From positions 1 to 63,884 of the forward strand of contig PXYT01000015.1 in the NCBI GenBank assembly GCA_003023725.1: DNA of 63,884 bases, in the 5' to 3' direction. Under the pieces are notes generated by a model. It was given only the letters and a program-made list of their open reading frames with translations. It had not been told where the DNA came from and did no database searches. Origin of the DNA: Sulfobacillus benefaciens (GTDB taxonomy: Bacteria > Bacillota > Sulfobacillia > Sulfobacillales > Sulfobacillaceae). Shown here piece after piece: positions 1 through 63,884 of this stretch (positions within the stretch are counted from its first letter, which is position 1; each line of letters opens with the position of its first letter). Both the position numbers and the translations under genes were made by a program.

Positions 1-796
1 ACACAATCTACAGGCAAGGGAGGGAACAGTCTCACACTTTAGGGGCTAAAAAACTGTCTTGACAATGGGGTCCACCTTAATCTTACGGATCACATTACAC
101 AATTGCAAGCGCAGATCGCGGAACAATCTAATGAGACGCGTCAAGGACGTCTCCACTTCTCCCCGCATCGACAATTCTGATGGCAACGACTTTTTGGCGG
201 GGGGCAAGTAACGGGAAGCCGGATATTTTTAGATGGAGAATCTTGTTAACTAGTGGTCCTGCTATCGGTACGTCTTACGCCTATGAGACTCAGTATCTGG
301 GAAATAACGAATGGGGTGTTTATGTGGATTTTACGCAAATTGGCACCTCGCCTTCCAATCCTGGTAGTTATTCGGCCTTTGTGGGATCGAATGATCCGGG
401 TTTAGAGGGAACTACCGGTACTTTCGGTGCAGGAAATTCAGCCTCTCCAACTTTTGCGATCTAGGGAAAGGTAGTGGTGGTATGTATCCTTGGTGGATTA
501 TCGGGAGTCGCTCCGGCTTCGTATGCATGGAGGGCTTCCGTTTGCCCCAGCAATTTTTCCTCCATGTCAACGAATAAACTCCCGACACAAAGGAATACAG
601 GGGGAAGGGGGGAGAATACAGGCGGCCATTGTGTGTAGCCCTATCTGAGACTGAACTTGAGGAATAAGAAGCGGAAAGATCTTCGGAATCATTGTTATTG
701 TTTCAGTAGTTAGTCAGGATCAGGGGCATCCCGTAAAAGGGGCCAAATCCGGACAAAGCAACCAAAAGGCCCGCCCTCGTCAACTTTCAAAGCGGC
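1..796. other. Gene-poor left edge with coding debris
   Basis: No intact gene is visible. Short open stretches in several frames (for example about 65-175 and 180-464 on the plus strand) are interrupted or lack a convincing ribosome site. The content looks like the tail of a decayed gene rather than structured non-coding DNA. I see no strong promoter, terminator or repeat. Confidence 0.4.
180..464 (+). CDS. Possible fragment of a secreted-protein gene
   Basis: A 94-codon open frame whose product is rich in Gly, Ser, Thr and aromatic residues (segments such as NEWGVYVDFTQIG and a Gly/Ser-rich tail). Such composition is typical of extracellular beta-rich domains, but there is no signal peptide and no good ribosome site, so this is more likely the 3' part of a broken gene than a complete one. 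The family is not recognised. It could also be a chance open frame. Confidence 0.2.
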   Translation: MATTFWRGASNGKPDIFRWRILLTSGPAIGTSYAYETQYLGNNEWGVYVDFTQIGTSPSNPGSYSAFVGSNDPGLEGTTGTFGAGNSASPTFAI

Positions 797-1264
797 TTAG
801 CCGATGGGGATGCGCCCACGACCTGATGCCATGCTTTCCAGGTGATCGGACCATAACTCGCGTGAAATCAATTCCGCGCCGATTTCCGTGCACATCTCAT
901 CAACCAAGGCGTCGATGGTTTCTCCGGCATAACGCAAATCGGAGTGATGTCTGGCCAGAAGGGATGACATGGTGTGATAGATAATGGAAGTGTGCCCAAA
1001 GTCACCATAAATGCCCAGACGGGCGGGCATTTCTGTCACCACGGTCATTGCCACCGAGAGAAATGTCGCCCCGGCACGCGGATTGGCGAAGATCACGGAG
1101 TAAGCCCAGGGAGGATTCGGTATAAGGTGACGCGCCATGTCCCTTCGGTGATTGATGACGGTGTGTTCGATCAGATCATGGCGGGCGATGGCCCTTTGGA
1201 TTTCTTCAACTACTTTGTCGGGATCCTTGGCCACTTCGTAACGGAAGTATTCGAATGGCACCAC
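797..1264 (-). CDS. DUF302-like protein
   Basis: A predicted 155-aa soluble protein. The stretch around VIFANPRAGATFLSVAMT, followed by MPARLGIYGDFGHTSIIYH, matches the DUF302 pattern I remember: a Gly/Ala-N-P-x-x-G segment, a Leu/Met-Pro strand and a Tyr-rich strand. DUF302 proteins are small alpha/beta proteins often found in sulfur-oxidising and acidophilic bacteria; their biochemical role is not established. The start is set at GTG 1264 because GAAAGGAG lies about 7 nt upstream. A TTG ten codons earlier is open but has no ribosome site. It stands alone, with no operon partner. The family call is from pattern memory and moderately sure. Confidence 0.6.
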   Translation of the reverse strand: MVPFEYFRYEVAKDPDKVVEEIQRAIARHDLIEHTVINHRRDMARHLIPNPPWAYSVIFANPRAGATFLSVAMTVVTEMPARLGIYGDFGHTSIIYHTMSSLLARHHSDLRYAGETIDALVDEMCTEIGAELISRELWSDHLESMASGRGRIPIG

Positions 1265-2561
1265 AATCAGTCTCCTTTCGGGGTTGAACGTCAATGTGCC
1301 AATGGTTAAGGAACTATCGCGAGTTACGGAGTGTCAAGTCAAGATCTTCCGAGTCGAAATCTTTTCCGGTCCTCACGTGTTTTTCCCTCATTGCTCCGCC
1401 GCAGGTCTTGCGAAATGCCAAGGTTCCCAAACTGAGTGTCTCTTCCTGTATTACCCAAAGACTGTGGTGGGGACGCGTTGCGTGTTTAGTACGGTGCTGG
1501 CTGAGATCAGGTTCGCCCTCAGGGGTGAGAGCACTTCTGTTCGGAAGAGAACGGCGGTCATTCGGCTGTGCACGAGACTGGCGCTACGGAATCGCCTTTG
1601 CCAGCCACCTAGGTAGTTCGGCTTCTCATATCTATCATATCGGTGCCGGGTTGAAGTTTTGTGACACTTGTCACTTTTCCCGACTATAAACGTCAAATAG
1701 CAAGAAAAATGATTCAGGAGAAAAAAGGCTATTTCGAATTACGCGGGATAGCTGCGGTTGTGATGCTTCAGGAGTCGGAGAGGTGACGTGGAGGATATCG
1801 AATGCAAAGAATCTTTTGCTGAATTCACTGAGGAGTTTTGTTTCGTTTTTGGTACCATACGCCCACGTCGAGGATACAATTCCCCCCAATCAAAATCCCT
1901 ACCGGGCTTTAAAATTCATCCCGTTTTGGTCCCTTTGTGCGCAATCGGGAAAACTCATGGCCTTACTCTGGCCAGGATCCCATAAACAGGCTCAGACTTC
2001 TCCAATTAAGGTTAATATGAAAATTTCAACTTGGTAGGTCTTCAGCACAAAATCGAGCACGCAGCGAGAATTGGCCGGATGTTGCGGACCGGGATACCCT
2101 GTCGGGAGTCGTTGACGTAGCCCATGTCCATTATAATGGCGATGATGCGGCAAGCTTCTTGACGGGTTTTGGTGTGATAGTGAAAGGCTTTCGGCCGTTC
2201 TTCGGGAAGAAGAACCCATAACGTCTGGTTTACGGGGATATTTTGGGTACATCATTTTACGGTTCAGAAAAAAATTCGCACGTTCATGCCCACGGTATAC
2301 AAGAACTTCCGAGATAAGGTACACATATGAGGTATGCGGTAGGCGTGTTACCCCGCGCATCAAAATTTCAAACCCATATGTCTGGCTAGTGTTGTTCCCC
2401 GCTGCCTACGGGATAGGGAAGCCAAAGCTTTTACACCACTTGACAGGACGTGATCATGCCTTTGCCACTTTAGATAACCGCCTTCTCTCGGGTCGCAATA
2501 TAGTAATAATTTGGTAATATTTTATAGCGGTGATTAATGGCATTTCTGGAGGGATGGTTTG
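1265..2561. other. 1.3-kb stretch without an intact gene
   Basis: Overlapping short frames on both strands, none with a recognisable domain. Minus-strand text around 2040-2230 has protein-like composition but switches frame near 2215, which suggests a decayed gene of unknown family. An AT-rich segment at about 2500-2530 just before the small gene at 2562 could hold its promoter, although no clear -35/-10 pair stands out. Confidence 0.35.
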
Positions 2562-2771
2562 ATGAAAAATGTGGACTGGGTTATCGAAGGGGATATCCTC
2601 ACAATTCGGATTGACTTGACGCAAGATTTTGGACCATCTAGTTCGGGTAAAACCCGCATCATCGCGAGTACGGAAGGCAATGTGTCGGTGGGTCCTGATC
2701 GTGAAGAAAAAATCGGTCTCAATGTGTATCGGCCCAAAAAAGCTGACGAAGCGAATGCCAGGAAATCCTGA
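2562..2771 (+). CDS. Conserved 69-aa small protein
   Basis: A 69-aa protein opening with an alternating hydrophobic strand (VDWVIEGDILTIRIDL), then a conserved-looking core FGPSSSGKTRIIASTEGNV and a KIGLNVYR end. I recognise this pattern (W-x-hydrophobic-x-G-D, F-G-x-S-S-S-G-K, I-A-S-T-x-G-N, G-L-N-V-Y) from small uncharacterised proteins shared by archaea and bacteria. The SSSGK segment is not a full P-loop. ATG 2562 is chosen because GGAGGG sits 8 nt upstream; a TTG one codon earlier is less likely. Its neighbours give no functional hint. The reading frame is confident and the function unknown. Confidence 0.7.
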   Translation: MKNVDWVIEGDILTIRIDLTQDFGPSSSGKTRIIASTEGNVSVGPDREEKIGLNVYRPKKADEANARKS

Positions 2772-3348
2772 GAACGCTGATCCAGAAGAAAATATCATCC
2801 CTGGGGAGAAGAATTTCCTCCAGGGATACTCTTTGTCTGCTAGCATGCCGGTAATTCAGAGGTTCTGATCATTTGATATGGGTTGAGAAGTCGCATACAT
2901 CATCGTTTTTCAATGTTCTGCTATGATGACTGGCGGCAAAGACTCCAATTCTTGCCCTGATAAGACACATCACCCCCCAAAGGCACATTCCCTGCTATAA
3001 CATAGCCGTGAAAACTCACTTCATGTTTTAAGAGCGTCCTCTGCAATTCCAATGCTCTGGCTTGAGCCCTGGGGCGACGGGGTTGGAATTAATTATGGTG
3101 TGCCACGCCATTAGTTTCCTGTTTCTGGACTGACTCTCTTGGGAATTCAGTAAAAAATTCTTGTACCAATAAAGGTATTTGTCAATTTATCGTGAATAAA
3201 ACAAGGATTTTTAGCATTGCGTGTCGAAATATTTTAAATACTTGACATGCTACAGGGCTAGTTAAACGGTATCCGTTTCTCACACTCGTGATTATTCATG
3301 GATAGTTAAAATAGGGCGGATTCCCGCCTACGGAAAGGAAAAAAATTG
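2772..3348. other. Intergenic region upstream of the EAL-PAS gene
   Basis: About 580 bp without a gene. A TTGACA hexamer at 3242-3247 lies about 100 nt before the next start codon, but no good -10 hexamer follows at 16-18 nt, so a promoter here is only possible. No repeat or terminator stands out. Confidence 0.3.
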
Positions 3349-4578
3349 ATGGACGCTGCATTCTTGGACGGATTATGGGTGGCTGCGCAACCCATCGTGA
3401 ATTTGTCGACGGGTGAGGTTGTCGGCTATGAAAGTTTGATTCGCGGCAAGCCTTCCTCGCCCTGGACTTCTCCGGCGCAGTTATTTGAGGAAGCCCGAAA
3501 CCAGGGACTGGAATCTGAATTGGAAATGCAGTGCAGGACTTTGGGACTGGAGTGGGGCCATCGGCACTTAAACTCTGAGCAGATGTTATTTTTGAATATT
3601 AACGGCGACTACGCCCATGTGCCGATAAATACCGACAAACTGCAGCTGGGCCCCACGCGCATAGCTTTAGAAATATCCGAATCCCAAAACATTCTCGAGA
3701 ACGCCGATTATTTGCAGCAAATTCACAGGTGGCGGGAAGAAGGCTATCTTCTCGTCCTCGACGATTACGGAGTGGGATACGCCGGATTGGGATTGTTGCT
3801 GACCGTTCAACCCCATATAGCCAAGATCGATCGGTTGCTAATTGCCGGTGTCGAGCATGATCAGATGCGTCAATCCATGATCACCCACTTCCGCGAACTA
3901 GCCCTTGATCAAAGTGTTTCATTAGTGGCTGAAGGAATTGAGACCGAGGCCGAGCTTCGAACCATCCAAAAGCTGGGAATTCCCTTCGGCCAAGGATTTT
4001 TCTTGGGACAGCCTCAGGCCAATCCGGTCATCTCACCACGGCCCCAGGTTATGACGAGTGCTTCCAAGAAACCGTCCAAACTATGGGCACTTTCCTCGGA
4101 CTCCGACCTCCGTCGATTGACTCCATCCGATCAGGAGATCTTCCAAAAATCCACTGAGATAGTTTATGCCACGTCATTTCCAGCCTATGTGGTCACCCGC
4201 ACCCGGCGCATTGTGGCTTGGAATCAAGCGGCCACGGCACTGACAGGCTGGACACAAGAGCAAATGGAGAAGCACCGATGCATGGATCGACGTCTCAACC
4301 ATCGTGATCTCAAGGGGAATCCGCTTTGTGTGGCAGCTTGTCCATTAGTGGCGACCATCATGAATGATTATGCCCACAAACAATGTGTCACCACCTTCAC
4401 TGTAGATGGCTCCCAAATTCCGATAGAGATTCTCTCCACGCCTCTATGGAATCCCACCTCCCACAAGACGATAGGAGCCATTGAGTACTTTTGGCCGGTT
4501 AAGAGTCCTGTCGAGTCAGAGCTTGAACCGCTTCGCTGTGATTCTGATCATTCCCGCGGCATAGAGCTGTCGCCATAA
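3349..4578 (+). CDS. EAL-PAS cyclic-di-GMP phosphodiesterase
   Basis: A 409-aa protein with an N-terminal EAL domain (about residues 5-225) and a C-terminal PAS domain (about 255-395). The signature is ESL at 28-30, and the residues expected for metal and substrate binding are all visible: N83, E108, the D138-D139-Y pair, K159, E195 and the GQGF loop near 214. Hydrolysis of c-di-GMP to pGpG is therefore predicted. There are no membrane segments, so it should act in the cytoplasm. The PAS part holds a Cys-rich loop (CMDRRLNHRD, then PLCVAACPL) that could bind a cofactor or sense redox state. The order EAL then PAS, with no GGDEF, is less usual. ATG 3349 is preceded by GGAAAGGA. Monocistronic; convergent with the arabinose genes. 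Confidence 0.85.
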   Translation: MDAAFLDGLWVAAQPIVNLSTGEVVGYESLIRGKPSSPWTSPAQLFEEARNQGLESELEMQCRTLGLEWGHRHLNSEQMLFLNINGDYAHVPINTDKLQLGPTRIALEISESQNILENADYLQQIHRWREEGYLLVLDDYGVGYAGLGLLLTVQPHIAKIDRLLIAGVEHDQMRQSMITHFRELALDQSVSLVAEGIETEAELRTIQKLGIPFGQGFFLGQPQANPVISPRPQVMTSASKKPSKLWALSSDSDLRRLTPSDQEIFQKSTEIVYATSFPAYVVTRTRRIVAWNQAATALTGWTQEQMEKHRCMDRRLNHRDLKGNPLCVAACPLVATIMNDYAHKQCVTTFTVDGSQIPIEILSTPLWNPTSHKTIGAIEYFWPVKSPVESELEPLRCDSDHSRGIELSP

Positions 4579-4853
4579 GGCTCTCGAGGGGATGTTGCGG
4601 AATACGAACACCCAGGTGAAGACATACCGCGACAACAAAATGGCGGGGATGATCAAACCTTAACAGAGATGAAATATTGCCGACGTGCTTCATTGATCGG
4701 CTTATAAATCATGCGTTTTGGATTGCATGCGAGCTCAACACAGCCTCCAGGAAGACGTCAGCGCTAGTCTGGAGATGAGCATTCTTCGCGTGGAGGCCAA
4801 TGCTCGCTCAATTAAAATCTTGGTGATGCTTGGGCCCCTCTTCATGCATTGCG

Positions 4854-6455
4854 TTAGATGCTTTGAATGGCCATGGATTCGATGGGAAGCCCCGCTTGAT
4901 ATTTCTTCATGAACTCTTCATATCCGGCAACCCCGTTGGGCTCTGGGTTTAATGTGATACTGCCGGGATTTCCAAAGACCTCCCGGTCTAAGAAGTCTTC
5001 CAGGCTTACACTACCATTTCCATACTGAGCATAAACCGCCAACACTGCCATACCCCAAGCACCGCCTTCACCGGCAGTACTCATTACCGTAACAGGCGTA
5101 TTTAGGGCATTGGATAAAATCTGCTGACCAATGCCTTGGGTTTTGAGCAAGCCGCCTTGGGCGACGAAAACATCGGCGTTGATCTGTTCTTCATTTTTCA
5201 AGATATCCATTCCCATTTTAAGGGGCGCAAAAGCAGCGTACAACTGCGTTTGAATAAAGTTGGCTAATGTGAATGATGAGCGATTGGGGTCTCGGACAAA
5301 AAGCGGACGTCCGGCAGGCATTTTGGTGATATTTTCGCCCGACAGGTAGCTATAATTGACGAGGCCACCGGCATCAACGTCCGCTTTGGTTGTCGCCAAG
5401 AATAACGTTTCGTAGAGACGATCGGGTTTTAGATGCACACCAAGACGCTCAGCAAATTCTTTAAATATGTTTGCCCAAGCGTCAAGATCAGAGGAACAAT
5501 TGTTAATATGAACCATTGCAACAGGGGCACCGTTTGGCGTCGTAACGATGTCAATGTCCCGATAAATTTTTCCTAATGGTTTATCGAGTACAATCATCGA
5601 GAACGCCGAGGTTCCCACGGAGATGTTTCCAGTGCGGTTACGAACACTATTGGTACTCACCATACCCGTGCCGGCGTCGCCCTCGGGAGGTGCCATGAGA
5701 CTGCCTTGTTGGAGATGACCGCTGACATCCAGCAATTGTGCCCCTTCTCGGGTCAATGTTCCTGCGAACTGGCCGGCCCGCAAAACCTTTGGTAAGATAT
5801 CTCGAATATTCCATGGATAGGGTGAGACATTCCCAAGTGCGTCAAACATGTCCAGGAAGGCGGCAGAATACGTTCCGGTGTCGTCATCAATCGGAAACAT
5901 ACCCGATGCGTCTCCGATTCCCAAAACCATCTCTCCGGATAATCTCCAATGTACATAACCGGCCAGGGTGGTCAGAAAGTGAATCTCATCGACATGCGAT
6001 TCCTGGTTTAAGATGGCCTGATAGAGGTGCGCGATGCTCCAGCGCTGCGGAATGTTGAACCGAAAGAGGTTGGTCAATTCATCGGCAGCTCGTTCGGTAA
6101 TATTGTTACGCCACGTGCGAAACGGGGTCAGCAAAGCACCACTTCTGGAAAAAGCGAGATATCCATGCATCATTGCACTGACACCAATGGCGCGGATTTT
6201 TGTTAAAGGCATGTGATACTTGCCGTGAACATCGGCGGCAATCTGCGCATAACATCTTTGGATGCCTTGCCAAACCTCCTCTAAGGAGTAGGTCCAAATT
6301 CCGTTGTCGAACTGATTTTCCCAAACGTAGCATCCAGAAGCAATGGCATTAAAGTCATGTGTTATCAAAACGGCTTTAATGCGTGTTGAACCCAATTCGA
6401 TGCCGAGTGAAACAACTCCCTCTTGAATTGCTCTCGAAGTTTCGACTAAGTTCAC
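4854..6455 (-). CDS. araB: FGGY-family L-ribulokinase
   Basis: A 533-aa FGGY carbohydrate kinase. The N-terminal phosphate loop reads SLGIELGSTRIKAVL, and the GDAGTGM segment with the SVGTSAFSM motif that follows are the substrate and ATP-site hallmarks. It is of the long clostridial/lactobacillar type rather than the E. coli AraB type. Together with araD and araA across the control region, the natural assignment is ATP-dependent phosphorylation of L-ribulose to L-ribulose 5-phosphate in the cytoplasm; specificity for xylulose cannot be excluded from sequence alone. The GTG start at 6455 has GGGAGG about 9 nt upstream, lying inside the end of the transporter gene (gap 6 nt), so the two are probably translationally coupled and repressed together by AraR. 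Confidence 0.8.
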   Translation of the reverse strand: MNLVETSRAIQEGVVSLGIELGSTRIKAVLITHDFNAIASGCYVWENQFDNGIWTYSLEEVWQGIQRCYAQIAADVHGKYHMPLTKIRAIGVSAMMHGYLAFSRSGALLTPFRTWRNNITERAADELTNLFRFNIPQRWSIAHLYQAILNQESHVDEIHFLTTLAGYVHWRLSGEMVLGIGDASGMFPIDDDTGTYSAAFLDMFDALGNVSPYPWNIRDILPKVLRAGQFAGTLTREGAQLLDVSGHLQQGSLMAPPEGDAGTGMVSTNSVRNRTGNISVGTSAFSMIVLDKPLGKIYRDIDIVTTPNGAPVAMVHINNCSSDLDAWANIFKEFAERLGVHLKPDRLYETLFLATTKADVDAGGLVNYSYLSGENITKMPAGRPLFVRDPNRSSFTLANFIQTQLYAAFAPLKMGMDILKNEEQINADVFVAQGGLLKTQGIGQQILSNALNTPVTVMSTAGEGGAWGMAVLAVYAQYGNGSVSLEDFLDREVFGNPGSITLNPEPNGVAGYEEFMKKYQAGLPIESMAIQSI

Positions 6456-6461
6456 TTCATC

Positions 6462-7862
6462 CTACCTCCCAGCTTCATAGGCCATGACTGGCTTTTCCCC
6501 CCCGACTTTCTCAATTTCTTCTAGGGTATGGCCACGAGTTTCAGGAACAAAAGTCCGCACAAAAAAGACACCGAGGAAACAAACGACCCCAAAGATGGCG
6601 AAGACAGCTTCTTGCGACATGGAAGCCGTCATGATGGGGAACAACAGTCCAACTAAGAACGAACCGATCCAGTTAAACGACGACGCGAGTCCTGAGGCCC
6701 GTCCGCGAATAACCAGAGGAAAAATTTCGCCTACGATGACCCATGTTAAAGGAGCCCACGTAAAAGAATATAGTGCAACATAGATACTTAAGAAAACAAC
6801 AATCATCATCGGATTGGCATGGGGAATGATGAACTTCAATACGGCTGGCAAAATAAAAGACAGCGCCATAATGGTTCCCCCCACGGTTAAGAGGCTGCGA
6901 CGGTTGAATCTATCCGCAATCACGAGGAATACCAAGGAGCCAACTACAAGAATAACGCCTTGAATAACGGGCCACAGAAGCGCTGAGCTTGCGGCATGTC
7001 CTGTTGCTTGATTCACAATTAAGGGAATGTAATAGAAGATTGCGTTGGCTCCTTGGAATTGTTGAAAAGCGGCAACCCCCACACCGGCAATGACTAAATA
7101 ACGGTATCTCCCGCTGAACATGGTAGCTAAGGACACTCGTTGACTTTCTTTGATTTCCTGTTTGGCGGTTTCTTGAATCTGCAGAATTTCAGAATCAATT
7201 TCGTCTTGATTCGAGCGAATGTAGCTCAACACTTTGCGGGCATCAGCGAGTTTGTTGTTTTTCACCAAGAAACGTGGTGATTCAGGTAAACGCAACACCC
7301 CAGCAAACAAAATCAAGGCCGGCACGGCCGCCAATCCAAGCATTAACCGCCAAGCGATGGTCTCTGGCAAACCCTTCAATAGAAAGTCCATAATGTACGA
7401 AAGAAGCATGCCAGACACAATCATGGTTTGATTGATGCCGGATAACCGTCCACGCAAACGTGCGGGCGCCATTTCCGACATATAGCTAGGAACCAACGCA
7501 GAAGCGGCACCAACAGCTAATCCTAAAAAGATTCGAACAAAAATCAAGTAGTATTGGCCATTGTGTGGTGCTATTCCAGACAAAATGGACCCAACAACGA
7601 AGATTAAGGCCGCAATTAAAATCGTCTTACGCCGGCCGAGGCGATCCGATAGTTGTCCGGCTAAAGCACCGCCGAAGATAGCCCCAAACATTACCGCGGA
7701 TACGATCCATCCAATGGTGGCAGCGCTGGCTTGGAGATGCCAGTCATTTTCGAGAAAAGGCAAAGCCCCAGTCATAACGCCAATATCGTAACCGAAAAGA
7801 ATGCCCCCAAAGGCCCCGAAGAAGTAAATGAACCCACTTGGCACTTTCTTTTCATCAACCAA
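6462..7862 (-). CDS. araE: Sugar:H+ symporter, MFS sugar-porter family
   Basis: A 466-aa membrane protein with 12 predicted helices. Sugar-porter signatures are clear: GYDIGVMTGALPF in helix 1, DRLGRRKT after helix 2, the PSYMSEMAPARLRG segment, PESPRFLVK before the central loop, QQFQGANAIFYY in helix 7, DRFNRR in the second half and PETRGHTLEEIE at the C-terminus. The family imports pentoses or hexoses with protons; the arabinose context suggests L-arabinose, possibly also xylose. The TTG start at 7862 follows AAGGAGGG by about 8 nt. First gene of the araE-araB operon, reading away from araDA. An AraR-like box covers its likely -10 region. Confidence 0.85.
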   Translation of the reverse strand: MVDEKKVPSGFIYFFGAFGGILFGYDIGVMTGALPFLENDWHLQASAATIGWIVSAVMFGAIFGGALAGQLSDRLGRRKTILIAALIFVVGSILSGIAPHNGQYYLIFVRIFLGLAVGAASALVPSYMSEMAPARLRGRLSGINQTMIVSGMLLSYIMDFLLKGLPETIAWRLMLGLAAVPALILFAGVLRLPESPRFLVKNNKLADARKVLSYIRSNQDEIDSEILQIQETAKQEIKESQRVSLATMFSGRYRYLVIAGVGVAAFQQFQGANAIFYYIPLIVNQATGHAASSALLWPVIQGVILVVGSLVFLVIADRFNRRSLLTVGGTIMALSFILPAVLKFIIPHANPMMIVVFLSIYVALYSFTWAPLTWVIVGEIFPLVIRGRASGLASSFNWIGSFLVGLLFPIMTASMSQEAVFAIFGVVCFLGVFFVRTFVPETRGHTLEEIEKVGGEKPVMAYEAGR

Positions 7863-7960
7863 TATAGTTCCCTCCTTGAGTTAAATGGTAAATGCTAGAG
7901 GCAGATTACCCATTTTTGGCTCACTGTGGCACATACGATTTCCAAATTCAGGCTAACATT

Positions 7961-7975
7961 ATTATACGAACAAAT
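7961..7975 (-). promoter_or_regulatory. AraR-like operator over the araE -10 box
   Basis: On the minus strand this reads ATTTGTTCGTATAAT, close to the Bacillus AraR consensus ATTTGTACGTACAAAT. The TATAAT at its end (7966-7961) is a good -10 hexamer for araE, about 100 nt before the start codon, with only a weak -35 (TTCAAA at 16 nt). A repressor bound here would block polymerase directly. The match is by eye and not scored. Confidence 0.55.
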
Positions 7976-8197
7976 CAATATTTTGAATAATAGTCCGGAC
8001 AAAATGATTAGGTGGAATTTTCCCATTTAGGATAGGACGACTAATGGGCGCTTTTTGAAATCTCTTTGGTCGAGGGGAACAATAGCAAGACATTGTGCGA
8101 GCAAACGGTAAATTTGACTGCGGGCGTGCCTGCCAGGCTGTGTCTCATTTCACAGAATCTCGGGCAACCTTATGTATACGGACAAAAAGGGTTTATG

Positions 8198-8235
8198 TTG
8201 ACTTGTACGGATAAATGCTATAGCATTTATCCGTA
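8198..8235 (+). promoter_or_regulatory. araDA promoter with AraR-like box and 30-bp palindrome
   Basis: A -35-like TTGACT (8198-8203) runs into ACTTGTACGGATAAAT (8201-8216), which resembles the AraR consensus. The stretch 8206-8235 is a perfect 30-bp palindrome with half-site TACGGATAAATGCTA and no spacer. TATAGC (8219-8224) or TAGCAT (8221-8226) could serve as the -10. The operator thus spans the whole core promoter, as expected for sugar-relieved repression by the GntR/LacI-type regulator encoded at 11421-12566. The RNA copy could also fold as a hairpin, but its A/T-rich stem and promoter position favour a DNA operator. Confidence 0.65.
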
Positions 8236-8327
8236 AGTAATATGGATCTATCGATGGAAAAGTGATGATGCAGGAGCCCCAGTCCACCGGGGGTCCTGAA
8301 CAAATGCTAGCAAAGGGATGACGGGCG

Positions 8328-9032
8328 ATGTTGGAAGAGTTAAAAAATGCGGTCTATGAAGCCAACATGCTGCTGCCGAAGTATAATCTGGTCACCTTTA
8401 CGTGGGGAAATGTCAGCGGGATCGACAGCGACAAGAACCTGTTGGTAATTAAGCCAAGCGGCGTCGACTATGACCAACTGTCTCCGGACAAAATGGTGGT
8501 GGTTGATCTGGACGGAAATACTGTGGAAGGCGATTGGAATCCGTCCAGTGATACCCCAACACATTGTGTGCTCTATAAACAATTCCCAACCATTCGCGGG
8601 ATCGTTCATACACATTCTCCTTGGGCTGTGTCGTTTGCGCAGGCAGGTCTGGATATTCCGGCAGCGGGAACGACACATGCAGATACTTTTTACGGCCCCA
8701 TTCCGGTCTCACGAGCTATGGCAAAAGATGAAGTGGCCACGAATTATGAAAGACAGACCGGGGACGTAATCGTTGAGACGTTTCGTCATCGTCACATTGA
8801 CCCCGAGCAGGTTCCGGGTGTTCTCGTGAATGATCATGGCCCTTTTACCTGGGGGAAGTCTGCTTCAGAAGCTGTGCATAATGCGGTGATTTTGGAGGAG
8901 GTCGCTAAGATGACCTACCACTCTCTGCAACTGAATCCGCACCGAATTAATATGGAGCAATATCTTCTTGACAAGCATTATCTGAGGAAGCACGGCAGGA
9001 ACGCATATTACGGCCAAGTCACCGATAAATAA
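8328..9032 (+). CDS. araD: L-ribulose-5-phosphate 4-epimerase
   Basis: A 234-aa class II aldolase/epimerase family protein, full family length. Visible hallmarks are GNVSGID and KPSGVDY (phosphate binding), [12 protein letters not shown], the metal-binding [26 protein letters not shown] and NDHGPFTWG. It converts L-ribulose 5-phosphate to D-xylulose 5-phosphate, the last dedicated step of arabinose use before the pentose phosphate pathway. Cytoplasmic, Zn-dependent by family. ATG 8328 with AAAGGG about 10 nt upstream. First gene of the araDA operon, 30 nt before araA, under the palindromic operator. Confidence 0.93.
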
Positions 9033-9062
9033 TCGAGGCTTGTTATCGAGGAGGGGACGCAG

Positions 9063-10487
9063 TTGTTGAAGACCCGGGACTATGAATTTTGGTTTTTGGT
9101 GGGGAGTCAGCATTTATACGGCAAAGAGGCACTCGACGCCGTAAAAGGCAATACGGTGAAAATTATTGATGAATTAAATCAAAACGGCCATTTGCCTTAT
9201 CGAATTGTATTCAAATCCGTGGTTACGACCGCTGAGAGTATTACTCAGGTAATGAAAGAAGCAAACTATAATGATGACGTGGCCGGTGTCATTACGTGGA
9301 TGCACACATTTTCCCCAGCGAAAAACTGGATAAGAGGCACGAAACTTCTGCAAAAACCCCTCCTCCATCTCGCCACACAGTTTCTTGACTATATTCCATG
9401 GCAAACCATTGACATGGACTATATGAATTTACATCAAAGCGCCCATGGGGATCGGGAATACGGTTTTATCAATGCCAGATTAAAGAAAAACAATAAAGTC
9501 GTTGTCGGTCACTGGAAAGATGATCTTGTGCAAGGTCAAATCGCAAAGTGGATGGATGTTGCGGTTACCTATAATGAAAGCTTTCAAATCAAGGTAGCAA
9601 GGTTTGGAGATAACATGCGTAATGTCGCCGTAACGGAAGGCGATAAAATCGAAGCCCAAATTCAATTTGGCTGGACGGTGGATTACTACGCAGTCGGCGA
9701 CCTTGTTGCTCAAACACAAGACGTTACCGATCAAGAAATTGAAGCAACCCTTGCAGAATGCGAAAATGAATACGAATTTGTCATGGGAGATAACGATCCG
9801 GAGTATTTCATAGACCATGTTAAAGAGCAGATTCGAATTGAAGTGGCCTTGCGCAAATTTCTTCAAGGGGGCGGATATTCAGCATTTACTACGAATTTTG
9901 AAGATCTGTGGGGAATGAAGCAACTCCCCGGCATGGCGGTTCAACGATTGAATGCGGAAGGTTACGGCTTCGCGGGAGAAGGGGACTGGAAAACTGCCGC
10001 ACTGGATCGGTTGCTTAAAATTATGGGCCATAATATGAAGACGGGGTTTATGGAGGACTATACGTACCACTTAGAACCAAAACGCGAGGAGATTTTAGGA
10101 GCCCATATGCTTGAGGTTGATCCCACCTTGGCGAGCACTAAAATCACAGTCCAAGTTCATCCATTGGGCATTGGTGGGCGTGAAGATCCGGCACGCCTGG
10201 TTTTTGACGGGTTAGACGGCGATGCAATAAACATAACCGTTTCTGACTTTGGCGATCACTTCAAACTGATTATGTACGAGGTGGAAGCAAAAAAGCCTGT
10301 GGAGCCGGCGCCAAAACTCCCTGTTGCGCGGCAAGTGTGGACGCCAAAAGTAGGGTTTTATGAAGGGGTACGCAAGTGGATTGAAAACGGTGGCGGCCAC
10401 CACACCGTGTTCTCTTGTTCTGTAACGGCAGAACAGATAGATGACTTTGCAAAATTGGTAGGCGTTAAATTAGTGAACATTCACTAA
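9063..10487 (+). CDS. araA: L-arabinose isomerase
   Basis: A 474-aa protein of full AraA length. It opens with [14 protein letters not shown], the classic AraA N-terminus, and carries [23 protein letters not shown], the VGHWKD segment, [29 protein letters not shown] and a conserved C-terminal GGGHHTVFS. It isomerises L-arabinose to L-ribulose using Mn2+ or Co2+ by family knowledge. A TTG start at 9063 (or the adjacent TTG 9066) follows GAGGAGGGG. Directly downstream of araD and presumably co-transcribed. The stop codon lies in a small inverted repeat (TTAGTGAA/TTCACTAA) without a T run, so no convincing terminator is seen. Confidence 0.95.
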
Positions 10488-11420
10488 CGGGCCTTCTGGA
10501 TTTTTCGTTAAAGCGACTCATGGACTGATTACTCATTGCTGAAAAAGTGGTTGTGCAGGTGTGAAACACCGTGCGCCACGGCTGAGGTTTTCAAACTGTA
10601 TCAGTTGTCGCAGTAGCGTATCATAGTCCATGGGCACTTTCGGCGTATTGCTGCGATTATATTTGTATAGTTGCTGGGATTGCATGGTCCCAGCGGCCGG
10701 CACAGGGCACAACAAGAAGGGCGCGTGTTCCGGTGGCTCGATGTGGACGTTCTTTCCCTGTATGAGATTGCGAGACGCCAGAGTAGTGAAATACGTGATG
10801 CTTTGGACCGGATGACGCTGGAGCCGCGACAGTAACTGTGGCCAAATGTGGCGTGAGCACCTTCTCACCGCCATGCCCATCACTTTTACAAGCGCTTGTG
10901 CCGTACCATAAATGAATCCCTTCTGCGGATCGCAGAGTACGCAATCCTCAATACAGTCAGCTACACCATGCCATAATTATCCGGAAGACCGGTTGGCATT
11001 TTGCATGTTCATTGTTCGTTCCCTTTAACCGCATCTCGGTGATTGATCACGGCGTCAACCGAATGCCATCACGCTTTAGTCTATATCGGGGATCGCCCTT
11101 GGCTGCACCGGCGAACGGGATAGGTGGCTGGATGTCGGGGCAAGGATGTTGGGTCATTGTGGGGGAGATTCAAGAACCCTGCATCGCTTAAGGCGGTCGA
11201 GGCTCAAGGCATCCGAGTATGGATGCTAAAGGGGAAGAGTTATAGCCGTGCAACAGTCGTCGCGATTGGCCAGGACCCGCAATATCCGATGCCGGGCCTA
11301 TGGAGCGCAATATACGGATACGGTAGGGGGAGGGCTGAACTGCGAATGGGTTGTCATCCGGGGTGGGCGGATACCCATTGTCAGGGCTTGTTGTGGTTGT
11401 CTCCGCGCTCTTCTTGGCGA
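10488..11420. other. 0.9-kb stretch of probable gene debris
   Basis: No intact gene. A minus-strand frame at about 10533-10820 has protein-like composition (segments such as SRNLIQGKNVHIEPPEH and YDTLLRQLIQFENLS) but no ribosome site and no family I can name. A plus-strand frame at 11124-11471 is also open without support. Most likely a decayed mobile element or gene between araA and the regulator. Confidence 0.35.
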
Positions 11421-12566
11421 TTAGTTGTGGGTAATCTCGTGTATTGTTACGGGTGTCGTGAGTTGTTTTGATGAACTCCGTATCACAATCTCGGCTGGAA
11501 GGACGACTTTTCCGGGGACTATCGAGTCCGGTTCTTGAATTATAGATAACAATTGGTCGGCAGCTAATCGTCCCATTTTTTCCTTGGGATGGCGGATGGT
11601 GGTTAGCTCAGGATGACTGACAAGTGCCAGGTGGGAGTCGTCAAATCCCACCACGGACACATCGGCGGGGACGAACAACCCTGCTGCATTGAGGTCCTTT
11701 ATAAGGCGCACCGCAATTTCATCGTTATAGCACACGACAGCGGTGGGGCGGTTCGACTGCTTTTCGAAAACCGAGCGAACGTAGTCGTCAGTTACAATAT
11801 CTTTGGATTCAGTATGGTATAAAAAGAGCGCATCCGAGTTAAAGTCGACATGGTACTGAGCGAGGGCTCGAACGTACCCTTTAAATCTTTGCAGCCCTTG
11901 TTTGTCATCAACCTTGAATATGCCCCCAATGTTACGGTGCCCCTGGTCAAGAAGGTGGGTCGTGAGCATCTCGGCTCCGCGTAAGTCGTCGAACAGAATT
12001 TTGTGGAAGGGAGGGAATCCGGGCGGCTCCGCATGCAATAAAATTAATGGCAGCCTTCGTTGATAGATCTGTTGAAACAAGTGCAAATTTGGATTGGGAA
12101 TTGTACTTTTGACGGGTTCCAGAATGATGCCGCAACAATCCTGGGCGATGGCTGTCTCCAGAGCACGGCGCTCTAGCTCAAATTGGTTCTGCGTACTCAA
12201 GAGCAGGAGGTTATAGGAATGTTCACGCAAGGATTGTTCGATCCCGCGGATAATAGAGGGAAAAATATAGTCCGAAATGTACGTCATAATGACGGCAATA
12301 AGGTTGTTGGAATGGGCATGCTCTAGGACGGATCCATCCGCAACGAACGTTCCTCTACCCGGGATCCGAACCAGCATTCGCTCGTGAACAAGTTGTTCAA
12401 GAGCTTGCCGTACGGTGTGACGACTGACCCTGTATTGTTGCATGAGCATTGTTTCTGTGGGTAATTTTTCCCCTGAGGAGACTCCGTTGCGGATTTTTTG
12501 CCTTAATTCATTGGCAATTTCAATGTACTTAGGAGTTTGCTGTCGTGACATGGATATTGCCCCCAT
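11421..12566 (-). CDS. araR: AraR-type repressor (GntR DNA-binding head, LacI-type sensor)
   Basis: A 381-aa regulator. Residues about 10-75 form a GntR winged helix (KYIEIANELRQKIRNG, GEKLPTETMLMQQYRVSRHTVRQALEQL, RIPGRGTFVADG). Residues about 90-370 are a LacI/periplasmic-binding-like effector domain (NLIAVIMTYISDYIFPSIIRG, GIILEPV, GHRNIGGIF, VVGFDDSHLAL). This chimera is the defining architecture of AraR, which represses arabinose genes until L-arabinose binds. Candidate boxes lie upstream of araE, araD and its own gene. The start may be ATG 12566 or, with a better GGGGG-type ribosome site, ATG 12551. It faces araA across the debris stretch. Confidence 0.88.
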   Translation of the reverse strand: MGAISMSRQQTPKYIEIANELRQKIRNGVSSGEKLPTETMLMQQYRVSRHTVRQALEQLVHERMLVRIPGRGTFVADGSVLEHAHSNNLIAVIMTYISDYIFPSIIRGIEQSLREHSYNLLLLSTQNQFELERRALETAIAQDCCGIILEPVKSTIPNPNLHLFQQIYQRRLPLILLHAEPPGFPPFHKILFDDLRGAEMLTTHLLDQGHRNIGGIFKVDDKQGLQRFKGYVRALAQYHVDFNSDALFLYHTESKDIVTDDYVRSVFEKQSNRPTAVVCYNDEIAVRLIKDLNAAGLFVPADVSVVGFDDSHLALVSHPELTTIRHPKEKMGRLAADQLLSIIQEPDSIVPGKVVLPAEIVIRSSSKQLTTPVTIHEITHN

Positions 12567-12600
12567 TTCTTCATATATCAGTATACTCTAATCCAATCCT

Positions 12601-12626
12601 ATATATGCGTACGATTCGTATTGTAC
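12601..12626 (-). promoter_or_regulatory. Possible AraR box upstream of araR
   Basis: The region just upstream of araR contains a GCGTACGATTCGTA core. Its GTACG centre and flanking A/T resemble the two stronger AraR-like boxes in the araE-araD region. The fit is weaker, so autoregulation is only suggested. Confidence 0.35.
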
Positions 12627-13918
12627 CAAGAATCGCTCTCCGATGATGAAGCCAAAGATCGTTTCACTGAGTAGGTGTGGCACACTCTTCTCGAATCAAC
12701 TCAAACTTTGTGACGGATCGAATCCCGAAACTAAACATCCGGACATAGAAAATGGGCGGTTGTTTTAATTCAAAAAACATGAGGCAACATCGTTGACAAC
12801 TCAGTTTTTGCAAATACTGGTAAGCGCAAATGGCCAATAATTGTGTGGCCATTCGGGATTATATGGCTCCGTGCTAGGATGTCAGAAAATAGGACCGCGT
12901 TAATTACCAAACAATGCCATATCCATGAGATCGATCCGCGGTTTATGGGAGCGTTTGTGAGGTCTTAGGGGATCATGTCAGTGTCCTGGAACGTATATGG
13001 GAAGGGTTGATCACTGCCAATCAACACCGTGATTTGATCCGCTCCCTGCATGCCTGTCCATGCTAATATCGGGGCTTGAGTAGAGAAGGGGCGGGGTCAC
13101 AGGGAATGGGGGCGGGAATATCGTGAAAATCCTCGGAACCCCTGCTTCTGGCTTTTAGCATCCGGAGGACTCCAAATCGGAGAAGGGGTGTCTTCATGAT
13201 AAACGGCAATGGCACAGAGCTGGAGAGTTCGCCAACCAAGTGATCGACGGCGAAAACCCAAAACCCGTAAAAGCGCTGGCTGTCTGGATTGGTATAGTCT
13301 TGTCAACGTCTTCACCTCACAGTTTTTGATAGGAGTTTGACGTTTTATGAGCTGTCGCTGTCTCATGCCTACTTCACTTTGGTCGAACGCCGCAGGTTGG
13401 ACTCAATGTGGATTTCCTCAAGAATTCCGAGATTCGCCGCACGGCTTCCTCCCCCATCCGATCTCAGACGGTGGGCAATTCCAAGTCCCTGCTTTGGGAC
13501 ACCGAAGTTTGGAATGTTGACTGGGAGGACGAATAGAGGATGAGCATGATGGTTACGCATTCCATTTTTCTCAGGGATTTTGTTCCGCGTCGGAATGCTC
13601 GGTCAACGGCTCACTGTTCTCACGCTCTGCTTCGGCCGTCCCGTGCGTCTTCCACACTGCATGAACGGCTAGAGCCCGATCAAATAGAGGAACCTTGTCT
13701 GCTTTTGTGCGTGAGAATAATTAATGGAGTAATTTCTATGTCAGAATACAAACATAATATGTAAGGAATTTGTTACGATATCTATTGAAAACGACATAAG
13801 TTCTTGAACATCGTGAGCAACGAACCCAAATATTTTCGATATATGTCACATTTGGTTGTGGCGTTGGTTAAGTTTGTGTAGGGAGACACGGCTGACATGA
13901 AAGAAAGGAGATCCGACA
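12627..13918. other. 1.3-kb stretch of gene and possible IS debris
   Basis: No intact gene. A frame at 12664-12852 (minus) has a C-x(10)-C-x-x-C spacing but no other support. Around 12950-13065 (plus) a helical, charged reading frame (segment VSVLERIWEGLITANQHR) is broken at both ends. At about 13346-13400 (plus) the frame reads YFTLVERRRLDS, which resembles the N-terminus of IS30-type transposases but loses homology after one line. I take this as accumulated pseudogene fragments. The last 100 bp should contain the promoter of the NCS1 operon; no clear hexamers were seen. Confidence 0.35.
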
Positions 13919-15394
13919 ATGGCTATTAGGGAAGTGGCGGTGGAACAAGATAAAGCGTTTCGTGTCGAGACACATGGTATTGACATAATACCCGACCAGC
14001 AACGCCACGGGTCGCCGAGAGATTTGTTTTGGGTATGGATCGCCGGTAACCTGACTTTTGGAGAATTTGTCATCGGAGATCTCTTTATTCAGATGGGTCT
14101 CAGTTTATGGGAAGCGTTGGCGATCGATCTTTTTTGTGCTCTGGCCTATGTCGTTTTGGGATGGATGAGCTTGGCAGGACCTAAAACCGGCACGGCTACA
14201 CTGACGATTTCACGAGCGATATTTGGCATTAAGGGTAACCGCTTGCCGGCGTTGTTTAGTTGGATGGACACGGTGGGGTGGGAAGCAGTCAATACGGTCC
14301 TCACGGTTTTCGCCCTGGTGGAGCTTTTTGGCGTGATGGGGTTGCCTCACCACGGTGTTGGCGTGAGCATCGCTGCGTTAGCCATCAGTCTCTTATTGAC
14401 CTACATTGTACCGATTTTAGGCCACCAAACAGTCGTTGTCATGCAGCGCATTCTAGCATATGGGCTGGCTTTGTTGTCTATCGGCTTATTTTTCGTGGTC
14501 CTGCCCCACGTGCCTTGGAATTACGCTGCGTCTAGGCATCCTTGGGCAGCGAACAATACCTTGACCTTTATTTTTGGTCTGTCGGTAGGGATCATGTCGA
14601 CCGTGCTGTCATGGACGAATTACGGGTCAGATTATTCCCGCTATCTTCCGAAACATGCTTCAGGGAAAGCTGTTGTTGGCTACACCTGGTTAGGCTCCGG
14701 TATTGCGGCTATTGTTATGTTGGGTCTCGGCAGTATTGTCGGTACCCTTGTCAATTCTCATGCATATGCTGCCAACCCTGTGACCGCCATTATGCAAATT
14801 TTGCCGGGATGGTACGAGGTTCCATTCTTGCTTGTGGTGATTGCGGGTCTTGTAACCGGCAACTATCTTAACTCTTACAGTTCTGCTATGAGCTTTCTAG
14901 CCATGGGCGCCAAAATTCACCGGTTTACGTCTGCTCTTCTCGACAGTGGAATTGCGGTCGCGATTACCTTGTACGCACTGTTTTTGGCTCCGGCCTTCCT
15001 GTCCTTCTTTCAGAACTTCTTGGATTTGGCGGTCTTAGTCATAGGGCCTTGGACCGGTATGTTCCTGGCGCATTACTTCGCCGCGAAAGGGGAATATGAT
15101 GCCCCGAGTTTAGTCATGGAAACGTCGCAAAGCCAGTATTGGTTCCAAGGCGGCATGAATTGGCCAGCCATTTTCATCTTTCTCTTGTCGGGAATCATGG
15201 CCTTCTGGTTTGTGGATTCGACGTTGTGGGTAAGCCCCATTTCGAAAAACTTGCTTGGCGGCATGGATTTGAGCGCCTTTGTCGGGCCCATTTTGGGATT
15301 CGTCTTGTACTGGCAGTGGTATCACGGAAGGCGTGCAAAACAGCGTGTTTCGATAGAATCCTGGCAGGAAGTCAAGGAAGAGGGCGAAGCGTAA
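13919..15394 (+). CDS. NCS1-family nucleobase/hydantoin permease
   Basis: A 491-aa polytopic membrane protein with about 12 helices. It resembles the cytosine/purine/hydantoin (NCS1) family: an N-terminal Asp/Glu-rich tail, then RDLFWVWIAGNLTFGEFVIGD, GPKTGTATLTISRAIFGIKGN, the SWTNYGSDYSRYLPK segment typical of NCS1, and ITGNYL-like VTGNYLNSYSSAMSF in helix 8. It should import a nucleobase or a related ring compound with H+ or Na+. The ATG start has GAAAGGAG 6-7 nt upstream. First gene of a long operon with an amidohydrolase, AllG-like, TPP enzyme and xanthine dehydrogenase genes, which makes a purine or hydantoin-like substrate likely. Exact substrate not readable. Confidence 0.88.
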   Translation: MAIREVAVEQDKAFRVETHGIDIIPDQQRHGSPRDLFWVWIAGNLTFGEFVIGDLFIQMGLSLWEALAIDLFCALAYVVLGWMSLAGPKTGTATLTISRAIFGIKGNRLPALFSWMDTVGWEAVNTVLTVFALVELFGVMGLPHHGVGVSIAALAISLLLTYIVPILGHQTVVVMQRILAYGLALLSIGLFFVVLPHVPWNYAASRHPWAANNTLTFIFGLSVGIMSTVLSWTNYGSDYSRYLPKHASGKAVVGYTWLGSGIAAIVMLGLGSIVGTLVNSHAYAANPVTAIMQILPGWYEVPFLLVVIAGLVTGNYLNSYSSAMSFLAMGAKIHRFTSALLDSGIAVAITLYALFLAPAFLSFFQNFLDLAVLVIGPWTGMFLAHYFAAKGEYDAPSLVMETSQSQYWFQGGMNWPAIFIFLLSGIMAFWFVDSTLWVSPISKNLLGGMDLSAFVGPILGFVLYWQWYHGRRAKQRVSIESWQEVKEEGEA

Positions 15395-16587
15395 TGGTTG
15401 ATTTGGTGATTAAAGGAGCTCGGGTTCTTTCTCCCGCTAATGAGATGGATATGGTGACGGATATCAGTATTGTGGGCACACGGATTCACCGCGTCGGACC
15501 ATTAGAGCAGGGGGAAACAGCGAAGGAAGAAATTGATGGCAAGGGATATATATTAAGTCCCGGTTTTATCGATTTTCACGTCCACGGCTTTGCCTATTTT
15601 ACCGATTACGGGACCTATCCGGACGATGTCGGCGTGCGGTCAGGGGTCACCACGGTTGTCGACCAAGGAAGTGCGGGGTATTTAACTTTTCCGGCCTTCC
15701 ATGAATTTATGGTGAAATCCAGCGCCACCCGTGTCTTGTCCTATTTGAATATCGGTGCGGTGGGCACGATTAAAGGCAGTATGTTGCCGGCTTTACATGG
15801 GCCAGAGACGGTCGATGTGGGTGCAGTTGTCGAAACGATTGCGAAGTACCCCCATATTATTAAAGGGATCAAAACCCATGCCGAAATGGGCGGGGTGGCC
15901 CGGTGGGGATTTGATGTTCTGGCAAAGGCAAAAGAGGCGGCCAAACGGGCGAACGTGCCCTGCTATGTGCATACAGGAAGATTGATTCCTTGTGAGGGAT
16001 TTTCGCTGCCGGATCCCGACAGTATCGTGCCCGGGGCCCTGGAATACCTAGAACCCGGAGATATTCTCACCCACTGTTTTACAGGGCATCCAGGCGGCAT
16101 TGTCAAAACAACAGGAGAGGTACACAAGACTGTGCGCCGAGCTATATCAGACGGACTGTTGCTGGATGTGGGATACGGGGAGCATTTCTCCTTTGATATT
16201 GCCCAGAAAGTCTTAGACCAGGGCATCATGCCGGATTTGGTTAGCAGCGACGTCCACGCCTTGTTTAATCAACCTCACAGTTTGCAGGCAACTTATGGGC
16301 TGTTTAGCGCCTTATCCCATTTGCTGGCTTTAGGGATACCTTTGAGTGATTTGATTGCGATGGTCACGGATCATCCCGCCAGGATTTTAGGGTGGGATGA
16401 AGAATTGGGACGTATTGAGGCAGGATATCAAGCTGATTTAACCTTGTTTCGCATTGAATCCGGATCTTTTCTCTTTCGCGACCGCTTTGGGGTGAGTGTG
16501 CCGGCATCTTTGAGGCTTGAACCCAAATTGACGATACGTCAAGGAGTCCCTTATTGGGCTCCAGTCATCAAAGAAGCGGAGGTCTGA
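15394..16587 (+). CDS. Metal-dependent amidohydrolase, dihydroorotase-like (EF_0837-type)
   Basis: A 397-aa amidohydrolase-superfamily protein. The beta-strand 1 metal motif HVHG is at 62-65. A Lys in IIKGIKTHAEMG is the candidate carbamylated bridging ligand, followed by His in CYVHTGR, His in DILTHCFTG and Asp in LVSSDVHA. This binuclear layout fits the dihydroorotase/deacetylase-like branch often annotated as amidohydrolase/deacetylase, whose members cleave cyclic amides or N-acyl groups. Within a purine-like operon, opening of an imide or hydantoin ring is an inference. ATG 15394 overlaps the TAA of the permease by one base, so translation is coupled. The longer upstream open frame is just read-through into the permease gene. 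Confidence 0.8.
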   Translation: MVDLVIKGARVLSPANEMDMVTDISIVGTRIHRVGPLEQGETAKEEIDGKGYILSPGFIDFHVHGFAYFTDYGTYPDDVGVRSGVTTVVDQGSAGYLTFPAFHEFMVKSSATRVLSYLNIGAVGTIKGSMLPALHGPETVDVGAVVETIAKYPHIIKGIKTHAEMGGVARWGFDVLAKAKEAAKRANVPCYVHTGRLIPCEGFSLPDPDSIVPGALEYLEPGDILTHCFTGHPGGIVKTTGEVHKTVRRAISDGLLLDVGYGEHFSFDIAQKVLDQGIMPDLVSSDVHALFNQPHSLQATYGLFSALSHLLALGIPLSDLIAMVTDHPARILGWDEELGRIEAGYQADLTLFRIESGSFLFRDRFGVSVPASLRLEPKLTIRQGVPYWAPVIKEAEV

Positions 16588-16601
16588 AAGGAGGGATGTG
16601 T

Positions 16602-17759
16602 GTGATCAGGGCTCAGGACTTGGCACCCCAAGTTGTCGGGGTGATCTTGGCGAAAGATGTTGTGCCCCATGAGACTCCATGGCTTCTTCATCCCGGCCCT
16701 CCTTTGCCTGGCCCTTTGGAGGCTCTTTATCCGGCTCAACAAAAAACGCTTAAAGCTCTGATGGCATGGGAATATGGCTCAGACGATGAGAGCGATCTGA
16801 CACAGTCTGTGCAGTTATTACCCACTCAAGACTTTCATGTGGCGGCTCCTTTGGTCGGCTGGGTTTCGCCGTCGATGTTATTATGGGTCGTCGAGGATCC
16901 TCTCACACATTTCCAGGGGTATGCTCCGCTAAACGAAGGGAGCGGACCGAGTTTGCGCATGGGGGAAGTCTCTCCGGCGATCTTGGATCGTCAAGATTGG
17001 CTCAACCAGGTTTTTGCGCCGGTACTCTCGGAACTTTTCGATGATCTGGACATTGCCCTGTGGCCCATCATCCAACAGGCGCTATATATGGGTGATGAGT
17101 TGCACATGCGCTCTGTGGCGGCATCCTTGGTGTTTCAAAATCTTTTGATGCGCCCCTTTCTGGCCTCAGGTCTTCTTGGAACTTTGAATCTCACCGATCA
17201 AATGCTGTTCTTTCAGGTGCTTTGGGGCAATCCTATGGTTTTTCTCAATATCTTTATGGCGATGACCCAAATCTATTTTCAATACTGGGCCGAACAAAAG
17301 GCTTCGGCCAATCGGATTACGGCCATAGGCGCTAATGGATTTACCTGGGGTTTTAAATCTCAAGATGGTGGAGATCATTGGCAGCGGGTGTCAGCTCCGT
17401 TTGCTGTGCCGGGGCGTCCGATTGAGTCGCCTTTTCTCCCCATTGTCGGCGATAGTTTTGTGTGTGAAGTGCTGGGATTTGGCGGGCGGATACTCCATAA
17501 TGCGCCGGCACTTTGGCAAGACATGGGATATCTTCCGCCAAAACTCCAAGACCGATTTCGATCGGATGTGGGTGGTGAAGAACTGCCGGTCATGTTACCG
17601 GGCGAAGAGACGTGGCTGCTAGGCGGCGGCCGCCCCAGGGATTTGCGCCATATGACCTTTGACACGGCCTGTGTGGCTATAGATGGGGGATTTTTAGGGC
17701 CGGGGCGGGTCGATGGCAGCTTATGGGACCACATCACGCGAGATGAATATTATGGTTAG
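16602..17759 (+). CDS. AllG/YlbE-like protein (DUF1116)
   Basis: A 385-aa protein that aligns along its length with E. coli YlbE/AllG as I recall it. Shared features are LLHPGPPL near the N-terminus, PLNEGSGPSLRMG, a catalytic-looking YMGDELHMRSVAAS, the NGFTWGF strand and GDSFVCEVLGFGG. AllG is one of the three proteins (FdrA/AllF, AllG, AllH) reported to make up oxamate carbamoyltransferase, which ends anaerobic allantoin degradation. Here it stands without FdrA or AllH, and the C-terminus is shorter than in E. coli. GTG 16602 is preferred because GGAGGG lies 6 nt upstream; the ATG two codons earlier is too close. A carbamoyl or acyl transfer role is inferred. Confidence 0.8.
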   Translation: MIRAQDLAPQVVGVILAKDVVPHETPWLLHPGPPLPGPLEALYPAQQKTLKALMAWEYGSDDESDLTQSVQLLPTQDFHVAAPLVGWVSPSMLLWVVEDPLTHFQGYAPLNEGSGPSLRMGEVSPAILDRQDWLNQVFAPVLSELFDDLDIALWPIIQQALYMGDELHMRSVAASLVFQNLLMRPFLASGLLGTLNLTDQMLFFQVLWGNPMVFLNIFMAMTQIYFQYWAEQKASANRITAIGANGFTWGFKSQDGGDHWQRVSAPFAVPGRPIESPFLPIVGDSFVCEVLGFGGRILHNAPALWQDMGYLPPKLQDRFRSDVGGEELPVMLPGEETWLLGGGRPRDLRHMTFDTACVAIDGGFLGPGRVDGSLWDHITRDEYYG

Positions 17760-19362
17760 TTATGCCGACTATCTGCTGATGTGGCTAAGAAGACAGGGGA
17801 TAACCCGAATTTTCGGAAATCCGGGTACGACCGAATTACCCCTTGTGGAGGCGTTGGCGAGGCAATCGGAAATTGAGTACGTCGTGGGAATTCATGAAAC
17901 AGCAGTCTGTGCCATGGCTGATGGATTGGCCCGTCTAAGTCGGAAAATCCAAGTCGTGTCTTTACATGCGGCTCCGGGATTAGGCAATGCCGAAGCCATG
18001 ATTTACAATGCCGCATTCAGCCACAGTCCGTTATTGTTATTGATCGGACAGCAAGATACCCGGCTGAGGTACGAGCGCCCCTTTCTCGGGGCTCCGCTGA
18101 AAGATTTGATAAGTCCCTTAGTTCTGGATGTCTGGGACATTACGGAGCCTGATCACATGCTGCGATCGATGAGACAGGCATGGGCGCGCCTGCAGGTTGA
18201 ACCATCCGGGCCTGTGGCCTTGATTGTGCCCATGAATATTTTGTCACAACCGGTTCCCGGCGATGAGGATGCGTTATGGCTTGCTCCTGTTGTTCCGGTG
18301 AAAATGGAGAACGCGCCCAGTGAGGAGATTACCCGGGAGTTTCTCTCCCTATTAGCAAAGCCTTCACCCAAAGCACTAGTGGTTGGAGACCGGGCGGTGC
18401 AAAATCCTGAAGTATTGCCGGCACTGTCCTGGATTGCACATTATGGACATTGCGATGTTTTCGGTGAACCCTTTGCAACGCAACTGAGCTTCTTGCCCTG
18501 GGATGATGCCTGCTATAAAGGACGCTTGCCGCGTGCCGAGAGGGATTTAAGCCGGTGCTTGTCGCCTTACCGTTATGTCGTGGGATTGGGTACGGAAATG
18601 TTTCGCGTCTTTACCCGAGGGGAGGATCACTTGCCATGGTGGGATCAAGCCTCCATTATCCAAATAGACAGTGACGTGCGCTATTTTCACTATGCTCCCG
18701 GCACCGCCAGTATTCTGGCACCGCTGGATTCCTTTATCTTTTCCGTGGCAAACCGCCTCCCTGATGCCATCAAGCATGAACCCACAGCCCCAGTAGAGGC
18801 CGGGGAGAGACCCCGGCGACTTGAGACCAATCACGTGGGTGAAGAATTTTGGCGCTCTCTAGCGTCTTTGATTCCGCCTGACATGATCGTGGTGGATGAG
18901 AGCATATCCGCCCAAAGTGCTCTTTTGCGCCATCTTCAGCGCCAGTATCCTGCCACTTATTATGCACAGGCCGGAGGATCACTGGGCTGGGGCATTGGGG
19001 CGGCAGTCGGAATGTGTTTTCAAAACTCTAAGCCGGTGATGGCAATTGTCGGCGACGGCAGCGCTCTCTTTGGTCTTTATGCCTTGTGGACTGCGGCTCA
19101 CTATCAATTACCGGTGCGGGTGTTAATTTACGATAACCACGGGTACCAGATTCTCAAAGACCAGATTCGTGATAACGCCAAGGCCCATGAACTGCTGGAC
19201 ATCCGCCAGCCTCCGATTCATTGGCCCTCTATTTTAAAGGGATTATCCTGTTCTGTTTTGGAATCTGCTCTCCCTTGTTCGCCTCAGGATTTAGCCCTGG
19301 GCTGGCAACAGTTTGCCGGCCAAAAAGGACCGAGCGTTTGGGTGATTCATGAGAAAATTTGA
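17752..19362 (+). CDS. Thiamine-diphosphate decarboxylase, benzoylformate-decarboxylase-like
   Basis: A 536-aa ThDP enzyme with the three standard domains. The N-terminal Pyr domain starts FGNPGTTELPLVEAL, and the cofactor-activating Glu is E49 (GIHETAVCAMADG). A His in VVSLHAAPGLGNA (about 72) matches His70 of benzoylformate decarboxylase. The C-terminal PP domain has GDGSALFGLYALW and then DNHGYQIL. Glyoxylate carboligase, a common purine-pathway ThDP enzyme, lacks the activating Glu, so that identity is unlikely. A 2-oxo acid decarboxylase or lyase in the ring-cleavage pathway is inferred. The start at ATG 17752 overlaps the AllG-like stop by 8 nt; ATG 17743 is an alternative. Confidence 0.82.
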   Translation: MVSYADYLLMWLRRQGITRIFGNPGTTELPLVEALARQSEIEYVVGIHETAVCAMADGLARLSRKIQVVSLHAAPGLGNAEAMIYNAAFSHSPLLLLIGQQDTRLRYERPFLGAPLKDLISPLVLDVWDITEPDHMLRSMRQAWARLQVEPSGPVALIVPMNILSQPVPGDEDALWLAPVVPVKMENAPSEEITREFLSLLAKPSPKALVVGDRAVQNPEVLPALSWIAHYGHCDVFGEPFATQLSFLPWDDACYKGRLPRAERDLSRCLSPYRYVVGLGTEMFRVFTRGEDHLPWWDQASIIQIDSDVRYFHYAPGTASILAPLDSFIFSVANRLPDAIKHEPTAPVEAGERPRRLETNHVGEEFWRSLASLIPPDMIVVDESISAQSALLRHLQRQYPATYYAQAGGSLGWGIGAAVGMCFQNSKPVMAIVGDGSALFGLYALWTAAHYQLPVRVLIYDNHGYQILKDQIRDNAKAHELLDIRQPPIHWPSILKGLSCSVLESALPCSPQDLALGWQQFAGQKGPSVWVIHEKI

Positions 19363-20294
19363 TGCACTGTGAGGTGTTTGGTTTGTATCCCTATCCTTTC
19401 GATTATTTCCGTCCCAACACGCTCGAAGAGGCGTTGGTTTTAGCTCAAGGTGATGGCATGAAGTTTCTGGCGGGCGGGCAGAGTCTCGTGCCTTTACTCA
19501 ATTTGCATGTCGCTGAGATTAAAGGTGTGGTGGATCTCCAGAACGTTGCGTCCGCCTTAAAGTTTGTTCAATCCCAACAAGACCGCCTTCGCCTGGGATC
19601 TTTGTGGACTCATGATGAACTGTCTCATTCGAGCCTTTTGGGAGGACGGTGCCCGTTGTTTTCGCAAGCTGCGGCTTTTATCGGTCATCCGCGCATTCGC
19701 CGGAGAGGAACTTTAGGCGGCAGTATCGCCCATGCCGATCCGTTGGCGGAATGGATTTTGGTAATGACTCTCTTGGACCCCCAGCTCATCCTGGCGTCCG
19801 CAAAAGAGGAGCGCCAACTTCCTTTTCACGACTATCTCTTGGGTCCGATGATGACAGCGCTGTCAGACGATGAACTGATTACGGCCGTGGAAATTTCCTT
19901 GCCCGAAAAGGCCACTTACGGCTTCACTGAGGTGTCCAGGCGTCCGGGAGATTATGCCCTGGTGGCCACTGCCCTCTCGGTAGGGTGGGATCGCGACCGC
20001 ATTGCCCAGGCCGATATCGCCATCAGTGGCGTATCGGATGTACCACGCACCTTCCCGAGCATTTCCAGGGACATGTGTCAGGAATATCCGTCACATGGCC
20101 TCGTCGAACATATTAAACATGCTGTTGAAGCGGCAGTCGACCCTCCTTCAGATGTTCTGGCGGGAGCATCCTATCGCCGGCATCTGGCGGGCATTTTGGT
20201 CGAAAAGGCGCTTCATCAAGCATTTGATGAGATGTCCAATGCTGGGGAGACGGCGGCAAAGTCAATAGGGAAATCTGAAGGGGAGAGGACATGA
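19362..20294 (+). CDS. Molybdenum hydroxylase FAD-binding subunit
   Basis: A 310-aa CoxM/XdhB-type flavoprotein. FAD-binding motifs are FLAGGQSLVPLLNLHVAE (about 30-48) and RRRGTLGGSIAHADPLAEW (about 108-126), both with normal spacing. It carries electrons from the [2Fe-2S] subunit to NAD+ or another acceptor. The ATG at 19362 overlaps the TGA of the ThDP enzyme (TGATG). A later GTG or TTG start is possible because the residues before YPYPFDYFRP are not usual for the family. Second-to-third subunit overlaps are all a few bases, so the three subunits are clearly one transcript with the upstream genes. Confidence 0.9.
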   Translation: MHCEVFGLYPYPFDYFRPNTLEEALVLAQGDGMKFLAGGQSLVPLLNLHVAEIKGVVDLQNVASALKFVQSQQDRLRLGSLWTHDELSHSSLLGGRCPLFSQAAAFIGHPRIRRRGTLGGSIAHADPLAEWILVMTLLDPQLILASAKEERQLPFHDYLLGPMMTALSDDELITAVEISLPEKATYGFTEVSRRPGDYALVATALSVGWDRDRIAQADIAISGVSDVPRTFPSISRDMCQEYPSHGLVEHIKHAVEAAVDPPSDVLAGASYRRHLAGILVEKALHQAFDEMSNAGETAAKSIGKSEGERT

Positions 20295-20764
20295 TGCAAG
20301 TGGAGTTTCAGTTCAATGATGAGCGGGCCATTTGTGATATCGCGGGACATGAAACCTTGCTGGCTGTGTTACGCGATAAGTTGGGAGCGATGGAAGTCAA
20401 ATATGGATGCGGCGAAGGGGCATGCGGATCCTGTGTGGTGTTGGTCGATGGCAATCCGTTGGCTTCTTGTATCACACTTTGTGCGAGTGTGGATGGTAGC
20501 GACATTATGAGCGTGAAAGCGCCGGACCCACCTGGTGCGTGGGCTTTGTTGAAAGACCGGTTTGCGGCCCATGAAGGTGCGCAATGCGGGTTTTGCACGC
20601 CAGGCTTGCTGGCGAGTTGTTTTGCCTTGGTTCAGCGTGGAGAAAAACTCACCCGCCAAGAAATTCGAGAGGCCTTGTCAGGCCATCTGTGCCGATGTAC
20701 CGGCTATCACCACATTGTTGATGCCGTAGAGGAGGCGATGGCAATATGGCCAACGATGTCCTAA
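20291..20764 (+). CDS. Molybdenum hydroxylase [2Fe-2S] subunit
   Basis: A 157-aa protein with the two cluster-binding segments of the family: a plant-ferredoxin-like N-terminal motif (KYGCGEGACGSCVVLVDG, with a further Cys in LASC) and the C-terminal helical-bundle motif (CGFCTPGLL and HLCRCTGYH). All eight Cys are present. It relays electrons between the molybdopterin and FAD subunits. GGGGAGAGG precedes the tandem ATG ATG at 20291/20294; the second gives better spacing. Overlaps the FAD gene by 4 nt and the large-subunit gene by 19 nt. Confidence 0.93.
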   Translation: MMQVEFQFNDERAICDIAGHETLLAVLRDKLGAMEVKYGCGEGACGSCVVLVDGNPLASCITLCASVDGSDIMSVKAPDPPGAWALLKDRFAAHEGAQCGFCTPGLLASCFALVQRGEKLTRQEIREALSGHLCRCTGYHHIVDAVEEAMAIWPTMS

Positions 20765-23052
20765 CCCCTCAACTTTCAGTCATTGGCAAAGGGGTAATCC
20801 GGGAGGATGTACGCAAGAAAGTTGCCGGCGAGGTGCTCTATAGTGCGGATTGGGTCATGCCCGGCATGCTGTACGGGAAATTGGTGCGTGCACTCTATTC
20901 TCATGCCAAAATCAAGAAATTGAGTAGCCAAGACGCTCGTCACGTTCCCGGGGTGGTCAGGATCATTGAAGCGAAAGACGTCCCCGTCAACCAGTTTTAT
21001 GATGACCCGAGCGGACTCGGTGAGAAGGTTGCGCAGCACAAGGTTTTTCAGGATGATGAGGTAAGATATGCCGGAGAACCCATTTGCCTGGTAATCGCAA
21101 AGACACCGGAAGCCGCTGAAAAAGGGGCGCGGGCCATCGAGGTCGAGTATGAACCTTTGCCCTCCATTCATAATCCTTTGGATGCGTTGAAAGATGATGC
21201 CATTTTAGTGCATCCCGGTGGCAATACAGTGGTGCAGTGGAACGTGCATAAAGGAAATACCCAAGTTGCCATTCAAGATCCCAATCTAGTCCACATCTCC
21301 AGAACCTACCGCACACAATTCGTCGATCATCTCTACTTGGAACCGGAGTCAGGGGTCGGGTGGGTCGATAACGACGGCATTGTGACATTACGCTGTGCCA
21401 CTCAAGTGGTGGAACATTACCGGAATATTGCCCGGATGCTCAATATTTCCGAAAACCGGGTGCGGATCATTTGCCCCTATGTGGGAGGGGGTTTTGGCGG
21501 AAAAGAAGACATGACAGTAGAACCCTATTTGGCTATTGCCGCCTGGATCACCAAAAAACCGGTCAAGATGGTGTGGTCACGTCAAGAATCGCTACAGGCC
21601 CGGCCCAAACGGCATCCCTTTGTGATGACTTATGATCTCTGGGCCAAGCCCTGCGGGGATGTTGTTGCCATGAAAGTCGATGTCACCGGAGATGCGGGAG
21701 CCTATGCCCTGTTATCTCCACGCGTTTTGTTTGCGGCGGCTGTTGTTGCCACCGGCCCTTATCATATCGATCACGTTGACGTTACCTCCCGGGCGGTGTA
21801 CACACACAACGTACCAACCAGTGCTTTTCGGGGATTTGGCGCGATGCAAATGGCTTTTGGCTACGAGCAAATTATGGAGGAGATGGCTCAAAAATTGGGA
21901 ATCGACTCCGTGGGGTTCAGACGGCGTCATTTTATCAAAAAGGGGGACACTTTAGCGACAGGCGAAATTCAGGACACGGCGGTGTGGTTGAACGAAACAC
22001 TGGATAAGGTGCTAAACGAACTCGGAGAAGCACCCGTTACGGATGACGGCTCTAAACGCATCGGAATCGGCATTGCCTGCACCATGCAACCTTATGGCCG
22101 CACGGTGTGGTTTCAAGACCATGCTTCCTGCTGGCTTAATCTCGAATCGGATGGTAGCGTGATTCTGCGCACGGGTGTCCCCGATATCGGCGGAGGACAA
22201 GCGGCCTCCTTGTGTCAAATTGCTGCTGAAATTCTGCACGTGCCATTAGAGGCGGTGCGCGCCTATTACGGCGACAGTGCGCTCACGCCATTAGCAGGGG
22301 GAACATTCGCGACGCGCCAGCTGTACATGTCGGGGAACGCGGTGGTTAAAGCGGCACAAGAACTTCAAGAGAAAATTGATCATGTGCTGAAGACGGCATG
22401 GGGGGATGAAGGGTGGCAGTGGGACGAGGAGGGTATGGCTTACTCCACTTCAGGGCTTAGGATATCACGATCCGCCGTTTATGAAGCCGCCAATGCTTTG
22501 CACTACCCGTTGAGTGTGCATACCACCTTTCATGCCCAAAGTGGTGAGGGATACGACAACAAAGAGGGCCGTGCCGTCAAAACATTTCCCGATTTTACCT
22601 TTGGATGTCATGGCGCGTTGGTGGAAGTGGATGTGCAAACGGGAACGGTAAAGGTATTACGATATGTCGCCAGTCATGATGTCGGAGTGGCCATTAATCC
22701 TTTAAGCGTAGAAGGACAAATTCATGGAGGCGTCGTGCAAGGACTGGGTTATGCCTTGTCAGAAGAGGTGCTCTACCAAGATGGCCAGTGTGTGACGGCC
22801 TTATTTAGCCAATACATGGCGCCCACGGCAGAACAGATGCCCGATATTACCGCCATTATTCTCGAGTCGCACGAAGGCAAGGGACCTTTTCATGCGCGGG
22901 GAATCGGGGAACCGGCGATTGCGCCGGTTGCTCCTGCGATTGCCAATGCTGTAGCCAACGCCTTAGGTCCGTCTTGCCGTGTTCGCTCGCTACCGATTAC
23001 AGCCGAAAAAATTTGGGGCGAACTCTCTGGTCTGGATGGTAGCAAGATTTGA
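20746..23052 (+). CDS. Molybdopterin-binding large subunit, xanthine dehydrogenase type
   Basis: A 768-aa large subunit. Residues 247-254 read GGGFGGKE and 360-366 read AFRGFGA, as in xanthine dehydrogenases; form I CO dehydrogenase would carry a Cys in this loop (AYXCSFR), so CO oxidation is unlikely. A C-terminal GIGEPAIAPVAPAIANAV carries the catalytic Glu. The natural reaction is hydroxylation of a purine ring (hypoxanthine/xanthine to urate), although related aldehyde or N-heterocycle oxidases cannot be ruled out. Mo-cofactor maturation genes are not in the window. ATG 20746 with GGAGG upstream. Last gene of the operon and followed at once by a strong stem-loop. Confidence 0.88.
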   Translation: MANDVLTPQLSVIGKGVIREDVRKKVAGEVLYSADWVMPGMLYGKLVRALYSHAKIKKLSSQDARHVPGVVRIIEAKDVPVNQFYDDPSGLGEKVAQHKVFQDDEVRYAGEPICLVIAKTPEAAEKGARAIEVEYEPLPSIHNPLDALKDDAILVHPGGNTVVQWNVHKGNTQVAIQDPNLVHISRTYRTQFVDHLYLEPESGVGWVDNDGIVTLRCATQVVEHYRNIARMLNISENRVRIICPYVGGGFGGKEDMTVEPYLAIAAWITKKPVKMVWSRQESLQARPKRHPFVMTYDLWAKPCGDVVAMKVDVTGDAGAYALLSPRVLFAAAVVATGPYHIDHVDVTSRAVYTHNVPTSAFRGFGAMQMAFGYEQIMEEMAQKLGIDSVGFRRRHFIKKGDTLATGEIQDTAVWLNETLDKVLNELGEAPVTDDGSKRIGIGIACTMQPYGRTVWFQDHASCWLNLESDGSVILRTGVPDIGGGQAASLCQIAAEILHVPLEAVRAYYGDSALTPLAGGTFATRQLYMSGNAVVKAAQELQEKIDHVLKTAWGDEGWQWDEEGMAYSTSGLRISRSAVYEAANALHYPLSVHTTFHAQSGEGYDNKEGRAVKTFPDFTFGCHGALVEVDVQTGTVKVLRYVASHDVGVAINPLSVEGQIHGGVVQGLGYALSEEVLYQDGQCVTALFSQYMAPTAEQMPDITAIILESHEGKGPFHARGIGEPAIAPVAPAIANAVANALGPSCRVRSLPITAEKIWGELSGLDGSKI

Positions 23053-23058
23053 ATACAG

Positions 23059-23109
23059 TGCCCGCGCATGCCCCTTGTTCGGCGATATCTTAGGGGGAAT
23101 GCGCGGGCA
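23059..23109 (+). terminator. Stem-loop at the end of the purine operon
   Basis: TGCCCGCGCAT (23059-23069) pairs perfectly with ATGCGCGGGCA (23099-23109), and an inner CCCCT/AGGGG pair extends the stem. It begins 7 nt after the xanthine dehydrogenase stop codon. No T run follows, so it is either a factor-dependent terminator, a 3' end protector, or a bidirectional block against the convergent pucR gene. Confidence 0.55.
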
Positions 23110-23293
23110 AGCGGCCTCTTGGCACACCGGCAACGTTTTTCTTGCGTCTGATGTTCATCCAAAATTTTCGCACCCAACTCACACGGTCCAGCGATATCTC
23201 CGGTTCATGTGCAGAAACCCGCCTTATTTCAACGGAGCGTGTTAGGTTCTCAACGTGGTGACGGAATGCCGCTGGACGCATGGACGGCTGGAC

Positions 23294-24442
23294 TTAATCC
23301 ATCGTTAAATGTTGGAGGCGATAAAGCATCAGGCCGAGATACAGTTTGAAGGTGGTCGCCATATCTTCGAGATTGATGCCGAAATGCTCCTCTAATCGAT
23401 TGATTCGGTAGATTACGGTGTTTTTATGGGTATTGAGGACTCGGGCAGCCAAATGAGCGCTTTTCGCGTTATCGAAATACGCGCTGAGGGTGGGAAGCCA
23501 CTCGCTATTATGAACTTGATCGTAGTGCGCAATGGGGAGGATCGTTCGCTCAATGATACTATTGGCACGTTCCATATCCAGACCTGCGTGCAATATGGCG
23601 AGGGGTGCGATGTCTTGATACATGACGAAATGCGCCTGGGGCATGAGCGCGTTACCGAGATATCGTGTCATCTCGGCCTTTCTCGCACTGACGCTATATT
23701 CGAACAGTGTCGCTTCCTCGGTGCCTAGGTACATGTGGCTACCGTACCAGTGGACACCGCGATCTTTCAAGTCGTCGACTGTGGTGCCTTCCCGTAATGA
23801 TATGAAGCCTATGGAAAGCGTTGCATGTTCCATGGCCTTGTGAAAAATGTAGTTCCATCCGAAGACTTGAGCCAATTGAGCGGCAACCTCGGGAGCATTG
23901 ACGGATTCGCCCTTGAGTTCGAAGGCCACAATGCGACTGTTGAGGCTGATGCGAAATTCCTGTGCCCAAAAGCGAATTTGCGCGCTGGAAAGATGGCCGT
24001 TGCGCAAGCGCAGAAGGAACTCCGGGAGGGAGAGGGATCCGCCGAGATAGACCCCCTGGCCCCCGGATTTTTGTGCATACTGCATCGAATCCACAATGTC
24101 GGCAATTTTAACGGTGGGAGAGATTTCAATTAAGGGGAAATTCAATTCTTTGCCGAGACTCATCACTTCTTGTGGGAATTCGTCCCAATAGCGGTGAATC
24201 TTAAGGCCAAATCCCGAACAGTTGGCAGCGGACAGTCGGGATACGAGTCGGCAGAATGCAGAAACATCGCCATGCAGCGCATAACCGGTTGTTACAAGAA
24301 ATTCTCCCGGTTTAACCCACTCAGCAATGTCAGGCGCGTCCATGATTCCGATCTGGGTGACTTCTCGTTGCAAGCCGCCAAGCCCTGATGCGACTTTAAC
24401 CAGCGATGAAGGAATGAGTTGTAACATTTCCTGAACGGTCAT
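23294..24442 (-). CDS. PucR-family purine catabolism regulator
   Basis: A 382-aa regulator. The N-terminal PucR domain (about 1-115) contains the family pattern GIMDAPDIAEWVKPGEFLVTTGYAL, and the C-terminal HTH_30 domain (about 315-380) reads LAARVLNTHKNTVIYRINRLEEHFGINL. The middle part resembles the degenerate GGDEF-like domain of the CdaR/PucR group. PucR in Bacillus senses purine breakdown products and controls the puc genes. It is convergent with the xanthine dehydrogenase operon and probably controls it. ATG 24442 with GGAGG 6 nt upstream. A direct repeat upstream (24492 and 24523) may be its autoregulatory site. Confidence 0.87.
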   Translation of the reverse strand: MTVQEMLQLIPSSLVKVASGLGGLQREVTQIGIMDAPDIAEWVKPGEFLVTTGYALHGDVSAFCRLVSRLSAANCSGFGLKIHRYWDEFPQEVMSLGKELNFPLIEISPTVKIADIVDSMQYAQKSGGQGVYLGGSLSLPEFLLRLRNGHLSSAQIRFWAQEFRISLNSRIVAFELKGESVNAPEVAAQLAQVFGWNYIFHKAMEHATLSIGFISLREGTTVDDLKDRGVHWYGSHMYLGTEEATLFEYSVSARKAEMTRYLGNALMPQAHFVMYQDIAPLAILHAGLDMERANSIIERTILPIAHYDQVHNSEWLPTLSAYFDNAKSAHLAARVLNTHKNTVIYRINRLEEHFGINLEDMATTFKLYLGLMLYRLQHLTMD

Positions 24443-24491
24443 AGATTGCCTCCGAGGGATTTAGGATAACTGGTCTCTATCTAATTCTGCA

Positions 24492-24535
24492 TTTGTGTAA
24501 GCATACAATGATTTTAGGTCAGTTTGTGTTAGCAT
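24492..24535. promoter_or_regulatory. Direct repeats TTTGTGTwAGCAT upstream of pucR
   Basis: TTTGTGTAAGCAT (24492-24504) and TTTGTGTTAGCAT (24523-24535) start 31 bp apart, three helical turns, about 50-90 bp upstream of the pucR start. A weaker TTAGTGTAAG lies near 24577. Same-face direct repeats are what a multimeric regulator would bind. TTTGTGTAG also occurs at about 13873 before the NCS1 gene, but that match is short. Confidence 0.5.
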
Positions 24536-25229
24536 TATACCGTAAGTAAGGAACAAATCGTACATATATTGATAATTAGTGTAAGAAACAACGTCTTTTG
24601 GAGGAACATTTATGAGATGTGTTATGGTTTGGCTTGTTCTTACTTAACGAGGATGTCCAAAGTTGGTGGAGTTGTCCACTCGTCACTGGCTTTGTCAGCA
24701 AACGTCAAGAAAGGAGGCGTAGCTCCACCGAGGCCAATCACGAGACCAACCATGACGATTTATTCGTGCTAAAACCGCACGATATGTGTCCTTCCCCAAA
24801 TCCGTTTCAAATTTTCAACCACAGAAGTCCTTCATTCTCGATTCTCGCAATATCGCTCGGAATAAGGAAAACACTTGAATTCATCCCAGTTTCAGAAAAG
24901 GGCCGGAGTTTGTGATGATCTGTGGTGGTGTGTCTGCCGTTTGGCTGGAGTCTTGATAAAAGGACCCGGAAACGTCTGCAGAAATTGGATGCTGTTTGTC
25001 TCATGCTGGAACATTGCCACGGCGACGCCTTGTGGCTTTTGCCGAGGGCAGTGCAGGGGAGGGGCTCTCGGAGGTATGGTGAGGAGTGGTTCCCTTGGAT
25101 GGACCGGGCGTGACGAATGATTCTTCGCCGTGAGGGCATCTTGCCAATATTTTAGGTTTGTTGCCGAATGGCTTATTCGCCGGCTGTCCCGCGAACACTT
25201 GATTCGGTATTTTCCGTTTTCTTCGTCTT

Positions 25230-25720
25230 GGACCATGGGCATCGAATGGCTAGGATTGCACGCAGTATTTTACGGCCTATCACATGGGTTCGGATCTATT
25301 TAATCAAGATGGCGGCATTCCGCTTACGTTCTCGGGCTCGTCGGTGCTCATTATTTTGGGTTGGGGATCCTAGCTGTTACCTGGCACCGCCGTGGAGGCC
25401 ATCTCCCATTATGTTACAAGCTGTTTGGGGTAGAAGCTGGCGCCAATGATGATCTTAAGGTCAATGGAACCGCCAGCGCGGCGTGTCGTGACGTGGTGGG
25501 CTATTGTCTTCTTGTGCTGGCGATGGGCCGGGATCTATTGGAGTATCGCGTTCATTCCTACTGACTGAGATGATGGGAATTTAGTGTGGCACTATGAACT
25601 GTGCCGAGAACATGGGAGGCATCTTGGACACCCATTGCGGCGGGATTAATTCTCTCCATCATTCCGGAATTTGTGGGAGCTTTGAAGTTATCTGCCGGCG
25701 CCAAATTGATGTAAATGCAG
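25230..25720 (+). pseudogene. Possible decayed membrane permease
   Basis: At least three hydrophobic segments typical of transmembrane helices are encoded on the plus strand, but in two frames and with internal stops. The best pieces are LGLHAVFYGLSHGF near 25245, YVLGLVGAHYFGLGILAV near 25330 and IAAGLILSIIPEFVGAL near 25635. The location between purine genes suggests a former nucleobase transporter. The family is not identified, so the call rests only on composition. Confidence 0.3.
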
Positions 25721-25868
25721 AGTTTTCTCCTCATCAATTGCCCAAAAGATGGTTCGCAGCAGGCAACTATGGCCGGTCATGAGACTCGAATGTGAGAAAA
25801 GCGGCGTCGTAGTGTGCCGCCAAAGTATCGTGCCCTCAACAGAACGGGCCTAAAGGAGGGGGATAAAC

Positions 25869-25988
25869 GTGACGGATGAGGATGGCATATGGCCCCGGTC
25901 GCCGAACCCGGCGCAGGAGCGGACGAGTCGTGAAGTGATGGCCAAAGTGAATGTGGATGGGGATTTTCGTGATGCCGCGGCGCCGTGA
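25869..25988 (+). CDS. Small open frame with strong ribosome site (39 aa)
   Basis: A GTG start preceded by AAAGGAGGG at ideal spacing opens a 39-codon frame (starting [14 protein letters not shown], ending in Ala-Ala-Ala-Pro). It ends 89 nt before the deacetylase-like gene. Composition is hydrophilic, with no hydrophobic helix and no family I know. It could be a genuine leader or small protein, or the surviving 5' end of a truncated gene; the excellent ribosome site is the main evidence. Confidence 0.35.
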
Positions 25989-26077
25989 TTAGCCCAGTGT
26001 CAGAGGATCTGGCGCAATTCACCTTTGCACGGTGGCCAATGGCCATTGAGTATTCTATGAGGAGGGGACAGACGGAT

Positions 26078-26965
26078 ATGGCAAAGAAAGAGATTATGGT
26101 CGCTTATGGAGTGGACGTTGATGCCGTGGCGGGGTGGTTGGGATCTTATGCTGGCGAAGATTCACCCGATGATATTTCCCGCGGACTGTTTGCAGGGGAA
26201 GTCGGAGTTCCTCGGCTGTTGAAGCTTTTTCGCCAACACGGGCTAAAAACAACCTGGTTTGTTCCCGGGCATTCGCTTGAAACGTTTCCGGACCAGATTC
26301 GCCAAGTTGCCGCAGACGGTCATGAAATTGGCGCACATGGATATTCGCACGAAAATCCGATTACCATGGCGCCGGAACAAGAAGAGGCCGTGTTGGTGCG
26401 GTCCATTGAGCTCATTGAGAATCTTTCCGGGAAACGGCCAACAGGTTATGTTGCACCATGGTGGGAATTTTCTCATGTCACCCATGAGCTTTTGATCAAA
26501 TACGGAATGCAGTATGATCATAGCTTGATGCATCATGATTGCTTGCCATACCGGATTCGGGTAGGCGATACGTGGACTAAAATCGACTACGCGAAATCCG
26601 CACAGGAATGGATGAAACCCTTGGTTCGCGGACACGAGACCGATTTGATTGAAATTCCCGCCAATTGGTACTTAGATGACTTGCCGCCTATGATGTTTAT
26701 CAAAAACTCGCCCAACAGTTATGGATTTACGAATCCCCGTGATATTGAACAAATGTGGAAGGATCAATTTGATTGGATTTATCGTGAATACGATTACGCG
26801 GTGTTTACGATGACGGTTCATCCCGATGTTAGTGGCCGGCCGCAAGTGCTGTTGATGCACGAGCGTCTTATCGAATACATTAACCGTCACGAAGGGGTTC
26901 AATGGCACACCTTTCATGAAATTGCCAACGACTTTAATCGTCGCGAATTGTTGACAAAGAGATGA
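26078..26965 (+). CDS. Polysaccharide-deacetylase-fold amidohydrolase, PuuE-like
   Basis: A 295-aa NodB-fold protein. The N-terminal metal/catalytic Asp pair is in [11 protein letters not shown], the HxxxH motif is in [14 protein letters not shown], and a late His lies in [11 protein letters not shown]. There is no signal peptide or membrane anchor, so it acts in the cytoplasm. In this superfamily cytoplasmic members such as PuuE allantoinase and bacterial cyclic imidases open ureide or imide rings. The purine context therefore favours ring opening over peptidoglycan deacetylation, but HP0310-type proteins look similar. ATG 26078 follows GGAGGGG by 10 nt; the longer frame upstream lacks a ribosome site. 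Confidence 0.78.
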
Positions 26966-27157
26966 CAACATCTTCGAACCGTCTTCGCAAGGATTGATCT
27001 CCCATATCATCGCGGTGATGCCGAATAAAGGGCAAGTCCTCACGCGTTGGCTACAGGAAGGTTGGTCGATGGATCTCAAATACAGGGGATTGGTGGTCTA
27101 GGACTAATGAAGTGTCCGATGCTGTTAACACATTGTCACCGGCCCATTCATCCAAAA

Positions 27158-27189
27158 GACCCGCAAGAGATGAGTTCTTGATGCGGGTC
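27158..27189 (+). other. Hairpin in the leader of the 8-oxoguanine deaminase-like gene
   Basis: GACCCG (27158-27163) pairs with CGGGTC (27184-27189), and CAAGA with TCTTG inside, giving a two-part stem about 38 nt before the start codon. No T run follows and it does not match a riboswitch I can recognise. It could be an attenuation or mRNA-stability element, or chance. Confidence 0.25.
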
Positions 27190-27226
27190 CGAGCGTGAGG
27201 GTCAACTACACCGAGGAGGGTAACGC

Positions 27227-28585
27227 ATGTTGACGCTGGCACATTTTGACTGGTTGTATCCGATGACCTCGGCCCCGCTTCAAGACGCGTATCTGATTAT
27301 GCAGGGGTCTGAAGGCGGCGGTACAGTCTTAGCCATGGGAACGGGCGAGCCCCCAAATTGTGGGGGCTCGCGCTGGGACATGCACGGCACATTAGCCCTC
27401 CCTGGACTTGTCAATAGCCATCATCACTTGTTTCAGACTCTCACCCGCGGATACGCTCCCAATCAGGGGCTTTTTGCCTGGCTTCAGTCCTTATTTCCTC
27501 TGTGGGGGCATCTCAACCCAGAAGCCATTTACCAATCAGCGCTCATCGGCCTGGCGGAATTGATGCTGTCAGGCTGCACAACAACGTCGGATCATTTATA
27601 TATCGTCCCCGAAGGACAAGACTCGATGAGATTTTTCGAGGCCACCATTGAGGCTGCGAAGCGGCTTGGCATACGACTTTATGTCACCCGCGGAGCAATG
27701 ACCAGGGGCTGGGGCCATGGCGGCCGCGGCCCGTCAAATCTCATTGAAGACGAAGACACAGTCCTGCAAAATATGCAAGATCTGGTCAATCGGCATCATG
27801 ATCCTTCCCCGCTCGCCCAAATCAAAGTCGCTCTTTCACCCGTATCCCTGCCGGCGGTATCCGCCCGATTCATGAAAGAGACCGCTCGGCTGGCGGAAAC
27901 TCTTGATGTTCGTTTGCATACTCATGGCTGGGAAACCTTAGACGAGCGTCAATGGGTGCAAAATGTCTATGGCACAACAGAACTTGCGTTGTTTGACGAA
28001 TGGGGATGGCTTCAAGATCGGACGTGGTTTGCTCATGCCGTGCATGCCAATAAGGAAGTCATTGACCTATTGGGTCAACGCAACGTGGCTATAAGCCATT
28101 GTCCGACATCCAATATGCGATTGGGATCAGGGATTGCACCCATCCGTTCATTTTTGGATGCAGGGAATACGGTGGCCCTTGGAGTAGACGGATCCGCTTC
28201 CAACGACGGCAGCCATCTTTTGGCCGAAGCACGCCAAGCGCTCTTGCTTGCGCGGGTACTTGGAGGTGCAGCGGCCATGACAGTGGAAGAAGCCTTGCAT
28301 TTAGCGACAACCCAAGGTGCTCAGGCCTTAGGCTGGCCTGAGATTGGACAACTGGCGGTTGGTTTGCCGGCTGACGTAGCAGTATTCCGGATTGACGATC
28401 TCTTTCATAGTGGTGCCATGGCACCGTTGGAGGCGCTTCTTTTTTGCCAGCCCGTGCTAGCCGAGGTGGTGGTGATTGGAGGGGAAGTACGCGTCTGGCA
28501 AGGCAAGATTCCTGGAATTGACTGGTCCGCCGAGGTGGCTCGCCATCAATTATTGAGCCGTCAGCTGCTTGAAACGCAGAAATAA
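27227..28585 (+). CDS. 8-oxoguanine deaminase-like amidohydrolase (Atz/Trz family)
   Basis: A 452-aa member of the AtzA/TrzN deaminase branch. The metal motif is LPGLVNSHHHLFQTLTRG (about 55-73). A His lies in LDVRLHTHGWE, a His in WFAHAVHANKE, the SHCPTSNMRLGSG strand follows, and the catalytic Asp sits in ALGVDGSASNDGSHLL. The SASNDGSHLLAEARQALLL segment is strongly reminiscent of characterised 8-oxoguanine deaminases, which release ammonia to give urate. This would feed the same urate pool as xanthine dehydrogenase. ATG 27227 with GAGGAGGG about 6 nt upstream. Guanine or isoguanine deamination remains possible. Confidence 0.82.
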   Translation: MLTLAHFDWLYPMTSAPLQDAYLIMQGSEGGGTVLAMGTGEPPNCGGSRWDMHGTLALPGLVNSHHHLFQTLTRGYAPNQGLFAWLQSLFPLWGHLNPEAIYQSALIGLAELMLSGCTTTSDHLYIVPEGQDSMRFFEATIEAAKRLGIRLYVTRGAMTRGWGHGGRGPSNLIEDEDTVLQNMQDLVNRHHDPSPLAQIKVALSPVSLPAVSARFMKETARLAETLDVRLHTHGWETLDERQWVQNVYGTTELALFDEWGWLQDRTWFAHAVHANKEVIDLLGQRNVAISHCPTSNMRLGSGIAPIRSFLDAGNTVALGVDGSASNDGSHLLAEARQALLLARVLGGAAAMTVEEALHLATTQGAQALGWPEIGQLAVGLPADVAVFRIDDLFHSGAMAPLEALLFCQPVLAEVVVIGGEVRVWQGKIPGIDWSAEVARHQLLSRQLLETQK

Positions 28586-29166
28586 TGGTCATTGTACCTA
28601 GCGAGGTGTCAGCATGGCGGGGTGAGTGCCGCGACAGAGTTCGCGCGATGCCGTTATGGGGTGCCGATGCTCAAAAGCCAGCAACAGTAATAACTTATCG
28701 GTTATGAACTTGCAGAAGTATAACACAAGTTCCGACCGTCAATCTCTGACGGGGACCAACCCAAAATTTCGCCTAAAGGCGTGCCCTTGGCGGAAGGAGA
28801 GGTGGATTTGTCTGGAGGCCACCTTATCGGCAGTCTCGAAGTCCGTTTTGTCCGAGGACAACGGCGCTTGGCGGGGTAACTTAAAACCAACCGGCGAGGG
28901 GACAGGGGTGGCTGAATATTTCGCCGTACCCGTTACGCTATTCGAATCGCACCGGAGACTAGCGACCCCTGCGCCAGGGCTGGGTGAACCTTTCAAAGCT
29001 TTCTGTGTTTGTTGGGCAGCTGATGCGGGGGAGACGCCCTTCGCCATCGACATCAAGCACTTTTTTGATGAGTTCAGCGTGTCTCGTGTGGGAGTGGGCT
29101 TGTTCCATGCTAGACGATCCATGCATAAAACTTAGTGATTTGTTCTCATGCTTTTTGAAGAAACCT
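28586..29166. other. 0.6-kb stretch without an intact gene
   Basis: Sits between two convergent genes. Around 28748-28880 (plus) a short frame has gene-like composition (VPLAEGEVDLSGGHLIGSLE), then stops and continues in another frame, so a broken gene of unknown family is likely. No clear terminator for either neighbour; a small CAGCG/CGCTG pairing at the dabA end has no T run. Confidence 0.3.
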
Positions 29167-31653
29167 TCAGCGTGTCCGCTGGAATTCCTTCCATTTTTTC
29201 TTGGAAACCCGCCGGTGGATATGGCCATCATCAAACCGAAAGAGGTGAATCCAGTTATTGTCGACTAAGTCCCGTACTTGTCGGTGATTTGCAATCACCT
29301 CGTCGATGGCGCTAGACGGAGCTTCGATCACAACGTTTAACCGTAGTGGTTCATGCATCCATCCCTTGCCATTGTGCAGGGACTGCATGGCCAACCCCAC
29401 CCGAAGATCTCCGCCCATGCCTTCGAGCACACCGATTGCTCCGCCCACAACATTGTGCAGCACTTTGTTTCCGCTGCCAAAACGCTGATTATCCACAACC
29501 GACCCGTAGTACTGCATATTGATCCACTGAGCCACAATCAAAGGTGCTGTCATAATCAGTTCAAGGGTGGAAAAACCCTCGTCCTGATGCCAGTCATAGT
29601 CATGCAAAAAAACTCGGCCCGAGAAGTTACAATGTTTGGTGCGAGCACGCGGAGCGGCGATAAACGCGGCATTGCCAGCCAAGGCCCATTCCGGACGAAC
29701 TTGAGCCCAGTCGTGAATACGCCGCTTCATGGTGCTATGAACACTGCGGTTAGGCATGTCCGCAACACCCAAAGACGCGGCTTTCTCCATGCGGGCAATT
29801 TGGCTGGCAGACGCAGTCCACTGACGGAATTGCGCCACCTCCTCTTCATGGGAGGGAGGAAGCTCGTCATCAAACAGCTTCATCTCATCCGTTGTGGTGT
29901 CATGGAGTGCTGCCATGAAATAGGTGTCGTCGGGAATTATAATGCCTCGGTGCACCAGATTACGCCGGGTGGCGGGATCATTAAGCAAGGCCGCGGCCAG
30001 CCGTGCACTGGCCTCTCCGGACTGACCGCCGCACGCACCGCAATCCAAAGCCGTGGCCTGGGGATTGTTGACTGTGGTGCTGGCGTGGCCGACAAAGACA
30101 ATGAGGCGGGAAAAGTCGCGGGTCAGTCCCATGTTGCGTAAAACAAACTCAGCCGCCTTAGGGCGTTCTTCTTCCGGAATTCCGTTTGGTTCTGCGAACT
30201 TTGAGAGAGAAGATTGCTGCTTGGCCGAAAGAACGGGCGCTAATTGCTGACGGATCCCCGCCTGAAGGCCTGCTCTTTTTGGAGAGGGAACAGGGCGGGT
30301 CCATCCCATGCCGTCTAAAATAAGTTTCGGAGCCGATAACACGCCTGTTGCTTCGACGAATGCGAAACATGATGAAGCAGAGGTTTTAAAGATTTTCCAG
30401 GCTTTCATCGTGCGTAAGTGAATGTGTCTTCTTCGGATTACTTTGCCCATGGCTTGGCTGTCCGCGTTATCTATCCCTTCTTGGATGCGGTAGGAGGGAT
30501 TGAACAAAACGGGATGATGGCGGTTGCCCTGAAGAGACCCGAGAGGCAGATATTCCATCAGAATGCCGAAAAATCCGGCAAAACCCCGAGTTTCCACTGA
30601 AGGGGCAACCATTTCCAAGGCACGGCGGTAAACTTCTGATCGCACATCAATGCAAAAAACCGCCTGGACATCTGTGCGGGGACTCGGTGAGACGGAGTTC
30701 CCCGAGTCGGATATAGCCGCTATCAGTTGTTTCTGATAACCGATCTCGAACGCACTGTGCAATACGGCATCAACCTCAAGCCGGATGTTGGGCTGGTTCC
30801 AAGGTTTTAGGGCAAGTTCCCAAGATTTGAACCACTCCTCCTTAACCGGCTCAGAACCAAAAATGTGATAGAATGCCAGGTCCCAGGCAAGACGGATGGC
30901 CAATAAATCTTGGGTGACATCATGTTGGCCGCCCTGAAGTTCAGCCTGGTAGTCCAAGTAACGCGTCCATCCTGCCCAGCCGCCAACACTCAATAAAGCC
31001 GCATGGAGATAGTCGTCTATGGCCTCACTGGGCACTTGCAATTCTCGCAAGGCGAAGACAATGAGATCGGGGGCAGTGCCGGGAAATGTTAACATGACTT
31101 TGCCGAGATTTCGAAAACCCATGACCTCGGGCGTCTTATCAAAACGCATAAATTCTCTGAATCCCCGGTAAAGTGAGGTATCCTTCCACGGCAGCGGCCA
31201 TAAGGATTGGCCCTCATCGAAATAAGCGGCACAGTATCTGCTGATGCGCTCGGCCACGAAGCTTGACCAGTCTTGATTTTTGGATTTCTTATTCAGAATA
31301 TCCGTCATGAGATTGACACAGGCTCCCCCCAAAAAAGGAGGATCTTGGGAGAGAATGTGCTCAAATTGGTTCATGTTCCAGGAACTGCCCAATTCTTCGA
31401 GCGCATCCGCCAAATCCTCCCGTGTGATCCGCCCTTGCACAATTTGCTCGTAATAATAGGCTCTCGGCATTGAGAGCCCCGTTCCGGTGAGACGATTCAA
31501 GGTTTCATGAGCCTGCCAAAAGGGCCGATCACTGAACCCCATGTAGGGATTTACCGCCACAAAGTTTTTGAGAGGCCATAACGGGGCTATTCGCCGACAG
31601 GCTGATTGGGCCTTGTCCAGCATTTCGGATTCGGTAAGATGCATGACTTTCAT
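29167..31653 (-). CDS. dabA: DabA, zinc-binding subunit of the DAB inorganic-carbon accumulator (DUF2309)
   Basis: An 828-aa DUF2309/UPF0753 protein of full length. The beta-carbonic-anhydrase-like zinc and catalytic residues known from Halothiobacillus DabA are all present at matching spacing: C334 and D336 in VFCIDVRSE, H523 in FVGHASTTVNN and C538 in TALDCGACGG. DabA sits on the cytoplasmic face with DabB and is thought to hydrate CO2 one-way to bicarbonate, driven by the ion gradient. The N-terminus PLKNFVAVNPY is also typical. The ATG at 31653 overlaps the dabB stop (ATGA), with GGGAGG about 10 nt upstream, so the two are translationally coupled. Confidence 0.93.
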   Translation of the reverse strand: MKVMHLTESEMLDKAQSACRRIAPLWPLKNFVAVNPYMGFSDRPFWQAHETLNRLTGTGLSMPRAYYYEQIVQGRITREDLADALEELGSSWNMNQFEHILSQDPPFLGGACVNLMTDILNKKSKNQDWSSFVAERISRYCAAYFDEGQSLWPLPWKDTSLYRGFREFMRFDKTPEVMGFRNLGKVMLTFPGTAPDLIVFALRELQVPSEAIDDYLHAALLSVGGWAGWTRYLDYQAELQGGQHDVTQDLLAIRLAWDLAFYHIFGSEPVKEEWFKSWELALKPWNQPNIRLEVDAVLHSAFEIGYQKQLIAAISDSGNSVSPSPRTDVQAVFCIDVRSEVYRRALEMVAPSVETRGFAGFFGILMEYLPLGSLQGNRHHPVLFNPSYRIQEGIDNADSQAMGKVIRRRHIHLRTMKAWKIFKTSASSCFAFVEATGVLSAPKLILDGMGWTRPVPSPKRAGLQAGIRQQLAPVLSAKQQSSLSKFAEPNGIPEEERPKAAEFVLRNMGLTRDFSRLIVFVGHASTTVNNPQATALDCGACGGQSGEASARLAAALLNDPATRRNLVHRGIIIPDDTYFMAALHDTTTDEMKLFDDELPPSHEEEVAQFRQWTASASQIARMEKAASLGVADMPNRSVHSTMKRRIHDWAQVRPEWALAGNAAFIAAPRARTKHCNFSGRVFLHDYDWHQDEGFSTLELIMTAPLIVAQWINMQYYGSVVDNQRFGSGNKVLHNVVGGAIGVLEGMGGDLRVGLAMQSLHNGKGWMHEPLRLNVVIEAPSSAIDEVIANHRQVRDLVDNNWIHLFRFDDGHIHRRVSKKKWKEFQRTR

Positions 31654-33320
31654 AATGATGTGACCTCCCGTAATGAGGGTTCAGATTCATGGTTTTGGGG
31701 CGCTGAGACATCCTTGTAAGGGGGGGAGAATTTTTGAATCCAGCGGCTGAAGATCATATCGACATAGAGATCATTGTACAGATGGACGAAGATGGCGTGC
31801 CATACAGGCTGCTTAAGGAGTCTGGGTAACATCTGTTGAATCAGCAACAGAGCTACAAATACCATCACAATCAACCCGAGCAGCGCATCTTGCACCACTC
31901 CTGTGGGCGAAAGAGGTTCCGGCAATACCGGGGCAAAGAGTGCCATAAACCAGGAGCCCAGAAGGAAATAAAGGGTGGCCACCAATGCACTAATGCCTAT
32001 GGAGATCCATAAGAACGGCAGCGTGCTGGATTTGACCTGGCTTATGGCGGAGGAAATCAAATGAGAGAGCGCCACCGCCAGAATTATGCCCATGACTGTG
32101 ATAGGGAGATCCCCAAGGAGCGGAACTTTAAGCAGCCATCCCGTCACCATCACAGTGATTGCCCCCAAAACCAAGCTAAGGGTGATTTTGCCAAGTGGTG
32201 CAGAAGAAGGCCCGGCGGGCATCACCGGCCAGCGGAAATATTCGACGATACTACCGGACGACAGAAAGGCGTGAGCCTTGTAAACAGAGTGTGAAACAAT
32301 GTGCAGTAATGCCAGAGCGTAGAGACCAAGACCCAATTCCATCAGCATAAATCCCATCTGCGCGGACGTTGAATAGGCGAGCGATCCCTTGATGTTGGTT
32401 GAGGTCATCATCATAAGCGAAGCCGTGGCGATGGAAATGAGTCCAATGACTATGAGCAGATCTCCCGTCCAAGGGACTCGCGACATGAGGGGAACCATCC
32501 GCATGAGCAGAAACGTGCCGGTATAAATGATGCCGGCGTGCAGCAACGCCGAGACCGGCGTTGGCGCCTCCATAACTTGGATGAGCCACCCATGAAGGGG
32601 CACTTGGGCGCTTTTAAGGACCGCACTGAGAAGAACAAGAGCTGCGGCGAATTGCAGGGTATTGGGGAGTCCCCCCTTAATGCTGGCGATGGACACCATG
32701 ATGTGATTAAAGTCCGCGGTATGCAGGGTATGTACAACCAGCAGCAGCGCTATGAACAGACTGAGATCGGCAATGCGGTGAAGAATATATTTTTTACGGG
32801 CAGCTAAGAGGGCGAGAGGACGCTCAGGGTAAAAAGCCAGCAAGTGATGCAGGAACAGACTGGTTGCCACCCAAAAAACAAAGAACTCCCACACATTGCC
32901 GGCGGTAATGACTGTTAAAAACGAGCCCAATGTTATAGAGAGCCAGTAATGAAAACTTCCTTCATGCGGATCGCCCTCCATATACGTTAAGGCGTATCGT
33001 GAGACGATGAGTCCAACCAAAGCCACTAACAACATCATTACCACGCTCAGGCTGTTGACATCCTCGTTAAGGGCAAATTGGGCCAAGTGCCATGGTAACG
33101 GCAGCTCAAAGAATGTTTTGGAGTCCTGTTGCCCAGTGAGAGATATGGCCGTAATCACAATACCGTCCCCCAGGGCGAACCAGGCTGAGCCTATGGTCAA
33201 TTTTTTGATTAACCGCGAATGGCGGTTGGCCCAATTTGCTCCGAGAAGAATTGGGAGAAGCAGGGGCCATGGTAGAATAAGCATCAGGATTGCACTCAGC
33301 GTGCTGAGCTGCACAGGCAT
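31650..33320 (-). CDS. dabB: DabB, proton-channel subunit of the DAB system (NuoL/MrpA-like)
   Basis: A 556-aa polytopic membrane protein of the NADH-quinone oxidoreductase subunit L/antiporter family. Typical core segments are YMEGDPHEGSFHYWL, VPLHGWLIQVMEAPTPVSALLHAGIIYTGTFLL (the Lys/Glu/His proton-path helices) and the ASTNIKGSLAYSTSAQMGFMLMELGLG helix, with interrupted hydrophobic helices throughout. It couples H+ or Na+ flow to DabA. ATG 33320 is chosen since AAAGGCGG lies about 8 nt upstream; the 32 extra upstream codons are unlikely to be translated. It precedes dabA and shares its promoter at 33472-33500. Confidence 0.9.
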   Translation of the reverse strand: MPVQLSTLSAILMLILPWPLLLPILLGANWANRHSRLIKKLTIGSAWFALGDGIVITAISLTGQQDSKTFFELPLPWHLAQFALNEDVNSLSVVMMLLVALVGLIVSRYALTYMEGDPHEGSFHYWLSITLGSFLTVITAGNVWEFFVFWVATSLFLHHLLAFYPERPLALLAARKKYILHRIADLSLFIALLLVVHTLHTADFNHIMVSIASIKGGLPNTLQFAAALVLLSAVLKSAQVPLHGWLIQVMEAPTPVSALLHAGIIYTGTFLLMRMVPLMSRVPWTGDLLIVIGLISIATASLMMMTSTNIKGSLAYSTSAQMGFMLMELGLGLYALALLHIVSHSVYKAHAFLSSGSIVEYFRWPVMPAGPSSAPLGKITLSLVLGAITVMVTGWLLKVPLLGDLPITVMGIILAVALSHLISSAISQVKSSTLPFLWISIGISALVATLYFLLGSWFMALFAPVLPEPLSPTGVVQDALLGLIVMVFVALLLIQQMLPRLLKQPVWHAIFVHLYNDLYVDMIFSRWIQKFSPPYKDVSAPQNHESEPSLREVTSL

Positions 33321-33471
33321 AGCATTGCCGCCTTTCTTCGTCAAGTTTTGTGGTTCCAAGTCTTCGCCAAATGCCCACGGGATTGCCGTGTGGGTCGGCA
33401 TGAAAGCAACAAACACAGGGGGATGCCCTCAAATACATGTCACAGCATTCATGAAATATATGTCGTATGTG

Positions 33472-33500
33472 ATTATACACTGCCTACCAAGAGGATGCAA
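33472..33500 (-). promoter_or_regulatory. Sigma-A-type promoter for dabBA
   Basis: Reading on the minus strand, TTGCAT (33500-33495) and TATAAT (33477-33472) are separated by exactly 17 bp. The -10 lies about 150 nt before the dabB start codon, leaving a leader with AT-rich text. This is the best core promoter I see in the window. No LysR/CbbR gene is adjacent. Confidence 0.65.
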
Positions 33501-34119
33501 CGAACCGGGAAACTTTTTTATGGCGCTGATCCGGCAATCCCTCCCTCACCCGGGGCCATTGCGTGAGGGAACTGATAGCGGAGAACCTTATATTTTCTTG
33601 TGACTTAAGTGCAGACGTGGTCTGTTGGTTGCTTGAGCATGAAATTCCTGCCATATAGTGCACAGAGAACGATGACAATGGGGGCGCGGGCTTTTGTGAT
33701 TAATCCCTCTCCAATGTTCTTACGCCCGGCCAGCAATGGCAGACGCATGATGGCCAGAGATATTGCGGGGAGGGTGAGGATGACTGAACGTACCGCAGCG
33801 TAGAGTGGATGATTTGGAGGAATCCGGCCATATGACTCTTCCGGGACGCCCGCCAAAATCGTTACGCAATTCATGCTAAGCGTCTCATACACCATCCTCA
33901 ACAACAAAGGCGGCCATCAGATCTTCTGGAACTGTTCGCATATACCGGCTGAAGAGAGATCGAAAAACCCACCAAGGGCATGATAGACCGTTACTAACGA
34001 GAAAGAGAAAAACCGGTGAATTAAGGAAAGAGCCGACATGCGAGATGCCTGCTCTGTTTCCGTGTTTTGCAATTCAATGACTGAACTCCGATTCTTTTTC
34101 CTCTTATTATCGTGTCGGG
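33501..34119. other. 0.6-kb stretch between dabBA promoter and histidine phosphatase gene
   Basis: No supported gene. A minus-strand frame at 33605-33907 (100 codons) includes hydrophobic text (YAAVRSVILTLPAISLAIM and APIVIVLCALYG) that could be a small membrane protein or a permease remnant, but it has no good ribosome site. No recognised repeat. Confidence 0.3.
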
Positions 34120-34737
34120 CTATAACGGGACGCCCAGTGGGCTTGTCAGCCAGTTCAGAGCTCTCCATTTGATCTCAGCCATGTTAGTCATATTCAACAC
34201 ATAAACATCACCGGTATTAATTTCAAGCTTGCGGTAATGTCTGAAGGGCATGCCCAGAGTGCCTGCCATAACCAAACGCATAGCGGTGGTGTGGGAAACA
34301 ATCAAAACATTTTGGCAGTGCTGATACTCACTGAGAACCTCTGTCATGCGTTCGAAAACTTCCTTTGCGGTTTCTCCGCTCCTTCCGGCTGGGGTTTTGA
34401 GAGGATCATGCGTCCATTCAGCCCATTGCCGGGGAAAGCGGGCTTCAATTTCCGGTGGAGTCAATCCTTCCCAGTCACCAAAGTCTATCTCTTGCAATCT
34501 GGGATCGACCTGCATGTCAATCCCCAACCTTTTTACGATGGGTATAGCCGTGTTTCGGGCCCGTGTTAAGGGAGACACCACTGCAGCATCGAAAGGGATT
34601 TTATGGAGTAAGGCTGCTAAGAGTGTAGCCTGCAAGGTTCCCATTTCAGTCAATGGAATATCGCTACGTCCGCAGTATCGGTTTCCATCACGACTCCACT
34701 CGGTTTCTCCGTGGCGGACCATGTAAAATATCGTCAC
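34120..34737 (-). CDS. Histidine phosphatase (phosphoglycerate-mutase-like)
   Basis: A 205-aa branch-1 histidine phosphatase. The catalytic motif is MVRHGETEWSRDG near the N-terminus, with partner residues in SPLTRARNTA, the acid EIDFGDWEG and the second His in VLIVSHTTAMRLV. These enzymes dephosphorylate small phosphate esters such as 3-phosphoglycerate, alpha-ribazole-P or sugar phosphates; the substrate cannot be read. The GTG at 34737 is preferred because GGGAGG lies 7 nt upstream; an in-frame ATG five codons earlier contains the ribosome site itself. It follows the carbonic-anhydrase-like gene by 233 nt on the same strand. Confidence 0.85.
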   Translation of the reverse strand: MTIFYMVRHGETEWSRDGNRYCGRSDIPLTEMGTLQATLLAALLHKIPFDAAVVSPLTRARNTAIPIVKRLGIDMQVDPRLQEIDFGDWEGLTPPEIEARFPRQWAEWTHDPLKTPAGRSGETAKEVFERMTEVLSEYQHCQNVLIVSHTTAMRLVMAGTLGMPFRHYRKLEINTGDVYVLNMTNMAEIKWRALNWLTSPLGVPL

Positions 34738-34970
34738 GACCAAACCTCCCATGATTTATCTGTGAGACATGATTAGGAAATGAATGAAAATGCCGGGCGA
34801 AATATGCGTCCCCGAAAAATTGTTGAATTGTGGCCTCTGGCCTGCAGATCCAAAAAAGAGGGGGGAGCACGCGCGTGGGTGGAACAAGATCGCAAGCGCA
34901 ATAAGGAGGCTTGCCCTATCTGGAATTTAAACCACCATATCCCGCGCTTCATTGGTTTTGTGCTCATATC

Positions 34971-35537
34971 TCACTCTCCAACAGGGTGGAATAGGATGCC
35001 TGGTTCTTTGATGAGAAACCCACGGACAGTGATATCTCGAGGGAGCAAGGGATGTTCACGTATGACCCGGAGGGTGTCCCGGATATAAACGGACGCCTTA
35101 GAGTCGTCGGAACGCAGCCACTCTTCAGGATCGATTCCATAGTATTGTTGTAATAGAAAGCGGATCGTATTCCCGGTGTCCTGGGAGAGTTTAGCACTGA
35201 GGTCGATGAGTTCAGCATCTTGAGCCGGTGCATCTTGCCGGTCCCGGGATTCAGCCACTACGTAAATAGTTCTTATCTGAGGATAACGCTTTAGGCTGAT
35301 CAACATGGTGCGCATGAAAGAACCATAGGGATCCCACAACAGTCCGTTTTCGCAGCGAAGCCACAGCGCTTGATGCAAGCATCCCAGTTGTTCTTCAACG
35401 ATCATTTCATAGTCTGGCCGCAATCCGCCGACTATGAGGGAACGGGGAACAGCACCCAAACGGGAATTTGATCCGAAACGACTCGCGTTGTGAGTGGATA
35501 TATTGGTCGTTGCACCGTCGGCGGCTTTCATCATCAT
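34971..35537 (-). CDS. Beta-carbonic-anhydrase-like protein lacking the zinc ligands
   Basis: A 188-aa protein whose layout follows beta-carbonic anhydrase: a first strand LIVGGLRPDYE (about 34-44), a central WLRCENGLLWDPYGSFMRTMLISLKRY helix region split by the PYGS turn (about 59-85), the strand TIYVVAESRD (about 90-99) and an HPLLPRDITVRGFLIKEPG C-terminus (about 162-180). However, the Cys-x-Asp of strand 1 is replaced (GGLRPD), and the His-x-x-Cys after the second strand is replaced (ESRD). Only two Cys remain (53 and 62), at non-ligand positions. It is therefore probably a catalytically dead homologue, perhaps a sensor or partner for DabA. ATG 35537 with AAGAAAGGA upstream. Confidence 0.62.
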   Translation of the reverse strand: MMMKAADGATTNISTHNASRFGSNSRLGAVPRSLIVGGLRPDYEMIVEEQLGCLHQALWLRCENGLLWDPYGSFMRTMLISLKRYPQIRTIYVVAESRDRQDAPAQDAELIDLSAKLSQDTGNTIRFLLQQYYGIDPEEWLRSDDSKASVYIRDTLRVIREHPLLPRDITVRGFLIKEPGILFHPVGE

Positions 35538-35648
35538 GCTTTTGGTCCTTTCTTGTGGCAATGTTTTTTATCGCGGCCTATTAGGAGCTTTTGCTGGTAG
35601 GCCTTATAGTGCTTTCTGGGCATGTTCTCTCGGTTACTTTTCTGCCGT

Positions 35649-36521
35649 TTATGGATTGCACCGTGGGCAATGGGCGGCAGAAGCGAAATGCAGCCCGTCG
35701 TGTCTTGGTTGATTTTCCTTATACCCGCAACCGGGGCATCCGTAAACTTCTAAGTGTGTGAGCAAAGTTTCCCCACCGCACCACTCACACGGCAGTCCTC
35801 TAATGAGATCGACCAGCCCCCATCCCGGGGTAGAGCACCGAGGACAAAGGGTAGCCAGGCGCTGGCCCAATTTCGTGGCAACTTTTGCTAAAACATGGCG
35901 ACGCATCGGATTCATGTGCGCCCGCATATCTGTTTGGACATAAGCCAAGCCGTCTTCGGAAGACGATGCACAGGCTGTCACGGCCTGATGCAGGGTTTCG
36001 GTATCGGTAATGCCCTTGAATAAGAAGCCGGGCTGGAAACCTGAATTCGGCCTGACAATCAGTCCATGGGATGGGAATTTCACACGGACTAGAAATTCCT
36101 GTAACTCGCTTGGATGATGGACGGATTGGTTAGCATAGTTGGTTTCGAGGTCGATAATTTGTTCAATTACTTCAATTCCCCGCTCATCATCAACAAAGGC
36201 CAATAATTCGTGGCAAGTTGGGGCAAACAATAGCTGAGGGTCTGGGCCAAAACTGCCTTCGCTGGCCAGCCCCAAGGGAAGGCCTGTAACGGCCATGCCC
36301 CACCGGGCTTTTTTGAGAGCTGTTTCCCTGGGAGTGCCAATACGTTCTACCTCACCCGTAAAAGTTCCCAACACATCGGTATCCAGATTTTTTGGAACAC
36401 ACAACATGAGACCGACGGCCGATTGGAGAGGCGGGCCCAGGACTTGTTCTTTTTGATGCTTCGTGGCCAAAACCACCTTACGGCCCTGGTATGGGTGAAT
36501 GCTCGCCTGATCCTGAGTCAT
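35649..36521 (-). CDS. DUF6671-family protein with C-terminal zinc ribbons
   Basis: A 290-aa protein. The N-terminal two thirds match the DUF6671 pattern: YQGRKVVLATKHQKEQVLGP, LDTDVLGTFTGEVERIGTP, KARWGMAVTG and ASEGSFGPDPQ. The last about 65 residues carry four CxxC/CxC-type pairs (CPRCSTPG, CEWCGG, CPGCGY and CPRCNP), enough for two zinc ribbons. The role of the family is unknown. ATG 36521 has GAGG 5 nt upstream. First gene of a minus-strand set with the carbonic-anhydrase-like protein (111 nt later) and the histidine phosphatase, upstream of dabBA. Confidence 0.8.
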   Translation of the reverse strand: MTQDQASIHPYQGRKVVLATKHQKEQVLGPPLQSAVGLMLCVPKNLDTDVLGTFTGEVERIGTPRETALKKARWGMAVTGLPLGLASEGSFGPDPQLLFAPTCHELLAFVDDERGIEVIEQIIDLETNYANQSVHHPSELQEFLVRVKFPSHGLIVRPNSGFQPGFLFKGITDTETLHQAVTACASSSEDGLAYVQTDMRAHMNPMRRHVLAKVATKLGQRLATLCPRCSTPGWGLVDLIRGLPCEWCGGETLLTHLEVYGCPGCGYKENQPRHDGLHFASAAHCPRCNP

Positions 36522-36540
36522 GTCATCCTCGCCTCTTTTG

Positions 36541-36564
36541 GCACGAACATTGCTGCGTTCGTGC
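36541..36564 (-). other. Leader hairpin before the DUF6671 gene
   Basis: GCACGAAC and GTTCGTGC form an 8-bp perfect stem around an 8-nt loop, about 20 nt before the DUF6671 start codon and downstream of its likely promoter. No T run follows on the minus strand, so control of mRNA stability or of ribosome access is more likely than termination. Confidence 0.4.
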
Positions 36565-36600
36565 GGTAGTGTGACAAAGCGGTTCTTATGTCACGACATA

Positions 36601-36629
36601 ATTGTCGCGAAAACATAATCATATGTCAA
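36601..36629 (-). promoter_or_regulatory. Likely promoter of the DUF6671 gene set
   Basis: On the minus strand TTGACA (36629-36624) and GACAAT (36606-36601) are 17 bp apart, about 80 nt before the start codon. The -10 region also contains a small CGACA/TGTCG inverted repeat that could be an operator. Confidence 0.5.
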
Positions 36630-36840
36630 GCACTCACCGACATTTACAACATTCTTTGTGTGCAGTGTTGCTCCGGGCGTTTTTGAACCGGTACCTTCTT
36701 TCTCATATCTCTGCAACCATTTCTCCAAAAATTTCCGGGGCCTCATCCCCCATTGACCGAGGTTACAAAATTCTTGAAAAACAGGACTCGTTTGGCTCAC
36801 GACCACCCCAAGGCGCAAGCGATCTTCGGAGGTGCATTTA

Positions 36841-37176
36841 TCAATTGTCACCGGGGCATTCGGTGTGTTTCTTTAGCCGCTCCAATTGTATGCAGTAGTT
36901 CTGCTGCGTGAAAAATAAACCGGGATCAAGAACCGTCAGTAAATCCGTATACGGGATTTGATGCCACCGACTCAAACGCTTGAAAATAGTCCCACTCACC
37001 TGCACAGCCAATGGAAGAAGGCTGAGGATTGCGATGAGATACAACGATATCGTTTCCCCACTCAGTATCCTGGATACCAGCGGACGGGCTGCAGATGCTC
37101 GCGGACGGGAGCAAGCCAAGACAGGGACACAAAAATTCACCTCTTCTCGAAACACGAGCCCTTCTTTAAATGCCAT
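36841..37176 (-). CDS. Possible small membrane-protein gene, perhaps broken
   Basis: A 111-codon frame with one convincing hydrophobic helix (ISLYLIAILSLLPLAVQVSG) followed by a charged region (IFKRLSRWHQIPYTDLLTVL). A GTG in another frame near 37130 has a better ribosome site (AAGAGGTG) and reads MSLSWLAPVREHLQPV before a stop, which hints at a frameshift joining the two. The family is not recognised. A second frame of 86 codons (36591-36851) overlaps its stop and may be an unrelated shadow. Confidence 0.25.
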   Translation of the reverse strand: MAFKEGLVFREEVNFCVPVLACSRPRASAARPLVSRILSGETISLYLIAILSLLPLAVQVSGTIFKRLSRWHQIPYTDLLTVLDPGLFFTQQNYCIQLERLKKHTECPGDN

Positions 37177-37957
37177 TCATTAAGTAATGGACACGACAAG
37201 TCCTTTAGTTGGCATTTCTCACGCTGACTCTTTCTTGCTGAAACCTCTTTATAGATAAGATTTGATAGGATCTCTCAGTGAGTAGGGTCTTTTGGTGGCC
37301 TACTGTCTTTTGTGAAGTTCATATTGAGAGCGTAGCAAAGAATTCAAGGAATTGACTAATACCAAAGTGCGAAAGTATCGATAAGGCCAAGATAATGGAT
37401 CGAGCCAAATCCTGGTAGTTTTCTGATGTGTCACTAGACCCTGTCATTGGTCATGTAGGCTGGATAGCGGGGGATTTACCTTTTCTGCCTTTTCCTTCAA
37501 CAATGCAGGTGGACTTTTCGGCACTAAGGACTGAAAGTTTGCTCCGGGACCACCAAGAAATCGCTCGCAGCTCTGAAGAATGTGCCAATGCTGACTCCGG
37601 GGAAATCCTTCTGGACCTAAGATGGCGGCTTGTTTGGTTTGCAGATCTAGCCGAATGGAGAATTTGAGAACGATCACGAGGCCCAAGCCACTGGCTACAG
37701 CCTGCTGAATTGCGCTGTAGTATCCAAGTCCATTTTTAGCCAAATTTTTAATCCTCTATCGGCAAAGATTTTTTCCTGGGCGATATGTTCCCGAACTCTC
37801 TTCTCGTATCAGGACGATTTCATGGGTCAGGGAGAGGAAGTCCTGGCTTTCGCCAATGCGTGGCCAGGCCAGGCGATAAGCATCAGCTCATTCGTGAGAA
37901 AAAAGGGGGGACACCGGGATTTTATTCGGCTGGGTACGGTCCCAATTCGGATGAGGC

Positions 37958-38001
37958 ATAATCGTGGGCACTGGCCGCTAACCGCCAGTGCCCACGATTA
38001 T
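37958..38001. repeat. Perfect 18-bp inverted repeat (stem-loop)
   Basis: ATAATCGTGGGCACTGGC at 37958-37975 is followed by an 8-nt loop and its exact reverse complement at 37984-38001. It is the strongest stem-loop in the window. No T run lies on either side and no gene end is adjacent, so a simple rho-independent terminator is doubtful. A REP/MITE-like mobile repeat, the end of a decayed IS200/IS605-type element, or a bidirectional terminator of lost genes are the options. Confidence 0.75.
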
Positions 38002-38055
38002 AGCGACACAGCTGAGTCATGACTTCGAATGTTTCGAAAAATAAGGCGTTCATAA

Positions 38056-38223
38056 TGTAAGAAGCTGGCGCCTAACTTTTTCGACGAACGGCGGGTTGGC
38101 GGAGTGCTCCAAACTTTTGACGAGCAGGGAAACCGTGCGTTGGCACCATATTATGTTCTCCGTGCCGGGGAAACAACATTCATTGAACCGCAACCCGAAA
38201 TCCCTGCTAATGATTCAAATTGA
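38056..38223 (+). pseudogene. C-terminal fragment of an unidentified gene
   Basis: A 55-codon frame with very gene-like composition (FFDERRVGGVLQTFDEQGN, then YYVLRAGETTFIEPQPEIP) ending at TGA 38221. It has no start codon region or ribosome site, and a stop lies just upstream, so it looks like the 3' remnant of a truncated gene. The family is not recognised. Confidence 0.35.
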
Positions 38224-38402
38224 GGGTGTATCCTGAGCCGGACATTACCCAATTCATTCCTCATAGACATAGCAAACTTGGTCTTTTGTCATGAGCATTG
38301 ATTGGGGATACCTCCACGGCCAGGGGGCACCGACGAAGCTGACAAACTCTTTCGTGACCTTCGTAATGCATTGTCCTGCAACACTGTGCGGAGAAAGAAG
38401 CT

Positions 38403-39377
38403 TTACGTAAACCATCTGGAACCCAACGTCTCGAGATCCTTGTTCGTGGGGTGTCGAACATATAGGAGTTTGGTACCGGAAGACAGGGGAACGATAGAAT
38501 AGTTATGAATTCCCATCGGTAACAGAACTGACGTTCCTGGCTCCACATTTACTGAGGAAGTGCCGGATAGTTCGACTAATGCTCTATCTGCAATACCGGT
38601 TAAAATACCATAAGATATCCGGAATTGCGGCTGATTGCCTGTGAGGCCTGAAACGAGAAAGTGGGTGCAGCCAAATCCCGTAGGGGAAGTCTCCCATATT
38701 GACGAGAGCTGGTGCCCGGCTGACGCCTTTAAAGATACGACTTTTGTAAAGTCATTTGCCCAGGTTTCAAACGTAGACTGCGACACCGGCTTGCCGTAAA
38801 TATCATGAGGTTCGGCAAAAATTGATCGGTCACTAGGTTGCTGAACTTCCCAAATCACGACATCATGAGCGGAGTGCGGTGTACGCGCTGGAACCAGAAA
38901 AATATCTCCAACCGCCGCGGAGTAGTGGTTTAATAACTTTGACAGCTCTCCGCTTAAGGTTGCTCGTAAAACGTCTTCCGCTGTATAGTCGCGATTAAAA
39001 CCAATGGCAATGTCATTGGCGGGTCCTGCTTCTAGTACAACCCAAGCTTCCATTTTGCCTGGGTCTTTCCCTGGCATGGCTTGCGCTTGAAGGTCGTTGG
39101 GATGAACATGAATCGGCAAAGATGATGAGACATCGAGCAACTTAACAAGAGGTAAGGATGCAGTGGGCCACCAGTAAGGCTGAGAAAGCAAAACTTCTGC
39201 GAGGGAACGGCCAGCGAATTCTCCTAATGTGGGGACACTGCTGAAATCCGGGTAGGCGGATACTTCCCATGACTCTGCTGCGCCTTGTGGGGGCAAGTGT
39301 TTGTTCCAATGCCTTAGCCGTTGTCCGCCAAAATAATACGATCGCAATAAAGGCTTGAACTGCAAAATTGACTGCAT
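38403..39377 (-). CDS. manA: Class I mannose-6-phosphate isomerase (cupin)
   Basis: A 324-aa type I phosphomannose isomerase of the short Bacillus kind. Metal ligands are visible in SLPIHVHPNDLQA (two His), the Glu of GKMEAWVVLEAG and the His of VPARTPHSAHD. The opening LRSYYFGGQRLRHW and ESWEVSAYPDFSSVP are typical. It interconverts mannose 6-phosphate and fructose 6-phosphate; close relatives isomerise other aldoses. ATG 39377 has TAGGAGGT 7 nt upstream. It diverges from the sugar ABC importer across a 160-bp control region, so it probably belongs to the same regulon and may act on that sugar. Confidence 0.87.
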   Translation of the reverse strand: MQSILQFKPLLRSYYFGGQRLRHWNKHLPPQGAAESWEVSAYPDFSSVPTLGEFAGRSLAEVLLSQPYWWPTASLPLVKLLDVSSSLPIHVHPNDLQAQAMPGKDPGKMEAWVVLEAGPANDIAIGFNRDYTAEDVLRATLSGELSKLLNHYSAAVGDIFLVPARTPHSAHDVVIWEVQQPSDRSIFAEPHDIYGKPVSQSTFETWANDFTKVVSLKASAGHQLSSIWETSPTGFGCTHFLVSGLTGNQPQFRISYGILTGIADRALVELSGTSSVNVEPGTSVLLPMGIHNYSIVPLSSGTKLLYVRHPTNKDLETLGSRWFT

Positions 39378-39413
39378 AGAGAGGACCTCCTAAAAATTAA
39401 TTTTAGAAAAGAC

Positions 39414-39512
39414 TTGCAACTCGAACAAGTATAATTATAATGAAGACAACACAAAACAACAATGATATGTGTGTTTATTAACAACTTATAGGGAAAAAAT
39501 TGTTGTATTTGT
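39414..39512. promoter_or_regulatory. Control region manA / sugar ABC operon
   Basis: On the plus strand TTGCAA (39414-39419) and TATAAT (39436-39441) are 16 bp apart, a good promoter for the importer operon. Downstream, ACAAAACAACAAT (39451-39463) and ATTGTTGTATTTGT (39499-39512) form an imperfect inverted repeat that could bind the DeoR-family regulator encoded at 45456. A minus-strand -10-like TATAAT also lies here for manA. Confidence 0.5.
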
Positions 39513-39539
39513 GGACTATTAAAATGAGGTGGGTATGTG

Positions 39540-40535
39540 ATGAAGAAGATGCCAATAAAGATGATGGCCATGGCAAGTTTAATCACGTTGGTTGCAGGCT
39601 GTGGGGCTGTAACGACTTCCAGTCCCGGATCTGCTACATCCAATTCGTCGAAGTCCTCCAAGCCAGTGATTGGGATGACCTTGATGACCTTGACGAACCC
39701 CTATTTTTCAGAGATGGCCTCTAGTGCCAAGGCTGACGCCGCCAAACTGGGCATGAAGCTGGAGTATGAAGGCGCTAACTTTAGCCAAGCTACGCAACTA
39801 AGTCAGGTTGATGCCTTTATCCAGCAACACGTCAGTGCCGTCATGATTGCACCTGCCGATGCGGGATCCGCGGGAACACTGGTTCTGGCCTTAAATAAAG
39901 CTCATATTCCTGTGTTTACGATTGATACAAACGTAGAACCATCGAGCTATAAGAGCCAAGGAGGGCACATTGTTGAGTTTGTTCAATCGAACAACTACAA
40001 AGCTGGCGTGATTGCCGGACAGGAAATGGTGAAGTATCTGCATGGCCATGGGCACATTGGATGGCTTGATTTTCCATTAGCCACATCGGTCTTGCAGCGG
40101 GATGCAGGGTTTGAAAGTGTTATTAAGAAATATCCTGGCATCAAGGTGGTATCTCGTCTCAACGGAAAAGGCACTACGCCTGGAGGGTTGTCAGCGACAG
40201 CGGATATGCTTGAGGCTCATCCTCATATCAAAGCGATCTTCGATATTAATGCTCCCTGTGGTTTGGGTGCCGTAGATGCCATTAGGGCTGCACACAAGGT
40301 CGGTCAAGTGGCAGTCATCGGTTTGTCTGGTTCAGAGCAGGCGGTTTCGGCCATACAAAACAATTCGGTCTACAAATATGGCGTGATGCAGGAGCCGGAA
40401 CTAGAATCGAAGATCGAGATTCACAGCATTTATAACTACCTTCACGGGAAGAAAGTGAAACCGTTAATCCTTACATCGGTGTTTCGAATTACAAAACAGG
40501 ATGCGGCCCATTATGCGCCTCTGGCCTACAAATAA
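39540..40535 (+). CDS. Sugar ABC transporter substrate-binding lipoprotein (RbsB-like)
   Basis: A 331-aa periplasmic-binding-protein-like lipoprotein. The signal peptide ends in the lipobox LVAGC, followed by a Ser/Thr-rich linker, and the mature fold starts PVIGMTLMTLTNPYFSEM as in RbsB/LsrB-type type I binding proteins. PADAGSAGTLVLALNKAHIPV and the hinge with TIDTNVEPSS are typical. It delivers a monosaccharide, or a related small polar ligand, to the membrane components encoded next. ATG 39540 (GTG 39537 is an alternative) follows GAGGTGGG. First gene of the operon. Confidence 0.88.
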   Translation: MKKMPIKMMAMASLITLVAGCGAVTTSSPGSATSNSSKSSKPVIGMTLMTLTNPYFSEMASSAKADAAKLGMKLEYEGANFSQATQLSQVDAFIQQHVSAVMIAPADAGSAGTLVLALNKAHIPVFTIDTNVEPSSYKSQGGHIVEFVQSNNYKAGVIAGQEMVKYLHGHGHIGWLDFPLATSVLQRDAGFESVIKKYPGIKVVSRLNGKGTTPGGLSATADMLEAHPHIKAIFDINAPCGLGAVDAIRAAHKVGQVAVIGLSGSEQAVSAIQNNSVYKYGVMQEPELESKIEIHSIYNYLHGKKVKPLILTSVFRITKQDAAHYAPLAYK

Positions 40536-40625
40536 CAGCAGGTGCTCGGCCGCGTGCGCTATTGACGAGTGTGGACGGCTTCAAGACCGGAGATACCGTC
40601 TAAACTAAACAGGAGGATGCTGCGC

Positions 40626-42143
40626 ATGGTGCCTCTTCTCGAAGTTCATGGTGTATCAAAAGTTTATGGCAACACGCGAGTTCTTAATCAAGTGTCTCTA
40701 AAGGTTGAGCCCGGTGAAATTCTGGCTGTTTTAGGGCATAACGGGGCAGGTAAGTCGACACTTATAAAGCTTATCTCGGGTGTTGAGTTGCCCAATGAAG
40801 GAAGTGTGCTGATTCAAGGGAAAAGGGTCATCATGACATCTCCTCTGGAAGCGCACAAGCTGGGTATTGGATGCGTTTATCAAGAGCTTCATGTTATCGA
40901 TGGATTGACCGTGGCTCAAAATCTTTTTCTAGGACATGAGAAAACGAAAAAGGGACTTTTGGATATGCAGGCCATGCGCCATGAGAGCCGGACCTTGCTG
41001 GAAAGCTTTGGCCTCTCCGATCTGGACCCCGACAGTCTTGGAAAAGAGTTGTCGCATCCCCAGAAACAAATGATTGAAATTTTGGCTGCCATTAACATGC
41101 AAATCAAGGTCTTGCTCCTCGACGAGCCCACCTCATCGTTAACACTCGGCGAGGTCGACCGTTTGTTAGACCTTATGAGATTGTTGGCCAAGAAGGGGTT
41201 AGGGATTATCTTTATTACTCACAAACTAAAAGAAGCCTTGGCTGTAAGCGATCATGTAACGGTGCTTCGTAACGGCAGTGTCGTTCTAGCAGATCATGTC
41301 AATAATGTGCATGAGGAACAACTAGTTGAGTACATCGCAGGGAAACGTTTGGTGGAGAATACCGAATCCAATGTGAGTGCCCATAGTGATGATAGTTCAG
41401 AAGAATTGTTGCAAGTTTCGCATCTTTCATCTGGGAAAGCTCTCGACGCGTCTTTCACTTTGCAATCAGGACAGGTATTGGGAATTTATGGGTTGGTAGG
41501 AGCGGGAAGAACGGACATTCTTAAGGCTCTGTTTGGCTTGGAACAGATAACAGGGGGGACTATTACGATGTCGGGCCAGCCCTACGTCCCCAAAACGCCC
41601 ACGCAGGCATTAGCCGCAGGACTATATTACCTCACGGAGGACCGCAAGGTCGATGGGTTTATCCCAGGATTATCCGTAGCCCTGAACATGGTTCTCCCTT
41701 CCCTGGCTGCTTTTGAACAGAACGGGATGATCAAGTTTCGACAGATCGCGGCCAAGGTTGAGACATTTATGCGATCGCTCAATATCCAAGTTGATCGGGA
41801 GACGCCGATGGCCAATCTCAGCGGAGGCACTCAGCAAAAGGTTCTTTTCGCTCGTGCCTTGCTGGTTCCTGGGATTAAGATCCTGATGCTGGATGAGCCA
41901 ACAAAAGGAATAGACATTGGTTCAAAAACCGAGATTCATTCTCTGATAAGACAACTAGGTCGTGAAGGGTACGGAGTTATTGTGGTTTCATCGGAAGTTG
42001 AAGAAATCATGGCGGTAAGTGATCGCATTCTTGTGATGGCCTCCGGACGCATGGTTGAGAATTACTTCTTGCGAGGCCAGACGGAGGAAGCGGACTTGCT
42101 TCGTGCAGCATTAGGAGGGAAAAGCCGTGTTCAATCAGCGTAG
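40626..42143 (+). CDS. Sugar ABC transporter ATP-binding protein, two NBDs (RbsA/LsrA-like)
   Basis: A 505-aa protein with two fused nucleotide-binding domains. The first has GHNGAGKST, a divergent signature LSHPQKQM and LLLDEPTSSL. The second has the altered P-loop GLVGAGRTD usual for this family, the signature LSGGTQQKV and LMLDEPTKGID. This arrangement is specific to monosaccharide (CUT2) importers. ATG 40626 is selected because AGGAGG lies 9 nt upstream; the longer frame to 40569 has no ribosome site. Overlaps the permease gene by 17 nt. Confidence 0.92.
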   Translation: MVPLLEVHGVSKVYGNTRVLNQVSLKVEPGEILAVLGHNGAGKSTLIKLISGVELPNEGSVLIQGKRVIMTSPLEAHKLGIGCVYQELHVIDGLTVAQNLFLGHEKTKKGLLDMQAMRHESRTLLESFGLSDLDPDSLGKELSHPQKQMIEILAAINMQIKVLLLDEPTSSLTLGEVDRLLDLMRLLAKKGLGIIFITHKLKEALAVSDHVTVLRNGSVVLADHVNNVHEEQLVEYIAGKRLVENTESNVSAHSDDSSEELLQVSHLSSGKALDASFTLQSGQVLGIYGLVGAGRTDILKALFGLEQITGGTITMSGQPYVPKTPTQALAAGLYYLTEDRKVDGFIPGLSVALNMVLPSLAAFEQNGMIKFRQIAAKVETFMRSLNIQVDRETPMANLSGGTQQKVLFARALLVPGIKILMLDEPTKGIDIGSKTEIHSLIRQLGREGYGVIVVSSEVEEIMAVSDRILVMASGRMVENYFLRGQTEEADLLRAALGGKSRVQSA

Positions 42144-43146
42144 GGTTCCGAAGGAAACGGGAATTTTTCTGATATTGATTGGGATAATCATTGTTTTGGG
42201 GTTGGTTGCACCAGCGTTTTTGACAGTTTCCAATGTTTTTAATGTCCTTCTAAACTCGACAACAATAGCGTTGCTAGCTCTGGGAGAAACGTTCGTTCTT
42301 CTGACCGCAGGAATTGACTTGAGCGTAGGTGCAGTGTTGGCTTTGTCTGGTGTGGTCGCGGCGGAGGCTTTTGGCGCGCATCTTCCATGGGAAATTGCAA
42401 CCCTTCTAGGGATTTTGTCCGGGAGTGCCATCGGGCTGTTCAATGGGATAGTCATTCATTTCACCAAGGTGCCTCCGTTTATTGCGACTTTTGCGTCCCT
42501 TGGTATTGCTTCGTCGATTCCGCTGATTTTAACTTCGGCTGTTCCTATCGGCATTCAAAACAACGTTTTCCAGGATATTGGCCAGGGGTTTCTTTTTGGT
42601 GTTGTTCCTATCGCTGTGCTAATTCTTCTCTTGATGGCAGTGATTTTACACTTGGGTCTGACAATGTCTCGATTCGGCATTCATGTCTATGCCACAGGCG
42701 GAAACCGCGAAGCTGCACGACTCGCCGGCATCAATCTTGCCAAAATGGACATTGCAGTATATACCATAAGCGGAACTCTTGCAGGCCTAGGCGGGATAGT
42801 ATTGGCTTCGCGCTTGGGTTCAGGTTATCCTACCGCTGGTTCGGGTACTTCCTTATTTGAAGCTATTTCAGCTGCCGTGGTTGGTGGGGTAAGCCTGTTT
42901 GGAGGCGTGGGCACCATACCCGGGGCCCTTATAGGCGCGGTCATTATTGGTTCTCTCGCGGATGGTATGAACATTCTCAATGTCAATAGTTACTGGCAAC
43001 CGTTAGTAATTGGTTTGGTCATTTTGATTGCCGTTACGATTGATACTATTCGGACTAGCCGCAGACGCTCCGTGCGGATAACGAAAGTCGTCGCGGATGC
43101 AATGAAACCTGCAGAATCTTCGCGTGAGACTATGAATGCTAAATGA
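42127..43146 (+). CDS. Sugar ABC transporter permease (RbsC/LsrC-like)
   Basis: A 339-aa membrane protein with about 9-10 helices. Family marks are ALGETFVLLTAGIDLSVGAVLALSGVV near the N-terminus, GNREAARLAGINLAKMDIAVYTISG in the conserved cytoplasmic loop, and GGVSLFGGVGTIPGALIGA. It forms the channel as a homodimer with the fused ATPase. GTG 42127 has GGAGGG 6 nt upstream inside the ATPase gene. Only one permease gene is present, unlike the LsrC/LsrD pair. Confidence 0.92.
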   Translation: MFNQRRVPKETGIFLILIGIIIVLGLVAPAFLTVSNVFNVLLNSTTIALLALGETFVLLTAGIDLSVGAVLALSGVVAAEAFGAHLPWEIATLLGILSGSAIGLFNGIVIHFTKVPPFIATFASLGIASSIPLILTSAVPIGIQNNVFQDIGQGFLFGVVPIAVLILLLMAVILHLGLTMSRFGIHVYATGGNREAARLAGINLAKMDIAVYTISGTLAGLGGIVLASRLGSGYPTAGSGTSLFEAISAAVVGGVSLFGGVGTIPGALIGAVIIGSLADGMNILNVNSYWQPLVIGLVILIAVTIDTIRTSRRRSVRITKVVADAMKPAESSRETMNAK

Positions 43147-43173
43147 CAGGCATTTGATGGGGAGAGGATTATT

Positions 43174-43971
43174 ATGACAGGCAAAGAATATCGAATGAGC
43201 CGAATTTTTCGTCCAGACACCGGCAATACCGTAATTCTTCCGGTTGACCACGGATTAGCACTAGGGCATTTGCCTGAATTACGGCGTCCGGTAAATGTCA
43301 TTCAAGAGATGTTTGCAACAGGTATTGACGGTGTGTTAATTGCTGATGGAACCTTTGCCGGCTATAGCGGTCATGTATTTGAGGGACGTTCGGCTCCGAC
43401 TCGCATAGTCACGGCTGATACGTTCTTTGTGAATGAAGGCCACATTAGTCAGGGTTTAGTGTTTAGACCCAAGGAAGCTATTATCAAGGGATACGATGCG
43501 ATCAAGGCAATATTGATTTGGGACCAACCCGTTGATGATCGCATGCGAAATATTCGCATGCTGGCGAAGTTGATACAGGAAGCGCGAGCATGGGATTTGC
43601 CGGTGATGGTTGAACCCCTATTGATGCGGACCCGAAATTTATCGGAGCCGCCCAACCGACAGTTGCTGTCTGATGCTGTGCGGGTTGCATATGAACTTGG
43701 CGCAGACATTTTAAAGGTACCTTTTCCCGGGGATCAAGCTGTGCTTGAGCAATGGGTCGGAGATTTTTCAGTTCCATTGGTCTTGCTGGGAGGGGGGGAT
43801 ACTCATACGGTCCATGAGATTACGGTAATGGTCGACCAAGCTATAAGGGTGGGAGTAAGAGGAATTGTCATGGGTCGTAACGTTTGGAGTCGGAATGATA
43901 AAGAGAAGAGCCTGCGGCTCATGAGGGACTTGGTAGACATTGTTCACGGAAGTCGCGGAATAGGAGATTAG
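43174..43971 (+). CDS. Class I aldolase, LsrF/FbaB/DeoC-like
   Basis: A 265-aa TIM-barrel aldolase. The opening MSRIFRPDTGNTVILPVDHG matches the RIF-x-P-x-T-G-x-T-V...DHG start of LsrF and archaeal-type class I FBP aldolases, and a Schiff-base Lys is visible in ADILKVPFPGD. The end LGGGDTH and the GIVMGRNVW phosphate-binding turn are also standard. It should cleave or thiolyse a phosphorylated ketose made by a kinase in the operon. No class II metal motif. ATG 43174 with GGGGAGAGG upstream. Located between the importer and the FGGY kinase, as in AI-2 (lsr) operons. Confidence 0.83.
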   Translation: MTGKEYRMSRIFRPDTGNTVILPVDHGLALGHLPELRRPVNVIQEMFATGIDGVLIADGTFAGYSGHVFEGRSAPTRIVTADTFFVNEGHISQGLVFRPKEAIIKGYDAIKAILIWDQPVDDRMRNIRMLAKLIQEARAWDLPVMVEPLLMRTRNLSEPPNRQLLSDAVRVAYELGADILKVPFPGDQAVLEQWVGDFSVPLVLLGGGDTHTVHEITVMVDQAIRVGVRGIVMGRNVWSRNDKEKSLRLMRDLVDIVHGSRGIGD

Positions 43972-43996
43972 CACAGCCGAGAGGAGACTGACTTCC

Positions 43997-45436
43997 ATGC
44001 CAAGTGCGCTCGGATTGGACATTGGCACGTCGGGGGTAAAAGCGGTCATTTGGGACAGTGTCAGTGGCGAGATTGCCATGGGCCAGAGTCGGTATTCATT
44101 TAATTCGTGGACGGACAAGGACGCGGTCTTTGCCGAACAGGATCCCGAATTATGGCTGGCGGCAGTTAAAGATGCGGTATGTCAACTTCCCATTACACAA
44201 CGAGGTGCGATTAAGGCCGTGGGAGTTACCGGCCAGATGCACGCCTTCATTGCTACAGACAAAAACGGGGACGCTCTGCGGCCGGCAATGTTGTGGTTCG
44301 ATCATCGAGCGAATAGCGTAGCCGCGGAACTTGAGGCCCAGGACGCCGATCTTTGGCGGTCCGCAATTGGGGGTCCGCCACATCCCGACTACCCTGCCAG
44401 TAAGTGGGTATGGGAGGCAAGAAATGATCGGTTAGTGGCCGATAAAATGAAGTATTTGGTCCAGGCTAAAGACTGGGTCAAATGGAAGCTGGGTGGCGTT
44501 TTAGCAACCGATCCCGGAGAAGCAAGCGGAACGGGGTATTATAATCCATTCACAAGGAGTTGGGATACAAGAATTCTCGAGCGAATTGGTTTAGACGTCT
44601 CTAAGCTTCCGGTGATTATGTCTTCTCATGCGATTGTGGGTGAGGTGTCACGCGACTTTTCTCAACGTCTTGGCATTCCCGTTCATACCCCGTTAATCAA
44701 TGGCACTGGAGATCTCCCCGCCGCTGCATCCTTATATCCCTTAGATCAAGATGCGTCGATATTATTCAATCTGGGTACGGCGGCCCAAGTTGTAATGACC
44801 ACATCTGTCAGGCAGTTAGTTATGGACCTTACAATTTTGAACCATGTTGATGATAGGCATCTTTTAATTGGGGTTCCGCTCTTAGCAGCCGGCATGGCTT
44901 TACAATGGTGGACCGATATGGGGGGGCAGGAGTTGGACAGCGATTCGATCGATCCTGGTCGTGTGCTCTTTCTGCCCCAGATTGCGGGTGAGAGAGATAG
45001 TGCTGGGGCGCGGTCCGGGGCGTTTCTGGGATTAACGGTATACAGTGAGGCTGCCGAATTGACCCGTTCAGTTCTTACAGGCATCGTTCTTGCTTTGCGA
45101 GAAGCGCGTGACCAGCTCGTTTCCAAAACGGACATTATGCCCAAAACGTACTACATCGCTGGCAGAAGGGCCTTTTTGGACATTATAGGTCCTCGACTGG
45201 CATCTGCAATTGGCTCTACCATATACGGGCTAGCTGTCGAAGAGCCTTCGGCCTGTGGTGTGGCAAATATTGCGCTAAGTGCTGTTGTCCCCCCCGTCGA
45301 GAGTACACGTAATAGAACTCGGATTGTTTTTGAGTCGAGTTCCTATTGGCAAAAAGCCTATGACGAACGTTACCGTTTGTACAGTGAGGCTCGTCAGTTC
45401 TATAAAGGATTTTCGCAATCGTTATCTTTGTTATAA
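43997..45436 (+). CDS. FGGY-family sugar kinase
   Basis: A 479-aa FGGY kinase with the N-terminal loop ALGLDIGTSGVKAVIWD, the sugar-contact GVTGQMHAF, the catalytic Asp in NGTGDLPAAAS and the SILFNLGTAAQVV motif. It is near the XylB type. One oddity is the usual GGGA-type adenosine motif, which reads AGRRAF here. The partner aldolase suggests it phosphorylates a ketose or an Lsr-like ligand rather than feeding xylulose 5-phosphate directly; the substrate is not readable. ATG 43997 with GAGGAG upstream; 25 nt after the aldolase. Confidence 0.83.
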   Translation: MPSALGLDIGTSGVKAVIWDSVSGEIAMGQSRYSFNSWTDKDAVFAEQDPELWLAAVKDAVCQLPITQRGAIKAVGVTGQMHAFIATDKNGDALRPAMLWFDHRANSVAAELEAQDADLWRSAIGGPPHPDYPASKWVWEARNDRLVADKMKYLVQAKDWVKWKLGGVLATDPGEASGTGYYNPFTRSWDTRILERIGLDVSKLPVIMSSHAIVGEVSRDFSQRLGIPVHTPLINGTGDLPAAASLYPLDQDASILFNLGTAAQVVMTTSVRQLVMDLTILNHVDDRHLLIGVPLLAAGMALQWWTDMGGQELDSDSIDPGRVLFLPQIAGERDSAGARSGAFLGLTVYSEAAELTRSVLTGIVLALREARDQLVSKTDIMPKTYYIAGRRAFLDIIGPRLASAIGSTIYGLAVEEPSACGVANIALSAVVPPVESTRNRTRIVFESSSYWQKAYDERYRLYSEARQFYKGFSQSLSLL

Positions 45437-45455
45437 GAAGGTGCCAACAACTATC

Positions 45456-46217
45456 ATGAATAAACTCCCTTCGACGCGACGGCAGAAAATTTTAGACTTG
45501 GCCGTTCAACAGGATATGGTTCGGGTCGATGAATTGGTCAAGCGATTCAATGTCTCCGCAGAGACAATACGACGCGATCTTGATGGAATGGCGAGTGAGG
45601 GTTTGCTTTTGAGGACTCATGGAGGGGCTATGCTTCAATTCGAGTCTGAGGCGCAACGATCCTACGCACAGCGGGAATTGCTCCGCTCAGACATAAAACA
45701 GCGTATGGCCGCCGTGGCTATTAAACAACTTCCCGTAAGTGGTTCCGTGTTGATCGATGCGGGATCGACGACAACGGCCATCGCTGAGCGAATGCCGGGT
45801 AATGAGCATCTCAATGTTGTGACGAATGCTTTAACGGTCGTTAATGCTCTGGCGAGGAATCAAGCCCGGGTTCAATTACTCGGTGGGGAAATAAGGTGGG
45901 AAAGTTTTGCCGCAATTGGAGTGAGAACGATTTTGCAACTACAAGAATTAAGATTCGACGTCGCCTTCATTGGATGTAATAGCATGGACGCCAACGGATT
46001 CTACACATCAACGGAAACAGAAGCTCTAACCAAGGCCGCCATGGGTAAGCAGGCCCGGCGGGTAATTCTCGTAGCGGACGGGGCAAAGTTTCGCACTCCA
46101 GATTTTGCCCAAATTGGCATTTGGGATGCAGTGCATTGCCTGATAACCGATGGTCCGGTTCCGGAAGATGTTTCGGTGGTGTTAAACAATAAATCCGTTG
46201 ATGTGATATTGGCATAA
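45456..46217 (+). CDS. DeoR-family transcriptional regulator
   Basis: A 253-aa regulator. The N-terminal helix-turn-helix is RRQKILDLAVQQDMVRVDEL then FNVSAETIRRDLDGM, followed by LLLRTHGGAM. The C-terminal DeoR sensor domain includes GSVLIDAGSTTTAIAERM, the FIGCNSMDANGFYT strand and MGKQARRVILVADGAKF. Such proteins respond to sugar phosphates. It probably controls the importer operon and manA through the inverted repeat at 39451-39512. ATG 45456 has AAGGTG about 12 nt upstream. Its longer upstream frame overlaps the kinase and is not used. Confidence 0.88.
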   Translation: MNKLPSTRRQKILDLAVQQDMVRVDELVKRFNVSAETIRRDLDGMASEGLLLRTHGGAMLQFESEAQRSYAQRELLRSDIKQRMAAVAIKQLPVSGSVLIDAGSTTTAIAERMPGNEHLNVVTNALTVVNALARNQARVQLLGGEIRWESFAAIGVRTILQLQELRFDVAFIGCNSMDANGFYTSTETEALTKAAMGKQARRVILVADGAKFRTPDFAQIGIWDAVHCLITDGPVPEDVSVVLNNKSVDVILA

Positions 46218-46227
46218 GGAGGTTTCT

Positions 46228-47169
46228 ATGCGAAAAAAAGACGTATTGGCGATTGGCATGGCCGTCGCCGATGTGATTATCAAGCCGGTAGACGCATTAC
46301 CTCCCAGTGGAGGACTGAACACCGTCAGTACTTTTCTGTTAACGTCTGGGGGAGTGGCATCCACTTTTTCGCACGATATAGCCCGGTTAGGGTTAAAATC
46401 CGGACTGGTTGGAACGATCGGGAACGATTTGCTGGGAGAAATGCTTCTTCAAAGCTTAATTCGAGACAGAGTTGATGTTTCTCTTATTCGGAAGACGGAC
46501 GAATGGCCTACGGGTGGAACAGTTGTACTCGTTGACTCTCGCGGAGAGAGAAGTTTTTACCATTATCCCGGCGCCTCTTTGAAATTGATTGGGCCTAGTG
46601 CTGTTCCCATTGACGGCTACCGTCACATTCACTTCGGAGGAAGCCCGTTAATTCCGGAATATGATGGGGAACCCGGCCTCACATTGTTGGCTGAAGCCCG
46701 CCGGCTGGGCGTGTCCACAAGTATTGATACGGTCTACAGTCCGGGAGGAAATTGGGAAGGAACACGAGAATTACTTAAATTGACGGATATTGCGCTACCC
46801 AGTTTTCACGAGGCATTGCGATTGGCTGAAACAGATAGTCCTCTTGATCAGGCGCGGTACCTGATTGATCGCGGCGTTCAAATTGCCGTCATTAAACTCG
46901 GAGAACAAGGAGCACTGATTCTTGAAAAGGGATGCGCTCCCTTGTCGATTCATCCCCCTGCTGTCGTGCCGGTTGACAATACGGGGGCTGGCGAGGCATT
47001 TTGTGCGGGGTTTATATGTGGCTACTTAAAAGGATGGGATATTACCCGAACAGCAAATTTTGCGGTGTCATGTGGAGCATTGGCCACGCAGTCCCTAGGG
47101 GGTCCTTTAATGATTGACTCAATGGATGACGTAGAGCGTTGGATGGCGGCCAACCCTGTAACGTCGTAA
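46228..47169 (+). CDS. PfkB-family carbohydrate kinase with altered catalytic motif
   Basis: A 313-aa ribokinase-like protein. Signature 1 is seen in GGVASTFSHDIARLGLKSGLVGTIGND, and signature 2 reads VDNTGAGEAFCAGF. In active members the latter is D-T/N-x-GAGD-x-F, the last Asp being the catalytic base; here a GAG codon gives Glu. The rest of the fold, including GGSPLIPEYDG and the C-terminal helices, looks intact. It may be slower, use another substrate, or be inactive. ATG 46228 has AAGGAGG upstream; 10 nt after the DeoR gene. Possible ribokinase, 2-keto-3-deoxygluconate or fructokinase-type substrates. Confidence 0.83.
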   Translation: MRKKDVLAIGMAVADVIIKPVDALPPSGGLNTVSTFLLTSGGVASTFSHDIARLGLKSGLVGTIGNDLLGEMLLQSLIRDRVDVSLIRKTDEWPTGGTVVLVDSRGERSFYHYPGASLKLIGPSAVPIDGYRHIHFGGSPLIPEYDGEPGLTLLAEARRLGVSTSIDTVYSPGGNWEGTRELLKLTDIALPSFHEALRLAETDSPLDQARYLIDRGVQIAVIKLGEQGALILEKGCAPLSIHPPAVVPVDNTGAGEAFCAGFICGYLKGWDITRTANFAVSCGALATQSLGGPLMIDSMDDVERWMAANPVTS

Positions 47170-47541
47170 AATGTGTGGCACGAGGGATTTACAGCATGAC
47201 AGAACAAGGTTGGCAGTTACTTTAAAAGTGGAGGGTTCTTGAGAGAAATTTTTAATCTCTCAAGTGAGGCACTGTTTTGTCTATTGTCTTGGTCATGGAC
47301 CGGTGAAACGGCGTATTCGGCCAATGGGGCCGTGAGGAGGCCGTCACCAGAAACTGAGGGTGTTTTATGCGTGGACTGCAAGGAACGAGTGGTGCCGGAT
47401 GGGCCTAGTGTAGCCGAGGGCCTCGACGGATCCATTCATCTCATTGCCCTGTAAGATGTCTTCAGTGTCTTTCTGGCCAAACGCACGAGTCTTTCTTAAT
47501 AACAATGGTGGTGTTCTTGGAGGAGGCGAACAGTCCACAAT
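47170..47541. other. Short gap with a broken frame
   Basis: A 71-codon frame at 47239-47454 (plus) has gene-like text (GVLCVDCKERVVPDG) but neither a convincing ribosome site nor a known family. Probably a remnant. No terminator for the upstream operon is visible. Confidence 0.3.
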
Positions 47542-48438
47542 ATGAAAAGAGGGCATGAGACGATCCTCTATGGGGCGATCGAAGCGGGAGGCACTAAGGT
47601 GCTTTGCGGCGTGGGAAAGCGCAGCGGTGAAATGCTGGATTATGTGAGCATTCCTACTAGGTCTCCGCAAGACACTCTACCGGAAGTGATAGCATTCTTC
47701 CGGGCCCACCCGGTGAAGCGCCTGGGGGTCGCGTCCTTTGGCCCGCTGGATTTGGATCCCAAGCATGCGACATATGGATGTCTCACTAACACCCCTAAAA
47801 TCGCATGGCGCGGTGTTAACTGGTACCGTCTCTTAACTGAAGGTTTAAAAATTCCCGTAACAGTGGAAACCGATGTTAATGCCGCTATTCTGGCAGAACA
47901 CGCCTGGGGATCTGCCATCTCCGTACATACGGCTCTCTACGTGACTGTCGGTACAGGAATTGGTGGAGGAGCTATGGTGGCAGGTCGGCCGTTGCATGGA
48001 TTGATGCATCCTGAAATGGGACATATTGGCGTTCATAGACTGCCCGAGGATGTATTCCCCGGATTATGTCCGGCTCACGAGGACTGTTTGGAGGGGATGG
48101 CCTCCGGCCCTGCGCTATCCCAACGCTGGGATATGTCCCCGGCCTGTCTTCCCACAACACACCGTGGATGGGCATGGGAAGCAGATTACCTTGCTCAAGC
48201 TTTAGCCACGTATATCTACGTCTTATCACCTCAACGAATTGTGCTCGGCGGTGGCGTGATGCAACATATCCCGTTATTTCCCGCCATTCGTCAGCGAGTG
48301 ACGGAACTCTTGAAGGGTTATATTAAACGACCCGAACTGGACAAAATGGACACTTATATCGTACCTGCGTCCCTAGCACCACTGACCGGTTTGTATGGCG
48401 GTCTCCGGTTAGCCATCTCGTCTGAGTCATCCGGGTAA
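47542..48438 (+). CDS. ROK-family sugar kinase (fructokinase-like)
   Basis: A 298-aa ROK kinase. The ATP loop is YGAIEAGGTKVLCGVGKR, the catalytic Asp lies in TVETDVNAAILAEHAWG, the glycine-rich VTVGTGIGGGAMV follows, and the zinc site is H-x(n)-C-x-x-H-x-x-x-C in HPEMGHIGVH with FPGLCPAHEDCLEG. This matches the Bacillus fructokinase (ScrK/GmuE) subgroup. It likely phosphorylates fructose or mannose to the 6-phosphate, linking to ManA and glycolysis. The ribosome site GGAGG lies about 15 nt before ATG 47542, farther than ideal. It stands 370 nt after the PfkB gene. Confidence 0.87.
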   Translation: MKRGHETILYGAIEAGGTKVLCGVGKRSGEMLDYVSIPTRSPQDTLPEVIAFFRAHPVKRLGVASFGPLDLDPKHATYGCLTNTPKIAWRGVNWYRLLTEGLKIPVTVETDVNAAILAEHAWGSAISVHTALYVTVGTGIGGGAMVAGRPLHGLMHPEMGHIGVHRLPEDVFPGLCPAHEDCLEGMASGPALSQRWDMSPACLPTTHRGWAWEADYLAQALATYIYVLSPQRIVLGGGVMQHIPLFPAIRQRVTELLKGYIKRPELDKMDTYIVPASLAPLTGLYGGLRLAISSESSG

Positions 48439-49275
48439 TCCCGTTGGTCCATTGGTCCCTTGTGATCATGACAGAAAATGTCTTTATACTCCAGAGCCCG
48501 AGTCTGCACTCTTGGAGGGTTCGGTATCATTACTGCTCAAGAGCGAATGAAAATATTGAAATCGCGAGAAGTCGGAAGGGCGAGATGGGCAGTGTCAACT
48601 TTAAGAGGGCTCCCATCAATCGGGGAAGTTTGATGCGGAGGATCACCCGCTGACGTGGTGGGGGAATGCCTACTTGCGGTGTGACCTAATCGAAGCGGTC
48701 GACCGGGTTGGTGTGTTCGACCCGCAATTCGAAGCATTCTACATCCACCAGTGCTGCAAAGCCGCCCACCATCCACACAAGCGGACGTTGGTGCTGACAG
48801 CAAGGAAAGTGACCGGCGTGATCCACGAACTGCTGACCCGGGGCCAACTCCACGATGGAAGGAGGTTCCGATCGTAACACTCCTTCTGTGCGCCATTACG
48901 GGGTTCCCACTCATTCACTCAATCAACCGCCTTGCTTGGTTGCACGACCCCATTCGAGACAGTTTTCAGGTTCCAAATGTGAGATTGTCTCTTTCTTGTT
49001 TAGTGTTTAGTTTCATATTAATCTTAATCCATCACTCGAATACCGACGTTCCATCCGAGTTCTCAAAGCTGTTTCAGCCTTCTTGCGGTGTGGAAATCGC
49101 TGTGGTTATCCCACTATAGTTCCGACGTTTTAGTGTCTAATAATTCTATAATTTAGCGCAACAGTATTGACTTGCATTCTAGTATGCGTTAGTTTGAGGT
49201 TATTAGTTCGCAATGTAGTCTAAAATTATGTTTTGCATCATTAGTGGTATTTTTTTGAAAGGGAGGAGATTAGTA
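48439..49275. other. 0.8-kb gap with the IS110 fragment and promoter for the oligosaccharide importer
   Basis: Besides the transposase fragment there is no gene. A TTGACT hexamer at about 49167 followed 17 bp later by TAGTTT could be a weak promoter of the Dpp-type importer operon, about 80 nt before its start. A GCAT/ATGC inverted pair lies in the spacer and could be an operator for the GntR/FCD regulator. Confidence 0.35.
48605..48877 (+). pseudogene. IS110-family transposase, C-terminal fragment
   Basis: The frame begins right after a stop and reads HQSGKFDAEDHPLTWWG, NAYLRCDLIEAVDRVGVFDP and RTLVLTARKVTGVIHELLTRG. This is the C-terminal transposase domain of IS110-like elements, whose pattern is RGNPYLR...L..A...DP...Y, then LV.TARK..R.V..LL. 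The N-terminal DEDD part is missing, and no ends are visible. It marks an old insertion between the sugar and glucuronoxylan modules. Confidence 0.75.
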
Positions 49276-50934
49276 GTGGTGAAGCTAACGAAAATGGCGA
49301 TTGGCATAGGCTCTGCAGCGTTGGTAGCAGCTGGTTTGGCTGGGTGTGGAAGTTCGTCCCCAAGTCAGCAGGCCAGCGGAACAGCTGCACCGTTAATCAT
49401 TGCAGGAGATTTTGCCAACCCCACAATGACAGAAAATTTTAACCCTTTAAGCATCAATCACCTTTACGGTACCAACTTTATATATGAGCCGCTGTACGTT
49501 GTTAACCTCATGAATGGGCACCAAACCCCATGGTTAGCTACTTCGTATAAGTGGGCGAATGCAACAACATTGCAATTCACTATCCGCTCCGGCGTGAAAT
49601 GGAATAATGGACGTCCTTTTTCTGCCAAAGATGTGGTCTATACGTTCAATCTCATTAGAAAGTATCCGGCTTTAGACACCAACGGGGTATGGAATTCCTT
49701 GGCGTCGGTCACCTCTTCAGGAAATGTTGTGACTTTCAGATTTTCTCATGTCAACATTCCGGAGTGGTATTATATCGCGACGACTCCTATTGTGAGCGAG
49801 TACCAGTTTAGCCGTGTGCCAAATCCCGTAACATTCACCGATCCTCACCCCGTTGGCACGGGTCCTTTTATGGTGTCATCCTTTACGGGAGAGCAATATG
49901 ACCTTAAGGACAATCCATACTATTGGCAAAAAGATAAAATCAAAGTCCCCGAAATGGAATTCCGAGGGGTGACGGGAAATACTTCAGTCGACGAATGGTT
50001 AGTGAGCGACCAGGTTGACTGGGCTCAATCCTTCATTCCGAATATGCAGAAGCTATTCATCGATAAGAATCCAGCCACAAACCATTCGTTCCAGCCACCA
50101 TCTAGCCCTTGGACCTTATTTATGAATTTGACGAAGTGGCCATTTAATCAACTTGACTTCCGCAAGGCTCTGGCCTACGACATTAATCGTAAGGAGATTG
50201 TCTCAAAAGCAGAATACAATATGATGACACCGGACCACCAGTCGCTGTTGCCGCCCACCATGAATAACTGGCTCAATCCCCAACTTTTTAAGCGATATGA
50301 CTACCATTATGATCCGGCAAAAGCTGCGAAGGAATTGGCCAAAATGGGGCTGAAAAGAAACAGTCATGGACAGCTGTTGGCACCGAATGGGCAGCCCATT
50401 ACGCTGACCCTGGAAGTTCCAGCAGGATGGACGGACATTATTCAGGACGGCAAAATTATGGTGGACTCATTCAAAAAACTGGGAATAACTGTTGACGAGA
50501 TTACCCCATCGCCAACCACGGTCACCGATAATGTACAAACGGGTAGTTACGAGATGGCGCTGCAAGCAGCGATTGGGGTTCCGGAACCATACTTTGTTTA
50601 CTACGAAGAATTAGACGGTGCGCAAACTGCGCCGATTGGTCACGTGGCACCCAGCAATTATGAGCGTTGGAATAATCCGACTACCAACAAATTGCTCAGC
50701 GAATTTGCAAGAACGACTAATCCGCAGCTACAGAAGAAAATCATGTATCAGCTACAGAAAATCGTATTAACTCAAGTGCCCGTGATACCCTATGACTATG
50801 GTGTATTTTGGTTCCAGAATACGACAACACACTATACAGGGTGGCCAACTGCGAAAAATCCGTACGCTCCAGGACAAGTATACGCTTATCCGGATAATCT
50901 CCTCGTTGTGACGCATTTGCGCCCTGTGAAGTAA
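49276..50934 (+). CDS. ABC transporter substrate-binding lipoprotein, family 5 (Dpp/Opp type)
   Basis: A 552-aa binding protein with signal peptide and lipobox LAGC, then family-5 blocks: NPLSINHLYGTNFIYEPLY, TIRSGVKWNNGRPFSAKDVVYTF, the HPVGTGPFMV strand, and DFRKALAYDINRKEIV. Family 5 proteins bind peptides or, in many thermophiles, oligosaccharides. With GH67/GH3 genes nearby, aldouronic acid or xylo-oligosaccharide binding is inferred. GTG 49276 is chosen with GGAGG 9 nt upstream; 16 earlier codons are open but not signal-peptide-like. First gene of the operon. Confidence 0.87.
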   Translation: MVKLTKMAIGIGSAALVAAGLAGCGSSSPSQQASGTAAPLIIAGDFANPTMTENFNPLSINHLYGTNFIYEPLYVVNLMNGHQTPWLATSYKWANATTLQFTIRSGVKWNNGRPFSAKDVVYTFNLIRKYPALDTNGVWNSLASVTSSGNVVTFRFSHVNIPEWYYIATTPIVSEYQFSRVPNPVTFTDPHPVGTGPFMVSSFTGEQYDLKDNPYYWQKDKIKVPEMEFRGVTGNTSVDEWLVSDQVDWAQSFIPNMQKLFIDKNPATNHSFQPPSSPWTLFMNLTKWPFNQLDFRKALAYDINRKEIVSKAEYNMMTPDHQSLLPPTMNNWLNPQLFKRYDYHYDPAKAAKELAKMGLKRNSHGQLLAPNGQPITLTLEVPAGWTDIIQDGKIMVDSFKKLGITVDEITPSPTTVTDNVQTGSYEMALQAAIGVPEPYFVYYEELDGAQTAPIGHVAPSNYERWNNPTTNKLLSEFARTTNPQLQKKIMYQLQKIVLTQVPVIPYDYGVFWFQNTTTHYTGWPTAKNPYAPGQVYAYPDNLLVVTHLRPVK

Positions 50935-51072
50935 GTAATTTTCGGAAACGGTGGGTGGACAGAGAAGGGTTTTTGACTCCTCTTTACCGGGTCTAAGTAA
51001 GCCGAGCCGATAACGTTCTGTCAAATAGTTGGTACAGTGTTGCGCCGTGGTGGGTTAGGGGGCATGATTGTC

Positions 51073-51876
51073 GTGAAAATTCTTGAAGTGATTCACCACC
51101 TCCAGAGTTTGGGCAGTCGACCGGAAAACACGGTGGATGCCCTAATCTCTGGAAACGACGAAAATGAGGTAACGGGTATTGCCACGACTTTTATGCCGAC
51201 GGTGGCTGTTCTCCAGCGAGCGTGTCAACGTCATATCAACCTAGTCATTGCGCATGAATCGCCCTTCTATAACCATCGGCCAGATGCGCATGCTGTGGAC
51301 GATCCCGTTTATCTTAATAAGATGCAAATTTTGGCCGATGCTCACATGGCTCTTTTTCGGTTGCACGATACGCTGCACAGAAGAGACCCCGACTGGATCG
51401 CGCAGGCCGTGGTTCACGAGTTGGACTGGGATTCATACGTAACGAATTCTACGATTGCGACGACCTTACCCTTTCAAACCCATCTTCTGGAGATACCTGA
51501 AATGTCGCTCAAGACTTTAGCGGGGTATGTCAAACAACGCTTGCGGGTGCCTTTTGTTCGCGTCGTGGGAGATTTAAACATGTCTTGCCGCCGCATCGGG
51601 CTGTTGCCAGGCTACTCAGGAACAGGTGCCCTCGTGATTCCATTTTTTAGGCAGGCGAAGCTTGATGTGGTCATTGTGGGGGAAGGACCGGAGTGGGAGG
51701 CTCCAGAGTATGTTCGGGATGCGGTATTGCAAGGCTCGTATTTGGGACTCGTTGTCGTGGGACATTTAGCGAGCGAAGCTGCAGGCATGAAGCTATTGGC
51801 TCAGCACCTACAAAGAGTATTTAGCCATCTAAATACCGAGTATTTAGATGATTCATCACCATTTGTTCTTTTTTAA
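51073..51876 (+). CDS. NIF3/DUF34-family metal-binding protein
   Basis: A 267-aa member of the NIF3 (GTP cyclohydrolase 1 type 2-like) family. The start MKILEVIHHLQSLG and the metal motif AHESPFYNHRPD are characteristic, and near the C-terminus VVVGHLASEAAGMKLL supplies the second His/Glu pair. NIF3 proteins form toroidal hexamers with di-metal sites; their substrates are unresolved. It sits between the binding-protein gene and the permease genes of an ABC importer, which is unusual. GTG 51073 is preferred (GGGGG 10 nt upstream); ATG 51064 is too close to that site. Confidence 0.8.
   Translation: MKILEVIHHLQSLGSRPENTVDALISGNDENEVTGIATTFMPTVAVLQRACQRHINLVIAHESPFYNHRPDAHAVDDPVYLNKMQILADAHMALFRLHDTLHRRDPDWIAQAVVHELDWDSYVTNSTIATTLPFQTHLLEIPEMSLKTLAGYVKQRLRVPFVRVVGDLNMSCRRIGLLPGYSGTGALVIPFFRQAKLDVVIVGEGPEWEAPEYVRDAVLQGSYLGLVVVGHLASEAAGMKLLAQHLQRVFSHLNTEYLDDSSPFVLF
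51826..51850. repeat. 10-bp inverted repeat in the NIF3 gene end
   Basis: CATCTAAATA (51826-51835) and TATTTAGATG (51841-51850) flank a 5-nt loop inside the last codons of the NIF3 gene. It may be an mRNA hairpin that separates the SBP-NIF3 part from the permease part, an operator, or chance. Confidence 0.4.
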
Positions 51877-52118
51877 CGTTGCCGATTATCCACTTGTATG
51901 CCAGTATTCTCTAATTTTAAATTGTTGATTCGCGATGTGTTCGAATGTTGCACTCTTGACTAAAAAGAATACTCAATGAGAGAAATACTAACTGGACTGC
52001 CAGGGGCATGAGCTATCTTCCTGTCATGGCCAAGAGATTCTACTGTGTCTCCCCGACATTTTTCTCATTGACAGGCAGTGTACTCCGATTCGTCAGCAGC
52101 AATGAGGGAGGGCTTCTT
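51877..52118. other. Gap between NIF3 and permease genes
   Basis: About 240 bp without a gene. An AGTATTCTCT motif near 51903 recurs inverted near 51980-51990 (AGAAATACT), so the region may hold an operator for a second promoter. Frames upstream of 52119 lack a ribosome site. Confidence 0.3.
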
Positions 52119-53117
52119 ATGCGGTTTTTTCTTAAGCGAACGCTTCTCTTAATCGCAACTTTATGGGTGGCTGTTACGCTAAATTTCCTTATTCCCCGTC
52201 TTATGCCGGGTAATCCTGGTCAAGCCATGATTGCAAAGTTCACGGGCGAAGGACATCCCTTGAATCCAGCCGCTCTTCATAGTATTGATATTATGCTCGG
52301 CATATCCCATGCCAGTTTGTTGACTCAGTACTGGAACTATTTAGGGGAAGTGGTTCACTTGAACTTCGGGATGTCATTTTCCTACTTCCCCTATACCGTA
52401 GCACAATTAATCGAGCGTGCTTTACCATGGACATTGGGACTTGTTGGTATTGCGACGATTATCAGCTTTGCCTTGGGGACGGCACTGGGAGTGATAGCGG
52501 CCTGGGGTCGAAATACGACGACGGACGGACTTTTAACGACTATTGCGGCTTTCCTCAATACTTTTCCCTATTTCTGGTTTGCGTTAGTGGCAGTCTACAT
52601 CATGGGATTTATTTTGCATTGGTTTCCGTTGTCAGGGGGTTATACGCCGGGAGCAACGCCGGTATTCTCCTTAGGATTTATCACGGACGTTATTCGTCAT
52701 GGTGTTTTGCCCGCTCTTACTATTGTTGTCAGTTCTGTGGGCGGTTGGTTAATTGGGATGCGTAACAACATGATTAATACCTTGGGAGAGGATTATGTCC
52801 TCTTGGCTCAAGCAAAAGGCTTGAAAAGCCGGTGGATTGCCACTATGTATGCGGCTCACAATGCGATTCTTCCCAACATTACGGGTTTTGGCATGGCGCT
52901 GGGTTTTGTGGTGGCAGGATCGTTGTTAACGGAGGTCGTTTTTGGGTATCCCGGGATGGGCAACTTACTCTATAACGCGGTTATTAACGAAGATTATCCC
53001 TTGATGCAAGGAATTTTTTTGGTAATTGTTACATGTGTGGTCGTAGCCAATTTTATTGTTGATTTACTGTATGTATTAATTGATCCACGCGTTCGGTATG
53101 GAGAAGAGAGGGACTAA
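52119..53117 (+). CDS. ABC transporter permease (DppB-like)
   Basis: A 332-aa permease with six helices. The short N-terminal helix MRFFLKRTLLLIATLWVAVTL and the FLIPRLMPGNPGQAMI periplasmic start are typical of DppB/OppB, and the EAA-type cytoplasmic loop reads EDYVLLAQAKGLKSRWIATMYAAHNAILP. ATG 52119 has GAGGGAGGG 6 nt upstream, which decides it over 37 earlier open codons. Followed 2 nt later by the DppC-like gene. Confidence 0.9.
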   Translation: MRFFLKRTLLLIATLWVAVTLNFLIPRLMPGNPGQAMIAKFTGEGHPLNPAALHSIDIMLGISHASLLTQYWNYLGEVVHLNFGMSFSYFPYTVAQLIERALPWTLGLVGIATIISFALGTALGVIAAWGRNTTTDGLLTTIAAFLNTFPYFWFALVAVYIMGFILHWFPLSGGYTPGATPVFSLGFITDVIRHGVLPALTIVVSSVGGWLIGMRNNMINTLGEDYVLLAQAKGLKSRWIATMYAAHNAILPNITGFGMALGFVVAGSLLTEVVFGYPGMGNLLYNAVINEDYPLMQGIFLVIVTCVVVANFIVDLLYVLIDPRVRYGEERD

Positions 53118-53119
53118 AA

Positions 53120-54037
53120 ATGCAGAATTTGATGACGGAGCCAGAAGGCACTTCAGAAGTTTCGGATTTGTCAAAGGGACACTCGTCAACGTGGCGAACG
53201 TACTTTAACATCCTGTGGTCAAACCGCAAATCACGTGTCGGGCTCATCGTGTTTTCGACATTTATTCTGATTTCTATCTTTGGTCAACTTATTGCTCCGT
53301 ACTCAGCGTCTAATACGTCATTCCCCACCATGATGGGACCTTCTTTACAACATCTGCTCGGAACTACACAGGAGGGTCAGGATGTTTTAAGCCAACTCTT
53401 AGTAGGCACGGGGATTTCCGTAATTACCGCATTAGCCACAGGGCTGATCGCGACTCTCATCGCGGTATTCATAGGATTTCTCTCAGGGTACTCGCAGGGC
53501 GCCGGTGATGATGGGTTATCCTTTCTAACTAACGTCTTTCTGGTCCTTCCTGCATTGCCGCTGCTGATCGTATTGGCTTCGTATGCGCCGGGGCGCGGAA
53601 GTACTCTAATCATTATCATTGTCGGACTGACAGGATGGCCATGGGGAGCACGCGTGTTACGAGCCCAGGTGAAATCGTTACGGACACGAGATTATGTTCT
53701 CGCGGCTAAGCTGGCTGGGGATTCGACAATGCGTATCTTGATGAGGGAGATTTTGCCAAATATGTTGTCATTGGTGATGGCGGGATTTTTAGGCGCTTCT
53801 CAATATGGTTTGTTGACCTCAGTGGGGTTAGAGTTTCTAGGACTAGGTAATCCCAACCAGGCGTCATGGGGAACGATGCTGTATTGGGCGCAAAATGCTT
53901 CCGCTTTGCTCAGCGGGCAGTGGGCTTGGATTCTAGCGCCTGGTCTCTGTATTGCTCTCTTCGGTATGTCGATGGTTCTTATTAATTTTGGGTTTGACAG
54001 AATTGCTAATCCTCGCTTAGGGGGTGCGGAAGAATGA
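53120..54037 (+). CDS. ABC transporter permease (DppC-like)
   Basis: A 305-aa permease with six helices: WSNRKSRVGLIVFSTFILI (N-terminal helix of OppC_N type), the conserved LGTTQEGQDVLSQLLVGTG (normally GTD..GRDV.SR), and the EAA loop RTRDYVLAAKLAGDSTMRILMREILPN. It forms a heterodimeric channel with the DppB-like protein. ATG 53120 lies 3 nt after the upstream stop with GAGAGGGAC as ribosome site. Overlaps the next ATPase gene by 4 nt (ATGA). Confidence 0.9.
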   Translation: MQNLMTEPEGTSEVSDLSKGHSSTWRTYFNILWSNRKSRVGLIVFSTFILISIFGQLIAPYSASNTSFPTMMGPSLQHLLGTTQEGQDVLSQLLVGTGISVITALATGLIATLIAVFIGFLSGYSQGAGDDGLSFLTNVFLVLPALPLLIVLASYAPGRGSTLIIIIVGLTGWPWGARVLRAQVKSLRTRDYVLAAKLAGDSTMRILMREILPNMLSLVMAGFLGASQYGLLTSVGLEFLGLGNPNQASWGTMLYWAQNASALLSGQWAWILAPGLCIALFGMSMVLINFGFDRIANPRLGGAEE

Positions 54038-55023
54038 CGGTGTTATCAGTTGACCATCTTGAGGTCAATTACGGGACAAAGGCACCGGTTTTTGCTGTGC
54101 GCAATGTGTCGCTAGAAGTTCAGCATCAAGAGTTTGTCGGTCTGGTGGGTGAATCTGGGTGTGGAAAATCTACCCTAGGCTTTGCGATAGCACGTCTCGA
54201 GCGTCCCCCAGCGTATATTCGCGGTGGAAGCATCGTGATTAACGGCGAAGACTGGATGACAATGCCCGACGAAGAGTTGCGCCGACACCGGTGGCGTGAT
54301 GTCGCGATTGTTCTACAGAGCGGCATGAACGCACTCAATCCCGTAATGACGATAGAGGCTCAGTTTCGTGATGTTATGATGCAGCATACCTCGTTATCGC
54401 GTGCACAGATCCTCCAACGCTCCATGGATGTTCTCGACATGGCGCATATCGCGCGCAACACGCTAAAACGCTATCCCCATGAGTTATCAGGTGGCATGAA
54501 GCAACGCGTAGTGATTGCCATGGCGTTTCTCTTGCATCCGAAATTGGTGATTTTAGACGAACCTACCACCGCACTCGATATGGTTGTGCAACGGCAAATA
54601 ATGGATAACTTGACGGAGTTGCGCCAACACGAGCAGTTTTCTGTCCTGTTAATTAGTCATGATTTGGGCTTGGTTCTGGAATTATGTGACCGTGTACTGG
54701 TGATGTATGCTGGTCAGATTGTTGAAGAAAACACCACGGACAGTCTTCTGGAACAGGCATGGCACCCGTATACGCGTGCACTTATGCAGGCACTGCCGAG
54801 AATCGGAGGCAATGGACTGCAGTTTGGTGGAGTGCCGGGGACACCGCCGGACTTACATCATCGTCTTCAACATTGTGCGTTCGCGCCGAGGTGTGGATTA
54901 GTAACTCCTGAATGTCAGGTCCGTGAGCCAGAACTTACAGACACGCCGAGTGGTAAGGTGAGATGCTTCGTAACAAGTCGGGAGGTGGTAGCTGATGACA
55001 AACACCATTCTATCCGCGGATAA
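54034..55023 (+). CDS. ABC transporter ATP-binding protein (DppD-like)
   Basis: A 329-aa ATPase. Walker A GESGCGKST, signature LSGGMKQRVVIAMAF, Walker B LVILDEPTTALD and the switch His in LLISHDLGLVLEL are intact. The oligopeptide/dipeptide C-terminal domain has CAFAPRCGLVTPEC, which can bind an iron-sulfur cluster in the family. It energises transport with the DppF-like partner. The start overlaps the permease TGA. No deviation noted. Confidence 0.92.
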   Translation: MTVLSVDHLEVNYGTKAPVFAVRNVSLEVQHQEFVGLVGESGCGKSTLGFAIARLERPPAYIRGGSIVINGEDWMTMPDEELRRHRWRDVAIVLQSGMNALNPVMTIEAQFRDVMMQHTSLSRAQILQRSMDVLDMAHIARNTLKRYPHELSGGMKQRVVIAMAFLLHPKLVILDEPTTALDMVVQRQIMDNLTELRQHEQFSVLLISHDLGLVLELCDRVLVMYAGQIVEENTTDSLLEQAWHPYTRALMQALPRIGGNGLQFGGVPGTPPDLHHRLQHCAFAPRCGLVTPECQVREPELTDTPSGKVRCFVTSREVVADDKHHSIRG

Positions 55024-55969
55024 CCTTGTTAAGCGCTTTGCTCCCAAAACACGATTGGATGCTCCTGTAATCGCTGTTAATAACGTGTCTTTTGGGTTAA
55101 GAAACGGCGAAGTAACGGCGCTAATTGGAGAAAGCGGGAGTGGCAAGACGACGATTGCTCGGATTTTGACGGGCCTAGACCAACCTACCAGCGGGACCGT
55201 AGTCTGGGAGAACAGTGCAGAGCTTTCGCGAAAAGCTCTGCAGCAACGAGTACAAATGGTATTTCAAGATCCCTTTGCTGCGCTTAATCCCATGAATTTA
55301 ATCGGATATACCGTATCTCGTCCGCTCATTAATTATCGCCGAATTGCGCGGGCTCAAGTGAACGATGAGGTGATACGGTTGCTCGAAGCAGTACAGTTAA
55401 CGCCGGGCTCTGCATATATCTCTAAACGCCCCTATGAGTTGTCGGGTGGACAACGGCAACGTGTGGTTATTGCCCGGGCGCTGGCAGCGTCGCCGCAAGT
55501 CATCGTGGCAGATGAGCCCGTATCGATGTTGGACGTGTCCATTCGTTCGGAGATCCTTCGCTTGTTACGGTCGGTGATGGAGAACCAGGGTGTTCAGAGT
55601 ATGCTTTATATCACGCATGATCTTCTTAGCGCACAGCTCGTCGCCGATCAAGTATTGGTTCTCTACCGAGGACATATTGTGGAGCGGGGAGAGACTGGGG
55701 AAATCCTGCAGCATCCCTTGCATCCCTATACACAGCTGTTAATGGACTCGATTCCCAATCCTTGGAGACGGCAGGAACCGCGACGGCGGGTATCTCAGAC
55801 GACTCCGTCAACGTCTTCTCATGGGTGTCCCTATGCCCCTCATTGCCCGTTGGCCGCGAAACAATGCTGGTCTTTGCCAGCCCCTGTTGTTGATCGACCG
55901 GGCGGGGGGAAGGTGGCTTGTTTTGCGGTACATGATGGCAGGGCGGTTGAGCAAGCACGAAACCATTGA
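54995..55969 (+). CDS. ABC transporter ATP-binding protein (DppF-like)
   Basis: A 324-aa ATPase with Walker A GESGSGKTT, signature LSGGQRQRVVIARAL, Walker B VIVADEPVSMLD and the C-terminal Cys pattern CPYAPHCPLAAKQC. It completes the five-part importer. ATG 54995 follows GGGAGGTGG and overlaps the DppD-like gene by 29 nt. The 3' end lies 10 nt before the regulator start, so the regulator is probably cotranscribed. Confidence 0.92.
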   Translation: MTNTILSADNLVKRFAPKTRLDAPVIAVNNVSFGLRNGEVTALIGESGSGKTTIARILTGLDQPTSGTVVWENSAELSRKALQQRVQMVFQDPFAALNPMNLIGYTVSRPLINYRRIARAQVNDEVIRLLEAVQLTPGSAYISKRPYELSGGQRQRVVIARALAASPQVIVADEPVSMLDVSIRSEILRLLRSVMENQGVQSMLYITHDLLSAQLVADQVLVLYRGHIVERGETGEILQHPLHPYTQLLMDSIPNPWRRQEPRRRVSQTTPSTSSHGCPYAPHCPLAAKQCWSLPAPVVDRPGGGKVACFAVHDGRAVEQARNH

Positions 55970-55979
55970 GGAGGAAGCC

Positions 55980-56684
55980 ATGATAGGCGGAGTGCGATTG
56001 CGAGAAGAAAAGCGTTCGCTAGGTGAACAGGCGTATTTATCTTTACGTGAAGCAATCGTTACGTTGCGCCTGAAACCTGGACAAATGGTTTATGAATCGG
56101 AGTTGGCTGAATTGCTGGACATGAGCCGTACTCCCATTAGAGAAGCTATCCGTACTTTGGTGGTGGATGACCTTATTGAAGTGTTGCCACAGCGCGGGAT
56201 GAAAGTTTCCTTGATCTCCACGACTAAAGTCGAAGAGGCGCGCGTCATTCGCGAAGTACTTGAAATTGCTTCACTGAAAGGCGGTATAGACCGATGGAAG
56301 AACTTCTCTGACACTCATGATGAACTGGCGGCCGTAGTTGAATCTTGCCTAGCCTGGCAAAAACGAGCGGCTGCACGTGGTGACATTAAAGATTTTCTGG
56401 ATGCAGATGAGGCTTTTCACCGTGCCATTGTTATGGTTGGAAAAAACCGAACGCTGCAAAGCGTGGTGGGACAAATGCGTGCTCATTTGAACAGGGTACG
56501 AGTGTTGTCTGTAGGAAAGTTGGAGAACTTTGATGTTCTCCTCGATGAACATAATGCCCTGTACCAAAATATTAAGAAAGGGGATCAATCTGAAGCCTTG
56601 TCTATTTTGATGCACCATCTGCGCCGTTTAGTTACGGATATGCCGCTTGTGCAAGCAGCGTATCCCGATTATTTTACGTCGTAA
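55980..56684 (+). CDS. GntR/FCD-family regulator (FadR-like, UxuR-type candidate)
   Basis: A 234-aa regulator. The N-terminal winged helix reads LSLREAIVTLRLKPGQMVYE, ELAELLDMSRTPIREAIRTL and EVLPQRGMKVS. The C-terminal FCD sensor (about 95-225) has the metal-binding pattern D-x(3)-H (DADEAFHRAI), with later His in LLDEHNALYQ and MHHLRRLV. FCD regulators commonly sense organic acids, including uronates, which fits the glucuronoxylan genes beside it. ATG 55980 with GAGGAGG about 7 nt upstream; the longer upstream frame overlaps the ATPase and is unsupported. Confidence 0.88.
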   Translation: MIGGVRLREEKRSLGEQAYLSLREAIVTLRLKPGQMVYESELAELLDMSRTPIREAIRTLVVDDLIEVLPQRGMKVSLISTTKVEEARVIREVLEIASLKGGIDRWKNFSDTHDELAAVVESCLAWQKRAAARGDIKDFLDADEAFHRAIVMVGKNRTLQSVVGQMRAHLNRVRVLSVGKLENFDVLLDEHNALYQNIKKGDQSEALSILMHHLRRLVTDMPLVQAAYPDYFTS

Positions 56685-56709
56685 TGGATCGAATCTTCAC
56701 GGGGGGAAT

Positions 56710-56826
56710 ATGGGCGAGTTAGAAAGATTGACACGCAAGGTGGAAAAAACGATCCCTGCTATGAACATTCATATCGTGCAGCGTTCCGATGCACGCGTCC
56801 CTGAAAAATTTACAAGGGGTCGTTGA
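56710..56826 (+). CDS. Possible 38-aa small protein, or 5' half of a broken gene
   Basis: ATG 56710, preceded by a GGGGGG tract, opens a 38-codon frame (MGELERLTRKVEKTIPAMN...). The composition is hydrophilic and helical. Its TGA overlaps a TTG that opens the next frame (TTGA), a layout seen in coupled genes, but the two could also be one gene split by a frameshift. No family is recognised. Confidence 0.3.
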   Translation: MGELERLTRKVEKTIPAMNIHIVQRSDARVPEKFTRGR

Positions 56827-56981
56827 CCCGTGAGGTGCTGCTGCAGTGCCTTATGGAGCGATATCGGGTCCTACATTATCATGGTTCAGTCGTTAGCGAA
56901 CGGGATATTGAACATGAGGTGTCCATTTTGTTAGCGGATAACTTTTGGAACTTCATCGGGGTAAATCCCGAGGGGCCATGA
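56823..56981 (+). CDS. Possible 52-aa small protein, or 3' half of a broken gene
   Basis: A TTG at 56823 overlaps the stop of the frame before it by 3 nt. The 52-codon frame (segments REVLLQCLMERYRVLHYHG and SERDIEHEVSILLADNFWN) has gene-like composition, with alternating charged and hydrophobic residues. No family is recognised. It lies between the regulator and the GH3 gene and may be a remnant of a third gene of the cluster. Confidence 0.3.
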   Translation: MTREVLLQCLMERYRVLHYHGSVVSERDIEHEVSILLADNFWNFIGVNPEGP

Positions 56982-57045
56982 CCGTGTTGATTTGCTAAGT
57001 TTAGACCATTAACTAAGAGTTCGAAAGAAGAAGGAGACAAATGAA

Positions 57046-59397
57046 ATGGCAGACACTGCGAAAATCATTTACAAAGACCGAACCATTCCAGTTCGCGAAC
57101 GTGCACAAAATCTTTTGAACCTTATGACTCTTGAAGAAAAGGTGGCCCAGTTGACATCGGTGTGGGTCTACCAAGTGATGAATGGATTTGAATTCGATTC
57201 TAGGAAGGCGCGCGATGCCATCGGGAACGGAATTGGTCAAATTACACGGGTGGGGGGAGCCAGTAATCTCGAGCCGCTGCAAACAGCGCACATGGCGAAT
57301 GCCATCCAGCAATATTTGAAGACAGAGACGCGACTTGGGATACCAGCTATGATTCATGAGGAGGCCTGTAGTGGGTACATGTCGCTAGGGGCAACAAGCT
57401 TTCCACAGACTATTGGGTTGGCCAGCACATGGGATTTGGCATCGATACGCTCTATGGGGGAAATTATTTCACGACAAATGCGATTGGTCGGTGCTCATCA
57501 AGCCTTGGCTCCCTTGCTAGATATTGCGCGAGATGCCCGCTGGGGTAGGGTGGAAGAAACCTTTGGGGAGGATCCATATTTAGTGGCTCAGCTTGGGGTC
57601 GAGTATATTCGAGGATTACAAGAAGGCGTATTTCGAGTCTTAGCAACAGGCAAGCACTTTGTAGGTTACGGAGTGTCAGAGGGAGGCATGAATTGGGCAC
57701 CCGCTCATATCAATGAGCGGGAACTAAGGGAAGCGTACCTGTGGCCGTTTGAGGCCGCGGTAAAGGAGGCTCACATTGGATCGATAATGCCGGCATACCA
57801 TGAACTTGATGGAATCCCCTGTCACGCCTCATCTCGGTTGTTGCGTACGATATTGCGTGATGAGTGGGAATTTTCGGGGCTCACTGTGTCTGACTATTTC
57901 GCGTTGGCTATGCTGGAAGATTATCACCAGTTAACCGACACCCGGGTTGGCGCTGCGGCTATTGGACTCACAGCGGGTGTTGACATTGAACTACCGACTC
58001 GGGATTGTTATGGAGCACCATTGATAGAGGCGATTCAGGCCGGATTGTGTGAGATTGGCGTTTTGGACACGGCAGTGTTGCGTGTGCTGACGCATAAATT
58101 TGAGTTGGGTCTTTTTGACGATCCGTTTGTGGATGAAGCAGAGGTGTCGTCAACCTTTCTTATGCCGGGTGATTGCCAGACCGCTAAGAAATTGGCGCAG
58201 GAATCGATTGTGTTGCTAAAGAATGATGATGGCATCTTGCCTCTAACCAAGGGCATAAAGCGTGTGGCTGTTTTCGGTCCGCACGCCACGTCGCGGCGCA
58301 ATCTCATGGGTGATTACTCTATTTACTGTCACATTGATTCACTCTTAGAGATGCGCGATCAGGGCAACGTATTTGCTACACCTTTGCCAGAATGGCTTTC
58401 CGCATCCGATGTATTTCGCGGGGTCTCCACAATTGTCGAAGCGATAACCGAGAAGTTGGGGAAAGCACCCATCGTGGGTGCGACGGCTCATGAAAACGTG
58501 CTAGGATTGACCGATTATGATCTAGCGGAAGCGGTGGCTCTGGCTAAAACGGCGGAAGTTGCCATTGTGACAGTGGGGGATAAGGCGGGGCTAACGCTCG
58601 AATGCACCAGTGGTGAATCGCGAGATCGCACCGATTTGACCCTGCCTGGCAGACAAAGTGAACTCGTGCGGGCCATTGCGGACACGGGCACTCCTGTTGT
58701 ACTCGTTCTTCTTAATGGTCGTCCTGTTGCTCTGACTGAGTTGGAGCCTCATGTCAAGGCCATTGTCGACGCCTGGCTTCCCGGCAGCGAGGGAGGGCAG
58801 GCAATTGCCGATGTACTCTTTGGTGATTGTAATCCGAGTGGTAAACTGCCTATTAGTTTTCCGCGCTCCGTCGGGCAGGTTCCCGTATTTTACAATCACA
58901 AACCATCAGGCGGTCGATCACATTGGCACGGCGACTATGTCGATGGTCCAGCGTCCCCGCTCTATCCATTTGGGTATGGGTTAAGTTATACAACTTTTCG
59001 TTACGATAATCTGTTGATTCAATTGGAAGAAAAACGCGAACGCGTTATGGTGTCCTTCACGGTGGCGAACACGGGTTCCCGATTCGGCGCGGAGATAGCG
59101 CAAGTCTACATTCATGACGTGGTCGCCTCCGTTACGCGGCCCGTGAAGGAGCTCAAGGGTTTTGCCCGGGTGTTGCTTGAACCCGGGGAGGCCAAATCTG
59201 TTAAGGTTTTCATCCCCTTATCAGCATTGGCTTTTTACAACGAATCAATGCAATATCTGATAGAACCCGGAAGGTTTGACGTGATGGTTGGGAGCTCGTC
59301 AACTGACGTCCAATTGGAAGGAACTTTTGTGCTGACTAATACTCCGTCACCAATATCACGGATTTTCCATTCGACTATCGAGATAGCCAAGGCTTAG
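57046..59397 (+). CDS. GH3 beta-glycosidase (beta-xylosidase/beta-glucosidase)
   Basis: A 783-aa GH3 enzyme of normal length. The N-terminal barrel shows LDIARDARWGRVEETFGEDP, the GKHFVGYG segment and the nucleophile D283 in GLTVSDYFALAML. The second alpha/beta domain and the fibronectin-type III-like C-terminus (TVANTGSRFGAEIAQVYIHD) follow. There is no signal peptide, so it acts on imported oligosaccharides. In this cluster beta-xylosidase activity on xylo-oligosaccharides is most likely. ATG 57046 has AAGGAGAC upstream; a nearby ATG at 57041 is out of frame. Confidence 0.88.
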   Translation: MADTAKIIYKDRTIPVRERAQNLLNLMTLEEKVAQLTSVWVYQVMNGFEFDSRKARDAIGNGIGQITRVGGASNLEPLQTAHMANAIQQYLKTETRLGIPAMIHEEACSGYMSLGATSFPQTIGLASTWDLASIRSMGEIISRQMRLVGAHQALAPLLDIARDARWGRVEETFGEDPYLVAQLGVEYIRGLQEGVFRVLATGKHFVGYGVSEGGMNWAPAHINERELREAYLWPFEAAVKEAHIGSIMPAYHELDGIPCHASSRLLRTILRDEWEFSGLTVSDYFALAMLEDYHQLTDTRVGAAAIGLTAGVDIELPTRDCYGAPLIEAIQAGLCEIGVLDTAVLRVLTHKFELGLFDDPFVDEAEVSSTFLMPGDCQTAKKLAQESIVLLKNDDGILPLTKGIKRVAVFGPHATSRRNLMGDYSIYCHIDSLLEMRDQGNVFATPLPEWLSASDVFRGVSTIVEAITEKLGKAPIVGATAHENVLGLTDYDLAEAVALAKTAEVAIVTVGDKAGLTLECTSGESRDRTDLTLPGRQSELVRAIADTGTPVVLVLLNGRPVALTELEPHVKAIVDAWLPGSEGGQAIADVLFGDCNPSGKLPISFPRSVGQVPVFYNHKPSGGRSHWHGDYVDGPASPLYPFGYGLSYTTFRYDNLLIQLEEKRERVMVSFTVANTGSRFGAEIAQVYIHDVVASVTRPVKELKGFARVLLEPGEAKSVKVFIPLSALAFYNESMQYLIEPGRFDVMVGSSSTDVQLEGTFVLTNTPSPISRIFHSTIEIAKA

Positions 59398-59412
59398 GGA
59401 GGCGAAACACGA

Positions 59413-61434
59413 TTGAATCCGTTATTATCTCTTGACTCGCCCATGTATTCAGCTTGGCTTACCTATCGACGACGGAAGAGCACTCCGTTTTACCCTCGGT
59501 TTCTAGTCGTTGAGAATGGTGTCGGTGAAACGGCTGCCACTGAACTGCGTGAGGGCCTTTTCAATCTGTTGGGAGCCCGTCCCGTACTAGTGCCAGAGGA
59601 TCCTGGCTCCGGGGATGGGGTGGTGGTGGATGGGGACCCGAGTGCGTCTGTACAAGCGGGAGGATACCGTATACAGTATGAGCGTAATGACGGTAGATGG
59701 TTGGCGCGTATTACCGGCCACGACGCGCTCGGCTGTCTTTATGGATCATTTGCATTCCTCAGCCAATTACAACAACGTCAGGATTTATCCGTTCCCTTCA
59801 TTGTTGAAGACTGGCCGCGAATGTCGCTGCGGATGTTGGATCATTGGGACAATCTGGATGGGACCATTGAGCGAGGATATGCCGGGTCGTCAATATTTTT
59901 TCGCGATGGGATGATTGATCCCGACCCGAGTCGCCTTACTGACTACGCGAGGCTAGTCGCATCGATTGGTATCAATGCGGTGTGCATTAATAATGTCAAC
60001 GTTCATGAGCCGGAAACACGGTTTCTTGCCCCGCCATATCTGGAGAGGTTGCGTAGCGTGGCCAATAGATTTCGCGCCTATGGACTTCATTTGTATCTCA
60101 GCGTAAATTTCGCCAGTCCAATGATACTGGGAGGTCTACTAACGGCCGATCCGCTGGACCCGACAGTTGCAATGTGGTGGCAGACGACTGCGGAACGCGT
60201 CTATAGCTATATCCCGAATTTCGGCGGGTTTGTGGTTAAGGCAGATTCGGAGTTTAGACCTGGCCCATTTACGTATGGCAGAAGTCATGTGGACGGGGCA
60301 TCTGTGATCGCGAATGCGCTGGCTCCATTTCATGGAACAGTGGTTTGGCGCTGCTTTGTTTATAACGCGCAGCAAGATTGGCGGGATAAAAAGATAGACA
60401 GGGCTCGCGCGGCCTATGAATTCTTTCAACCCTTAGATGGTCGTTTTCCAAGCAATGTGTTTTTGCAAGTCAAAAATGGTCCGATGGATTTTCAGGTGCG
60501 GGAGCCCGTGTCGCCGTTAATGGGGGCCTTGCCGAAGACCTCCTTATTAATGGAAGTACAGATTACACAAGAATATACCGGTCAGCAACGCGATTTGTTC
60601 TACTTAGTACCATTTTGGAAAGAGGTGCTGGATTTCACCATTTTAGGCCATGGAGAAGCAACGACCGTCGGTCATCGATTGATGCAAGTAGGACCGGATG
60701 AAATGCGGTCGGGAATGGTTGGAGTGGCTAATGTGGGAGACGATCCGGATTGGACCGGACATCCGTTAGCTCAGGCGAATCTCTACGGATTTGGACGTTT
60801 AGCATGGAATCCACAACTATCAGAGCCGGAGATTACACGTGAGTGGGTAGCTCGGACGTTCGGCTGGGACATTTTGGTCAACAAGACTTTAGAAACCATG
60901 TTAACGGCCTCCGGACAGATATACGAAGCGTATACGGCTCCGCTCGGCGTGGGCTGGATGGTCAATCCGGGCCACCATTACGGGCCTAATGTGGACGGCT
61001 ACGAGTACTCCCAATGGGGTACCTATCATTATGCCGATTCACAAGGGATGGGGGTTGACCGGACGCGTACTACAGGAACGGGATATGTAGCACAGTATCA
61101 ACAACCGTGGCGTGACATTTTTGAATCGCCCGCAACGTGTCCCGAATCCTTGCTGTTGTTCTTTCACCATGTGCCTTACACCCATCGTCTTCAGTCAGGA
61201 AAGACGGTCATTCAGCATATTTATGATAGCCATTTCGAGGGAGCGGCCAATGTGGACTGGTTGATAAGCCAGTGGGATCTTCTAAAAGGCCATATTGATA
61301 TCGCGGTGTGGAACCGTGTCTTTCAGCGACTCCAACAACAACGTGTCAATGCGCGGGAGTGGTGTGACGTTGTGACCACGTACTTTTGGAGAAAGTCGGG
61401 GATTCCCGATCGCCGGGGTCGATTGTTCTATTAA
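59413..61434 (+). CDS. aguA: GH67 alpha-glucuronidase
   Basis: A 673-aa GH67 enzyme of full length and without a signal peptide. Catalytic residues known in Geobacillus AguA (acid Glu285, Asp364, Glu392) align with E280 in KADSEFRPGPF, D359 in KNGPMDFQVREP and E387 in VQITQEYTGQQ, with the same spacing. It removes 4-O-methyl-D-glucuronic acid from the non-reducing end of imported aldouronic acids. The TTG start at 59413 has GGGAGG about 10 nt upstream, 15 nt after the GH3 gene. The pairing with an importer and the uronate genes is typical of intracellular glucuronoxylan use. Confidence 0.93.
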   Translation: MNPLLSLDSPMYSAWLTYRRRKSTPFYPRFLVVENGVGETAATELREGLFNLLGARPVLVPEDPGSGDGVVVDGDPSASVQAGGYRIQYERNDGRWLARITGHDALGCLYGSFAFLSQLQQRQDLSVPFIVEDWPRMSLRMLDHWDNLDGTIERGYAGSSIFFRDGMIDPDPSRLTDYARLVASIGINAVCINNVNVHEPETRFLAPPYLERLRSVANRFRAYGLHLYLSVNFASPMILGGLLTADPLDPTVAMWWQTTAERVYSYIPNFGGFVVKADSEFRPGPFTYGRSHVDGASVIANALAPFHGTVVWRCFVYNAQQDWRDKKIDRARAAYEFFQPLDGRFPSNVFLQVKNGPMDFQVREPVSPLMGALPKTSLLMEVQITQEYTGQQRDLFYLVPFWKEVLDFTILGHGEATTVGHRLMQVGPDEMRSGMVGVANVGDDPDWTGHPLAQANLYGFGRLAWNPQLSEPEITREWVARTFGWDILVNKTLETMLTASGQIYEAYTAPLGVGWMVNPGHHYGPNVDGYEYSQWGTYHYADSQGMGVDRTRTTGTGYVAQYQQPWRDIFESPATCPESLLLFFHHVPYTHRLQSGKTVIQHIYDSHFEGAANVDWLISQWDLLKGHIDIAVWNRVFQRLQQQRVNAREWCDVVTTYFWRKSGIPDRRGRLFY

Positions 61435-61467
61435 GCGGTAAACAAGATTTATATTGGGAGGATGACA

Positions 61468-62307
61468 ATGTCGAGTCGATTAGCCGGGAAGGTTGCAGTC
61501 GTCACAGGAGGGACTGGTGTGCTTATGCGAGCTATGGTTGAGGAGATGAGCCGCAACGGTGTTGCCGTGGCTATCCTCAATCGGACAGCGCAAAGCGGCC
61601 AGGAGTTTGCCGGAACAATCCGGGCAGCTGGTGGCCAAGCCATCGCCATTGCAGTAGATGTGCTAAACCGCTCGCAATTGGTGGCGGCCCGTGAGACCAT
61701 CATGCAGCGATGGGGGCGATGCGACATCTTAATTAATGGAGCGGGTGGAAATCGTCTTGATGCTATAACGTCTGAGTCTGTATTTTCTCCTCCTTCTAAG
61801 AATCAAGAAGGCCATCGATCATTCTTTGATCTGTCTTTAGAGGGTTTCCAAACCGTCCTAAATGTCAATTTCATGGGAGCCGTGATCGCTTCCCAGGTGT
61901 TCGGCGAACGGTTGGCGGTCGCACCGCACGGGGTAGTGATTAACATTTCGTCCATGAGCGCGATCAGACCAATGACGAAGGTTCCTGCTTATAGTGCAGG
62001 CAAGGCTGCCTTAGAAAACTTTACCCGATGGTTGGCGGTGTATTTAGCAGGGGTGGGAGTGCGAGTGAATGCTATCGCTCCTGGGTTCTTTCTCACCGAA
62101 CAGAATAGACGCTTGCTTACTCATGAAGACGGTTCGTGGACAGAGAGAACTCAAGATATTTTAAAGCACACCCCGGCAAAGAGACTGGGAACCCCCGAGG
62201 ACTTGTTGGGAACTCTCATATGGCTGCTCGATGAGAAGGCGTCGGGATTTGTGACAGGCATTACAGTACCTGTCGATGGCGGCTTTTTGGCATATGCGGG
62301 TGTGTGA
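61468..62307 (+). CDS. uxuB: SDR-family D-mannonate oxidoreductase (UxuB/YjmF type)
   Basis: A 279-aa short-chain dehydrogenase. The NAD-binding turn is VVTGGTGVLMRAMVEEM, the active-site Ser is in INISSMSAIRP and the Tyr/Lys pair is in YSAGKAALENFTRWLAVYL. INAIAPGFFLTEQNRRLL and the PVDGGFLAYAGV tail closely match Bacillus YjmF/UxuB as I know it. It reduces D-fructuronate to D-mannonate, the step after uronate isomerase. ATG 61468 is preferred over 61462, which abuts the GGGAGG ribosome site. 33 nt after aguA. Companion genes uxaC and uxuA are not in the window. Confidence 0.85.
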   Translation: MSSRLAGKVAVVTGGTGVLMRAMVEEMSRNGVAVAILNRTAQSGQEFAGTIRAAGGQAIAIAVDVLNRSQLVAARETIMQRWGRCDILINGAGGNRLDAITSESVFSPPSKNQEGHRSFFDLSLEGFQTVLNVNFMGAVIASQVFGERLAVAPHGVVINISSMSAIRPMTKVPAYSAGKAALENFTRWLAVYLAGVGVRVNAIAPGFFLTEQNRRLLTHEDGSWTERTQDILKHTPAKRLGTPEDLLGTLIWLLDEKASGFVTGITVPVDGGFLAYAGV

Positions 62308-62578
62308 AAAGGTCCTGGTAACTGTGGGGTATGCGTCAGATTCTTACAGGGAGTGGCTATCGGCAAATCGTGACTCGAAAATATTTCAAAGTCTTGCATG
62401 GTTCACAGTATGAAGCGGGGAGGCTCTGATAAAATGCACACAATACGAATTAATTTAGTTGAAGAAGAATCTCGTGATGATAGTCCATAAACTCGTGCTG
62501 TAATCGCGTCACCGATTGGCTCTTAGCCTATGGAAAGGGGGGGTAACCTGAACAAAGATCCATCCATTGTTGTTTGTC
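62308..62578. other. Short gap before the xylA remnant
   Basis: No gene. An AT-rich stretch near 62420-62480 could have been the promoter region of the gene that decayed downstream. Nothing else stands out. Confidence 0.3.
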
Positions 62579-63167
62579 ATGACCGTCGCGCGGGAAACCA
62601 AACCCAATGAGCCTCGGAGGAGATATCTGCTTGCCATCCATGGGAGCTATGCTCGCCTGTGTGTCTATTCTAGACGCCCTGAAGTTCGTAGTCGTTAATC
62701 CGGAAAAATGATTGAACTCCGTGCACGAAGTCGCTCAGGCAACGGATGCTCAGAAGCTGTTTTCCATGGACTTGAATCGTCAACGAATTGGGCGATTTGA
62801 CCAAGAGTTGGGGGTTGGTTCCGACGATTTCAAAGGGGCGTTGTATTTTATGAAGCTGCTCCAAGACAGCGGCGGCAGGCTTTGCCATTTTGGTGCCTAG
62901 GCCTATTGCGCTGAGGCTCCTGCGGGTGCGTGGGAATTTGAGGCGGAATGCACGCGCAGTTATCGTATTTATCAAGATAACGTACTGAGATTTCACGCAA
63001 ATCCCGAGATCCAACACGTCCTGGCGACGCTCACCGGCTTGAGTGGCACAAAGGACACCGTTATGTCACCAGACGACGGCACGTGTTGGGGTCGTCATGG
63101 ATATACCTAAGAAAAACTGGATCTACCGGTCAAAGAACTGATTCCTGGGGTACGATCATTGCTGTAG
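62579..63167 (+). pseudogene. xylA: Decayed xylose isomerase gene (xylA), 5' truncated
   Basis: Conserved xylose isomerase text of the actinobacterial type is recognisable. KPNEPRGDI is split by a +1 frameshift near 62618, then LPSMGAMLACVSILDALKF and VVVNPEK precede a TGA (62709). SVHEVAQATDAQKLF, MDLNRQRIGRFDQELGVGS and FMKLLQDSGG follow, then HFGA, a TAG at 62898 (where a His is expected), AYCAEAPAGAWEFEAEC and YRIYQDNVLRFHANPEIQ, another TAA at 63108, and EKLDLPVKELIPGVR up to TAG 63165. The catalytic N-terminal half is gone. Three in-frame stops plus the frameshift make it inactive. It lies in the xylan cluster. Confidence 0.82.
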
Positions 63168-63182
63168 GGGGAGGATTTGTCT

Positions 63183-63884
63183 ATGCTAGCAGCAGTTTTG
63201 CATGCGCCGCACGACGTGAGAATTGAGGATAGACCAGAACCCGGCCGCTTATCTCCCGGATTTGTGCGCGTCGCCGTGCGTGCTGTCGGGATTTGTGGGT
63301 CTGATGTGCATTATTACGAGCAGGGGCGTATTGGAGACTTTGTGTTGCGAGAACCGATGGTCCTCGGACATGAAGCCGCAGGAGTGGTGGAGGAAGCGCC
63401 CACTGACAGTGCATTGCAAGTCGGGCAAGTGGTGGCGCTCGAGCCAGGGATTCCGTGTGGCCGTTGCGTCTATTGCCGGACCGGCCACTATAATCTCTGT
63501 CCGACCGTGCAGTTTTTAGCCACGCCTCCAGTGGATGGGGCGATGCAAGAGGTGGTGACACACCCAGTCGATTTTGTCTATGCAGCGGGAGAACTGACGC
63601 CTGACGAAGCCTCTTTAGCGGAACCGTTATCAGTGGGGATCTATGCGGTACGCCGCTGTGGAGTGCAATTGGGAGAGCGGGTGGCGGTTATCGGAGCGGG
63701 CCCTATCGGTGTATTAGCCGCACTCGCGGCAGAAGGGCAAGGTGCGTCGGTCGGGATTGTGGATATTGATGAGTCGCGGCGGCGTGCGGCTCAGGACACA
63801 GGTCTTCGCGCAGCAGAACTCGGGAGCATGGAGGGGGAGGCGTACGCTGTTGTCTTGGAATGCACAGGCACGAAGGCGGGGATT
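63183..63884 (+). CDS. Zn-dependent medium-chain dehydrogenase, sorbitol/xylitol dehydrogenase-like (cut by window end)
   Basis: The first 234 codons of an MDR-family polyol dehydrogenase; no stop before the window ends. The catalytic zinc site is seen in GICGSDVHYYE (Cys) and GHEAAG (His-Glu), the structural zinc loop in CGRCVYCRTGHYNLC, and the NAD-binding Rossmann turn in VIGAGPIGVLAA. Typical substrates are sorbitol, xylitol, L-arabinitol or L-idonate/gulonate-type acids; the uronate context does not decide. ATG 63183 has GGGGGAGGA 7 nt upstream, directly after the xylA remnant. Confidence 0.87.
   Translation, partial: MLAAVLHAPHDVRIEDRPEPGRLSPGFVRVAVRAVGICGSDVHYYEQGRIGDFVLREPMVLGHEAAGVVEEAPTDSALQVGQVVALEPGIPCGRCVYCRTGHYNLCPTVQFLATPPVDGAMQEVVTHPVDFVYAAGELTPDEASLAEPLSVGIYAVRRCGVQLGERVAVIGAGPIGVLAALAAEGQGASVGIVDIDESRRRAAQDTGLRAAELGSMEGEAYAVVLECTGTKAGI

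Follow-up and report, generated by a model that had tools for sequence, protein, structure and literature searches.

The DAB pumps (DabAB, DAB2 or MpsAB) are the closest described relatives of the locus reported here. According to excerpts of the 2026 DAB2 structure paper (PMC13144422), DabA2 needs the zinc ligands Cys351, His524 and Cys539 together with an Asp353-Arg355 dyad, and how DAB pumps avoid futile cycling is named there as an open question. Those excerpts, and excerpts of a 2024 review of the inorganic-carbon (Ci) toolkit (PMC10880623), hold no passages on neighbour genes of unassigned function, and no description of a unit of DUF6671, a degenerate carbonic anhydrase and a histidine phosphatase beside DAB operons. 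A search of 5.4 million papers returned none naming DUF6671, and an earlier sequence-only reading of this DNA knew of no described function for the combination. DAB itself is an established pump; what appears to be new is the companion family DUF6671 with its breadth. To our knowledge, little is known about how bacteria sense and balance CO2 and bicarbonate beyond the PII signalling of cyanobacteria.

The window locus and its promoters

The window, by which we mean the whole stretch of 63,884 nucleotides analysed, carries on its minus strand, from 36521 down to 29167, the genes for DUF6671, psCA, a histidine phosphatase, DabB and DabA. Here psCA is our label for a degenerate beta-carbonic anhydrase of 188 aa without zinc ligands. 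Profile matches and coordinates confirm the five genes and the single strand given by the sequence-only reading. The dabA gene (29167-31653) matches PF10070 at 3e-266 (886 bits, cut-off 25) and overlaps by 4 bp with dabB (31650-33320; Proton_antipo_M, PF00361, 2.7e-37), the adjacent partner gene expected for DabA. The dabB reading frame is open from 33416, and its start is probably the ATG at 33320, as homologues of 552-563 aa suggest. DabA aligns throughout its length with H. neapolitanus DabA2 (PDB 9rd0, 3.7e-203), and its motifs CIDVRS, GH and DCGAC fall on the DabA2 site, so that all five active-site residues are kept (Cys334, Asp336, Arg338, His523 and Cys538 in the numbering of the window's DabA). 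The carbonic-anhydrase-like site that had been ascribed to DabA is present, with zinc ligands and Asp-Arg dyad, and DabAB of the window is a complete and probably active CO2-hydration pump.

Upstream lie the genes for DUF6671 (35649-36521, 290 aa; PF20376, 1.2e-51, 176 bits, cut-off 23.8), psCA (34971-35537, with its ATG at 35537) and a CobC/PspA-like histidine phosphatase (34120-34752; His_Phos_1, PF00300, 7e-55). The phosphatase scores below all NCBIfam equivalog cut-offs (for the alpha-ribazole phosphatase CobC, 144 bits against 162.9), and its best PDB matches are alpha-ribazole phosphatase, CobC and phosphoserine phosphatase. Among the loci examined it occurs almost only in genus-level relatives, with L083 as the exception. 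Two remnants that the sequence-only reading did not mention lie further upstream on the same strand: a shortened relative of a gene for a small membrane protein (cluster c9, 36841-37176) and what is left, at the C-terminal end, of a LysR gene resembling cbbR (37444-37743). Both genes are decayed in the window and intact in the sister locus L067, among the closest relatives, where the order runs from LysR and the small membrane protein through DUF6671, psCA and the phosphatase to, after a gap, dabB and dabA. Locus L069, which also has an intact LysR gene, shows this arrangement without psCA. The LysR proteins of the sister loci are 58-63% identical to the LysR adjoining RuBisCO in these genomes; their best family is NCBIfam NF045990, at 233 bits, below the CbbR equivalog cut-off of 450.

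The genome of the window (G000) encodes RuBisCO (contig C88) and a second dabBA (contig C46; locus L084, about 1250-13334), and so belongs to a Sulfobacillus-like bacterium carrying the genes of a CO2 fixer. Next to the second dabBA are a gene for the RuBisCO large subunit, broken by an internal stop, and what is left of DUF6671, 70 aa long; to judge from these gene remains, it is a decayed RuBisCO-DUF6671-DAB cluster. On the other side of the window's dabA, positions 23294-28585 encode a PucR-type regulator, a PuuE-like protein of the polysaccharide-deacetylase family and an 8-oxoguanine-deaminase-like amidohydrolase, a content that suggests a purine-breakdown cluster.

Two promoters had been proposed for the five genes. 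A consensus scan by itself finds promoters at chance level (10 found, 8.1 expected), and the proposal stands instead on conservation in relatives and on a common TATGTCGT box. The promoter of the DUF6671 unit (TTGACA-17-GACAAT, 36601-36629, minus strand) is conserved in relatives, and its -10 region is overlapped by a palindrome, TTATGTCGTGACATAA (36586-36601), that contains the box. The dabB promoter (TTGCAT-17-TATAAT, 33472-33500, minus strand, with TATAAT at 33477-33472) is conserved in L067, L069 and L084, and its box lies at 33459-33466, on the plus strand (ACGACATA on the gene strand). In both promoters the box lies a short way past the -10 element. In 649 kb of related loci, TATGTCGT precedes DUF6671, dabB, phosphatase or carbonic-anhydrase-family genes nine times where 0.72 are expected (p 8e-8, for a set of sites picked after the box had been seen). 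Co-regulation of the DUF6671 unit and the dabBA unit, as suggested earlier, is supported by this common box.

We propose that the five genes of the window form a locus for Ci uptake, made up of two units, in an autotrophic Sulfobacillus-like bacterium. One unit would be the DabAB CO2-hydration pump and the other, with its own promoter, the DUF6671-psCA-histidine phosphatase set; since the same TATGTCGT box stands in both promoters, both units are probably switched on together under scarce CO2. In this proposal CO2-responsive expression and any physical complex are inferred.

The carbonic anhydrase relative psCA

The 188-aa protein had been called a carbonic-anhydrase-like pseudoenzyme, and it proves to be related to beta-carbonic anhydrases with the zinc ligands lost. 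It matches no Pfam or NCBIfam family. Compared with a real beta-carbonic anhydrase of the same genome it gives an hhalign E of 3.7e-11, and the profile of its own family matches the beta-carbonic anhydrase 6y04 in the PDB at E 1.6e-5. The best fold matches of the psCA model are also beta-carbonic anhydrases, with Z 15.8 to 6y04. This model was built from an alignment that included true beta-carbonic anhydrases, and therefore the sequence tests carry the claim. The CxDxR and HxxC zinc ligands and the Asp-Arg dyad are all gone (CMDTR has become GGLRP, and GHYDC has become AESRD). By these comparisons psCA is a genuine degenerate beta-carbonic anhydrase. Elsewhere the genome carries an intact gene for a beta-carbonic anhydrase (contig C116; L085, 2658-3242), preceded at a distance of about 300 bp by a TATGTCGT box.

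The psCA family is rare. We find it in Sulfobacillales, where it adjoins DUF6671 in all loci in which it is found, and a similar protein occurs in Bacillales of the Chryseomicrobium type, where a ligand-less protein lies between SbtA and DUF6671 (L138, L273). For a single origin of all pseudo-carbonic anhydrases beside DUF6671 we obtain p-AU 0.27, with the Chryseomicrobium protein on a long branch. In Sulfobacillales, psCA is probably a dead-enzyme partner of DUF6671. It could instead be a changed enzyme, similar to COS or CS2 hydrolases or with a new metal site at Cys53 and Cys62, and no partner at all. Both hydrolases are among the fold matches of the model, and Cys53, Cys62, Trp59 and Trp68 are invariant in six sequences; however, COS and CS2 hydrolases retain the zinc Cys-His-Cys triad, whereas psCA has lost every ligand, and we regard a changed enzyme as improbable.

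Neighbourhoods of DUF6671

A scan of genome contigs finds 451 DUF6671 relatives in many phyla. Among the best 80 of these, dabA lies within the fetched flank in 36, again across many phyla, and in 23 loci, some of them from other samples, dabA is on the same strand, directly upstream of DUF6671 or one gene away. In Aliihoeflea, Mesorhizobium and Pelagibacterium relatives the ends of dabA and DUF6671 overlap by 4 bp. The link of DUF6671 with dabAB is thus not accidental; the set is not specific to DabA, and the 188-aa family is rare. Across 42 genomes of the order Sulfobacillales, 23 have DUF6671 and 25 have DabA; in ten loci the two lie on one contig, no more than about 15 kb from each other, and elsewhere they are apart. 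The sequence-only reading took occurrences of DUF6671 in genomes without dabA to speak against the link, and we find such genomes (15 of 40 in one sample, and several Sulfobacillales). By its own rule a strict link to DabA fails, and a wider link to Ci replaces it. In the dabA-less genomes DUF6671 adjoins SbtA, PurK, PyrC or isocitrate dehydrogenase (IDH), or has no informative neighbour.

Several unrelated uptake systems are found next to DUF6671. These include SbtA (PF05982, 5e-108), with or without an SbtB-like PII protein, and as SbtA-SbtB itself in L134 and L181; CmpABCD, in which CmpA scores 590 bits to CmpA against 470 to NrtA; BicA, with 507 bits to PDB 6ki1; and, once and opposite to DUF6671, CupA (PF10216) and NdhF3 of the CO2-uptake NDH-1 complex (NDH-1MS). 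At this last locus, L248, NrtA is of the nitrate type, and therefore Ci is represented by the CupA-NdhF3 side alone.

To put numbers on the link, we scored a Ci gene (a Ci-uptake or carbonic-anhydrase-like gene) when it lay within 1.5 kb of DUF6671, and compared with 197 control genes taken from the same or related genomes (20 stretches of 20 kb each, placed at random). A Ci gene is present at 46 of 117 DUF6671 loci and at none of the 197 controls (Fisher 2e-23, a value overstated because the markers were picked after inspection of the data and the loci are related); without counting psCA, 39 loci remain. CO2- or HCO3--dependent enzymes are near DUF6671 at 24 of the 117 loci, and 66 have either a Ci gene or such an enzyme, again with 0/197 in the controls. 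None of the scored neighbours is present at 37 loci, including most of those from Bacilli. In evenly drawn samples, Ci genes occur at 5 of 12 DUF6671 loci in Alphaproteobacteria (289 genomes, 12 with DUF6671) and at 7 of 19 loci in cyanobacteria (242 genomes, 125 with DUF6671), L248 being scored through NdhF3; the Bacilli sample, at 1 of 7, is out of line. A tree of DUF6671 requires at least 46 changes of neighbour label, and at least 11 for the DAB label taken alone; the links have therefore arisen or been re-formed on many occasions, and there is no single frozen cluster. The association of DUF6671 with Ci supply in general is well supported, and we hold it with high confidence. That it is an artefact of post-hoc markers, mobile islands and related loci, some of them near-copies (L153/L154 and L162/L163/L169), is most improbable, given the absence of scored neighbours around the control genes, the many label changes and the agreement of evenly drawn samples from two unrelated classes.

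The enzymes near DUF6671 are of several kinds. PurK and PccB use HCO3-, and PyrC, FolC, IlvD and urease alpha, which have unrelated folds, share a carbamylated active-site lysine; in the copies beside DUF6671, PyrC, FolC and IlvD retain their carbamyl-lysine motifs. In Alphaproteobacteria, an island of the form IlvD-PyrC-DUF6671-FolC brings together three unrelated carbamyl-lysine enzymes (L171, L178, L197, L149, L176, L180); L176 and L180 have IlvD, PyrC and PccB. The IlvD proteins are 88-97% identical across genera, and the island has probably moved horizontally. Several island genomes have a further dihydroorotase-like match elsewhere. After the island, L171 continues with genes for a LysR protein and a HAD hydrolase, then dabB-dabA-cysD and another copy of DUF6671. 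In L144, L161, L164, L171, L174, L175, L182, L183 and L196, a gene resembling cysD, for the small subunit of sulfate adenylyltransferase, either separates dabA from DUF6671 or comes immediately behind DUF6671; in all, CysD is near DUF6671 at 11 of the 117 loci. IDH with the bacterial C-terminal domain adjoins DUF6671 at 17 of the 117, in Sulfobacillales and others (for example L075, L077, L111, L130 and L142). Both IDH and CysD fit a CO2 explanation poorly. In four Bacilli loci (L271, L272, L274, L275) a diverged subgroup of DUF6671 is found beside an ABC-transporter ATPase of 409 aa, with none of the known Ci genes next to it, and in four cyanobacterial loci (L247, L249, L253, L254) DUF6671 overlaps the end of the gene for a 256-aa ABC ATPase with a branched-chain-type C-terminus.

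Candidate roles of DUF6671 and likeness to known systems

The DUF6671 model (pLDDT 93.1) predicts that residues 13-232 resemble HAM1/RdgB (Z 11.4 over 137 residues, 2.9 A) and YjjX (Z 9.4). Within this region, residues from about 127 to 200 are predicted to form an ATP-grasp-like lobe (Z 7-10, best 10.2) that matches cyanophycin synthetase, D-Ala ligase, carbamoyl-phosphate synthetase and pyruvate carboxylase; the lobe may be either an insertion or DUF6671's own version of the second HAM1 lobe. By hhalign the match to HAM1 is weak (probability 5.8%, E 0.0065, 57 columns) with the motifs in register, and the DUF6671 profile searched against PDB proteins gives only zinc-finger-like chance matches. 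Residues H22, K24, T48, D49, R60, K71, E88, E105, D111, H152, K169, D198, R200, R207 and R221 do not vary among 37 diverse DUF6671 proteins, and this set looks like an active or ligand site. Eight nearly invariant cysteines, in C-terminal Cys4 motifs, are likely to form two Cys4 zinc sites.

We propose that DUF6671 is a widespread factor for CO2/HCO3- limitation that would work with whichever of DAB, SbtA, BicA, BCT1 or NDH-1MS is present, and also with CO2- or HCO3--dependent enzymes. It would be a soluble protein, binding and perhaps hydrolysing NTPs, through which Ci supply or the activity of CO2-dependent enzymes is linked to the energy state, and psCA, a beta-carbonic anhydrase past catalysis, would be its Ci-binding or scaffold partner. 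Nucleotide binding by DUF6671 seems rather probable; for a regulatory or sensing role we see the chances as even; a role in carbamylation or CO2 delivery would be surprising. For the explanation as a whole, a nucleotide-dependent CO2-limitation factor with psCA as non-catalytic Ci-binding partner, we lean slightly in favour. Given its place beside representatives of each major bicarbonate or CO2 uptake system known in bacteria, and beside enzymes that need CO2, DUF6671 probably belongs, so far unrecognised, to the means by which bacteria deal with scarce CO2. Its presence by DAB, SbtA, BicA, BCT1 and once NDH-1MS, in organisms with and without RuBisCO, would make it a common component of CO2 acquisition. 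It is a concrete and testable target, also for the engineering of CO2-concentrating mechanisms, and a candidate for the protection of enzymes that need a CO2-carbamylated lysine.

A more general reading, which we consider doubtful, makes DUF6671 an NTP-dependent factor of CO2 homeostasis, either a CO2/HCO3--sensing gate on unrelated Ci systems or an installer or protector of carbamyl-lysines; psCA, where present, would then be a dead-enzyme receptor, and PyrC, FolC, IlvD and urease would be the targets under scarce CO2. Narrower, and unlikely, is a direct aid to CO2-dependent enzymes, for example as an NTP-dependent chaperone for carbamyl-lysines or by delivery of CO2 or carboxyphosphate, with pumps expressed alongside, since they increase the same pool of CO2. 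Urease maturation and RuBisCO activation are models for such chaperoning, and the active-site lysine of IlvD, FolC and urease is carbamylated. Published work documents carbamyl-lysine for dihydroorotase and for Mur-ligase relatives of FolC, and our search found no report of it for IlvD. The shared carbamyl-lysine with its retained motifs, the use of HCO3- by PurK and PccB, and the predicted ATP-grasp-like lobe all agree with direct aid to these enzymes, but such neighbours are a minority (24/117) and partly come from the one horizontally moved alphaproteobacterial island, and IDH and CysD have no carbamyl-lysine. Two other candidates, considered separately, are rejected: CO2-independent isozymes with a replaced carbamyl-lysine are ruled out by the kept lysines, and a zinc-starvation island of PyrC and carbonic anhydrase paralogues leaves SbtA, BicA, Cmp, PurK and IlvD unexplained.

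The predicted HAM1/RdgB/YjjX-like fold and the nucleotide-biosynthesis neighbours PurEK and PyrC are what one would expect of an ITPase-like house-cleaning NTP pyrophosphatase linked to Ci through shared regulation only. A protein with such a role would not be expected beside DAB, SbtA, BicA, Cmp and Cup; moreover, the genome of the window has an ordinary HAM1 as well, as do 39 of 40 further genomes from the phylum, and in DUF6671 Asn7 of HAM1 has become His22, Asp67 has become Glu88, and the Cys4 motifs and the predicted ATP-grasp-like lobe come in addition. We judge house-cleaning to be unlikely.

Returning to the proposed CO2-limitation factor, we compare its parts with known systems. The window shares with DabAB, DAB2 and MpsAB (PF10070 with PF00361) the overlapping dabB-dabA pair and the full DabA2 active site, and differs in its second, apparently co-regulated unit. 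psCA resembles beta-carbonic anhydrases in predicted fold and in the C-terminal HPLxP...G motif, and departs from them in having an extra insertion and new conserved Cys and Trp residues in addition to the missing ligands. DUF6671 is like the ITPase superfamily (HAM1/RdgB, YjjX, Maf) in its predicted core fold, in the positions of LAT-x-H-x-K and E-x-A-x-x-KAR, and in an acid (Glu88) at the catalytic position; it is unlike that superfamily in the Asn-to-His change, the added ATP-grasp-like lobe and the Cys4 motifs, and sequence-profile similarity is weak. KomB, the HAM1-like subunit of the KomBC complex (PDB 8zsg), is a case of a HAM1-like fold reused within a protein complex, but has no known link to inorganic carbon. 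Finally, DUF6671 may work as SbtB does, a small soluble PII-like nucleotide-binding partner beside the bicarbonate transporter SbtA; the fold of SbtB is unrelated, and DUF6671, unlike SbtB, occurs with many transporters, even beside SbtA-SbtB.
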